From contig CM026432.1 in assembly GCA_014871385.1 (NCBI GenBank), positions 947,194 to 1,011,193 on the forward strand: DNA of 64,000 nt. Reading direction: 5' to 3'. Source of the stretch: Ceratodon purpureus. Lineage: Eukaryota; Streptophyta; Bryopsida; Pseudoditrichales; Ditrichaceae. Every line of letters starts with the position of its first letter. Within the stretch, counting starts at the first letter, position 1. The notes under the pieces are model-generated. The model did not search any database and was not told the DNA's origin. It was given only the letters and a program-made list of their open reading frames with translations. This document shows positions 1-64,000 of the stretch, piece after piece. A program made the position numbers and the translations under genes.

Positions 1-78
1 AAGAGGTAGTAGGGGAGGCTTATTTAGGTGAAATAAAAATATTTAGACTTTATTTCAAATGTAGTTGTTGTTCTACAG

Positions 79-587
79 AGTTGACAATGAAGACGGATCC
101 ACAACCTTTTTCGTATGTGATGGAAAATGGAGCATCTCGTCTTCATACAATCACAAATGATGAAGCTATAAATTCAAAGAAAGAAATGGAGGAAGAAGGG
201 GGAAAATTCAAGGCATTGGAAATTCAAGCATTGAACAACAAGATAGAGGAAAAAGTTCGAGAAAATCTAGAAGAATTACAATCCTTAAGGTTTCGGCAAG
301 CAAAAATGGACGCAGATGTTGTAAGATCTCATCTCAAACGCATTGAGAGAGGAAAGGAGCTTCAAGCCAAGGAAGACAAAGTTCTTGCAAAATCAATTAC
401 ATTTCAAAGTTCAAATGTTCATAATGAAACTAGGAAAAGAAAAGGAATCGAAGAACTTGGAGGTGGCACACACACTCAAACACATAAGAAACCAGATCCA
501 TTGCCCAAGTTTACTATAAAACCTAAAGAAAAACAATGGAAAATCAAACCATCAAACGAATTAGGTTTAGACTACGATTCTGATTAG
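79..587 (+). CDS. Last exon of an unrecognised coiled-coil protein gene (5' part outside window)
   Basis: A splice acceptor (pyrimidine-rich run ending in CAG at 76-78) opens a reading frame that runs to TAG at 585-587. It encodes about 169 residues. The middle is strongly charged and helical (KALEIQALNNKIEEKV, then Glu/Leu/Arg-rich heptads), which predicts a coiled coil. It is followed by a basic stretch (TRKRKGIEEL) that could be a nuclear signal, and a tail ending in LGLDYDSD. The frame is open from the acceptor, and the first ATG (87) lies just after it, so this is more likely a terminal exon than a complete gene. I do not recognise the family. Composition is lysine/glutamate rich and AT-rich compared with the next gene. 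It could be the C-terminus of a nuclear scaffold or chromatin protein, but nothing in the sequence decides this. Confidence 0.5.
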
Positions 588-1047
588 TTTTTTCAAATAT
601 ATCCAACATTTTTTATAATCCCACTTAATACATATAATTCATTTTCAACATCATATCTTATATTCTAATACATTATTTATTCACATAAAGAGCAAGTACT
701 ATAATACAATAGCAATGTTGTCAACCTTAAACATCATATCTAATTCTTTAGAAAAAATAAGATCCCATCTCAAAAATTTAATTTTTTGATTTCAACATTA
801 AGAAAGACACCTAAAATAACCTAAATTAACTTTAAAACACAATCATAACAATTTTTAAAATTTTTTAAATCTCATATTTTCATTTCTCTATCCTTATAAT
901 TTCCGATTATTTATATTTTCATAATTATTAATTATTTATTTATGAATGAACCTGCTACTCAATACAGTATCTATCTGTTCCTCCCTTTCACTCACATAGC
1001 GTGTCCTGTAAATCACGAAGCGTAAATTCTCTAGCGTAAAGCACCAG

Positions 1048-1112
1048 AACGTCCCCAACGCTCCCCTCACGCTCCCTCGACGCTCCCTGGACGCTCCCCC
1101 AACGCTCCCCTG
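1048..1112. repeat. Short degenerate tandem repeat, core ACGCTCCC(C)
   Basis: About six copies of a 9-12 bp unit with core ACGCTCCC (variants with CGACGCTCCCTGG or AACGCTCCCC) sit in the probable promoter or leader of the CLPT-like gene. The copies are imperfect. No function can be read from the sequence. Confidence 0.6.
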
Positions 1113-1385
1113 GTTCCCGCACTGAGAGGAACACTCTGTCTCTCTGTCTCTCTCGCTCGCTCTGGGAGGCTTGGTGTGCATGAGAGTGTGTTGCCTGTCT
1201 CGGCCCCCTCGCATCGAAATTTATCCAACTCTATCCAAATCCCCACCCCCACCACCTCACCACGCCCGGCATCAACTCCATCGTCATTTGCATTACCTCC
1301 GCCATAGCTGTTCCCTTCAACCAGGCTTGGTACCGCCACAGGGGAGGAGACACGACACAGGGAGTCTGGGGGAGCGGGGCCAAGG

Positions 1386-1428
1386 GGGAGGAGGGGAGGA
1401 GGGGAGGAGGGGAGGAGGGAGGGGGTGC
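1386..1428 (+). repeat. GGGGAGGA purine tract with G-quadruplex potential
   Basis: Repeated GGGGAGGAGG units on the plus strand, within 70 bases upstream of the CLPT start codon. Four or more runs of at least three or four G are spaced by one to three bases, which is compatible with a G-quadruplex in DNA or in the 5' leader. This is a compositional observation only. Confidence 0.5.
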
Positions 1429-1455
1429 CATTTGAGCGTATCGACCTTCGTGGCT

Positions 1456-2941
1456 ATGGCGTCGTCCGCGCTGCTCCGCGCCTGCTGCACGCCGGCCACT
1501 GCTGCGGTGTCGGGCGTTTCGCAGCCTCCGCGGGCGTGTAATGGCAATGCTAGGTTGAGTCAATTGAGCTGGAGCGGGTGCGTTGCTGGGCCGTTGTTGA
1601 ATTCTGCTGTTAGGGTTTCGCGGAGGCAGGAGCGGGTTGGTGGTGGGGTCGTGGCTATGGTGCTGCCGGTTGGGGACGTCGCGTAAGTGTGCTTTGGTGG
1701 GTTTTGTTGGGATTGGTTTGAATTTGTGGGATTGCGGTTTTGGTGGTGGAGGGATGGATTGTGGTTGTTGGGGTTGGGGGTTGGGGGTTGGGGGGGAGTT
1801 GTGTTCTGAGGAGGTGTGTTTTTTGTGTGGTGGCAGAGTGGACGCGCCGAAGGTGAATTGGGAGGCTAGGGCTGTGAAGTCGTTCAGCATGGGGGAGTTG
1901 GAAGCGAGGAAGTTGAAGTACCCGAACACTGGGACTGAGTCGCTTCTGTTGGGAATTCTTACTGAAGGTGAGGTTTCTTGTGGTGAGCAGCGAGGTTTGG
2001 TTGTGGAGTGAATGGTTGGATTCGGTGGTTGAGTGTTGATCGGTTTCTTCGGATTTGGGTATTTTTTATGTGTAGGTACAAGTGAAGCAGCTAGGTATCT
2101 GAGAAGAAATGGCGTGACGTTGTTTGGAGCCAAGGAGGAGATAATTAAGCTGCTTGGGAAGGCTGACATGTATTTCTTCAGTCCTGAGCATCCACCTCTC
2201 ACTAGCTCCGCTCAGAAAGCTTTGGCCTTCGCTGCTGATCCGAAGAACATACCTGGTAATTTTATACTTGTATTTCTTTTAAAATTATTTTCGTATGCTA
2301 ATCAAATGGAGCTGTGGGTATCAGCTGATATTGGGGGTTTAGGGTTTAGATTTGGACATTCTGGATGGGGTGGCAGGAGCTTAGATATTTTCTTTGGAAT
2401 ATATATCAAGCCGCATATGAAGTCTCGTAACTGGTTCCCGTGAATCTGTTGACTTCCAGTCTTTTGTAGGAATAGTGGACATGAACGAGTGGAAATGGCA
2501 TGTCCTTGTGAGCAATTTGCTGTTAGTGAATTCCTTTTGGCGTTTCGTGTTGTATACAGAGGGTGTCACCAGCGAAGAACTGAGCACAACGATGATAGTG
2601 CTTGGAATCTGGGCTCAGAAAGGTGCGGCAGGTCAAAAAGTTCTTGAGGCCCTTGGAATCAACGATGAGAAGATCGCCGAGCTTGCTGCTACTGTAAGTG
2701 TATCCTTCTAGTGATGATGCATTGTTGGGCTATGAGTGATTTGTTTGATTGATCGATTAGACTTCTAAAGGGTATGCAATCAGTAGTTTCCTTGATTTAT
2801 GTTGATATTGTGTATGCCTGTTATGAGTGATCTATTCCCTTTTTATTTCAAGTTGTTTTGCTTTGAACTGATTTTTACATTTTCTTGCAGATGAAAAACT
2901 CGCCCAACAAAAGAGGAAGCTATCAACAATTAGTACAGTAG
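1456..2941 (+). CDS. CLPT: CLPT1/CLPT2-like plastid Clp protease accessory protein (Clp-N domain)
   Basis: The five exons are 1456-1682, 1837-1967, 2076-2255, 2560-2693 and 2891-2941. All have GT-AG introns and together encode 240 residues in frame. The first 75 residues are Ser/Arg/Ala rich with few acids (MASSALLRACCTPATAA), as in a chloroplast transit peptide. The rest is a Clp amino-terminal (ClpN) domain: FSMGELEARKL, TGTESLLLGILTEG, YLRRNGVTLFGAK and the second half-repeat GVTSEELSTTMIVLGIW. There is no AAA ATPase domain. Length (238-241 in Arabidopsis) and architecture match CLPT1/CLPT2, which bind the stromal ClpPR protease core. The start was chosen because translation from it gives the transit peptide. 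The last exon is short and its frame could be read differently, so the final 16 residues are the least certain part. A truncated ClpC is an alternative, but the stop after one ClpN domain argues against it. Confidence 0.88.
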
Positions 2942-4392
2942 ATAGACAGTCATTTTTCAGTTTTGGCCAGTCTTCTAGGACCTAAATTCATTGTAAAAGA
3001 GTAATCGTTGGTCAACTTGATGCATTAGATAATCTTTTTGGAGCACTATGGGAATTTCGTTTGGATGGGCCTGTTCTTGTTCTTCATCCACTCCATGAAT
3101 TAGTTTTTCTATTCAGGGTTTTGCATGAAGTGGGATCATGCTCAACTGTCCCAGGCCTGCGGTCTGATACTGCTTCCGATTCCAAAACAGAAATGTACTG
3201 GAGCTTCTAATGCTGAAGTTGGGATCTAGGATCTCTGCAGAGGTTTGTTCGTGACCTCAAGCGATGACGCAGAAGTGCGGGAGTGAATTCCTGAGTGGGA
3301 CGGATTAGCGAGTTATTTCCAGTGTCGATTTTATGATTTGGTGCTGTCAATGGGTCAGCATCTAATTACAGGGACCCTGTTATTCTGGCCATTTCAGTTA
3401 CAGACTATCACTAGGCAATCTAGTGATAACACTGGACATTTCTTGTATTTCCTAGGATCCCTTCCGTTCCTCTCTCATGGCGGGGTCACTGGAAACACAT
3501 ATTCTGTACTAATGTTCACTCGACCTATCCGTTTTCTGTATTTTCTAGACCGATGTCTTGGAAGTTTCTTCTTTCTGCTTTTTGTTTTCTAACCCGAGGT
3601 TATTACTAACGAAAGTATCTAGTCTGCTGTACTAATTTATTTTGCGAGAGCTGGAAATTTTCGAAATAGTACCAGTCAGGATATACCTCGTAGTCTCACA
3701 TTACATCTGCTCACTTGAGTATTGAGTTTTTGTCACGATGTTTGGGAGTTTACTTCAGGCTTCTGTATCAAAGCCTAATCATGTCTTGACAAGTACTTTT
3801 GCTACCTTATTTGGCTTGACTAGAATGGTCACAGAGAAAGTGCGTCAACCTTGCGAAGTCTTGTCGCCTAAATCACAATTCTGCAGCTCAAGTTAGTTTT
3901 TTTAGGCCCAAAGGCCAAAATACAGCCCATTGCCCACGAATTCCAGTCGCAGTGCATGGTACAGTGAAGGAACTGGAAAACTTTGAAAGGCAAGAACTTG
4001 CTCAAGAATTGATGTGTTTTGGAATTTCAATTTGTGTCAGATTGCTAGTGAAGTAAACTTTAATATCACAAAATAATGTACATATAAACCTGAAAATCAA
4101 ATAAGCATTTGTATTATTGTTATACAATATCTACCACTTGGTACCCCCACACCTAAATTTGGTCATGTCAGTGTCGAATTACACCAAAGAGACTTTTAAG
4201 TACACAATTTGAAAAGCCTAAATTAGTTACCATTTCGGTTTAATACTTGGTGTAGTTGATGCCTCTTTCTACTAGTGATTGCATTAAAAAATGTGTACAA
4301 TATGCTTATGGAATGAATGGTACTTCCCACCTTCCCAATATAGGCTCATCATTGAGAACTATGCACCCAAAATTGCGAACCATTGAATGTGA

Positions 4393-4707
4393 CATTAATT
4401 AATTAATGTTGGCCTCATGAGGGGGAGGGGGTGTGACGTGGAGGGGGTGTGATGTGGCATGGTGATGGTATGGCACGGTAATGGTATATGATGGTATGTG
4501 ATGGTATGGTGATTTGGGGATTTGTCCCATATTGTTTGCAAATGCAGAGGAGGTGACGAAGTACATAGAATGGGAGTTGATGGAGGAGAAGTATCAAATG
4601 CAAAATTCCTTTTTTTGAGTTTATTTTGACTTAATATATAAATATCACGTGGCACCCCTCAAGGGGGTCCACATGGCACCCCTTAAGGCCCCATTAATTA
4701 ATTAATG
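4393..4707. repeat. Candidate non-autonomous element flanked by CATTAATTAATTAATG palindromes
   Basis: The 16-base palindrome CATTAATTAATTAATG occurs at 4393-4408 and again at 4692-4707. The adjacent inner bases are also inverted (TTGGCCTCATGAGGG on the left against CCCTTAAGGCCCC on the right). The interior carries GATGGTAT-type simple repeats and two copies of a GTGGCACCCCT-like unit (around 4649-4683). This looks like a miniature inverted-repeat element or a relic of one. No target duplication was clearly identified. Confidence 0.35.
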
Positions 4708-5646
4708 GGGCCAAAAGAGCACTGTGACACTATGTAGAGCATATGTAACATGCTGCACATTACTCAGAGGCCTATAAATATCCAAGAATGTCCAAGAGGG
4801 CTATTGTGGAAAGTTGTAAAAAATAGTGGATTTGGATCTCACTGATGATGAATTAAGCCGATGCTATTGATGCTATTGTGGGAGGAATTCTGAAGCCCTG
4901 TCACTGCACAAAGACTCACCTCATGGTTAAAATACATGCAAGGTAAACTCAAAATGAGGCGATGCACTGGCGTCTTATACCTCCAATAAACCACCAACTC
5001 TATTTCTGAATGACACCATTAGATCAGTGAAATGAAACTGATTCTTTGCTATTGTGCAATGTAGACTCTGGTCTTATCCAGTACAGTACTTCACTTTCTA
5101 CACAGCTTCAAGCCGCAAGTAACAATGCACCGCTTGGCATCCGCAGAAGTCCCAAGTTGCCCTTTCCCTTGGACTCCGAACAGTGGTCACTTCGTCCGAA
5201 CTTTCTCTAGATCAGCTTTTACTTCTTTCTTCATTTTATTCTTTTGTTTGTTAAGTTGTTTTTCTGTGCAGAGAATAAAGGCACAGTGACCAATATCAGT
5301 GTTGTTGTGTGTTTTTTAAAGCATGGCTACTACAGTACAACAGTGCTCTTTCCCGGATTCCCATGGCATGCAACTCCAGGAATAGAGAGTGGAATGGGGA
5401 GCCCAATGCCCATTGACCTCCGATGTCACTCATGCTCCTCCACGATCATCTTTCTCTTCTTCAATCGTATCAGTTACATTAATGTAGTAGTAGACTGTAG
5501 TAGTACCTACCTACCAGGTTGACATTACACTAGTTGATGCTCATCTGAATGATTCACTTCACTGTTCCGGGCTCCAGCCACAGTGCTGTCTAGACACCGT
5601 TTTTGAGCCATTCCATGTTTTTATTGCATAGGATAGTAAAATGTTA

Positions 5647-5748
5647 CTCCCTCTGTCCCATAATGACTTTCTCATAGGTTCTCTAAAATCTACCTCTGCA
5701 GATAGATTTGAGAGAACCTACGAGAAAGTCATTATGGGACAAAGGGAG
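5647..5748. mobile_element. Stowaway-type (Tc1/mariner) MITE, 102 bp hairpin
   Basis: The left end begins CTCCCTCTGTCCCATAATG and the right end is its near-perfect inverse (CATTATGGGACAAAGGGAG). The inverted repeats extend about 45 bases on each side, so nearly the whole element folds into a hairpin. It is flanked by a TA dinucleotide on each side (5645-5646 and 5749-5750), the target duplication of Tc1/mariner elements. The CTCCCTC-GT-CC terminus matches the Stowaway consensus known from flowering plants. There is no coding capacity. Confidence 0.85.
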
Positions 5749-8700
5749 TAGAACTTTTTTCTTGCGTAATCATCATTGTATCCTTGTGCACTTTTAGTCA
5801 TGCATTCCAAATTTCAATTTCAAAAGAGAACAAATACATTTTTGGTGGATTTTTACAATGAATTTTCATGGTTTTAAAATGATGTTTTATTGCAAACACT
5901 TAGTGATGAGTTTTTTCTGATTCAAATAAGCAAATATATAGGGACCATTCATATACACAACTTTCATAATTAAAAATATCCCATTAAGAAATTGTATCTA
6001 ACTCTTAGTAAGAACTCAATATGAGGTGTCTTGTATTAATTCCTAAAGTTCTTTGATACTACATTGTGGTTGTTTTCAATGGTAGCTTTCCAATGGCACA
6101 ATTATCAATACAATTGAAGTTAAGATGCAAAAGTTATGGGTCTTATACAGGTATCCACTAACCAATGACAATCTTCAATTTTTTGGCCAAGTTGCCCTCT
6201 ATTCACAATGGCATAAAGTGACAAGACTAAATTTCAAAGAATGGACACTTGCAAAATAATGGGCCCAATATTTTTTCATCCATACTCATTGACAATGGTT
6301 TTCATCAAATAGACGTTTCTCATCTATCTAATAGTTTCTATTTATGAGGATTGTCTTCGTTCCTTCAAAGTTTCATCCAAGTGAAAGTTATCATCTATAA
6401 CTTAGTTTGCTTCTAAAATTCATTTTCCATCTATAAAAATTTACATTCTATCTTTAGTTTTCATTTGAACTTAGCATATTTATCTAGTTTCTGTGACATT
6501 GCATGAGTTCCATCCACAAAGCCTTCTATTACCAAAACTTTCTTTTTAATTTATTGGAAATTATACCATTTGTACTTCAAAAATTTCCCAAAATTTGAGT
6601 TTTACTCCAATTTCATATAAATTTGTAGTGATTTTTTTTCTCATTGACAAGAACATATCTCCACTTCATATTTTAAATTGGACATATTTAGATTACCCTT
6701 TTGTTAGTTTTAAATTTGAAGTACGTAAGGCATTTCCACCATACCCCCATTGACTAAAACAAGATGTGTTTCCTTTTCTTAGCACGAATAGGGTTCAAAC
6801 TTAGTGATTGTATATTTAATTTTGACACCTATATGAATTTAAAACCCTTCATATGTTTAAAATATTTGCAAAATATATTTTTTGGGCATCAAAACTCACG
6901 TATATTGCTCGGGAAATGTAAAAGAAATAATTTTCCAATGGATTCAAACCTTATCAACTTCCAATAGGTATGGTAGATTGTGCTCTAATTTGGTATGTGC
7001 CTTTAAGACAAGGTCGATACAAGATCATGCAGATTGATATTCCATTCTACGTCTAAATTTAGAAATTAATAGGTCGTTATGAGTTAGATCATGTTTTTTT
7101 TTGTAGTTTTGGCTCTTCAAACACCAAGAAACTTTAGGGGTTAACATTCTCTTGTTCTACAAATTGTAGGATGAAGTGTTACTCTTTTATTCTAGAGAAG
7201 TGTATTTTGGCATAATGAACATTCCACCTTTCAAAGATCTTGGAATATTCATTCTCATAGAATACATGGATGTCAGAGGAAAGAATGACCTCTTGTTATG
7301 CATTTTATGAAGTGGAGAATGGTAATTTAGGTAAGCCCTACTTGAATAAAGTAATTTGTTTTTTAAAACTTTCTCAACCATGGATACCACTACTATGTTT
7401 TAAGTGCCAAATCAATCCAATGTGGAATGCCATTTTGTTCATCTTTTAAATGGCAAAGTCTCGCAAAAAAAGAATAATGGAAGGACTTGAGGTACCCTAT
7501 GTTTGTCTTCTTGTTTTGTATAGATCTTATTTGTAATCTTGTTAATTGAAACAGATCTTTTATAAACTAGGCTTGTAATCAAATAAATAAAATTAATTGC
7601 AATGATGGAATATCTCTTCAAATCTAAAATTAGTTTTTAAAAGGAAAATAGATATTGTGGGGTATCAAGGATTATAAAATTTGATTAAAAAAATAAATTA
7701 TGATTATTTATGGACTTTATTGTTCTTATTATTATCATTGGTTTACCATGACTCGTGATCTTTTTTTGAATTTATGTGAAGGCCTTATGTCACAACTTAC
7801 TTATAATTCTTTTGATTCAAGGATGGTGCCTATTTACACTGTTATCATCTAAGCACAAAATACTTCCAGCATCTTTGGATTGATGCCCAATTTTTTTTGT
7901 ATAAATAGGCCTAAGTTTCATTGTAGTAGCACTATTTATAGTAAAAGTCATTGCTAGTTATAAAACACAGTCCTTTATTTATTCATTTATTTCTGAAACC
8001 AAATTACCTTATGATTCGAACTGTCCATTGCATAGGACATTCCACGTGAAAAAGAGAAACAGGAGAATGGAAAAAGCAAAGGAAGACTCAACCAGAATCT
8101 GACAAAGAAGAAGAGAGAAAATGGTAAAGGACAAAAGGGGCAGAATACTGCTACTAACTGAACTATACTAAACTGGAAGGTAAAAGATGAAGCACAGTAA
8201 CATCAAAAATTACTCACGCACGTAAATCCCCTGCTTGACCATAGACTGAAAGATGCCTCCCCAGGCTGCTGACAATTGAACGCCCTGGAATCCTGATTGG
8301 CAAATAAAACAACACAAATTAATCATCAAATAAATAAATCAAAAATCAAAAATCAGAAATAAAAATAAATAAAAATAAAAACCATAAAACGATTGAAAGA
8401 AAACAATACAAGATGTAGATCTACTAAGTTCAGGTTGAAACCACTCGTAATTTTCATGTAAGTAATGTGGTAGGACACATACTAATATTCATGATCGATC
8501 TGGGTATGACTGCCTATCCGGAGTTTGTAGCGAAGAGCAATTGAAAGGAATGATATTGAGTTACAACGTGTTCCTTAAACGACGCATGATGCTAACACTG
8601 GCAGAGCTCCTTCCAGACTTGCAGACTTGCAGTGGTGGATTTGGTTGCGGGCTTGTGAGATTGTGCATCCGGCAATCTAGTTGCAGTCACTGCATTTGGT

Positions 8701-8813
8701 GTGCTCTCAACTTTCAAGTCTCGAGCAATCTGGTTGGGATCTCTCTCTCTCTCTCGGTCGGTGGAAGCTTCGTTCCGCCCTCACACGATGCTTCCTGCCA
8801 TTGCAACTTAGAG

Positions 8814-8841
8814 CATCATCATCATCATCATCATCATCATC
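8814..8841. repeat. (CAT)n microsatellite
   Basis: About nine uninterrupted CAT/TCA trinucleotides. A CT-rich dinucleotide run lies about 80 bases upstream, near 8731-8755. Both lie in the probable 5' flank of the NPR-like gene. Confidence 0.9.
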
Positions 8842-9505
8842 GCAGTGACATCCACACTAGCTCTGGACTCTACACTTTCATGGCCCCTTTCCAGTGGGAG
8901 TAAGTTGCAGAATATGATACTTCCTTCATCGTTTCCTTGCTCACTGTTAGCTTCACTTCCACAAACCATGTCTTCAGTGCTTGCTCGGAGGATATGTTTG
9001 GGGCGACCTCAACAAGGATATCATGTCTAGATTTAATTCACTCGTTCGTTGGTTTGGTCAGTGCTATGTGTCGTTTTCTCTCTTGGAGTTTGGAGCTGGA
9101 CATGGAGGGTATGTCTGAATTTCGGCTTGGTGGTTTAGTATGAAAGTTGCTTGATCATTTCCCTTGGTCGGAGTTTTCTTCATTGGGACACCATGTGGGT
9201 TGGCTCAGAGTGGGGGGTTTGCTGAGATGGGTAGCGGTTTATGGGTGGCAAATTCGTCTTTGAGAGGCGACTTCTCACATCTTGGGCATCTTCGACAAAG
9301 AGCACAGGCGGTGAGGGTGGAAAGTGACCATTTGGTGAATTGGGGGAGATCAACACAGCAGCCTTTGGTGGCTCCTGGAAGCCTGTTGTTTCTTCGAGTT
9401 TTCTGGAAAACGTTTAACGGAGGTTGATAGATAGTTTTGTAGAGAGGGGTGTTGGAGGAAGAGGATTGCAGGGGAGCAAGCAGGTTAAGCTTCCAGGGAT
9501 TAGCC

Positions 9506-12467
9506 ATGTCGGACCAAGGAGTTGTGCAGCTGGAGCAGGAGACGCCGCAGTCTGATGGAGGCGGCTGTAATGGGACAGAAGGTAGAGGGCTGACACCGAG
9601 CTCCTTTCAGAAGCTCTGTGGAGACCTGGGAACTCTCATACGTGTACCGGACATGGAGTACAGTGACCTTACAATTATTGTAGATGGGAAGAGGTTCCCT
9701 GTTCACAGATGCATTTTGGCCGCTCGGTGCCCAGGTTTGCGCAGAGTGTTTGCAGGGATGGAGCAGAGTGATGGCTCCAAATTGGAGCTGGAGCTTAGTA
9801 GTGTTGTCGGGGGTGAGAGAATAGGGCATGGCGCTTTTGTGGCTGTAATGGGTTATGTTTACGGTGGGACGATGGAGCCTTGGCCTGCAGTTATACCGTG
9901 TTATGATTCGTCTTGTGGTCATGTAACATGTCGACCGGCTATAGACTATGTGTTGGAGATTCTGCTGGCTTCTTTGTTACTTGACCTACCTGAAGTGAAG
10001 AATGTTACTGAGGTACGGTAACCTTGGCATACAAGTCATTGCTACATTACAGTCCTAGGTTAAGCTTTACAGAGGGTACTGTAGCAGTATTTTAGGTCGT
10101 CAAGTTTAGGTGTCTTTCGTCTTCATGTAGAGAATTCTGGACTTAGTGTGACTGGTAGACTTGGGATTTTGGGTTTGGTTTTGATGACTTTCAAGAATTG
10201 TAGGGATTCTAGTCATAAGATCAGCTTGTATCATATTTCAGAAGATGTTCTGGTTATGATAATGCGTGCATTGGATGCTGGAGTATGAATCATTTTAACT
10301 TTGGCGTTGGACAATGATAACAGTGGAGTGTGTTACAAATGTACAGGGATTGGGTACAATGACGCTATTTGTGCATAATCTTTGTGTAAGCGTTTTGAAA
10401 ATTGACTCTAATTGGATGTTTTGCAGCAACATCTTATTGATTGTATGGGAAGGCTTCAAGTGGATGACATGCTTCATGTTCATCGATCAATTTCTACCAC
10501 TGAATGCCCTCAGTTGCAATCGGCATGTTTGACTGTATTAGCCTCTTCCAAACTTGATAACCTTACGTTGGAGAGGGAGTTTTCTGGAGAAGCTCCGGAG
10601 CAAGTCAGAAAGTTGCGAAAGGAGCTTGGATTTGACACAACTCATCTAACGCCGGTAGAAGAGAAGCAATGCAAACGAATTCACAGGCAATGTTTCGTCA
10701 TTGGTGCATAGTTTTTTGGATATCTGGTTCTCTTTAGAGTCTTCTGCTGTCCACATCTCCTGCTGTGGTGTGGACTGAAGAGGGTAGAGTTTTTCATCGT
10801 CGAGTTGATTTTAAGTAACGTCATGGAAACTCTCCGATGAAGGATTTGATCTTGTTGTGTGTTGGGATTTGAAAGTAGTTTTTCACCACAGATGGATTTT
10901 ACATTTATTTCAACCTGGAAAGATACAGAATTGATAGGACGAGTACATCATTTGCATTTCTTTGAAGTTGTTTATGATTCTTTTTGCAAGCTTTTGAGGA
11001 CTTGGTATTGAGTATGTGTTTTGTGAACAGGGCACTGGACTCAGATGATATAGAACTGGTACAACTGCTGCTAGACGAGAAAAAGTTAAGTTTAGATGGA
11101 GCGCACGGACTTCATTATGCTGCTGCGTACTGTCATCCTAGAACTCTAGCTCACTTGCTGGACCTGGGACTTGCTGGTAAGGAATATTGCATAAATGTGG
11201 TGAGGTTGATTGGCATTCTAACGAGTTCTTGCTTATTGCTTCAAGAATTCCTTACGTATGGAATTTGTGAGCTGAAAGTAGTTGAGGACGTTTTATTGAA
11301 GTGGATCAACAAACCCTGCTTTGTGCAGATACCAACATACGGAATGAGAGGGGTATGACAGTACTTCATGTGGCGGCTTGGCGGAGGGAGCCACAGGCGC
11401 TTGCAAATCTTCTGGAAAAGGGTGCACATTTGAAAGAATTGACGTTAGATAACCAAACTGCTCTCGACATCTCGAAGCGACTGACCAAGAAGTTGAACGC
11501 GGACATGAAGGCGGAGAGCCAAAAGGATCGCCTCTGTATGAGCATTCTGGAACAGGCCGAAAGGAGGCACACCGTAACAGTTCCTAAGTCTGCCGCGGCT
11601 ATGTTGACGGAACCATCCACCGAGCAAGAGTTCATGTCACTGTTGCTATATCTCGAGAATCGAGGTAATCCTCCCTGCTCTCAATTATCTGAAATGGCAC
11701 GTTTCATCGGTGAAAATCGCCATCATGAATTATCTCTAACGTGGGCACAATTTCTCATCATTTTAATCGCAGTGGCATTGGCGAAGTTGCTGTATCCTCA
11801 GGAGGCCGACATTATAATGGGCATCTCACAATTAGATTCGTATTACGGGTTTACAGCGGTGCATGTGAGCGGCTCCGGAGGACCGATTGCACGTAGGAGC
11901 CTGAAGAAACCGTCAGTAGATCTTAACGACGAGCCAGCTCAAAGACTGGCTGGTTTGGTCGGTGTAGCTGTAGTAGATGAATCTGAAGAAAGTCGATTGG
12001 AGTCATTGCGACAGCGGTGTGATACTCTAAAGAGAGTTGGTGAGTACCCTTCATCGCATCATTGATCATTTCGATTTCTATTTTACATCGGCACCTTGTC
12101 AGATGGAATCCGTGGCCTACTGTCACTAACTTATGTCTTTTATGGAATCTGTGCAGTTGAAGTGGGGCGTAGATACTTTCCATGCTATTCGGCAGTTATA
12201 GACAAGTACGTGCTCGATGACGACCCCGTCGAGATGAACGATGAGGGGAACCCTGAGGATCAGCTCTTGAAAAAGAGGCATTTTGCAGAAATAAAGGGTA
12301 TTTTGCAGGACTCTTCTACGAAATCCAAGACTAATGACCAGAAGAAGATAGCGAAGCCACTGAAAACGAAAAAGAAACCTCGTGTGCAAGACTCCACAGT
12401 TGTCTCATCGTCGTCATCGACATCTTCCTCTAGAGGTACGAGCGGCAGTATGGTAACAAAACTATAG
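9506..12467 (+). CDS. NPR: NPR1-like BTB/ankyrin transcriptional co-regulator (salicylate receptor family)
   Basis: The six exons are 9506-10012, 10427-10686, 11031-11176, 11329-11664, 11773-12039 and 12157-12467. They join in frame to 608 residues (Arabidopsis NPR1 has 593). A BTB fold (about residues 50-165) contains the NPR-specific zinc ligands C132, C137, H139 and C142 (CYDSSCGHVTC). A BACK-like helical segment follows, then ankyrin repeats (ALDSDDIELVQLLL, GLHYAAAYCH, GMTVLHVAAWRREP) and the NPR1 C-terminal domain (LLYLENR-VALAKLLYPQEA, then GRRYFPCYSAVID). R416 aligns with the salicylate-contacting R432 of NPR1. The tail has a basic NLS-like stretch (KKIAKPLKTKKKP). NPR proteins bind TGA bZIP factors and control salicylate-dependent transcription. 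Intron 2 has a GC donor, since no GT in the right phase exists. Intron 4 (11665-11772) is 108 nt and free of stops, so its retention would add 36 residues. Confidence 0.93.
11665..11772 (+). other. In-frame, stop-free 108-nt intron of the NPR gene (exitron-like)
   Basis: A GT donor (CGAG|gtaatc) and an AG acceptor (atcgcag|TGGCATTGG) bound a segment whose length is a multiple of three and which contains no stop in the reading frame. Removing it restores the conserved NPR junction LENR-VALA. Keeping it inserts 36 residues with a hydrophobic stretch (QFLIILIA) directly behind the salicylate-contacting arginine. Confidence 0.75.
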
Positions 12468-14772
<2,305 letters not shown>

Positions 14773-15883
14773 GCTGAAACCACTCTCTGAACTGATGTCT
14801 CTGTCGATATAATATATAAATTTATATATTTTTTGGGTTCTTATGAACCCACCAAAATTTTGTCCAACTTTGAAACACTACCCAAGCATCGTATTCTACT
14901 ACTTCATAATGTTGCCTGTCTGTTTTGATCTATTCCTCGCAACTCCTGTGCATGTGTATTCTTTGTCAGTAGATACACAAATGTGACTTTCCTCGGCGAT
15001 TTGCAACTATGAATCTTATGTGGTTAAAGCATTTATGTTGACTCAGCTTATAGCTTATCCAGAGTTGTCGCAAGCAAACTCTATCAAATCTGCACAAGGG
15101 TTTTACCATAAACTAGTCTTGCATCCTAACAAACAAATGAACTCCTCATCCGGCATAAACGGATTTCCATCATCTCTTAAACAAATGGTTTCTAGCCCTC
15201 ACCGGACTATATCATAATGATCTTAATCTCGATCCCTATCAGATGGCTTCATGGACGAAGACAATGTTTCCGAAGTGAGCATCACCTCTTCAGCAGAGAT
15301 CGGTGTCCAAACTCCACTGATTCCTGCACACGGACTGGAATCGGTTGTAGTGCTCTAACAGGTGGTTAGCAACTAACTTCCAGTTTCCTCACAACACACA
15401 ATAACTGACTTTAACCAACCATCTTGCTACTGACCGGAACATCCCAGCACTGTCTTATCCACTGTTAGACCTCACCAGATTGTTGTCAAGCTGGTGTTGT
15501 ATGGAGTGAGACAGAGAAGACACACCATCTAGACAGGTTCGAGGACTCCAGGACTCTGTGCGATGACCAGCGATGGCGCAACGGGGGCTTCTAGGATCGG
15601 TACCTTGTCTTGCCCTTCTGTTACAGCTTGGTGATCTTCAGCTTTGAGGATTGAAGTTAATCTTGGCATGATGTTGCATCTGAGCTCGAGGTAGAGGTTT
15701 AGGTGTTGGGATGGATGTTGGATCGTGATTTTCAGGGCTTGCTGTAGTTGTGAAGGTGTTTATGAGTTTGAATGATAGCATTGATGATCTCCAGCTTTGA
15801 GAGGTGGAGCTACCTCCTTCAGTAGCGTGCAGGAGCACTAGGGTTACAGGGCATGTGAGTTTAGGACATCTTCAAGTGCAGTC
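14773..15883. other. Intergenic region between H3.3 and the HEAT-repeat gene
   Basis: The H3.3 3' UTR probably occupies the start (an AT-rich tract near 14815-14835). The rest shows no coding signature, repeat array or RNA gene I can support. The last 300 bases are likely promoter and leader of the next gene. Confidence 0.5.
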
Positions 15884-18800
15884 ATGCATGGAAACGATGT
15901 TGTGATGGATCCCGAGTCATGGCGTAGTTGTGGAGGTAAATTGTATGCTGACATTGACTGAGGAGTAAGCGTTTGCAAATGGATCTGGCTTTGCAGCTGT
16001 TATTCGAGTGCTGGTGGCTGCCATGGGCGACAGTGCGCGCTCCGTGCAAGAAGCTGCTGCATCTGCACTCTGTGAAATTGCCCGACAGTGAGTCCTCTTC
16101 TCGGTTTGGTTTGTTTGTTGAAGGAGCATCTTGGCTGGGATTAAACTGGTGCTACAAGAGTTCGTGATGATGAATGTTTTGGATTGCTCTCAGGAACGCT
16201 GAATCAGTGCTTGACTGCTGCGCTACTAGTTTGCGAGCTGGCAAGAGGGTATGTCCTTCTATCTTTAATGCTAGGTGATAGCTGATGAGCAGAAGGTAGG
16301 TCTGCAGCCATGCCCACATCGGCATTTCAGTGTAACTTTGAGACACAGCTTGTATGGTGATCGTCCAGCTGTTTCTGACAATTGTTCACGTTATGATTGG
16401 ATAAACAGGTTGTTAGTTATCGTGCGGGTTTGCTCCTGATCATGGCCTACACTGTTCGCGAGATGAGCGAGGAACAGATTAACTCAGTGCTTATGCGCAA
16501 CACTGCCAAGCTTGCAATGGCTGAGTTGTCAGCTAACAAGGTACATTCAGATTTCGAGAGACCCATCGTATTTCTTTTTGCTTGCAAGTGTGCTAAGTAG
16601 CCCTCATTCTCATGCACACGGATTGTAATTCGAAGCATGACTGGTGAGTTTTGGCACTTCCTCCAGGACGATATTATAGATTGGAGAAGCGCAGCTTCCA
16701 ATCTACTTGTCGCAGTTGGGTCGCGCTTACCGGATGTTGTAAGGTCACTTACCTCAGTACTCTGTCCTGATGTCATATCAGGCCAATCTTTAGAGAGAGT
16801 AGGACTATATGATGCGTAGATTTTTTCCGCTAAAGTAAGTCTTATGAACTAAGGAACATTTTTCTTTGACCTTAATTCGAATAAGTTGCGGTGAGTCGAT
16901 CACTTCCTTTATCCACCTTGTAGATGCGGACTTTTGCCCCCACCCTAATGGATTGAACTTCTCTTTGGACAATGAGCTACAGCTTATGGACGAGACATTC
17001 AACCAGCTTGCTGGAGGTGGGGTTCCCGTAGTAGGGCTGATACAGACTTTGGCCGAGTTTGCGACTTCTTATGGTAATCATAATCTTACGTCTACTCGTT
17101 GAGGGAAATTGAACTCATTGATTAGTTTCAGAGTTTCTGAGAGCCGAACTCGTCGAGGGAATTCACTCTCTGAGGCAGTTTTCCTTGAGGGCACCTGAAA
17201 CCATATTGTTCGATTTAGTACTGTGCCTTTGCTAAATCTCCAGAGCATATTCATGTCTGGGATGTGGAGGCCATGAGCGCCGTTTCTAACTGGAAACTAT
17301 GTTTGGCTCTGGAAGGTTTGCAGTTTGCTCCACGGTTGAAGAATGTTTTATCCCGTGTGCTGCCAATTCTGGGTGGCGTTAGAGACAACCAGCGGCATGC
17401 TTTTGCGAAGGGTAAGTGTGAGGATTTTCTTCTTAAGGCTAGTTTAGTTCAAAGTCTGCAATTAGTGGCGTAATTGTGGATTTAATTGATGAGATTTACA
17501 AGTAAGTAAACCCCTGATGGTTGGGTTTGGGTTTGTTAGTCATAAGAAATCTTTCAATGACTCAAAGTGCTGCTCGCAATACCTCTTTGCAGCATTTACG
17601 TCCTGGTGTGATACCATGAGCCATTCTCATGAAGTTTGTACGCCAAATTTATCACCAGATGGAGATTTGCAGTACGTTATTAGCAGTCTATTTGGATACA
17701 TCATGAACATAAATATTTTCAATGTATTTTCGCAGCCTAAACATGTACAGTTGCCATGATCCGTGAGAAGTTCAACCTACTGAGTACAGCCGCATTCTCT
17801 TCTATCATTTGTGCAGAGCGCTCCTACATCAAGCATTTGATTTGATGCTGGATTCCTGGATCTTGTCTCAAGATGCTGAGGTGGGATAGGACGATTCCCA
17901 TGAGACAGATGTACAATACAGAATGTTAGACCATGGACTTTTTTGTCCGCAAATGACTATTTACATTGATACTTTAGGTCTCGGTATGGCTGACTCTAAC
18001 TTAATGCCCGTGCTTTGGGAATTTCTCAACTTGAACGCAGGTTCGGCTAGCTACTGCAGAGGCATTAGGAAAAATGATGGGGCTAGTCAGCAGATTACAT
18101 CTCAGCTCTGCATTGCCTCGACTTCTTCCATCTATCTTGACAGTGTAAGTTGCCAAAAATTTGTATACATGGACCCCCAAACTCACATTTCGTGATATGC
18201 GCAATGTTTAAACAGTTAATTAGTGATTCATCTTTCCAGGGAAATTCATGCCTTGTCTTCGCAGTTGCCGGAAAGAGAAGGAGAATCCTCTGCCAGCCAC
18301 GTCCTGTCTACACACATTCCTGTCTCTTATTCTTGCGAATGATGGTGGATTACCGATGATCGACTTTCTGGTAGTATCTTTCAACCAAATAAAGCTTTAT
18401 TAGGCTTTCGCTGATTTTGGTCATGTTTCATGTATGTAACTCAATATTGAACAACGTCAGAGATTATATTTTATGAGGTCCAATTTACAATTCAGAATGT
18501 TAACGAGTTAGTAGCACATAGTTGTAAACTTCTCAGATTGCATGGCAAATCATTTACTCTTAGAGCTCCACATTGATTTTGAACATTGCAAAGAAGGTAA
18601 CATTAATGCGTCTTTGATAGGCTCTGGCTCCTGCATTGAATATGCTGCTTCCCAAAGCATATTTGACTGTGAAGAAAGGAAGCAGCATAGCGTTCAGCGC
18701 TCAAATGAAGGTACATGTTCCTGATTCTTCTTGACACATTTTCATTGTAAGATCATATAGTCGCAAGTCGCTGGCTGTAGAATATCATCCTCTTATCATC

Positions 18801-21800
18801 AATGTGGTAAATTTCATAGTGGAGTTGCCAGAAAGTGAGATTTGCCACTAAGCCAGGCACACACCGCATACAGCTCATTATCGATGCAACCTTTACGTGA
18901 TAACTAAAATTGATTGGCATGACTTCTGCACGAGCCGGACTGAAAGTGAGAGAGTCGATCACATAGTTAGATGGGTAACCTACATTCCCTTGTCTTTCGA
19001 ATGTCCGTGTCTACACTTTAACCTGGGCTGCAGATACATAATCAGATGCTTGACATCTTATGGGGATGTCAAACATGAGGTCAATCAATGCTTGGTTACC
19101 AATTCGTTCACATGGTACTTACCATTGCTCTTCTTAAATGCGCAGAATCACAATGAAGTTCTTCGCTGCTTTGTTACAATCAGGAGCGCTTACCCTTCGG
19201 AAATCTTCAATTATCTGTTACACGTACGTCTTTATATTTTTACGCTTTTTCTATTTTCTGAATTATCTTTGACCTTGCAAGGCTCTTCATAAGTTTTCGA
19301 AATCTACCAGATGATAATTTCATTTAACTCATAGACGGCTCAAAATGAAAGGACAAACTCAACCTCAGACCATCTGCTCTGAAGTACCGAAATGAAAATG
19401 AAGAGCAATCTTTACCGGTCTGCAATGTTCATGGTGCCTACAAGTTTGGATACAATGTAGTTCCTGCAAATCAAGAAGCATTAAATAATTGTCGAATACA
19501 GAAGCCTCATAGATCCGTTGTATTTGTTCAGCAAATTCGGACTCAGGAGAGTTGGATTCAGTTAGGCACCTTGTCAGTATGGAAGCACCTAGTAATAAGG
19601 TATAATTATTGTCTTCGACTACCCTTTATATTTGAAGTTTCGACGTTGGTAGTGTCGAGTCGAAATCAAACATGGAGAAAATCAATCATTTGCCACTGTC
19701 GCATGCTGCAGATATTCAGAGTTATGGTTCATAAGAAGAGGTGAAATTGCTGAAGGTGTAAAGTACCTCCTCACGAAACGAGATTCGAAGATGAGAAAGT
19801 CAATTGCCGAGGTGCTGCTGAATATGCATGAAAATCGCATTTGAACTCTTTGTTTGCATACTTTTTCGTGTTCATGTCTAAAGAATGTCTTAGAATCAAC
19901 TGACAGCAAGTAATTGATGGTCACTGGTAGTTGTAGAATTCAAGAATTTTGGACATGCGTTTATGTAATGATCACGTTCTACATTATTGCAGTTGATTGT
20001 ATGCATGGCCTCAAGTGGCTATCTTGATAAGGAGACCGGTGAAGCCTGTATCGCATTTCTAGTGAAGCAGTGTGCATTGTTGGACTCCAAAAGGAGTTCC
20101 TCTGACGGGAACCGTGCTGTTGCTGAAAAAGAAAATGCGGCAGAATGTGCTCTCAATTTTCTCCAGGAGAAAGTACAATTGTCTCCTCACATGAATTGCG
20201 ATTTTGTGCCTGAGCAATCAATTCAGAACCTTGGTTTTGAGCTTCTCGAAGTTTCACTTCTAATCGTTTGATTTTCTGTCCTGAAGGTACGCTTGCTTGT
20301 TTTTTGTAAGGAATTTGGAGGACACGTGAGCTCCTTGGAGTTACGGCGTGTTTGTGAGACAGGGTTGCTTCTACTGGCTGGGACTGTTCCTGCAGCAGAA
20401 GTATTTGTCTCCTCATACAAGTTAATTGAGTTTTTGATTTCATGTAACAATTCTACTACTCCATTACCGTTAGGTCTGGTCATGACCTTTACCCACCATT
20501 TGAAACGTATTGCACGGCATTTCTTTAAAGTACTGGGAATCTGATTCATTTATTAGGTTATACTTTGGCCATTTCTGCTGAAGATGCTCATGCCAGTGGA
20601 GTACACGACAGCTCTTGCTACTGTAAGAACAAGCATCTTGAATATGGATCATCTCTGAGGTTATCTCTGAGCGGATATGTCTTGCCTGTCTTGATATTAT
20701 TATTGAGAAAGCTCTCTCGTAGTTACTGCTGGATTCAGAATATCTCGATTTGGACGTGTGCAGGTGTGCAAGTGTATAACAGAAATACTTGAACACAAGC
20801 TCTCTCGAGGCGAAAAGATCTCTGTCGATTACACTACGTCTCCAAGTATTCCACAACCAGAGGTTCGTGCTCAGCTAATTTCTGTGTAGGGTTTGTGGAA
20901 TTTTCGTGAAAATTCATATTTTAGCTCTTTACTGCGTAACCCTTTATCGTCATACAAAATCAAAAGGGATGCACTCAGTAAGCAGGATGCCCAATTCACG
21001 TGAAACCTATTTCCAACCATATATTTTCATGCTAAACCTGGTCGTATGAAATGCAGGAACTCCTTGCTCGTCTGCTCTTACTTCTTCAATATCCACTAGA
21101 TGCAGAAGTCGCCTCTAGGGTGCTGATTGTACGAGAAATATTCCTCAGATAATCTGTATATGCGCCCTTCTGAAACTCGTATATTTTAGAATCGGAATTT
21201 GCAAACAAGAATTATCAAACACGTGAAGCCCTCTATCTAACCAACCTCTTTTACTTGATGCAGATCTTGGACTACTTGGGTCCGATATTTCCTACAGCTG
21301 TTGTGCTCCTGTGGGAAGTGGAGGTCTGTAATTGCAGGATTATTGGCTAGTCAGTCAATGCAAATATTCAATTCCTTCAGTTTTGACGATGACTTTTTTT
21401 TGTCATTTTGCCTGTTGTGCATGTATTGTGGAAACATATTCCAGTTCTCTCGGGAGTCTAATTGATTTCTTTTGTCTTGGTGGTAAGCTGTAGATCCCCA
21501 AAATGAAGGCTTACATCAATGACATCGATGTTGCGTCCTGGCAACAGACCACCTGGGAGGACATGATCATGCACGTAAGGAAAATGACTATCATTGGACA
21601 CTTCTAGCACTCAGTTTCTTAATTGATGGAAACGTGCATCTAATCGTCGTCTGGGTTGATGAAGCTTTGTGGCATTCTGAAAAAGGATTTTGCAGTTTGG
21701 AGGTCTTGAGGGAGTGCATAAGGAAATCAAATGTTTTAAATAGCATCATGTAGTACATAAGATCTGTTCTCTTTTCGCTTTCCGATAATTATCTTACGGT

Positions 21801-24800
21801 ATGACCTGCAGTTGCTCTCCGATCTGCTTGATGTTATACACGATCCTGAGTGGATAATGTCATTCGGAAACGCCTTGGCTACTCACTACAGTCTCTGCAG
21901 AGGCAATCCGAAAATCGCATTTCTGCACAGGTATGATAGCTATTGCGTACGGGATTTAGTCATACACTGATATCAATGCCGTTAACAAATATTACATGTA
22001 CTGGATGAAGAGAGTAAATGCTCTCATTAGCAGAGAAATTAACTGGCAATGTCCAGCAGGTGTATGGGAACTCTTTTACAGAAGGCTGATAATAAGTTGT
22101 ATGTGCAACGGATGATTGCTCTAATGTATCAACGTGCTGATATCTCAGATGTGGCAAACAGAGAGGGTCTTGCTACGGCAATGGGTCTGGTACCGAATTC
22201 GCTGCACCACACTTTTAATGTACTTTACTTTAAGGGGTGTATCAAATTCAGATATCTGGCCAACGATGATTTATACTTTTCTTTCTTTGTTAGTTAACTT
22301 GATGATTTTGACCCTTTCGGATGTTGAAACCTGCGGTTTCAGGTTGCTTCTGCACATTTAGATGATGTGTTGGAGAAGTTACAAAGAATCCTTGACAGCC
22401 ACAAACGCAATGGCTTCCGAAGGTATTTGTAACTTTTGGGGTCTGCACTCGCCTTTTCTTGCAGTAGTATATACTGGATGGGACCTAATTTCTTTGTAGC
22501 TGCTACTGTGAATGTGATATTACGGGTCACCTAGGATTTGCAATTGAGAATAATATACTTGTGTTTTTCATGTTTGTAGATTTCTATCACATTTTGGGAA
22601 GCGTAAAAGTGCGAGAGCAATTGACAATGTTTTTGCAACATTGGCACTCATGTATGGATACGCTGCATCATATGCACCGTCAAACGGCATTGAAGCCCGG
22701 ATCGAGACACTAGTGGTATGAAATCGTTTCCTTTCCAGATTGAACTTATCAGCCGCTGCATGCAGTACGATGATTCATTTTATAACTAGTTTCTATTTTT
22801 GTGCATGTGATGAAATTGTTCCAAGTAAACGCGACCCGCCTTCTGAGTGATTAGCAGGAACATTCTGAAGCTTTTCCAATATTTGTTTGTCTTATTAGTG
22901 TGCATATTTGTAGATGCTTTAAATGGAGAGCTTCTTACTTTCTTTACCTGGAAAGCATAGGTCATTCTGCTTGGGCATGGGTAACGCAACTTTGACGATA
23001 ATCCACTACGAAGTCCAGAGGCTAGGTGTAGTGTACATATGGAATTGTAGTTTATAGATGAGCCTGGTAGGTTTCACAAAGAAACGGAATTAAATTTCAG
23101 GTTCTTTTACACCTTGCAGGGAAGTAATATGCTAAAGGGTTTTCTGAAGGTCAAAGCTCAATCAGCCAAGCAGGCTGTTGTAACTGCTATCAACCTTCTA
23201 GGTATGAAAGCAGACGGGCTTCTTTGAATTCTCGCTGACATATACCTGTAGATCTGCTATATTCACTTAAAGCTCCTCATACTTGGGTTTGCTTGCAGGC
23301 CAAGCAGTCATCAAAGCTGGTATGAATGGAACAGTTTTTCCGCTGAAGAAAAGAGACATAATGTTGGACTACATTGTTGCTCTGATGGCCACGGACGAAA
23401 AGAAGGCCTTGAACCTTGAGCTACTGCATACGCAGGTATTTGCCTAGGAAGCCTAGAAAGTTGTATGAAAGCTCACATGTCTCTCATTCGTCGAGAAACC
23501 CCGGTAGAATTAATGTCCAATTACAGTATATGACGATGAAGAGTCTGAAGCGTCAAGTGAGTTGCAGGAGATGGCGTTGAATGCCTGCACGACATTGGTA
23601 TCTGTTGATCCCAAGTTGACCCCGGCAATGCGAGACTCAGTCCTCCAGGTATTTGCTTCTATTTCTCTACTGTTCTTATTAAAACTGTACAGTAGTTAGG
23701 ATTTTAGATCATTTTTAGTGAGAAAGGTGTATTGGGCCCTCTGAGTCTTGAAAGGCTTTACAGGATTTCTACCTTCATTATGAAACACTTCAATATCATC
23801 ACTAAAAGACGCCCTCTGAAATTATTTCATTTTTTATCAGGCAAGTTTTAGCTTCTTCTCTGTGCCAAGTTCGGTTGCAGTGAGTGACGTATTGTTCACC
23901 AATTTAACGAACTTCTTGAGTACGATTTTGCGCATCAGGTAATTCAGTACACTTTCTTTGACACATAACAGCAGTCAGCTGAAGTGAACGAGAAGTCAAA
24001 CAGTATCAGAATTATTACCGTTAGTTGATTTCTCTACATTTTGTTAGACCTTGAAGAGGATTTTGATGTTCTAAACACTAGCTTGTCTGGTTAGCTTGGT
24101 TATGCTGTATATATCATTTATCAAGTAATGGTAGTTGAGACGACAGTGATTTTTCCTATTATTTCCGTCTTTGACATTTCCACTAAATGTATGAATTTAC
24201 TTACATTATGAATACTGTATGATCTCAAATTGGTGTTCCAGTGGCGACGATGGCAAGGGTAGGACAATACAGTTGCAGCTTCTACTCAAACGTCTTGATC
24301 AGTACGCTTCCTCGTCTATTGAGTGCGAAAGGAAGAGGGCAGTTCGTGCAGTGTTGGCGCTCCTCCGTCGTTATCTGGCACTTTGTACACCTGGAAGCTG
24401 TTCATTGTGCTGCAGCGGTAGTTGTATGCACCTCCGATCAACTTCAGACAACAGTCAGAGCGGCACATCAGGTAATGGTTGCATGTATATCCGTTCTAGC
24501 ATATCAATCTGACGGTAATGGGAAGTAGTGGATTCATTTACTTTAGCAAACCACACTAATAAGGAGACTTAAGCTCTAGATGATATACAGAGTACATGAC
24601 GCGATTCTCTTTTAGGGTTTAGCCAAGTTGTCGATTATTCTATACCTTTATACCTTTGTAGTAGCCGAATCGGGGAATATGCAGCACTCGAAAGGCAATG
24701 TTTCCATAAACATACTCACGACTTGAATATGAAATAACAACTTGTTTTTGGACAGTTATTCCTGCTCTGCTGCCATCACGTGAAGCTTTGAGGCTAGGAG

Positions 24801-27800
24801 AAAGGACCATGGCTTACTTGCCCCGCTGCGGTGACGTGTCTCCAGATATTAGGACGGTAGCTGCCCAGGTGATATATTTTCTTCTTGTGATTTCCTTTAT
24901 TTCTGGGTTACGCAGCGAGCTCTTAGACGATTCACCAGCGCTCTTATGTTGCGATTGAAGCAGATAGTTATCATGTTCTGCACTATCGTACGTCTTATAC
25001 CCGATCCTGTTGGAGCAAAGAATACTGAGGATTCTAGCAAGGCTTCTTTTTCATCCTTATCAGCATTGCAGAACCTCACAGATAGCACAAAAGAGGTGAG
25101 TCCTGTTATTTATTTTGTACATTGAGAACCGTTGTTTATTTTGTTTGGTTTGTGCCCTTGGTCTGCATCTCAACGTTCTGAGATATATTTCTACGGTTTG
25201 CCTATGGACAAAGAAAATGGTTGTCATTTGTCATGAATCAAATCTTGCCGTTGTTATCAATCTCTGGCAGGAGACAGACGAAGGCGAGAGTCATGTGCTT
25301 CAGCGCGTTGTTGACGTTGTTTTAAATCTTCTCAACAGTACAGAGGTAAATTCACGAAGGCCTCTATTTTCAAACAGTGATGCGTAAGTGTTACATCGCT
25401 GGACAATTGAGTATCGTTATTCAAGTGCGTAGTAGGCTCTTTTCCTTGAAACATTATTTCGACTGTATGGCATGAAATACTGTTCTTAGAGAAGAAAAAA
25501 ATGTTGTAGAAATCATCGTCCCTCAATTTTTAGACACTAGAGAAGAACGCCAGTGCTATCACATAAGTTGCCTATTGAACAATTTCCCATCCAGCCGAGC
25601 TCTTGGCACATCGATTCGACAATAACTATAAGGTTTTCGCTCAAATTTAGCAGTGGGGCAAAGGATACAGATAGCTGCGGCATTGAAAGGATGCAGAGCT
25701 GCTATATGTGATAAGGTCTTGCGTTCTGCACAAGGAGCCATAACTGCAGTCACGCAAATAATACACTCCCGAGGCCATGAACTACGAGAAGGAGATATAT
25801 CTAGGTAAGGACTTGTTGATCTTATATAAATGCTCCTTGTATTTTATCCCTAGTCATCAGTCTTAATGTCTGTCTCCGTTTGCATTCCAGGATAACACGA
25901 ACTTTGTTTGAAGCTGCTACAGCTCAACATGATAGGCAGCCGGAAATTCTGGAACTCGTACGTTTGTTTCTTTTTCTTAACTCCAACGTCTTGCAAGTTT
26001 GGCAAGCTGAAGCTTTTGGAACATTTAATAATTCAGAACACACTGCAGATTTTGGCTTATAACGAGCATTCTCTCCTTAGAAATTTTTCTACAAACTCCT
26101 GTAAAATCGCAAAGCTCATGCATGTGGACGATGATGCTGGACATTGATGAGAGGTTAATTCTCTGTTCAGATATGTAGCCTTGCAGAAGATACCATGACA
26201 AAGGTGGTGTTTTCGGAGATAATTAATGCAGCAGAAACAGAGTTCGTCAGTGACGAGAGCAAGAGGAGAAGCTGGCCAGTAAAACAATCAATTCTTGTGA
26301 GTTCGACTCTGTAATTTGCAAATTGTGCAATCCTTGTGCCAAAGAAACCGACTAGGATACCCCACCTACACCCGCCTTGTGTCAAGACTCAAAATTTGAC
26401 TCTTACTGCCGATTGAAGTTATAATGCCTGAGAAAGAGGAATTAATCTGAAGTTGATCTAAAGCATGGGTTTACTGTTGAATACTAATACAATTAGAAGA
26501 AATGATTCTAATCTTGGAGAAGCTTGGAGCTTATAGCCTTAGTCATCGTGCCATTCAAGATTAGGACAGTCGAATGATCATATTACCAAAGTTGACAATA
26601 TAATTTTCTTGCTTCCAGGCGATTTCACATCACGACAGTCTGACTGTCTCATTTCTGGAGTATGTCGTGGACATACTCGAGCATGTTCATGTCTCTGGAG
26701 AGGATGATACTGATAAAGGCAACATTTCAGACCACCTGACTTTACCCCTGAGTCTAAGCCAACGGCCGCAGGCAGCCACTCTAGCCCTTCAGGAGGTTTT
26801 TAGGTGTGTACCTAGACTTTTGTGTAAGAAATTGATTAAAATTTTGCGTCCACTGAACTTAGATAAGATGTAAGAATGGTATCTTCCAGTCTCAATTGAA
26901 GAACATATATGTACAGCCTATTCTCAATCATAGTAAAAAACCTCCAAGAAGATGTGACTGATGATCTGCATTCGAAACAGATGCAAAAATAATGCTGTTA
27001 AGCATGCAGTCAATCAATGCTATCCAAGGGTGTTGTGCGCTCTGTTATTGCGCATTGGGAGCATACAAGAAACCGTCACCACGGACATGCAACCGATAAG
27101 GTAAGTCGTGATCTAGTTTCGCATTTTGAATTTCGCAAAGCATCACCGGTCACGGAATTAGGTGTCATGCCACTGTTCGGAAGTTGAACACGCAACATCA
27201 CATTTATCAAGTGGAATTTCACATGGCCAGGTTTTCACTGACCTAACCTTGCCTTGTTGCAACTTCTGGATGCGCAGGGATATGGTCACAACTATTCACG
27301 TCTTTTCTGAAACCATAGAAAATGAAGACATGGGTAAGGTACAAGATTTACGATTTATACAGATATGTGTATGCTTATGTCGTAGCTGGTTCGTTTATTT
27401 AGACTAATTCTAAGCGCAAAGTGGAGATTGCCAAAAGCCGATCTTTGATGATCGATTACTATTTATTCCTGTCGGAATTTTTATGTATATTACTTATGTA
27501 GGCTGATCAAGTTCATGAGGCTAAGATGACTTAATGTTTCCTACTTAAAAGCTCGTCGAAAATATTGATATAGGTTTTGTTTACGGACGGAGAGCAGCGT
27601 TTGAGTGGGGAGCGTTGGACCGAGGCTATAGAAGAAATTGCTTCGTTTTCCGCCCAAGAAAAGCCAGAAGAAGTAAATTGTAGCTACAATTGGCCCTTGT
27701 TTGATCTATTTAGAATTCAATTCCTCGCGACGGCCTGATCTGACAATATGACAACTAAGAGTGCTTATGAATGCTTTCACGATTTTATCTAGTTCATGTC

Positions 27801-30702
27801 CATAGTACCCTGATCAAAGCGCTGGCTGAACTGACATGAGGAATAAGAACACATTTAGTATCTTAGATCCACCACCAGCCAGACATGTTCAAACTTTTCT
27901 TTGTGCAGGTGACCAATATGTGCACACTCCTTTGGCCAGCTTTGGAGATGCCTCAAGACTGCCAGCGTGCTGCTGCTGCAGCAGCCCTGTCCGGATTGGT
28001 TCAACACTGGTATTTCCTATTAACTTCTTCTCGGTTTAGCATCCTTTTTGTGAAAGTTTCGACGAGTCATCTGTATGCCTCCTCAAGTGTGCTCTTATCC
28101 CCTAGGCGTGCCAGATTCTTTTTCCACGCATAATGGATTATGATGTGGAGCAACGGTGATAAGATTTAATACTAGATTTAATTTCATTGAAAATTTGCAG
28201 TGAAAACACGGACGCTCTTTTGGGTACTCTTGTAGACGCTCTGAGTGCACACACTAGCGACGAATCCTCTACAGTACGACGTTTGTGTGTAAGGGGCCTT
28301 GTCCAGGTCTGTCATACTTTCTACCTACATTCTCACTACTCCATTCACAATATACTTGTACATACTTTCCAGTGAGTCCTATGAGGTGTCGTATCAGTTT
28401 CAATGTGTAATCTCCAAAGTTCTGCTTTCTTCAGAGTTTATAATATTCATTGTGTCTTCTCTCTCCGAAAGTGCACAGCCATTTGCTTTTTAGGATATGA
28501 AAATCAAAAATTTACTCAAGCGAAAGAATAATTCTCCGCGCAGATGATTAAGAGAGGAGTTACAGAGTATGCGTCACAAGCTTTGAACGTGATAGTTGCT
28601 CTATTGGAAGATAATGAAGATGAAGTAGCAAATGCAGCTGTTTGCGGACTTTCACCAGTAAGTTTGCAGAATGTGCTCGATTCTAAATTAATTACTCTTT
28701 ATTCATTATTCGTTTCTATAAGCGACTCACTATGAAATTCTGACTATTATTTTGAAAATTGAAATTTATAATAAGTCTCTTTTAGCCCCTTCTATTGACG
28801 ATGATGGTCTAGTTGCAATCTTGTCATCTTTGATTGATGCTTACAGAGGTACCTGTTGATGATCCTCAGGTCGTCGAAGTTGTTACTTGTGAGGTTGTGG
28901 CTCCAATGTTGCTGAATCTGTGCGTGCGATTAGGTTTTCTGCAGGTAAGACGATTCAAATTGAACCTTTCTCCGTAATCACTTGGTAGGGAAACTGCTAA
29001 TGCCTTTGAATCATCTAATAGACCCGACAAATGGAGAGTACGCGAGGTGCTGCATTCGAGGCTCTCGGATCTCTTAGTAAATTTGCTACTGGTGATCAAC
29101 TTGATACGTTTATGGAACAGGTCAGCACCGATCTTTTCGATTAACGGTGTTTCTCACAACACCATTGTCAATCTCATCTTCAGTATCTTCTAAAATCCAT
29201 AAACGAGCTCACCTAGATCCAGAATTTTATTTCCTTTTCCCAGATTCACACAATCCTGCCGCGCTTGGTGTTTCATGTCAATGACGAAGCACCTTCTGTT
29301 TCACAGGCCTGCAAAGTAAGTCTCACTTCTTCCAACTCCTCTGTACATTTCTCTTCTTTAATTTTGTATGCCCTTGGCATAAATTTATTAATGACACTAT
29401 AATCTGATTTTAAAAGCGTTCAAGCATGCAATAAGCCCCAGATGAATCCTTGGGATTTTTAGTAGCTTTATCAATCATCTGATACTGAGATATGGAAGAC
29501 TTGATGATGCGTATGCCTTAGGAGCAAATAGTCCATATTAGATCTGTCTTTGATGACTTCGAGAGATCTTATGATTTCCGTGCATCTGTCCAGAACGCAT
29601 TAAGGAGTCTTTCACCGTTGTTACATTCGCAAGACATCAGAGCACTAGCAAACTTGCGTACGTTTGATTTTGGACGAAGGTATGATCATTACAAAAACGC
29701 TATATAGTGATTGAAAATGAACCATGCCCAAGAAAGGGGGTGCAAACGTAACTCCAGGTCCTGTTATTTCCATGGAGCAGTCTTACATCCAAGAACCGAT
29801 TAGTTGTATTATGTTTGTAGCAATGCTGTGTCGCCAACTGTCTCGCCGTTCCTCTGCCATTTTCTCCCCACAGGTTATCAAAATACCACTATGAAGTCTG
29901 GTATTTTAAGGTCCTGTAGAATTATGTTAGGTTAAGAAAGATAACATACTTATTCATGTAAAATTTGCAGCCTTGAGTATGATGATTTTGTCAAGGAATT
30001 TGTTAAGCATCTTATGCTTCAATTTGGTGACAAAGTCGACGTCTACGTTTCGTGTGCAATTCAGGTAAGTTTGCAATCTCATCAAGCTGCAGCTTGCAGA
30101 GATACCTCAAGATATATTAGGACCCAAGACGTTAGGACTTAACACTCCGCATGATTACCGACATCGTTTATTTTGTTTTGATTCTGAGAGTGCCTACTCC
30201 AGTGACATAGAGCCACAATTGGAAATACACTCAATAATTTTCTATCCAGTCAATTATAGTGCCAGTGACGCTAATGGCATTGTTTAAGTATTGCAGGCGT
30301 TTGAGAGCCCTTGGCCTTTGATTCAAGCAAACTCGACCTATTTCGCTGGCTGCCTTTTATCTGAAGTGAACGATAAAAAATGTCTAGCCAAATACTTGCC
30401 GCAGGTTTGCTGTTCTAAGCACTTCCATCACTTGCTGAAATTTCATAAACATTTGGAATATCTTCTAATATAACTGCAGTAAAACCACTTCAGCTTCATT
30501 AATGTTGGGATTTACCAAGATCTCCAGGATTAAGAACTACAGTAACTTTCCGTATGCACGTTTTCTTATCTATCATGTTTTGAATCAGGTGTCGACTCTG
30601 CTGGTGAAGATGACAGCCAATTCTCCAAGTGCTCTTGTGCGGGCAAAGTCCACACTTGCTTTGAGTCTGATAGTGAATGATATGGAGATCTCCAGCTCCT
30701 GA
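15884..30702 (+). CDS. SGR6: SHOOT GRAVITROPISM 6 / MROH1-like HEAT-repeat protein
   Basis: This is a very large gene of many small exons. The first seven verified exons are 15884-15935, 15997-16087, 16194-16248, 16409-16540, 16667-16738, 16983-17073 and 17316-17411, and all join in phase. The last exon is 30589-30702 and ends in TGA. The N-terminus reads VIRVLVAAMGDSARSVQEAA, then AESVLDCCATSLRAGKR and YRAGLLLIMAYTVREMSEEQ. LQFAPRLKNVLSRVLPILG and AEALGKMMGLVSRLHLSSAL follow. This order of blocks matches plant SGR6, the homologue of animal MROH1 (maestro HEAT-like), an all-helical protein. Arabidopsis SGR6 acts at vacuolar membranes in gravitropism. Further HEAT units are visible to the end (for example VSTLLVKMTANSPSALVRAK). 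I did not define every internal exon, so total length (about 1700 residues expected from the family) is not verified. No frame break was noticed in the parts checked. The start rests on one ATG whose exon splices in phase. Confidence 0.85.
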
Positions 30703-33262
30703 TTGGTGTTGGCTGGCACTCATTACTTTTTGCCGCCCTTATGAAAAGACCCTCGAGTCCCTACTCGCAGGATGAGTTATTTTGAGGATCAATGTCACAC
30801 GAAAGAAATACATCGGACGAGTAAAATGGAGCATCAATTCACCATGGCGAATTGAGGAACATTGAGTTGGTGAATAGATGGCCAGACACTAGCTAGCTGT
30901 GTGTGGACAAGCCCTTTCAACAAATTATTTCCATCTCATGTAGAGCGCTCCTCTGCTCTGGCATGCGATAGTACATCACTTGGCAGGCGATAACACCATC
31001 ATCCACTGTCAGCAAAACGACGGAAACGCTTCAATGAGAGTTGAACAGAGGCCCTTCGTTGTAATGAAAATAGAAGGAAAGCTCCAAATCGTCAGCGACC
31101 AAGTAAAACACTCGCTGGGTAGTTGATCTATTTTCTGACGAACCTATCCATCACCCCGTACAAAGGTTGCCGCCCTCAACAACGGCCGCAGAACCAGCGA
31201 AGCTACGCCTGGTATTATTCTGAGCCCTGCTGTACTAACGCTCTATCAAGGACCAAGTAGAACTGAATATATGAAGCATTCAATGGCGAAAACATCAACT
31301 TCGTAGAATCTTACTCCAGTAAAGTCTTTCTTCCTTCTGAATGTGAATGGGTTGCTCGAATCGATATTAGTCTTCTAGTGAATAAAATTCTAAGAGAAAC
31401 ATCTTCTTAGCGACCTCTGTGAGAATGTCTTCAGTCGCTCAATTTTTAGGCTACCAGTGCTCCTACAGGTTAACTAGTGGTACCATTCACTGCTTCTGCT
31501 GATGCATTATTCGTCGGGAGATGTACAACGATTAGCAATTATGAAGCAGGCTGCAGGCATCACCGCTGCATTATGTTGGGGTACTTTGAATCACATTCTG
31601 GAGGTAAGAGAATGTCAGTGTTCAGTGAAAAACTAACCTTGTCTGCATCCACATTGCCCGTCAGAAGTCAGAACTCCTTGACCCGCCAATTATAAAATAG
31701 GCACCCGTTCAATGATGCATTCTTACTTTCAACATTCAAGGAACATTGGACACTCATCTAGACATCCCCAGACGTTGCAACGGGAAGAAAGAAGTTACCA
31801 TTGCCGTCAAAACTGCCATTGGCGGCAATCACTCGAAAGGACATTGAGCTCGGTAAGTTGATAACGTAAACCAGATCACTGTCAGACGACGGAGTCAAGG
31901 TACAAGAAAATCTGATTTTAGTATATACTGAACCTGCAAACGAATCCACCCTCAAGTGGTGGATGCTTTCAGATTTTGTAACATGAAAGTGGGTTTCCTT
32001 GTTCTGTAGCTATCTTACTGAGACAGCACTAGTCCGTAGCTGGAACGTTTACTGCGTGATAGCATTGGTAGTAAGCGAAGATGTCATTGTGGGGCCTGGC
32101 CAGTCACCAAAGGCAGCTTGGGCGGCTGCGTACTTCGAAGAGTTGCGTATTCTTTTGATTTTGAAACTTAGTTCTCGGCCCTAGTGACTATGTCTCACCG
32201 GAACGAGTCGCTTGCCGAGCTGGTTCGATTCCCGCTTACTCCCTAGATTTCTGTGCCCTCGCTGTTGTCCCCACAATCTCCACAGAAAGTAGATTATCAA
32301 AGTTTGGACTTGGCCAATTTTTCTCTACATTGGTCTCTCCTCGTCTCTAGAGCGATTCCCTTTCTCGAGTATATGTTGTCCGTTGCAGTTTAGGCGTGGT
32401 TTTGTTGATTTTACATCTTAGCCTGAGAGTCCAATCATCATCTTGGCGTGAACGTTGCCATTGCAGGATCTTGAGTGACGGGCTATGGTTGAGTGTGTAG
32501 TACCCGAGCTAGCCCGTGAAGAATCTTTTGTTTCAGTACTTCGAAATAATTGTGTCGGTTCATACGCTTCTGATTCTCAACAAACGTTTGGTGACCACAG
32601 ACTCACCTTGTAGCTTTCGCAATCATCTATCCGTGACAGCATATTTTCTGAGATTTTCCGTGTTTTCCAACCATAGGAATGCTAGGATGCACCTTTCTCT
32701 GCCTCTCTAAGAATTCACTACAGCGGCTTCTAAGTACATCGAGTAGGAGGGTTCTTCAATTTCGCAACCAGCTAGAATCAGCTCGTGGATTGTGTTTTTA
32801 TTGTGAATCAACTCTACTCAATTGCTGCTGTGGGAGTCCTCCCCGTTCTAAAGGGTGCTTAAGACGATTTGATTCCTCAATGCGAAAATCGGAGGATGCT
32901 TCGGAAGACTTTGCATTTGAACTGTTCGTAATTCGGCTTGCGGGCGACACTGAGAGGTATGGTTACAGATCAGAGAGCTTCCTTTGTACGTTTCAGATCA
33001 TTCAGAGTAATCCTTTGATTCCCCACGTGATGTTGGCTTATCTATGGACCAACCTCCTTATTCTTCACTTGCAGCCAGTATCTCTACCTCGCCTTCTCGT
33101 CTCCTAGACCGTTATGTGAACCCTTGCGGTACGCAGTAACCTCAACAACGTCAGAATTCCATCCCTGCTTTCGATGAATTGGACATTCGGCTGCTATTTT
33201 ACGTCCAGGTGATTAGACCTCCTTTCACTTTGGCCTTAAATATGACCTTGCTTTTCTTGGCC
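30703..33262. other. Intergenic / possible 5' exons of the repeat-protein gene
   Basis: Mostly non-coding by eye. Splice-like sites occur near 32940-33180, for example an exon-like segment starting MRKSEDASEDFAFELF at about 32880 with a GT donor at about 32957. They could belong to a 5' extension of the following gene, but no chain with consistent phase could be proven. No RNA gene or mobile element was recognised. Confidence 0.35.
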
Positions 33263-36200
33263 ATGGGTGTGATTGAGCAGACTAAGCTTCGGGTGGAAGG
33301 GGAGATAATGATCATGCACGAAGGTCAAGGAGAGCAGAACGGATCACGAAGGATGGTGGACAAGGTCGCATGTTCACTTCTCCAGGAGGAGATTGAGTCA
33401 TCATTGTTTACACCACAGTATGATGAGGTTTCCCAGGTTGTAGAAATAGCTTCAGCCGAGGTGTCACCGCAGGCACCGTTGAAGTCCGATGCATCCGTTG
33501 TCGAGAAGAAGGCCTCACCTGTACTGGATTCTTTGGGGGAAACTCGTTCCGTTGAGATATTTACTGCCAGCAATATGAGGATAGAGTCTGGGATTCATAC
33601 AAGAGATCAAGAAGGGGAAGCTGATGATGTCCGTACAGAGAGTGGGGAAATCAAGTACGCAGAATGTTCAAGGATCGCACGTAAACTCACTCGCAGTGAG
33701 GAAGCGTCTGTTGATGTGCATTCAGAGGATTCAGAAAAGGCGCAAGACACCACCAGGGACTTCTTGAAGACGGTAAGCAATGTTGACCTTGCGCTCCTCC
33801 AGAAAAATAGTGAAGAATTTGCAGGAAGTCCGCAAGAAGTAGACACAGAGCCCACTTTGGCTGCGAAGTGGAGCCATGAGGTATCAGTTGATGTTATTCC
33901 CCCAGATGACTGGGTTGAGGCAGAGGCTGAGGCTGAGACTAGAGCTGAGGTACCAGCATCTGGCATAGCACCAAGCTTTGAAAGCGGGAAACCTTCACCA
34001 TCAGGTCTAGTCGATGTTGAACCTGTAAGTAGCAACCTTACCACGGAGTATGAAACCCCATCCGCAATAGCGATAGAACTTGAGAAGCAGGGCAGAGAGT
34101 TGATATCCGAGTCACAGCTTGATGTTGAGGGTTCGATTTCAGGAACGTTGGAAAGGGAAATGGCCTCTCCAAATTCGATCGGGACTCAGAGTAGTTTCGA
34201 GAAAAGGGAGAGCGTGTATCTTCCTGAGCAACCACCTCCTCATTCTGTTGAGTGGGAGAGTTATCATTCGAATGAGAGTGAAACGACTACTCAGGAGTTG
34301 CAGGGCCTCCCTATCCAGGTTGGCGAAGCTTCCCAAGATACCGTCCCCACCTCCACTCAAGATGAGGACATAAATTTTAGGGTGTGTCCCAGTCCACTTA
34401 CAGGTGCAGAGGCTGACGAGTCAATTGTATCGGAGTTCACCCAGCCTACAGAAGTGGAGAAACTCAATGTGGCTGAGAGTTCACCTTGCTCTCCTGAGAG
34501 CCCTGAGATGGCTGATGTGGAGGTCGCATGTGAGAGAACTACCGATAATGATTCCAATATTCAAGATGAAAGGCATGTCGTGAGTACAGCAAGAGTCCCA
34601 TCATTCGCAGACCGGGAAAGTATAATAGAAGTTGATGATGGAACGACTGAAGCCATGGTTGAAGAACTAGAATCTACAAGTGCACCACCGCAGCAGTCAG
34701 ATGGTGTTGCAGACATCGAAGAGCAGGTTCAGAGTCTTTGGAGCTTGAAGAATCTGAAGAAAAGGCCGCTGGTTAAACCAAGGTCCGCAGATGAGCAAGC
34801 AGTTCGGCCCAGGGAACCAAAAGCTCCCAAAGTTGTGGGCCTTCCATGGCCTCCAATGCCTCTCACCTGTGCAGAAGACAAGCACTGTATGGACATCGAC
34901 GATGCATTCACATCTCCTGGGATAAGTGTAGCAGAGTCTGTTGGAGCAACTGACACCATTGTCGCAGAACCAAAGGAAGTGCTGAATCCTGAGTCTGCAA
35001 ATCCACCATCAGAGCATTCGGAAGGCACGGACGGAGTGGAAGCAAACATCAGGGAGCAGCATCTTCGGAGACTTTGGAGTCTGCAGTACTTGAAGACAAG
35101 ACCTGTGATGCTGGGACCAAGCACCGTAACTCAGGTATCCGTAAGATCTGTGGAACAGAGAGCACCCAAGGTTGTGGGCCTTCCATGGCCTCCAACGCCT
35201 CTCATTTTTGCAGAAGGCAAGCACTGTATGGACACCGACGATGCCCTTACATCTCCTGAGCAAAGTGTAGCAGAGTCTGCTGGAGCAACTGACACAGTTG
35301 TTGCAGAAGCAAAGGAAGAGCTGGTTCATCTAGAATCTTCAATTTCACCATCAGAGCAGTCGGAAGGCATGGACGGAGTGGAATCGAGCATCAAGGAGCA
35401 GCATCTTCGGAGGCTTTGGAGTCTGCAATACTTGAAGACAAGACCTGTGATGCTCGAACCAACCACCGTAACTCAGGTATCCGTAAAATCTTTGGAACTG
35501 AAAGCACCCAAGGTTGTGGGCCTTCCTTGGCCTCCAATGCCTCTCACCACTGCAGACAACATGCACAGTGTGGACACCGACGATGCGTTCACAACTGCTG
35601 GGCAAAGAGTAGCAGAGTCTGCTGGAGCAACTGACACCACTGTCGCAGTACCAAAGGAAGAGGTGATTTATCTAGAGTCAGCAAGTTCACCATCTGAGGA
35701 ATCGGAAGGCATGGACGGAGTGGAAGCAAACATGAACGAGCAGCACCTTCGCAGGCTTTGGAGTCTGCAATACTTGAAGACAAGACCTGTGATGCTGGAA
35801 CCAACCACCGTAACTCAGGTATCCGTAAAATCTATGGAACTAAAAGCACCCAAGGTTATAGGCCTTCCTTGGCCTCCAACGCCTTATACCTCTGCAGAAT
35901 ATAACGACAATGTGGACACCGACATTGCGTTCAGATCTCCTGAGCAAAGTGTAGCAGAGTCTGTTGGAGCAACTGACGTCATTGTGCGAGTCGCTGTTGA
36001 ACCAGTAAATACCAACCTTACCACGGAGCATGAAGCTCCATCCTCAATAAGAGCAACGGAACTTGAGAAGCAGGGCAGAGAGTTGATATCTGAGTCACTT
36101 GATATTGAGGGGCCGATTTCAGGAAAGTCGGAAAGGGAAATGGCCTCTCCAAATTCGATCGGGACTCAGAGTAGTTTCGAGAAAAGGGAGAGCGTGTATC

Positions 36201-37714
36201 TTCCTGAGCAACCACCTCCTCATTCTGTTGAGTGGGAGAGTAATCATTCGAATGAGAGTAAAACGACTACTCAGGAGTTGCAGGGCCTCCCTGTCCAGGT
36301 TGTCGAAGATGAGGACATGAATTTTAGGGTGTGTCCCAGTCCACTTACAGGTGGAGAGGCTCACGAGTCAATTGTATCGGAGTCCGTCCGGCCTTTACAT
36401 GTAGAGAGAATCAATGTGGCTGAGAGTTCACCTTGCACTTCTCAGAGCCCTGTGATGGCTGATGTCGAGGTCACATGTGCGAGAACTACCGATATGGATT
36501 CCAATATTCAAGATGAAAGGCATGTCGTGAGTACAGCAAGAGTCCCATCATTCGCAGACCGGGAAAGTATAATAGAAGTTGATGATGGAACGACTGAAGC
36601 CATGGTTGAAGAACTAGAATCTACAAGTGCACCACCGCAGCAGTCAGATGGTGTTGCAGACATCGAAGAGCAGGTTGAGAGTCTTTGGAGCTTGAAGAAT
36701 CTGAAGAAAAGGCCGCTGGCTAAACCAAGGAACGCAGCTGAGCAAGCAGTTCGACCCAGGGAACCAAAAGCTCCCAAATATGTGGGCCTTCCATGGCCTC
36801 CAATGCCTCTCACCTGTGCAGAAGATAAGCACTGTATGGACATCGACGATGCATTCACATCTCCTGGGATAAGTGTAGCAGAGTCTGTTGGAGCAACTGA
36901 CACCATTGTCGCAGAACCAAAGGAAGTGCTGAATCTTGAGTCTGCAAATCCACCATCAGAGCAATCGGAAGCAGAGTTTGTTGGAGCAACTGACACCATT
37001 GTTGCAGAACCAAAGGAAGTGCTGAATCTTGAGTCTGCAAATCCACCATCAGAGCAATCGGAAGCAGAGTTTGTTGGAGCAACTGACACCATTGTTGCAG
37101 AACCAAAGGAAGTGCTGAATCCTGAGTCTGCAAATCCACCATCAGAGCATTCGGAAGGCACGGACGGAGTGGAAGCAAACATCAGGGAGCAGCATCTTCG
37201 GAGACTTTGGAGTCTGCAGTACTTGAAGACAAGACCTGTGATGCTGGGACCAAGCACCGTAACTCAGGTATCCGTAAGATCTGTGGAACAGAGAGCACCC
37301 AAGGTTGTGGGCCTTCCATGGCCTCCAACGCCTCTCATTTTTGCAGAAGGCAAGCACTGTATGGACACCGACGATGCCCTTACATCTCCTGAGCAAAGTG
37401 TAGCAGAGTCTGCTGGAGCAACTGACACAGTTGTTGCAGAAGCAAAGGAAGAGCTGATTCGTCTAGAATCTGCTAGTTCACCATCAGAGCAGTCGGAAGG
37501 CATGGACGGAGTGGAATCGAGCATCATGGAGCAGCATCTTCGGAGGCTTTGGAGTATGCAATACTTGAAGACAAGACCTGTGATGCTGGAACCGAGCACC
37601 GTAACTCAGCTGTCCCTAAAATCTGGGAAACTGAAAGCACCCAAGGTTGTGGGCCTGTCTTGGCCCCCAGCACCTTTTAGTACTTCACCAGGTATCAACG
37701 GTGTTTTCACTTAG
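33263..37714 (+). CDS. Large acidic repeat protein with GLPWPP-containing 114-residue units, function unknown
   Basis: A single open frame of 1483 codons from an ATG in good context (GCCATGG), ending in TAG. The frame stays open upstream to 33179, so an earlier start or a 5' exon is possible. The protein is rich in Glu, Ser, Ala and Val, with no signal peptide, catalytic motif or domain I recognise. Seven units carry a core of LWSLQYLKTRPVML, then about 20 residues, then APKVVGLPWPPxP. Units 2 to 4 are spaced exactly 342 bp (114 residues). A non-repeat block (about 34010-34710) recurs at about 35990-36660, so the order is block, units 1-4, block, units 5-7. A 31-residue segment is triplicated within unit 5. 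The tryptophan/proline cores within acidic, probably disordered spacers suggest a multivalent scaffold, which is inference. I do not know the family. Confidence 0.75.
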   Translation: MGVIEQTKLRVEGEIMIMHEGQGEQNGSRRMVDKVACSLLQEEIESSLFTPQYDEVSQVVEIASAEVSPQAPLKSDASVVEKKASPVLDSLGETRSVEIFTASNMRIESGIHTRDQEGEADDVRTESGEIKYAECSRIARKLTRSEEASVDVHSEDSEKAQDTTRDFLKTVSNVDLALLQKNSEEFAGSPQEVDTEPTLAAKWSHEVSVDVIPPDDWVEAEAEAETRAEVPASGIAPSFESGKPSPSGLVDVEPVSSNLTTEYETPSAIAIELEKQGRELISESQLDVEGSISGTLEREMASPNSIGTQSSFEKRESVYLPEQPPPHSVEWESYHSNESETTTQELQGLPIQVGEASQDTVPTSTQDEDINFRVCPSPLTGAEADESIVSEFTQPTEVEKLNVAESSPCSPESPEMADVEVACERTTDNDSNIQDERHVVSTARVPSFADRESIIEVDDGTTEAMVEELESTSAPPQQSDGVADIEEQVQSLWSLKNLKKRPLVKPRSADEQAVRPREPKAPKVVGLPWPPMPLTCAEDKHCMDIDDAFTSPGISVAESVGATDTIVAEPKEVLNPESANPPSEHSEGTDGVEANIREQHLRRLWSLQYLKTRPVMLGPSTVTQVSVRSVEQRAPKVVGLPWPPTPLIFAEGKHCMDTDDALTSPEQSVAESAGATDTVVAEAKEELVHLESSISPSEQSEGMDGVESSIKEQHLRRLWSLQYLKTRPVMLEPTTVTQVSVKSLELKAPKVVGLPWPPMPLTTADNMHSVDTDDAFTTAGQRVAESAGATDTTVAVPKEEVIYLESASSPSEESEGMDGVEANMNEQHLRRLWSLQYLKTRPVMLEPTTVTQVSVKSMELKAPKVIGLPWPPTPYTSAEYNDNVDTDIAFRSPEQSVAESVGATDVIVRVAVEPVNTNLTTEHEAPSSIRATELEKQGRELISESLDIEGPISGKSEREMASPNSIGTQSSFEKRESVYLPEQPPPHSVEWESNHSNESKTTTQELQGLPVQVVEDEDMNFRVCPSPLTGGEAHESIVSESVRPLHVERINVAESSPCTSQSPVMADVEVTCARTTDMDSNIQDERHVVSTARVPSFADRESIIEVDDGTTEAMVEELESTSAPPQQSDGVADIEEQVESLWSLKNLKKRPLAKPRNAAEQAVRPREPKAPKYVGLPWPPMPLTCAEDKHCMDIDDAFTSPGISVAESVGATDTIVAEPKEVLNLESANPPSEQSEAEFVGATDTIVAEPKEVLNLESANPPSEQSEAEFVGATDTIVAEPKEVLNPESANPPSEHSEGTDGVEANIREQHLRRLWSLQYLKTRPVMLGPSTVTQVSVRSVEQRAPKVVGLPWPPTPLIFAEGKHCMDTDDALTSPEQSVAESAGATDTVVAEAKEELIRLESASSPSEQSEGMDGVESSIMEQHLRRLWSMQYLKTRPVMLEPSTVTQLSLKSGKLKAPKVVGLSWPPAPFSTSPGINGVFT
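34010..37714 (+). repeat. Nested coding repeats: 342-bp units, a 2-kb duplication and a 93-bp triplication
   Basis: GAGCAGC-CTTCG anchors at 35054, 35396 and 35738 give a period of exactly 342 bp. The segment 34561-34729 appears identical to 36508-36676, and 35045-35322 to 37175-37452, including third codon positions. The interval from the 34010 block to the 35990 block is about 1.95-1.98 kb. A 93-bp unit beginning GCAGAGTTTGTTGG starts at 36971 and again at 37064. All repeat lengths are multiples of three, so the frame is kept. Confidence 0.9.
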
Positions 37715-37919
37715 CCGGCACTTCCAGAATGTATGTAAGTGGCGTCACCTACCAAGATCATTCTCAACTGCACTTAGAAATCAGAGCCATTACCTAGCTA
37801 GCTAGCGACAATATACGATTATTTCAATGTCCATCATGTTCTTATTTGTATTTGGTCTGTATTTTGTATATTAGACCAGTGAACTCGTCCGATGTTTAAT
37901 CATCAACATGTTCGTTTTG

Positions 37920-38020
37920 AATGTAAATTTTCCATGATCAATCCACTTGCATTGTTCTTGTCATTCCAGCATTGTTCTTGAATGTGAATCTTCCATGGTC
38001 AATCCACTTGCATAGCTCTT
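37920..38020. repeat. Imperfect tandem duplication, about 60-bp period
   Basis: A 41-bp segment (AATGTAAATTTTCCATG then CAATCCACTTGCAT) at 37920-37960 recurs with a few changes at 37980-38020, downstream of the repeat-protein gene. Confidence 0.75.
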
Positions 38021-38911
38021 AGGACACAGATTTCAGATCATTGAAACCAGGCTGTACACATGTTGGGGACTCAATGTCTATCAAGTAGACGGCATGTATA
38101 TCAATCTAGCTCAAGCTGTGTTATGCGACAGCTGAAGCTGTGGTGCAGATGAAGGATTTGTTGTGATAGGATTTGTGGAGTAGGGGTTTTCATTTAATGG
38201 TTTCAACTGAGAGTAGTTACCATACTTTGAAATAAACCACTTTAGCGTGCAAAGAAAGACTGAACTGCATTCATTGGAATTGTACTAAGTTAAATAGGAT
38301 ATTGCCTGAGAAATGCCACGCACAGCAGAAACCCTGGGCGTGATGAAAAGCCATCTTGAGTGCTTTGGAACAGATCCTACTTCGACATCGGGAGATCTCA
38401 AGCCCAAATAATTTGGGTAATTATTTTGAAACGAGATACATATGACAGAAGGTTTCATATATCTCTCTGGTTGTGGACTATAACAGAGATTAGCAGCACA
38501 AGAAAGCAACACTTCTGGAGCCATTCTGCCGGTTACCTGGCAGAATACACTTGTAAAGGTTCGTCAAACATAGAGTTCTAGTAGCTGATAGTAAGTGGTT
38601 CTCAAAATCAACAAAGTGTTGAAGATAGATAAAAACTCCGGACCCAAAATAGGGCCGGCGTGAATACAGCGTCTGTTCGTATGGTTAGCGAACCAATGCC
38701 CACCAGACAGAGGGCCACTAATACAAGTGTTGAACAAGTGGACAAATGAGGCAACGAGTGCCTTATGTCAAAAATGATGTCTTCATAATCGGTTAATGTA
38801 TTCCTAAAAGTAAATTGTTATTGGTGTTGCACAAGAGCAACCGGAATGGCTATTGAGTTTAAGAGAGACAAATCCCGTACATTTTGTCATGAGAGTATGT
38901 TTCTAAATTAA

Positions 38912-39170
38912 CCCCTAAACGGGCACTGTTCTCAAATGGGCTTTTTTTGAATTAAAAAAAAATGTATTCTTTTGGACTTCAAATGTAATAATTTTCCAAT
39001 CCGTGCGGTCAAAAATGCCCAAAAAATTCAGAAATTTGTCAAAGCAATCTTATTTGAGATCCTACGGTTAGAATTTTAAAATAATAATTTTGTTTTGACA
39101 ATTATTCCTTGCACTAGAAATGGCAGATTTTTGATAATTTTGGGGAAATTTAGTGATGGCCAATTAGGGG
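38912..39170. mobile_element. piggyBac-like MITE, 259 bp, TTAA target duplication
   Basis: TTAA at 38908-38911 is followed by CCCCTAAACGGGCACTG. The right end reads TGGCCAATTAGGGG and is followed by TTAA at 39171-39174. The left subterminal sequence (CTCAAATGGGCTTTTTTTGAA) matches the inverse of the right end of the element at 46234-47084, so the two are one family. A TTAA duplication with termini starting CCC is the hallmark of the piggyBac superfamily. There is no coding capacity. Confidence 0.7.
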
Positions 39171-42100
39171 TTAAACAGTTTTTTTGGTATTTTGGAAACG
39201 AAAGACTTTGTAAAATAATCATTTTTGATTCTTCCCTTATAATCAACAATACATGATATGTGCACAACACCAGTATCAATATGTCTTGTAAATTTGATGG
39301 ACTTTTGTTGTTGAAAAAAAGACTAATATTATTTGTAAATGCTATGATATATGAAAATGATTTTTAGATGATATCATAATTAATTGAAGGCTAATATCAT
39401 CCACGGACCACATAGACATATTCCTTTGTATCTTGTATAGTAGATATTGGACACATTTTGTCAAATCACCAAATAATGTCAATATGTTTAATATCGATGT
39501 TCTTTAAAATATGTCTATACATTCATAACTAACTACAAATATTTAGCCTATGTCACTGAATTTTCTACGTTTTATTTTATCAATATTATTTTTGCAAGAT
39601 TTGAATTACAATTCTAAGACATGAGAAGTTCTAAGAGACCAGTACATCTTCAAGCCTTGAGGGTATCGATACAAAAATATGAGAAGATGATATGTTGATG
39701 CTATGTGCTATACCTTCAATATTCAAAACTACTCAACAATAGCGTTGTAACTTGTAATGACACTCTCCATAGAATCTTCCTTCAACAAAGCTAAAATGTA
39801 GTCATATACAAATTATACAATGTAGTTCTTGTCATTTATGGAAAGAACAAAAAAGAATACGACAAAGTTAGCCATCCACAATTTCTTTCCATAAAACTAT
39901 TGAATGTCAAAACATACTTGTAAATTTGAAATTGTATATCAAAATTCCTAAAAAAACCATTTTCAGGACTACTCTTTCTAATTGTACTAGTTTGGTTGAA
40001 AATTTAAACTTGGTATTATTCAATCATTTTAGACTCAAGATTCAATTCATTGAAATTCTTTAAAAAATTAGAAAATACTTTGAAATTTTGTTTTGCAGTA
40101 AAGCAGTTGATTCTAAGAAGATAGTCCAAATTGAGTATAAGAGAACTCAACATTAAATAACAAATCAGAATATCTCACTTATCATAGACTTAGAGCAGAA
40201 CATGTACCTCACAACGTCGGTTCAGATCTAGGAAATAATTCTTAATATGAAAAGCTCTACAAACCTCACTGTAACTATTTATTGAGCACAATTCAAAACA
40301 CCACCCAACGGCATGTGAACCCCGGATGGAAGTATCATAAAACTAATCCAAAATCACAATTTCTAATTTTCTATTTCCAAACAGATAGATGTTACAGTAC
40401 TGCACATGGGTCACCACGGAGCTCGGCCTCGAGGTTGCAGTAGACATCGCCGAGCCAGCTGAAGTTCCTTCAGGCACAGTCTGTGCATTTGAGCTCCATC
40501 TTTTGTTCTTACTCCAACTCAGGCAATTCTGTCTCCTGCGGAACCAGCTCCACGAAATCTTGAGTACTGTACACGGGAATATGATTCAAACAACGTCTCC
40601 CAATCTCTTCCAGTGTCTGTATGAGTACTTGTAGTTCTAGAACAAAAGGCGTATGCTCTGTAATTGTCTCTGTACACTTTTCTTATAGTGCTTATAGTGT
40701 TTAGTGCAGTACCACCCGCACTTTAGATCGGAGATGCTGGGAAGCCGCTGTTGGAGACTAGTTTTGAACTGCATGATAGACGGAGGCACACCCAAAACAT
40801 CATCATCTGTATTGATCTGTATACAGAATTCTTTTCCAGATTTATGAGGCTTCTTGGTCGAGCAGCACACAACAAGTGATGCCAGAACTGTGTGGCACTG
40901 ACGGTACATGATCTTCTGTAAGGGGTCGGGATGAGTTTGCATGCTCTCAGAGTGAGTATCCATGTCAACGACTTAGGTCAGTGATCGTAAGCACGAGAGC
41001 CTTGCCTGGTGGTAGGAACGCTTTGGCTCTTTTAGATTTGCTTTGACCGTACAGGGATGTTTGTTTCTCATTCATAATGTACGAAGTGTATTTATGAATC
41101 CAAGTAAATTTCTTCAACACAAGCGCTGGTATCAGTGAAGTGCAATGAATGAATGAAATGATACAGACTCTTATCCGCAAGCAAAGACACTGTTCAGCGT
41201 TAAAAGTGTACCGTCATCCAATATGCACTAGGGAGGTTGTTGCACTCAAGATCAGTCGAGGAGCTCACTTGCTCAGTTACTAACTAACATGTCCTAAGAG
41301 ATGTTGGACACAATTTCCTCCATGCGTGCTCAAACTTAATACATAATCACTCCGCTCAGTTTCCTTGCATTAGTTAGAACACACATACAAATATGACAAT
41401 CAAACTGACTCTTGCTTCACGCTGGTCATATTGGCCAAAGGAAAATCTCTCCTTCTAATGATGACAATCAAGCACAAGCAATGTAGTGTAATTGAATGAT
41501 AACCAAGAAGAATGTGGTAGAAATGATCAAGAAAAGTTGCTTTCTCTTGAGAGGTTTCACTTGTAATCTTCATGAGCCATATGCTCTAATTCATCTAGAA
41601 AGCTCTTGACTCAGGAGCCTCAGGACTTGCCAGTTAGTGTGTAGAACGTACTATAAATACACATTCCTAAAACATCGACCAAGTACCTACAAGTGCAGAT
41701 CGTTAGGAATGAGCACATTGAGAATATTATTGTGATAAGGACAAGTCAGACAACTAATATAGCCCTAGCTAGTAGCTGCTAAGCGCTCCAAAGGCATGTT
41801 TGCACAAATTTACCACTTGCCTGCGTGGAATGACGTATCCACATACGCCATTTAAAGTAGAACATCCAACTTTCCAGGAGGTAACCATCTCTGGCCTGAA
41901 ACGAAGGTGCAAGATTCTGCAGTCTTCAATACTGCGCACTGCGTATTCATCGTGACAGTGGCCCAATGATCGGAGCAACTGATAGACTTTAGAGCGTTTT
42001 CATATTCAGCTCTTCTGATTTGTAAATAATTTAGAACAGGATCATGAAAATGCAACCATGTTCAAGTATAGAAATCTAAGGGGCAATAAATAAATTAATA

Positions 42101-45100
42101 CATGTGGGAAGCAGGGTACTACTGAGCAGAGAGCGTCGTGACAATAATGAGTTAGACTTGGTTCTTGATCCGGCTCCTGGCGAATGCATATTCCATCTTA
42201 GCCGGCCGACCCGTTGGAACTCTTCAGGATTGAGTCAGAGACGCGATCTTGAGCGTAAAATATACCAGTTCAGTCGCTCTGACCTGCAGGAACATCTGCA
42301 GACGGCAAGTGATCTGGCTTTAGACATTATTATGAATATTTGAAACTTGTACACGAGTTTATACAATGCATGAACATTGCATTCTCTAGTGTCTTCTTGC
42401 GCACTCCGATTCCATCGGATAGAGAGACTGAATCTAGTCGTTCCTGAATCCCAGATGGCTTACCATTTTCGTTGAACGGAAAAATGAATTAAGTGAGTTG
42501 CATTGCAACAGAATTCTATTCCTCTTGGGTTTGTGGATTGTACAGATCAAATGCTTGCAACGGACGGTATCCTGTAAGCTAATCCAAAGTTATCACCCAG
42601 TTTGAGTCTTATCATTCATTTCCATCACATTCTTAAACTACTAAGTAATTACGTGGCATGCAGCTGGTTCTATAACATCAGATGTGCAATCAATGACAGT
42701 GATATCACCACTGGAGCCTACGTGTGCGCTCCTCAAAACGCTACTTATATGATGATGATGTCAATCCACCTGCAGTAGGTTCAGTTGAGCTAGAGGAGCT
42801 GCTACACACAATCGAATCATTGATAAGTGAATGTCAACTTTTGTGTTATTCACAATGAACGACCTCTCAAGGACCAATGTTAAATGTGAAGAAACCAACT
42901 ATGTTTGTTTTGCCATTTTAAAATTTTGTGAGCTAGAACAACAGCAGCAGCCCACAAACTTAATAGTCAGAAATAAAATCACAGTGAGGCAAATCAGACG
43001 AGTGCACCAGGTTTTGAATTAGGTTTCCAAACGTCACCTAGATGCATAATATTACTTGTCAATGTCTGGGTGCGACAGATGGTACTGACAGACCACGCTC
43101 TGACCATGCACTCCAAAGTTAATAGAAGAAAGTACAAATAAGAGCAGAGAAGGGCAAAATGCTATGATCTGCGGGACAAGGTCACAAGGTTTGAAGACGC
43201 TTCCTCGGTTCGAGCTTAGAAGACGTACCTTAGCTTGAGGAGAAAGGTAGGAACTGAATAGGCTATAAAAGAGACTGTCCAATATCCAAGAAAGGCTTGA
43301 GAGGTCCGCTGCTGCATATGCTTTGGCAACCGCAACTTTAATCAATTGCAAAATGGTCGAAACACGTTTGCCACAGTTGTTGCAGGAGTTTCCTCTCAAG
43401 TCTTTCTCAGATGTGAGGCAGTCTCCGGAATGTAGATTACTGTGAGAGGAAGCACTTATATATACGCGTCCCCTCTGCCTGGTCTCCCGGATGCCGGTTT
43501 CTCACCAGCTCATGACACCCACGCTTGAAAGCAGCAAGAAAACCTGGAGCCGCAAACAATGGAGATTAGATTTGCGCCTCCTCACACAATCGGCTGTCAG
43601 GATAATGGTCATCATACAACACTATTGATTATTGAACTATGCCAAGGACAACAACGCGGTAACTCAAGGACCAAAGATTATGAAGGTGATGGCGAGTCAC
43701 TGTGCTCTAATACCCACCTTCTCACCCCATTTATGGCTTTCAGAAACAGAAAAGTTCTCTAAAAAGCTGGCCTAGAAAGAACAGCCAAAAGTTCAATTTG
43801 CAAAAATATCTTCGCACACTTTTGATTGCTTTCTACTGGAGTCTTCTGCATGATTATTGTCGGTGCAGACGGGCATGCATGTGTAGGAGTTGCTACCTAA
43901 TTGTTCAACCAATTTCTGGTGTAATTGCATGGAGCTCTAGAGCAGGCAAGAGAAGAGAAAAAAGGAAGAGAGCAGAATGTAACCACTTTACCTACAGTAG
44001 TGCCCTGAGAATATTATGATCATTGTTCATGGGCAGAATCCGGCTCGGTTAGCGAATCGCACCATTAAAGAAATAGTTTCCGGTGGGCGATTGAGGTTAC
44101 GGAGAATAGCGGTGTTGCGGCCACTGCATGTCAAACGCCTGTAAACTAGGCAAATCATCGCCCATTTCCGCCTGGGACATGATTCGGAAATTCGCATGAT
44201 GAAGATCCTGTTGCAGATTTTGTGTGATCCTCCCCCACATTTGAGGGTTGACAATCTCATGCGGTGGCGAAGCGTTAAAGTCAGATGGTGAAATATAACT
44301 TGTTTGTTTTTCGTCTCAGATGTAACTTCCGGGTGCCAAACCAACTCCATTCGTTTCATGATGCCGAAGCAGCCTACGGCATTGGAGAGAAGACAAAGGG
44401 TCACTCAGGTCAACTTTGTGCCCCTTCAACACCTGCAGAGTGCATCCTTCATTAAGTCGTGTAAATTTGACTACTCAAAGGATGGTGGACGCCGATTGAA
44501 CAACACGACAATGTCACCGTCCCCGTACCGTCCTGAATTTGATGCTCCACTCTGCACAGTAAGTAGTGCGCATGAAATTTGCAAAATTACTTATCTTCTG
44601 AAGAAATCTAACCTGGCAACTAAAAGGCGATACGAAAAGTATTCTGCATTCTGGTCATTGGACTCAGCCACCAGAAGAATAGCGTCGCAGCCTAGTACCT
44701 GCAGTCTACGACGAAGCCGGTTTATATATAAACCCACTCCACCACTTCCAGCTCCTCTAACCGACCATTGATCAATGTAACATCGTCACCACCAGCTGGA
44801 ATAGCACATGACCTATTGATTTGCTTGCCGGCTCCTTGCCGTCAAGAAAAATTCCTCTGAACCTTTACTCCTGCATACCACGCAAAGTTTTCGTTTGAAA
44901 AGACAAAAAAATAGAATGCCACAATTTCAACCTAGTGGCCTTACTTCTACCAGTTTCATCCAATGAGTTCAACGTCACTAATGAGGACTACTGATCGTAC
45001 ATGTCATTGAGGAATATTACAGTATGATCATCTACAGTGTCTCAAACGTCACCCAACAGTCCCGCAACGTCACAAGATCAAAATAAACGAAGAAATGGGC

Positions 45101-46233
45101 AGTCAAACTGGCGGAGAAGGAAACGACCCTCGGGGCACCAAAGAAAAATATATCTGGCACAAGATAATGACGTGCCATGCTTGCTGAAACTCCACAACTT
45201 GTGCAACTGCTAATTGTGAGAACCTTGAAGCCAGCTTGGCCACCGCAACACCAGTGATGAATTACGTGAGTTCTCCAAGAAAATTAAACTAGGTGTAAAC
45301 CAAAACCAACCGCCTTTCTTCTGAATGGACTAGTGTACAGCCAGCTAGAAGAATTAAAGGTCGGTCCTGAATGAAGAAGTGTTCCATGTTTGTCCAGTTC
45401 CTTGTGCCCATGTCCACTGCCCAGAAGACATGGAAGAAGACAGCACTAGTGCCAAGCCTAGAACATGAATATTGCAGTGCAGCTGCAGAGGAAACATGGT
45501 GGGCAGCCTGCTTTGCATGCCCCAGCAGTGGCATGAAGAAACTAGCTTGTTGTGAGATCATGCTCCGGGGTAGTTGTGGTCGGTTGATGGGAGAGCTAGC
45601 TAAGGGAATTACAAAGAGCCCGCCAGACTCAAAGCACTGGAGTCTCGGGGCCTGAGCCTGAGCACTGCCCACTTTTCGCACGATTTCGGAGACGCTACTC
45701 AGGTCATACCTGGGTGGTGTACCCGGATGATACTAGGGTAGTGTGTGAGGGTGATACTAGGGTGGTGTATCCTGTGAAGTGGACAAGATTCAGAGAGCCT
45801 GGTGCGAAGACGTTTCGAAAACTTAGAAACAGGAAGGTTCAACTCAAAATTTCCCGTCTTAGAAAAATTGATTTTTTCCAATAGACTTGAATTGGAAAAA
45901 GATGAAAATGTCTTACGTGGATTAACAAGGGTTTATCAATAAATTGAATATTCATTTAGAAAAATATTGAATTCAAAGAATAATTATACTTCGTGCATTA
46001 TTGACATAATTTCAATCAATATGTATTTAAATTTCGGAGTTTATACTTTTTTTAATCTACTCATGGATAAAATTTCATTAGTATTTTTTTAAATTATTCA
46101 CATTTCTAAGACGTATCTAATTAGTTTTTTTTTTAAATTGAATGAGCAAATTTAATTATATCCAAGAATCAAATAGAAATAATATAATTAAACATTTAAG
46201 TTGACTACTCTTGAACATCCTTCATATATTTAA

Positions 46234-47084
46234 CCCCTAAACGGCCAAGGGTGTTTTTCATCAAAACTGCCTGAAAACAGCCCATCTTCAAAGCAAGGTG
46301 AATTTTGCAAAGTTGGGGTCTTAACTAGTACATCAAACCGTAAGATCTCGTAGCTAACTTCTATGTCTACATGTCCAACAAATCTTACACACTCATTCCT
46401 CACCAATTGCAAGATCATAACGTTCAAAGTTGAAAAACAAGTTTTTTTTCCAAGGGCAAAAAGGGATCAGCAAAGTTTTGAAGGCCCAAAAAACCATTTT
46501 TTTCCATTATGGAGTTTGGGGTTTTTGATGCACGTCAAAGAAAACTGAGTAAGCAAATTGTGCTAAAAAAATTATATTCCAAAAAGTTGTGGAAGGTTGC
46601 CAAAACAATCATTTTCCGCTAGGGGGTATACTGAAATTCACAAACAAAGGCCGTTTTTTGACAATAAAAATAGCATATGGAAAAAAATTGGATTAAGAAT
46701 CCAAACGGTGAGAACATGCTCTACTGCCTTACCTATACATAGAAATTTTTATTTTTGAAAAATATTAAAATCTCAATTTTTGGTGGAATTTCAAAATTTC
46801 GTCTTTGGGCAGATTTGGGCAGATTTGGGCAGTTTTGGGCAGTTTTGGGCAGTTATTCCTGCATTCACAGTGGCTGAGAGCCTGCCCGTGGAAGGGCGTT
46901 TTATGCTCAGAGGAGCATAACTTTTTCTCACTTCATCCAAAAAAAATATAAAAAATATCTCTATAAACCTCTTGAAAAAACCTTTTACCACAAAAAATTT
47001 CAAAAAATTTCAAATAAATTTGAATTTTTAGGAACCTGCCCAAATTTCAAAAAAGCCCATTCTAGGACAATGGCCGTTTAGGGG
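46234..47084. mobile_element. piggyBac-like non-autonomous element, 851 bp, TTAA target duplication
   Basis: TTAA (46230-46233) is followed by CCCCTAAACGGCCA. The perfect inverse, TGGCCGTTTAGGGG, ends at 47084 and is followed by TTAA (47085-47088). The terminal inverted repeat is 14 bp, perfect. The interior is AT-rich without a transposase and contains five copies of a 10-bp GGGCAGNTTT unit (46807-46856). It shares subterminal sequence with the 38912-39170 element. The superfamily assignment rests on TTAA plus the CCC termini. Confidence 0.75.
46807..46856. repeat. 10-bp minisatellite GGGCAGATTT / GGGCAGTTTT, five copies
   Basis: Five head-to-tail 10-bp units inside the larger piggyBac-like element. 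The first two carry ATTT and the next two TTTT. Period and copy number are read directly. Confidence 0.9.
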
Positions 47085-47479
47085 TTAAACTATTAAAAAG
47101 TCAAAATACAAAAATGCTAATTGCTATAAAAAAATTTAAACACAAATGTTTTTGTAGCATTCTATGATTGAAGTTTTTGAACTAATGTCTTAGAAAAATT
47201 TAGTAAAAAACAACAACAATAATATTCTTTTCATAAAAGCTACAATTGAAGAAGAGGAACTTTGGTCTCCAAAGGAGACCAATGTAAATTAAGTGTCTGT
47301 TTGATTCACCCCCAATCAAATGCCCACAGGTCAAAGGTATGGAAGTAGGGATTTACTCCCTCCTTTTAAGAGGAAACACTTTAGTCACAAATAACCACTA
47401 ACAAAAAACAATAATGGATAGCTTCTTAAGATTTATTAAGATGTGAGTTTTCGACACCAAGCCAAGATCATTGTTGGGT

Positions 47480-47620
47480 GGTGGTGAGCGTTTGTCTCAT
47501 ATAACTAGTCCACGTTCGAATCCTGATGGAACCGTTTGAGGAGATGTAGGGGATGAAGTGGCTTGGTACTGTTGAGTAAGCAATCGGAAGCAGGAAATGA
47601 GTTGTGTCAAACAACAGCCC
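47480..47620 (+). repeat. Possible tRNA-derived SINE fragment
   Basis: A TGGTGAGCG string (A-box-like, near 47482-47490) is followed about 25-30 bases later by GTTCGAATCC (47514-47523), a near-consensus RNA polymerase III B box. A tRNA-unrelated tail follows. It does not fold as a functional tRNA by eye. No target duplication was delimited, so boundaries are approximate. Confidence 0.3.
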
Positions 47621-49160
47621 GCTGTGCAAGACATGTAACATTTAAATAAAGTAGTTTTAGCTACAGAAAAATTATTTGATATCGTTTTGTAGTTTTGACT
47701 ATGGAAGGTCTAATATTTTGGGTAATGGTTGGTGGTTTTCAATTCTTCTTTTATGGAGGAGGATAGACATGGCATATTGTATGGCAATAGTGTTCATGTT
47801 TTTAAAGGTATTTTTAATGGTGGTCATAGATATTTTGAAATTGTGTGTAAGTAGTTTCATTGATGGAATGTGAGTAGTGGCTTTGGCGCGTGATGTGATA
47901 ACAATAAAGGGGTCAACTTTCCATCCTCTAACAACGATACTGGCAATTAATGGATTGTATTTTTTAGTTTTAGCTTGAAGTGTTTCTGGAGAGAATCTGT
48001 CATTGGAGTATGTGAATCAAATAAATTGTCTGGTAAAATTGAAATTTGTTCCTGTAGGGGGGTCGCTTTGGTATGGTAAATCTTTGACACAGAGGGTGTC
48101 TAGTCTAAATCTTGAGTTACAATGGCATTGTTGTGCGTTGCATGTGCATGGAAGTAGCCAATTAGGAATGATGTTTTCTGGAGGTTTATCATTGAAGGTG
48201 CTAGCATTCATGAGAATAAAACAACTTGATTTTTCGGATGAGACTAATAATTTTCTAATTTTCCAAACTCCTTATTGTGTCTTTTGACTCAGATTGATAA
48301 GTAGTTAAAGCAACAATTTCATGTTCTTGAGAACATTACATTCTCGTCACCTCTATCATCTGTAAAGAAGCAACCATCATATTATTGTTCTACACATGTC
48401 ATTTTTGTCATCTTTTTTTATTTCACAAATTAAATGAAACAATTGTTTCTTGGCTTTAATATAGCAGCAATGGTACAACCAAACATGTGACTAAAAGATA
48501 CTTACTACAAGTTCAAAAGTTTTCTAAGTGTATTTATTTAGCTCCAATATTACTGACAAATTTTGTTTATTACACCATGTGTATTTGCTATATTTCCATT
48601 AATATTTTAGAGATCAACAAATTATTCTCGATTTGCAATTGAAACAAATAAAAAATTATTAAATTATTTGTGTCACAAATGGACTAAATCAACAATTCTT
48701 TAGAGTGGTTTCTAGAGTCTATACTTATGTTTGTACCTAAGCTCAACTTGAATAATGAATACAATCAATATTATTATGATACTATGACCTTACTTCTTTT
48801 AGGAATACTTTCATCATCATTGCTAATTCGATCTTCTTTGTAATCATTAGAATCAATTTTGATTCAAAAGATATTTTAGTATTGAGGAGGTCTTATTTTC
48901 GTTTTCCCTTCCCTTCCACACCTAATTCTTTTTTACCATATAAAAAATGACTTTTCAAAGACATTCAATTCTTTGACAAAGAACACTTGAAAGAATTTAT
49001 AAAAAATAAAATATCAACAATTCTTTAGATGCAAAATGAATTGAATTTACAAAGATCAATACTAAATGAAAATCATGAAATCATCTAGATTCACTTATAT
49101 ATCCACCCATCCATTCCTTCATTCAATACATCGCCTTCTAACCTCTTGTCCGCCGCCAAG

Positions 49161-49395
49161 CTTCTCGTCCATCCCCTCCCCTTCTCGTCCATCCCCTCCC
49201 CTTCTCGTCCATCCCCTCCCCTTCTCGTCCATCCCCTCCCCTTCTCGTCCATCCCCTCCCCTTCTCGTCCATCCCCTCCCCTTCTCGTCCATCCCCTCCC
49301 CTTCTCGTCCATCCCCTCCCCTTCTCGTCCATCCCCTCCCCTTCTCGTCCATCCCCTCCCCTTCTCGTCCATCCCCTCCCCTTCTCGTCCATCCC
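49161..49395. repeat. Perfect 20-bp minisatellite, 11 full copies plus a partial
   Basis: The unit CTTCTCGTCCATCCCCTCCC is repeated without a single change from 49161 to 49380, with a 15-base partial unit to 49395. One strand is almost purely pyrimidine. It ends about 270 bases before the CT-alpha start codon, so it lies in the promoter or 5' leader. Because 20 is not a multiple of 3, all three frames on each strand cycle through a 20-residue peptide repeat. The long frames seen there on both strands are artefacts. Confidence 0.97.
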
Positions 49396-49668
49396 TCGTC
49401 CCCTCCACCTCGTCCATTCCTCCGGCATCGACCCCTCCGCCCTCCAACAACAATCCCACACGCATCCAACACCACCGCACCCCACCCAGGCATCACCCCA
49501 GTACCACCCGGACACCACCCAGGTATCAACCGAAACCCCTCCACAACCCACACACCTGCTCTTCTCTTCGGCGCAGGGAGGGAGGAGCAGTTCCTCACTC
49601 GGAGCCTGCATCGCATTGGCATCCACCATCTCCGATCCGGCCCAAGGATTCTCACCGCCGCGATCACC

Positions 49669-52600
49669 ATGGAGTTCGCAGGCGGAGCAGCAACAGCTCT
49701 CCGAAGCGCCGCCAATGGCGTGCTCACGCACTGCGTCGGAAGGGGGGGCTTCAATGGGGCAGGGGCAGGGGCAGTACCATCGGGATCCAGTTCGCGAGCT
49801 AGAGTTGCGTCGGGGGGATCTGTGGTGGTGTGCGCCAAGATCAAGAAGGGGAAGATGGGGCCCGAGGAGGACTACCCGTGGCCGGAGAAGTTCCCGCCCG
49901 GGGAGATCACCGATGGCGCGCTGGAGTATCTCAACCGGTTCAAGCCGCTGCCTAATCCGCAGCGCCCTGTCACGCTGCCGTTCGAGCGGCCGATTGCTGA
50001 TCTCGAGCAGAAGATTGATGAGGTGCGTCTGGAGCTTGGGTGTTCCTCTCTGTGTATCCCATTTTGTTGCATTGATGTGGGTTTAGCTGGTGCCAGGGTT
50101 TATGAATTTTGATCGATGGGATTCATGTTTTTATTCATGGTTATTAGAATGGTTTAGGTCCATGTTCAAGGTGGTAGAGAATTCAATTGTGATTTGTGAT
50201 TTATTTTTTTATTTTTTTTGTTGAGATTCGTCTCATTGTTGTTACTCTGCCACTGAATTGAGAATTGTGCTTCGTTTTTTGTGCAATGTGGCGGTAGGTT
50301 AGGGAGCTTGCGAATGAGACGGGCTTGGATTTTACCGACCAGATTGCTGAGCTCGAAGAGAGATATGATCAAGTAAGTGGTTGGGTTGGGCATGGGTTTC
50401 TTACACATGGAGTGTATTTAAGCGAGAGGTTGCTGATTTTGGTCATTTCGGACACGCTGACTTGATGCGCATTGAGTCGAGTTGATAGTTTTCCAGTCGT
50501 GGGTGAATGCATGGATTTTCTGCTTTAGGGTTTTAGGTCGCTCTTTTAAAAAAAATGTGTGCGTGCACATTGGTACAGACACTGCAGTAGCTGGTGTTGT
50601 ACAGAATGTGAGCCTCGGATTGATTGGATATCTATTGGAAAATTTGTTAATGATACTTTTAGACATGGATCCTCAAATTACAAGCACTCGGTACAGACTG
50701 GGCATTGTTTGATAATATTGGCCCTTGATAGAGAGATAATACTGTGTAGGTTTTGACCTCCTCGACCAAAGGGTATTAAAATTTATACAAGAAACTGCTT
50801 CGTTTAGGTCAATGTTGGAGGTGACGTTCAAATTTTGTTGTCGTGCTGATCAGGTACGTAAGGAACTGTATGGAGCTCTTACGCCGATGCAGCGACTTAG
50901 CGTGGCTCGTCATCCCAATCGGCCAACTTTCTTGGACCACGTTATTAACATGACTGACTCGGTAATTTATCTAACCGGAGAGTTTGATGTGAGCAGTGCA
51001 CGTCATCTGGTCTTCGCACATTGTGATATTCTGATCGATGTAAATATTTTCTTCTTAAGATTTTGGAGCTCTAATTGCAGTGGATAGAACTTCATGGCGA
51101 CCGAGGTGGGTTTGATGACCCTGCAATAGTCTGCGGTATTGGATCAATGGATGGGATGAGCTTCATGTTCATCGGTCAACAGAAGGGCCGGAATACAAAG
51201 GAGAACATTCACCGTAATTTTGCAATGCCAATGCCAAACGGGTACGTTTTCTCTCGGCTTCTACTTGGGCATTACAGAGGCTGCTAAATAATATAGCATT
51301 CTGGTTTTTTTAGAGATTTTTCAGCACCGAGGATGTATTCTAAAGTTTCTGAGAAGTTGCAATTACTTCCGAGAGCCGCCTTTACGATCATGAGCAAAGA
51401 ATATGGCTGTATCTCGAACCAAACTTATAGTTATACACTTCTAAACGCTTTTGAGAAGATATGATTATCGTTTTACCTATTTGTACACCCAATTTGATGA
51501 ACCTCAATTCTGAAATTGATCCGTCAAGCTGTATTTCTTATTACTTGAATTAATTCTTTACGTGTCTGTTAACGTTTACAGGTATAGGAAGGCATTGCGC
51601 TTTATGCGACATGCAGAAAAATTTGGTTTTCCAATCCTGACATTCATTGATACCCCCGGAGCATACGCTGGCGTCAAAGCTGAAGAACTTGGTCAGGTAT
51701 CCTAAATATTTCCCTCACTGGATAGAGTTTCAACACATCTGCATTGTCATATTTTAAACTGCAGTGTACATTTTGCACGTCCTATGTTTTTGATTGTGCA
51801 TGATGACTGATGAACAGGGATTGCAACGGGTAAAATATGACCAAGCACTTAGGTAGACAGTTTGTTTGAGATTTGCAAATCATTCAAGTTAGGAAAGTTT
51901 CAATGATTGTTACCGTGTGCACCGTGCAGGGAGAAGCCATCGCTTTCAATTTAAGAGAAATGTTTGGCATTAAAGTGCCTATCATTGCAACAGTGATTGG
52001 AGAGGGTGGTTCTGGAGGTGCACTTGCCATTGGATGTGGCAACAAGATGATAATGCTTGAGAATGCAGTTTATTATGTAGCAAGGTGAAAACTGCTGCCT
52101 TAATGAGTATGCCAAAAAAGCGTCCTGAATGTTTTGAGGATTTGGTATTCTTGATCAAGATGATAAGTCGGAAAACCATTTATGTCCTGCTTACTAATGC
52201 TTTTGCTGTTACGTGCAGCCCGGAAGCATGTGCTGCTATCCTCTGGAAGACTTCTGCAGCTGCCCCCAAGGTATTATTCCATTCTATCGCGGATTGTACT
52301 TTCTTGCCAACTAAAGCTTCTTTTTGCCTATTTTGTAAGGAGGATTTGAGAGGTAAATCCCTCACGGAGAGACTTCTCTGATTGTTTGCTATTTTCAGGC
52401 AGCGGATGCTTTGCGGATAACTGCGCATGAGCTGCAAAGTTTGGACGTTGTGGATGACATTATTCCGGTATGGCTAACCAATTATTTATATCTGATTAAA
52501 AGTCAAGTGAACATGCAGTTTAACCATTACAGGGTGCAGTTCTTGATTGAGCATCCTTAAATGTTGGAAGTCATGTGTTGCTTTGTCTTGAATTCCTTGT

Positions 52601-53190
52601 GATACAGAACTGTTATTTCTGAATATTCTAGGCCTGCATTTCTGCAGTTGGTTATTTCGTTTGAAAGTTTACCACATGCACATATATCAAGGTTTGCTTG
52701 GAATTTTGGATCATCACTCTGATATACATTTTATTTTATGATGCGTCCAGGAACCGGTAGGTGGTGCACACTCTGATCCTATGCAGACTTCACTTAACAT
52801 CAAGGCGGTGATCATGAAGCACATGAAAGTAAGTAATCAACCAGTGTACTCTGGTTTATGATATTTGACCCGCCGTCAGTCTGCCTTTTCCTTTCTTCTC
52901 GTGTGTTTTTCGGCCCAGATCAACTTCTCGAACCCCTTCTCACAGTTATGTCTGTACTCATTGCACAGGAATTATTAAAGATGGATCCAGAGTCATTGTT
53001 GAAGGATAGAGCAGCGAAGTTCAGGAAGATCGGTTCCGTTGAAGAAGGTGGTGCAGTGGATCCTCATATCAAGCGAAACATGAAGAAACGGGACGCACTA
53101 CACGAAGAAGAGGATCTTAGAATGTTACCTTCTGGCAATGGAAGTGCACCTAAGCTACTCATTGCAACGGCTGAGGGCTCTAGGGAATAG
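49669..53190 (+). CDS. CAC3 (accA): Plastid acetyl-CoA carboxylase, carboxyltransferase subunit alpha
   Basis: The ten exons are 49669-50022, 50298-50372, 50854-50961, 51081-51241, 51582-51696, 51930-52084, 52219-52270, 52399-52467, 52751-52828 and 52969-53190. They join in frame to 462 residues. The N-terminal 60 or so residues are a Gly/Ala/Ser/Arg-rich transit peptide ending near SVVVCA. The mature part carries all family blocks: [68 protein letters not shown] and [11 protein letters not shown]. It transfers the carboxyl group from carboxybiotin to acetyl-CoA, making malonyl-CoA for fatty acid synthesis in the stroma, together with the beta subunit (plastid accD in most plants). The C-terminal extension is shorter than the long coiled tail of Arabidopsis CAC3. 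The start ATG has a strong context (ACCATGG). The long open frame further upstream comes from the minisatellite and is not part of the protein. Confidence 0.96.
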
Positions 53191-56100
53191 AGTTGTGTAT
53201 ATCTGATGCCTGCATGCTTCCGGGCAGGTCCTCATGTTTTCACAACGCCCTCTCATTTCAAGAGGTTTGTATTTGTATTAGTGAGCCCTGCATAGATTCG
53301 GTGACTTAACAAACCTTCCCACATGAAGATTACATCAGTAAATCCTGGTTGAACTGTACTGGCAGTGTCAAATCCTAAGCCCTGAGTTTCCGCCCTAAAT
53401 CCCTGTACTAAACCCAAAAATTCATGAGGCTTTTCTGCAGCTGGGCACTTGAGGAAGCTGTCGACGGCCATGTAGCATGGTTTTGGTGTGCTAATGCTGT
53501 GCGCTGTGGGCGACCATACCAACGATCCGAAGAGCTCTTTCAAGTGTTAGAATCCTTCCAGTTTTAGTAAAATACCCAATTGCTAGGCACTTGTGGATTT
53601 CCTCATTGGTATCGGCGCTCACATATTTGGTTTCTTTGAGTGGAAGTTTAGGAAGCTGACTTGAAACAGTCGCTAGTGAAGTTCTGGATCTGGTCAAGTT
53701 GATTCTGTCAAAGATATATTCCAGATTTATTCTGGCTTTCGATCGTCAAGGTAACTCCTGCTCTAGAGTTTACCAACCAGTTTTTTTCCCGTCGAATGGT
53801 GTTGTCACAGAGTCCGCGAAATATAAATAAATGCGATTCCGGCCTGTGAAGATTCTCAATGCACTGGCTGTAAGTTGAGTCTCCTTGCAGTTGAATCCTT
53901 TAGAGCGCAGCCAACATGAAAATGGTCGTTGAGTACATACAGCTTGCAAAACCTTGGAATCTGCAAAACCTCCGTTGATGGGGTGCTGCAAATGAAATAA
54001 ACCGCATTATCAACAGCCTTGGAAATTATTCACAATTGCCCCATATATGGTCATTATCTTAACAGGAAGATCTAATACGCTGTATGTAATAACAGAAGCG
54101 ATATCGCCGTGAACAAACACATGATTTTTGTTTTGAGTTGATCCTTCAGAGATGAACGTGGTCACTAAAAAGAAAGTGCATGTGCTTGTTGTGGTGAAGG
54201 ATGTTTGTGAAAAGAAGTAGACATGTACTGCGTATGCCATTGTAGTAATTTTAGTACTTTGTGGTGTAAGTAATACAAAAATTTCTTGAATTTGAAATTT
54301 TAACTTTTCATCTTCATTAATATTTAATCCTCAATCATCTCATTGTCTCCTACCTAACCATAATTAGTTGTTGACACCTCTACAAGAAATATGAAATTTA
54401 TTTGGAAATCATTTACTATAGATCCTCTTTTGTTTAAAAAACAACCAATAAATCATTAATTTTTTATATGAATTGTCAAATTTATTTCTCAACTTTAAAG
54501 CAAATAACTAAAACATCATTCCATATTTATAAAAAACTTAGTGGATTTCATGGAACTTTAATTCAACCTATGCTAAGGAACAACTATTTCTCTTGCATGT
54601 ATATTATTATTACACACACAATATGATTCATGAACCAAACACATCAATCACTCGACTTCATTCGTATGGGACTGGATGCCATTCATCTTTGAAAGACTCC
54701 TAGTTGATCCTCCTCAAACATAAAACCATGGAAGGTTATGTGTTTCCTCTTTGTTGGAGGGGATATTCTTGAGGGTACATGAATAAACCTCTATCCAATC
54801 TGCCTAGATACCACACTACAATGTACTCTCTATTTACTAACTTTCTTTCATTTTAGTTCCCACTCCTCATCCTCTTGCCATTCTTTCTTCAACTTCAGTT
54901 TGAGTTGTCTGACTCGATGTTGTCGAAACATTTTCAACAGTTTGAGTCCTAGTTCTTTACCTCTTACTAACATTTTGGCTTGTAGTGCTGAGGCTTGGGC
55001 GTGTGGATTGAACACTTTGATGCCACAATGAGTAGTTGATAAATTTTTCAAGTATCGAGCAACTCTTGCTCTTGGTTTTCTTGCTACGCTCCTATTCCAG
55101 ATAAATTTTATTACCATTGTTTCAACTTTAGGAAATATTTTTTTAGAAAGTTTTGTGCAACTCACTACATACCAAATTGAAGCTAGTACTACTTGGTTTC
55201 TTACAAGTATCTATGGCATGGATAGAGATCGGTGTGATCACCAGCTCAATTTTCTCTTGATAACACCATATTCGTTATATTGAGACAAAATGACCATTTT
55301 GAGACTACGTCCCTATTATTGCGGAGTTGACATCAAGGATAGTTGTTGAAGCCTTGCTCTGAACATTCGAATTCTTTAGCATGGTATGGGAAAAATATGA
55401 ATGTTTTTTTTTTCTCCTTCACAAATGGTACGTTTATTACCAATGAAGAGGATTGCGCCAGAAACAAAATCACACACAGAACCAAAGCACGGCAAAGAGC
55501 CGAGGTTGGCAGAAAAAGGAAATATATACGATTTTCAACATTTGGAATGAAAAACAGGAAGCCTTTCTTGAATACGAAAAGAAATGATGCATCTCTTAGT
55601 AGATACTATATAATTTGCATTTGTTATAGTCTTTGGCCCAAAAAAACTGCGTATCCTACGTTGTGAGAGACTCTATTATTGCAATGAACAGTTCAAAGGA
55701 ATATTTCTAAAAGCTACTATTGAAATATTTTGAAGTAGAAAAATAGTATGAATGGAAGGGAAGCATTGAGGAAGTAGGAATTCTACAGAACAGAAATTAT
55801 CTTCAACTTTAATAAACTCCAAAAACAAAATAGGGAAAACGTGTTCACTATCCATTCCATAGCTTGAACTTCAGGTGCATGAGGATATTACAATTTTTAA
55901 TATTTAAATAACGTTAAAAAAGTCAGTGACATGGAAGGTTTGGAGGGAATCCAAGAGAATGTAGCGAGAGTGGATGACTCACATTAAACGGCTTCAAATT
56001 ATAAGTAGTCAAAAATGTATTCAACATTGATAGGAGACTCTGATACAAGTATCAGATGAAACCAAGGACTGTGCATTACCTGCATTTAAAAACTAGACAT

Positions 56101-56752
56101 TTAGGGGGTTTCAAAAATAATTTGATCTATTTCCAGTCAAATAAAAAAGTTAAGTATCTTAAAGGTTTGCTAAGATACGTAAAAGATAACAATATGAGTG
56201 AATGAGAAGCATGAGGAAACTTTGATTGGTAAGCAATGATAACATACTTAATTGTGAAAATCAAGAGGAAATTTTCAGGAAATACTGATTTCTATTTATA
56301 GAACTTTTGAAAATCACTTATTATATCAAAGGGTCAGAAGAAAATGTTAGAAAATATAGTACAAGTGGAATGGAAGCATTGAAATACTTGTCATTGTATG
56401 CAATGCAATCTTTATTGAATTGTAAACTGATTAAATAATTCCTGACAAGTGCCTCAAGAAATGTGAATTACATTCAGTCTCAAGCTTGAACTTCTGGGTG
56501 TACCAAAGAATAAGTTTGTCTATTTATAGCATGATACATTTTCATTCTAAATGAGCTTGTACACTCTACTGTGGCTTACTATAGCAAAATTTAATTGAAC
56601 TTTAACGTGAACAGAGAAATTTCAAACATTTGTAAGCAGAATAAACTTTGAACATAGAATTGTACTCCGGTTCTCATATTTCTGTAATAACTAATTCTAT
56701 TGTCTTTAGATCCACTATATGTCCAAGTGCTTTGAATTTAAGAACAACTCAA
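53191..56752. other. Intergenic region between CT-alpha and the ParB/FCP1-like gene
   Basis: The CT-alpha 3' flank (to about 53700) is followed by AT-rich DNA with no intact gene. A degraded LINE reverse-transcriptase tail is visible on the minus strand (54848-55165). The remainder (55200-56750) shows nothing I can name. The two genes converge here, so both 3' ends lie in this region. Confidence 0.5.
54848..55165 (-). pseudogene. Relic of a LINE (non-LTR) reverse transcriptase C-terminal region
   Basis: A 105-codon frame on the minus strand reads IKFIWN, then ARVARYLKNL, then GIKVFNPHAQASALQAKMLVRG. This resembles the segment just after the reverse-transcriptase domain in plant LINEs (FIW, then K-R-V-W-L, a GGLGV-like turn, and ALQAKWLWR). 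No upstream RT, endonuclease or poly-A tail was found, so it is a short decayed fragment. The match is by pattern memory only and is tentative. Confidence 0.4.
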
Positions 56753-59700
56753 CTACTCTGCAAAATAATTCTGGAGCATGGATGTCGTAGCCGTTTCCGC
56801 TGTCAATGACTCTCTCATAGAATGGCTGTTGACAACCCCATCCTCTACATTGCCTTTAGAGAAATCAATAGCAGCAGAAGCCGCATCAGAGGCCCAGAAC
56901 ATGACATACGGCTTTGAGTATTGGGCTTGACCATGGCCTGTGCTCGTAGAGTTCAAATTCCCAGATAATAGGCTATTATCAAACGAATTTGAAGCTTCTG
57001 TCTCTTCAAATGAGGGGGGGTATACCTCTGTCGTAGCCCCTGCAAGCTGAGAAATGATTGAACCCAGTTAAAACAACTCTCATAAGTTTCTTAAGCACTA
57101 GTATACCTGTCAATATGGCATACCTTAAGAGTATTGCAGAATATTAATACCGAGGTCAAGCCAGGAGCACAACATCCATGAGTTTTGTACGTAGAGAAAT
57201 CAGAGATTCACTTACGGATAAGAAAACAAAAACAAGAATGAATTGAATAAAAAAAGAAAAAAGTAAAGATAAGATAAACAAATTCACTCTATAAAATATA
57301 TTAGGAAAAATACAGAAAGGTGTGAAACTAAGTGAACAGCCTTTGGAGAGCATCCCAAACAACAGTTAGATTCTGCTGTTGAATTTGTGTAGAGAATAAA
57401 CTATACCTTATATTATCTAAATTAAAAAGGCATATACACTATTCAATTCTAACGACCATACAAACCAGGGACTCCTATTATATCATACTGAATCCCAACG
57501 ATCTTGGTAGATAAAGCCATTCCCCTCATCATGTGCGACAGTTGTGGGTCATCAACTGACAGAGGTGACAATCCAATTCGGTTTTGGTTCACATACTTCG
57601 TAAGCCCACCGGCCAAGCAAGCTAAGTTCAAGTTCTTCAACCACGGCGCAAGTGTATCTACAAGGTATTCAAAGTCAGGTCGATCACGAGACCACGACTC
57701 TAAGAATAAAGCATTCCCGCTCTCATTACAAATACTCTTTTCAGGAGAGTCATCAATAAGTATAGTGTTATTATGATTAAATGGCCACGATTCAGCTCTA
57801 CTTGAGAATAGTTGTTGAGGCATAATTTTTAGATAAATTAGTTTGTTATCATCTCCACTAAAAAGAGATCTACCTTCTCCTATGTCAATGGTTTGGCAAT
57901 GATCTTGGCCAAGGATGGCAAAGGGGGCAGGGAGATCATGGAATAGGTAATTAGCTATCATGGATGTAGTGCTCCGTTTCATTGAGCTCCAAATGACTAT
58001 CCGAGCAAAGTCACTAACACAATCAAGAAACTCACGCACACGTGGCCGACAATATACCCCCTTGGTTCCTATTAGAGTCGGAACCTTTGACGAATAAATA
58101 TGTTGTTCAGGAAGGTACGTCCGGCCACGTCGAATAGCTGCTGATCTTTCAACACATTGGCATAAGACACCGTTCAAGTCAAGAACTATGTTGAGCCATT
58201 TTGAAGCGGACGCTGTCTCAAGAGCCACTTCTGACGAGACGATGGGCCCTCTTGAACTATCCATGCCTATCTGCTAAACAAGAAAAAAAACAGTTGAAGT
58301 CACCTGTACAAATGCAGATCCAGGAAAACGCGTAACTATCGGTTTTGTCAGAGTATTTGAAACGAAATACACAAGAGGACTCCAGAATTCCACCGATAGA
58401 TGATGTTGTTAAGGGGAAAGGTTGATGAACAGTGTGAAAAAATTAGGCATAGAAAACATAAGAAATCGTTAAAAGAATTTAAATTTTAACTTTATAATGA
58501 CCGTGTGAAACATTCCTTTACAAGTGCGAGGCAAGCAACCGTATACTGTCCATGACCTAAACCAAAATGGTTGCTATATATACAAAACCGCTTAGCACTT
58601 CGCGGTGACCATCTCCACTTCAAAACGATTTAGTCCTGATTCACTCCTGTCAATCCACATCATTTGTATAAGAATCTACAAATGACGAAACCGGTTTGGG
58701 ACATGACACATTCAAATACTCTCAGGCCATCAACCCATACTCATGATATTTCGGAGTTCGGGAATACCTGATTGAGAGATATTTCTTGGAGTTCTCCCTC
58801 TTCTGGGTGGGGGAGCCCAACTTCAAGGCTGTAGACATCTTCTTCTGCAGGCACATCTGGACGAACGACACCATTACGTACAGGATCTGAAGCTAAGCCC
58901 GGGACACTCTCTTCTAGAGTAGCTGAATTTCCAACTGCTACTGGAAAACTAGCAACCTGCAGTAAAGATGGAGTAGTTGCCATATCGGGCTCGAATGAAA
59001 ATCGCAACAAGTCCTCCTCTGATCCTGTCTGGCAATCAACAGACTCAGATATGCTCTTGGAAACTAAGGGAACTTGCACGTCTGACATGGAAGGAGTTGG
59101 TGCCTCAGAGCTCTGTTGGGGAATTGCAAATGTCAATGAAACATTTGCTCCTTTCCTCGTAGAAAGCTCAGGACTATGAACAACGTCATCTGCAGAAAAG
59201 GGTGCTGAAGATCCACTTGCAACAAGTAAACCTTGTACCTCCAAACTTCTTAGTCTCTCCAACTCTAGCTGGAGCTTCTCCATCTTCAGCTGCGAGGCTA
59301 ATTTCTCCTCTGCCTTTTTCTTCTTCCGCATCTCTCGAATGGTCCACCACTCCCCCTCACCTTTTGGAACAACAACATCTAAGGGAGGTGCTTTCCCAGC
59401 AGCATTTCTAAAGTCGCTGTCATCGATATCCTCTACCACCACATCAGCTGCCATACTACAAACATCACGAGCAACAGTAGTAAGAGGAACATGTTCCTCT
59501 ACATCCTGCAGAAATGTCCCTTTAGTTCTGGTACTACCATTGCCGTCTTCGTCATCAGAGTCACTGAGGGTGATAATAATAGGATCCTGTACTGGAGAAC
59601 TTGGCTCGACAATTGGATCCAGATCATCAGTAGGCTCCTCATCGGAGTCACCAACAAGATCACCCCTAATCCCATCAATCTCTGGAGGCTGAAAACTCAA

Positions 59701-62700
59701 ATTGACTTCTGCATTTACTTCTGTATCATTGCGTGGCGATTCGGTGGCAGGAGAGTCTCGTCCAACTGGAGGAAGTTGAGATCCATACTGATCAAAGCTT
59801 CCGCTGGATCCATACTGTTGGGTCTCCCTCACGAGCTCGCCCTCCACTTCATCCAAGTTCCCAGGGTTCTCCGTCTCTTCTACAAGACCAACAGGAGTAG
59901 AGACAGTGGGAGCTACTACCCGAGTTGATTCGCGACACGCACGCGCAGGACGTGGAAGAACCCGATTAGTTGGTAAAGACGCACTACTCGATGCAGTCCG
60001 CGGGTCATAAGGACAAGCCACATGCAAAAAATCGTTCATGTCAATGAACTTGGAGAGACGTTTTAGTCTCTCATATGAAGCTTCCTGCAATGTACACACC
60101 ACGCCGTAATAGCTGACGTTGAAAGCCTGCACAAAACAACAAAGCTCTGTCTGTTAGAGAACCGTATCTTCGACCCGAGGATAATGTATATTGGCCAAAA
60201 TAGTGAAACAACATTTGAAGCCTAAAAAACAAAGTATACAAAGAACATAAGAATCAGATCTGTATGGAAGACTTCGCATACCCTTGATGCTAGCATGAAT
60301 TTCGTGCCGGTGTGGATGCCAAGGACGTTCTCTCCAGCCGTGCTAAATAGTTGGAGAATTTCGAAATAAAACTCCATGCGTAACTCAGATGAGTATAGAC
60401 GGTATTTCGACTCATTGTACCTGCCATATTCAGAGTAATATAGGATGTTGTTGGGAACAGTAAAGAGAGGCCTCACATTCTGCCGGACAGAGTCAGCGCG
60501 GCTGTCTTCAAGCTTGAGCAGAAAGAGAAGGTAAACCGAAGAAGGGGGCGCGCGTGTTTTTGCGTCGTACAGACGCTCATTCTTCGACGAAATGTAAACT
60601 GATGGAACAACGTCGTACTCAGGCAGCAATTGCTTTACCACTTGCTCTGCTATTTTGGAGACTACCTCTGATGGACAAATCCATAGCCACACTGATGGAT
60701 CGGAGAATGAAGGTTCTGCCATTTTCTTTGATAGCCTGTCAATGTAGGAGGTCAATTCATCGCTATCTCCATCTCCTCCAACTGGAGCATTTCGGAGGTC
60801 CATCAGAGCGAACCCCAGACTTCTGGTACTTCTATATCTCCAATTCGAACCAAGAGCAAGCGACACTCCGTTCTGGGTCCTCAGTTTAGCCTTTGCTAAT
60901 TTATCCCGGACATCTGATTTCAAACGAATGAACGATTTAAAGAAGGGAAAAACGTATGGAAATTTCTCTACAAAGTCTCGAGCGCGCTTGCGTTTTCCCT
61001 CATTTGTTAACCTCTTCGAAAAGTATTCCCTTCCCGGCAGATACAGTAATGAATTGTATGTGCCACTTGAAATTCTTTGTTCCTTCTTCCAGTTCCTCCA
61101 CTGCTCTCCGTCAATCGATCCATCGGACGACAACAACATCTTCAGGTCTTTGTTGATATCCACAATCTCCTCCACTATAATCCGCTTCCGCTTCCGCCGC
61201 TCTACCCATTCGTGTCCAGTATGATGAGAAGCATGCACGTCCATGGTCTTGAAGACTGTAACCTTTGGAAACGGTTTAGTCCATGCTGGTGTGCGGCCTA
61301 GAAGATGCTGCACATATACCTTGAAATCTGCATCTGTAAAGTGTCCAAAATGCTTGAAGAACTCACGGTTTAGATAAAACTTTGGGTTTAACTTGAAGCC
61401 CTCCTTCTCTCTGTACATCTTTCCCGTATCAGGGTTGATGAGCTCACCGCTATGGTGATTCTCGATGAACTCTTGCCACATCGCGAAGTGGTCATCTTCT
61501 AGAGTTATAATTTGTATCTCACTCTTTATATCCGAATGAATTACTACACCTTTTCCGTCTTTGTTGGGGTTGATCGCTTGGAATCTACTGATGATTGCTT
61601 GCGTAAATTTCTGCATGAAGGACAAGAAGGAAGAAAGATTGTCTTTAGTCGTCTTGCATAAATAGAACTTCATATCTTCGACTCGAAGATAGACTGTAGA
61701 GTATATCTTAAATTCTACAAAACCCTGACCTGTATCCTCGACTCGAGGATAAGTAAGGGGCGTCACTGTGATATACTAAACATATTGAAAGATCACTACA
61801 TAGCCAATGGAGGCTTAGCAGTTACAGAAGGAACAATATCAACATGACAATCAAGTATATGATCACAGTCAAAACTTACAGTGTAGGCAGAGGAGTTGAA
61901 GGCTGAACCATTCTCGCGTCTGTCGTTGTCATTCTCCTTATCTGTGGGTCGTCCTGAAACAGTCCATATTCTCCGTCCAGATATAAGTTGCCATCCCCAA
62001 GTAGGCTGAACATGCTCCAAATGGTTGGCAGAGTTATAGAATTTGGATATCTGGGTCAATTTCTGAGAATCCAGGGTCCACACAATGTATGCTTCCCACG
62101 ATGCTAGCTCTTTCTTCCTTTCTTCTCCACAACCTCCGAGCTGGAGCTCAGCAGACGCGGTGATGCTATGTTGTCCATTAATAATCATAAATTTCCCATC
62201 CTGAATCTCTGACCACGTGGAAGGCTTGGTCTTGAGGAGGTTTCCATTTCCATCTATAGGTGTCAAGCAAACCTTCTGTCTCTGTCGATGGTCGCCGATG
62301 TGAAGAAGCTGCGTCTTGACACTCTCTACAATCTCCCTTTGAAGACGACGTATAATATATTCATCCTTTGCTAGAATACATTGATTGATGTCAACATTGT
62401 AAGATTGTTGTCCAAAGATATAACAGTCCTTACATTCACTCCAGAAAGTTGCTTGCAACTTTGCGAACTTCTCAAAGTCTGGAATATCTGCCTGCTTCTT
62501 TCCTTTGCTTCTCTCAACTTGCGTTAGGCCAGACCCAGAGCTACAGACATCACCAACTGACTTCCTCTGTTTTTTGGATGCTCCCGAATGATTGGGAGAC
62601 ACTATCTTCCATTTTCGTTGTTCCGCAGGAATAATGGGGTTTGACGTATCCGTCGTCTGGCTGCTTTGAGTCCCCAGAGCTGATGTAGTCTTCAATCCTA

Positions 62701-63280
62701 ATCCACCTTTCTGCTTCCCGGTTCCTGTAGGTTGAGGGGGTCTTGGCAAATTGTCCGCACAGTGGATCAATGTCCGGTAAATTGCACTGACTCTTCTATA
62801 AACACCCCCGGCACTAGTTTTCACCCACGGGACGTAATGCTTCTGGAGATCAGGTTTCAGGGCCTCTAGTGCGGATCCGTTAAGCTTTCGTAGAAGACCT
62901 TGTATGTCAAACTGAGCTCCACAATCATCACCAACTTTTACAACGATTGTGTGAACATGCTCATGATGTTCTCCAGTCTCCGTCATTGCTGAAACAGTGA
63001 TTCCAATATGATCCGGTGGAAATGTCTCTATAATGGTGACCTTCTCATCTATCTTCAAGGACAGGAAAGGAGATGACTCTCGTTCTCGATGAGTTAGGTA
63101 GACATAATTCTTGAACCTGCATACACCAAGACTCCAGCTATGGACGCAGTCCGCGAATCTCCACAGTTTTCCATAGCTGAGGGCACCCTCTTCTATGAAA
63201 TCTCTGTCTGGATACGGATTTTCAAACTCAACTAGAAAGGGGGCGCTTCCTTCATAGTTGTAGTCGTCTTCCTCTGCCAT
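56753..63280 (-). CDS. ParB-like / DNA-methyltransferase-like / FCP1-type HAD fusion protein
   Basis: The five exons on the minus strand are 63280-61880, 61610-60282, 60126-58768, 58270-57466 and 57039-56753. All use GT-AG and phases match (0,0,0,1), giving 1726 residues. Residues about 300-420 are a ParB/DGQHR-like domain (FMIINGQHSITASAEL, ISKFYNSANH). About 715-940 resembles an N4/N6 DNA methylase in beta order: FALMDLRNAP where DPPY is expected, WLWICP, and a late FSTAGENVLGIHTGTKFMLA where the SAM loop FxGxG is expected. Both catalytic signatures are altered. At about 1093-1103 IIITLSDSDDE looks like a SUMO-interaction motif, and a coiled coil spans about 1171-1207. About 1385-1580 is an FCP1/NLI-type HAD domain (LDLNGVL, IVIWSSM, ILIDDSPEKS). 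DLN replaces DxD, so phosphatase activity is doubtful. The start is the first ATG behind an acceptor at 63289-63290, so an upstream non-coding exon is likely. Exon 4 could also end at its own TAG (57449). Confidence 0.7.
60165..60183. repeat. 19-bp palindrome copy 1 (two arm mismatches), intron 2 of the ParB-like gene
   Basis: TATCTTCGACCCGAGGATA, an imperfect 9-1-9 palindrome in the 155-bp intron between exons 2 and 3. Confidence 0.85.
61673..61691. repeat. 19-bp palindrome copy 2, intron 1 of the ParB-like gene
   Basis: TATCTTCGACTCGAAGATA, with perfectly matching 9-base arms around a central C. It carries compensating changes (CTT/AAG) in both arms relative to the consensus. Confidence 0.95.
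61733..61751. repeat. 19-bp palindrome copy 3, intron 1 of the ParB-like gene
   Basis: TATCCTCGACTCGAGGATA, perfect arms, starting 60 bases after copy 2 starts, in the same 269-bp intron. Confidence 0.97.
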
Positions 63281-63347
63281 TCTTGCGCCTGCACAGAACA
63301 ATGCATGGGTTCAGGGACGTTTTGAAATCCAGATCTTCATCGACAAT

Positions 63348-63366
63348 TATCCTCGACTCGAGGATA
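63348..63366. repeat. 19-bp palindrome copy 4, upstream of the ParB-like gene
   Basis: TATCCTCGACTCGAGGATA, identical to copy 3, located 68 bases upstream of the presumed start codon in the promoter or a 5'-UTR intron. Confidence 0.97.
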
Positions 63367-63595
63367 GAGGTCAGACATGCTGAATTGTTTCGTATCATTG
63401 TAGAAATTATCTAAGTTGATGCTTGGTCATCCTGAATCCTATCTTACTTATTGCAACAATAGATAGCTTTCACTGTAATCTTAGATATATGTTTTTACTT
63501 AAATCATTTTTGTTTCTGATATAAATCTGAAACAAACATACATTAATATCAGTGTATGATCCAAGTTCAGTGAACTTTCTCTTGACTTCAGGGTT

Positions 63596-63614
63596 TATCC
63601 TCGAGTCGAGGATA
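63596..63614. repeat. 19-bp palindrome copy 5, upstream of the ParB-like gene
   Basis: TATCCTCGAGTCGAGGATA, perfect arms with a central G, so the same sequence as copies 3 and 4 in the opposite orientation. Confidence 0.97.
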
Positions 63615-63752
63615 CTTGGCATTTCTTAAGTAGAGGCACTTTCTGTTTGTTTTAACATTCTTTAGAAATTAAAATTTTAAAAGTAGAGTTTTTTTTAAAT
63701 AGAGTATTAGAGTTCCATAAATCCTTTTCATAGAGTTCCATAAAGCCTTAGT

Positions 63753-63771
63753 TATCCTTGAGTCGAGGATA
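63753..63771. repeat. 19-bp palindrome copy 6, upstream of the ParB-like gene
   Basis: TATCCTTGAGTCGAGGATA, one arm mismatch. It is followed by AAATGAGTCAAATTTGA, which is shared with copy 7, so copies 6 and 7 arose by local duplication of a longer unit. Confidence 0.95.
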
Positions 63772-63923
63772 AAATGAGTCAAATTTGACATAATTGTCCC
63801 TATCTTTACAGACTGATGATGAGAATATAGTCATAAAGTTATGTTGTTCATTTTTCAAATTCCTAAATTATCTATGTTTTTCACATCTAGTTCTGAGAAG
63901 GATACCATGCAATCAGCTTCAGT

Positions 63924-63942
63924 TATCCTCGAGTCAAGGATA
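63924..63942. repeat. 19-bp palindrome copy 7, upstream of the ParB-like gene
   Basis: TATCCTCGAGTCAAGGATA, one arm mismatch on the opposite arm from copy 6, 171 bases away, with the same flank (AAATGAGTTAAATTTGA). Confidence 0.95.
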
Positions 63943-64000
63943 AAATGAGTTAAATTTGAAGAGAAATTATGATAACATACTCATTAACAAACTCAGTGAG

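Follow-up and report, generated by a model that had tools for sequence, protein, structure and literature searches.

The Locus and Its Fused Gene

The window analyzed here, a stretch of 64,000 nucleotides from the moss Ceratodon purpureus, carries a gene whose five exons, spliced at GT/AG sites, join in frame into 5181 nt encoding 1726 aa (Table 1). Comparison of the window copy with three diverged copies (C4, C5a, and C5b, with ~68-72% exon-1 identity) places junctions 1/2, 2/3, and 3/4, all GT/AG, at homologous positions in all four; the exon-4 donor is likewise at a homologous position in all four, and homology is established for three of the four junctions, with the exon-5 acceptor outside. 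The five exons and four junctions drawn in an earlier sequence-only reading hold in frame and in their GT/AG sites. Elsewhere in the genome, a match to the HAD exon (exon 4) lies downstream on the same strand for at least 50 of the 64 exon-1 matches of ≥1200 bases, among the matches listed, at a median distance of 5.8 kb from 5' end to 5' end; this pairing used 83 of 143 HAD-exon matches, the 60 omitted being mostly of ~40% identity. The pairing supports a single gene, in agreement with the fused gene that had been proposed. A search with the full-length protein returned no relative at E ≤ 0.01.

Purifying selection seems to act on exons 1, 2, and 4, with NG86 dN/dS of 0.04-0.17 in the nine of 18 comparisons that have an estimable dS (dS is saturated in the other nine, and exceeds 2 in two of the nine). 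The third exon is 35-39% identical to that of the window in the C4 and C5a copies, and in C5b its first 125 aa are 72% identical and the remainder 37%; its frame is still open in all of them.

Other parts of the window hold features of separate interest. Frames at 9443-12065 (+) resemble, by eye, an NPR1-type BTB/ankyrin gene, and a frame of 1524 codons at 33140-37714 (+) consists partly of 342-bp and 93-bp tandem repeats. An inverted repeat at 5638-5757, with 58-nt arms and 4 nt between them, resembles a Stowaway-type miniature element, and a pyrimidine-rich 20-bp tandem repeat at 49101-49455 has open frames on both strands.

Table 1. Features of the gene and its transposon within the window (window positions; C12 positions are those of the contig).
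Feature	Position	Strand	Remarks
Target site duplication TGAT, left	55258..55261		right copy outside window, C12:1025741-1025744
Transposon, left 8.7 kb	55262..64000		whole element 23,286 bp, C12:1002455-1025740
Left 25-bp terminal inverted repeat AACACCATATTCGTTATATTGAGAC	55262..55286	+	
Exon 5	56753..57039	-	includes stop codon
Exon 4	57466..58270	-	268 aa; NIF/FCP1-type HAD domain
Pfam NIF match	57629..58189	-	exon-4 residues 28-214
Exon 3	58768..60126	-	453 aa; linker, evolving fast
Palindrome site	60165..60183		intron 2, 2 mismatches
Exon 2	60282..61610	-	443 aa; without any known domain match
Palindrome site	61673..61691		intron 1, 2 mismatches
Palindrome site TATCCTCGACTCGAGGATA	61733..61751		intron 1
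Exon 1	61880..63280	-	467 aa; N-terminal beta domain and ParB-like domain
Exon-1 part aligning with ParB N-domains	62006..62407	-	residues about 292-425
Palindrome site	63348..63366		upstream of ATG
Palindrome site	63596..63614		upstream of ATG
Palindrome site	63753..63771		upstream of ATG
Palindrome site	63924..63942		upstream of ATG; three more array sites outside window

A Giant Transposon With Two Divergent Genes

Judged from its sequence, the gene belongs to a DNA transposon of 22.9-25.1 kb that carries two genes in divergent orientation. The window element ends in perfect 25-bp inverted repeats with TGAT on both flanks, and three further full copies lie on C4 (22,954 bp) and C5 (23,719 bp and 25,055 bp). 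All four large copies have 25-bp terminal inverted repeats (TIRs) at both ends that differ at one position at most, and they are flanked by 4-bp target site duplications (TSDs; TGAT, ATTT, AAAT, and GATG). Genome-wide, the TIR has 383 matches at ≤2 mismatches versus 0 for the reversed control. Exon 1 has at least 93 matches in the genome and the HAD exon at least 143, some of them pieces of one copy; the matches scored were the best 91 of 542 for exon 1, 143 of 837 for the HAD exon, and 48 of 1761 for the partner protein described below. The link to mobile elements that had been suspected is confirmed by the TIRs, the TSD and this multicopy state. The C4 copy has a direct repeat of 400 bp, with an additional copy of one TIR in it, that had suggested a retrotransposon; this reading was dropped, the TIRs being at the outer ends.

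With regard to the surroundings of the other copies, the region C5:15500-68500, near the contig end, has one transposon copy within an array of ~99.8% alike repeats spaced at ~2.7 kb, and the C4 copy is flanked by repeated frames of 85-94% DNA identity that are perhaps a tandem gene family.

The partner gene in the window element is an uninterrupted, divergent frame of 948 aa that matches Pfam DUF7869 (E = 1.4e-43) and is probably the transposase of the element. Across 65 sequences its acidic residues Asp 419/422, 544, and 584/586 are invariant or near-invariant, and an invariant CxxC at 358-361 lies N-terminal of the first invariant Asp, 419. A divergent ParB-like partner is present within 40 kb of 46 of the 48 DUF7869 matches (the best 48 of 1761). 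Of the 64 long exon-1 matches listed, 43 lie on contig C6, which makes up 30% of the genome length, as do 28 of the 48 DUF7869 matches listed. The two genes differ in their conservation within subfamily 1 (elements on C12, C4, and C5), where the DUF7869 half is 92-99% identical and the ParB half is near 70%. The former range comes from 11 other copies, those whose DUF7869 protein is closest to that of the window element, and the ParB exons of eight other full-length copies are at 68-72% identity to the window, in both cases among the matches listed. This mismatch may perhaps reflect a mosaic history with module exchange.

The family also includes miniature elements. The four isolated perfect palindromes examined (see below) sit in elements of 243-256 bp that have the TIRs of the family, one end being a variant, and 4-bp TSDs in all four cases (ACTA, CAAT, CGCT, and ATCA). 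Each has one palindrome, near its center; these elements were picked by their palindrome, and so they speak for co-occurrence and not for necessity. Among the matches listed on C1-C4, a perfect palindrome lies within ~130 bp of 4 of 18 perfect TIRs; the other 14, some of which are the ends of large elements, have none within that distance.

Domains of the Fused Protein

That exon 1 holds a ParB-type domain is supported by fold: the predicted structure of the domain alone matches the ParB N-domain (ParB/Srx) fold, and KorB is among the matches of this model. A model of the whole of exon 1 was poor (pLDDT 54.5), and the fold search with it was weak. By sequence, the domain has no match in Pfam, NCBIfam, or PDB, and searches of phage and ParB sequences (viral contigs, phage tblastn, and PHROGs) gave no support for a ParB relationship; in PHROGs, one of 14 members (P0003) matched a ParB-like family at E 0.019, over residues 157-214 and outside the ParB-like part. 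The sequence-only reading had placed a ParB-type domain here, and its claim holds at the level of the modeled fold, which was looked for in exon 1 and found, and without a sequence-search match. The CTP-binding motif of ParB is GxxR. It is absent from the moss proteins, which have NGQHS in 15 of 16 sequences and NGQHN in one. The helices after residue 420, where the HTH region of a ParB would be expected, were modeled at low confidence, and among the elements' frames of ≥140 aa two long genes, and no ParA, were seen.

Exon 4 of the window matches Pfam PF03031 (FCP1/NIF; E = 1.9e-12), and the domain is present in all four copies (E 1.9e-12 to 2e-11), in agreement with the CTD-phosphatase-type HAD domain that had been read from the sequence; against PDB, the HAD exon matched no chain by sequence. 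NIF phosphatases have the signature DxDx(T/V), with two Asp. Three of the four copies, including that of the window, have DLNGV and one (C4) has DLDGV; the second catalytic Asp is thus Asn in three, which lack the two-Asp form, so catalysis by the NIF-type domain is uncertain. The moss proteins are like the FCP1/SCP (NIF) CTD phosphatases in their PF03031 match, and unlike them in this replacement and in the fusion to a ParB-like protein.

A DNA methylase module had also been proposed, a reading that appears unsupported and that we reject: exon 2 has no methylase family match in Pfam or NCBIfam and no conserved catalytic motif. The DPPW/Y-type motif of N6/N4 DNA methylases is absent, and the candidate stretch, DPSVW, differs from DPPW and is unconserved (EPCVW in one of four copies).

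Subfamily-Specific Palindromes

The window has seven sites of the 19-bp palindrome TATCCTCGASTCGAGGATA at ≤2 mismatches, every one of them at the ParB-like gene. The four whole elements together have 89 (20, 22, 20, and 27), with none in coding exons; the sites occupy the upstream regions of the two genes, intron 1 in all four elements and intron 2 in three. One gene has its nearest site 71-86 bp from its start; for the other gene this distance is 140 bp in three copies and 413 bp in the fourth. No palindrome sites occurred in 20 shuffles of each element (base composition kept, dinucleotides free), and the genome as a whole contains 587 TATCCTCGASTCGAGGATA sites versus 2 for the reversed pattern.

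Related loci carry palindromes of their own. Loci of subfamily 2 (42-45% protein identity) have TTAGCTCACWGTGAGCTAA sites in the same layout as subfamily 1, with 1775 sites genome-wide versus 1, and the one locus examined of subfamily 3 (32% identity) has TTAGCTCGASTCGAGCTAA, with 13 sites upstream and three in intron 1. The subfamily's own site is carried by 11 of 12 subfamily 1 loci, 9 of 9 subfamily 2 loci, and the single subfamily 3 locus, and another subfamily's site was found at ≤2 mismatches in none of the 22 loci, counts that include several near-identical, non-independent copies. The sole subfamily 1 locus without the site is a copy with stops (L036). An unrooted tree of 19 sequences (8 of the 12 subfamily 1 loci, L025 being represented by the window, 6 of the 9 subfamily 2 loci, the subfamily 3 locus, and proteins P0001-P0004) splits subfamilies 2 and 3 from subfamily 1 and P0001-P0004 with support of 0.93, which indicates that site type follows protein. 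For proteins P0002-P0004, back-translation of the C-terminal tail can give TATCCTCGASTCGAGGATA or TATCGTCGASTCGACGATA, and we infer that these tails arise as if by read-through into intron 1. The sites of the three subfamilies share a 7-5-7 block pattern, and that of subfamily 3 reads as the outer block of subfamily 2 around the inner block of subfamily 1. Collectively, the subfamily-matched palindromes point to a parS-like self-recognition, in which each protein would mark its own element.

Comparison With Known Systems

The moss protein resembles bacterial ParB, Noc, and KorB in the predicted fold of its ParB N-domain and in having palindromic sites in arrays, here putative binding sites. 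It differs from them in belonging to a eukaryotic transposon, with no ParA seen and the GxxR arginine missing, and compared with bacterial ParB it has additional N-terminal, linker, and NIF parts. A Physcomitrella Sola1 appears in a review table (PMC9033089). Transposons of the Sola superfamily generate a 4-bp TSD, and the TSDs of the large and miniature moss copies are of this length.

Among eukaryotic elements, Sola1-1_Ec32 of Ectocarpus is 21.5 kb long, with an accessory ParB-methylase gene and a transposase on opposite strands, and similar accessory genes are reported in green and red algae (PMC12477816). As that source describes them, these elements share with the moss transposon a giant size of ~20 kb and a ParB-like gene opposite the transposase; unlike theirs, the moss protein has no methylase match and has a CTD-phosphatase-type domain. 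In Arabidopsis VANDAL elements, VANC proteins act through arrays of short family-specific motifs to relieve silencing; the motifs occupy non-coding stretches, introns and upstream regions among them, and protein and motif change together (PMC5735166). The moss element similarly has family-specific motif arrays in its non-coding parts, but the VANC21 motif is given as the nine-base YAGTATTAY in one-orientation arrays, in contrast to 19-bp palindromes and a predicted ParB-type fold in the moss.

The name Lanisha was reportedly proposed by Maumus, McDaniel, and Carey in 2020, who are said to be the Ceratodon genome group, so that the host is possibly the same. Lanisha is described as an EnSpm-like superfamily of DNA transposons with a CxxC and an Hx3-4H between the second D and the last E (PMC12730594). 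Compared by this description, the moss element is like Lanisha a cut-and-paste transposon, and the CxxC motifs differ in position: that of Lanisha follows the second D, and that of DUF7869 (358-361) precedes the first invariant Asp, whose catalytic role is putative.

Discussion

The explanation that we favor, at a probability of roughly 0.6, is that a giant transposon with two genes has here its accessory gene, and that the predicted binding of the encoded protein to palindromes would keep the element expressed or unsilenced. The ParB-like part would bind the palindrome of its own subfamily as a dimer, much as ParB does at parS, and the arrays at both promoters and in the introns would then concentrate the protein in large numbers on the element. 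There the CTD-phosphatase-type domain, possibly non-catalytic, may act on RNA polymerase II or chromatin, with the outcome that the genes of the element stay expressed or that silencing is evaded. Recognition of this kind may also aid the mobilization of non-autonomous relatives, as the single palindrome of the miniature copies suggests. A more tentative proposal, and in our view a somewhat doubtful one, is that of a eukaryotic ParB-parS-like system residing in plant transposons, in which the protein would be loaded at the palindromes of its own subfamily, accumulate on or spread across kilobases of the element, and bring its CTD-phosphatase-type domain to RNA polymerase II.

The protein could instead be an accessory factor of transposition that, from the palindromes, joins the ends or assists the DUF7869 transposase, in the manner of TnpA of En/Spm, which acts at subterminal repeats. 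The miniature elements, too short for a gene and each with TIRs, a TSD, and one palindrome in all four cases, speak for such a factor, as does the partner gene being the likely transposase. We nevertheless consider it rather unlikely, as the sites of the four full elements are kilobases internal, by promoters and in introns and away from the ends, and as 14 of the 18 perfect TIRs listed on C1-C4 (some being ends of large elements) have no perfect palindrome nearby. Sites within introns 1 and 2, and within miniature elements that have no gene, also make it improbable that the protein is an auto-regulator of copy number, repressing both promoters through the palindromes as ParB/KorB-type repressors do, an idea to which the arrays close to both gene starts and the appearance of KorB among the fold matches would otherwise lend themselves.

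The protein could also be an epigenetic self-modifier whose methylase has degenerated, along the lines suggested for the algal ParB-methylase proteins, and the overall layout is indeed that of the 21.5-kb Sola1-1_Ec32, with its ParB-like gene opposite the transposase (PMC12477816); with neither a methylase family match nor a conserved catalytic motif in exon 2, we regard this as very improbable. Least probable of all is a domesticated nuclear regulator of the host. The sequence-only reading had arrived at this view, a captured module put to work in the nucleus, and intact frames together with dN/dS well below 1 where estimable would be compatible with it, but the gene still sits within a transposon that has TIRs at its ends and a TSD around it, is paired with DUF7869, and is one among many copies.

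The favored reading, an accessory gene of a giant transposon, assigns the moss protein to a known kind, the accessory proteins with a ParB-type domain in giant DNA transposons, to which, within the open-licence literature searched, the phosphatase-type module and the matching palindromes are new. ParB-like accessory proteins of algal transposons have already been noted, without named target sites in the account given, and the string "palindrom" is absent from the main text of that paper (PMC12477816). The transposon identity explains a fused gene that could otherwise be mistaken for a plant regulator, and with a CTD-phosphatase-type domain fused to it the protein provides a concrete route by which a transposon could communicate with RNA polymerase II. 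If the ParB-parS-like reading is true, each transposon lineage would have a private address that marks self and keeps the element active, and this address would diversify as palindromes exchange their blocks, the outer ones of 7 bp and the inner one of 5 bp. Taken together, subfamilies with matching and mutually exclusive palindromes make both the targets of these proteins and the co-evolution of transposon and site testable in vitro.
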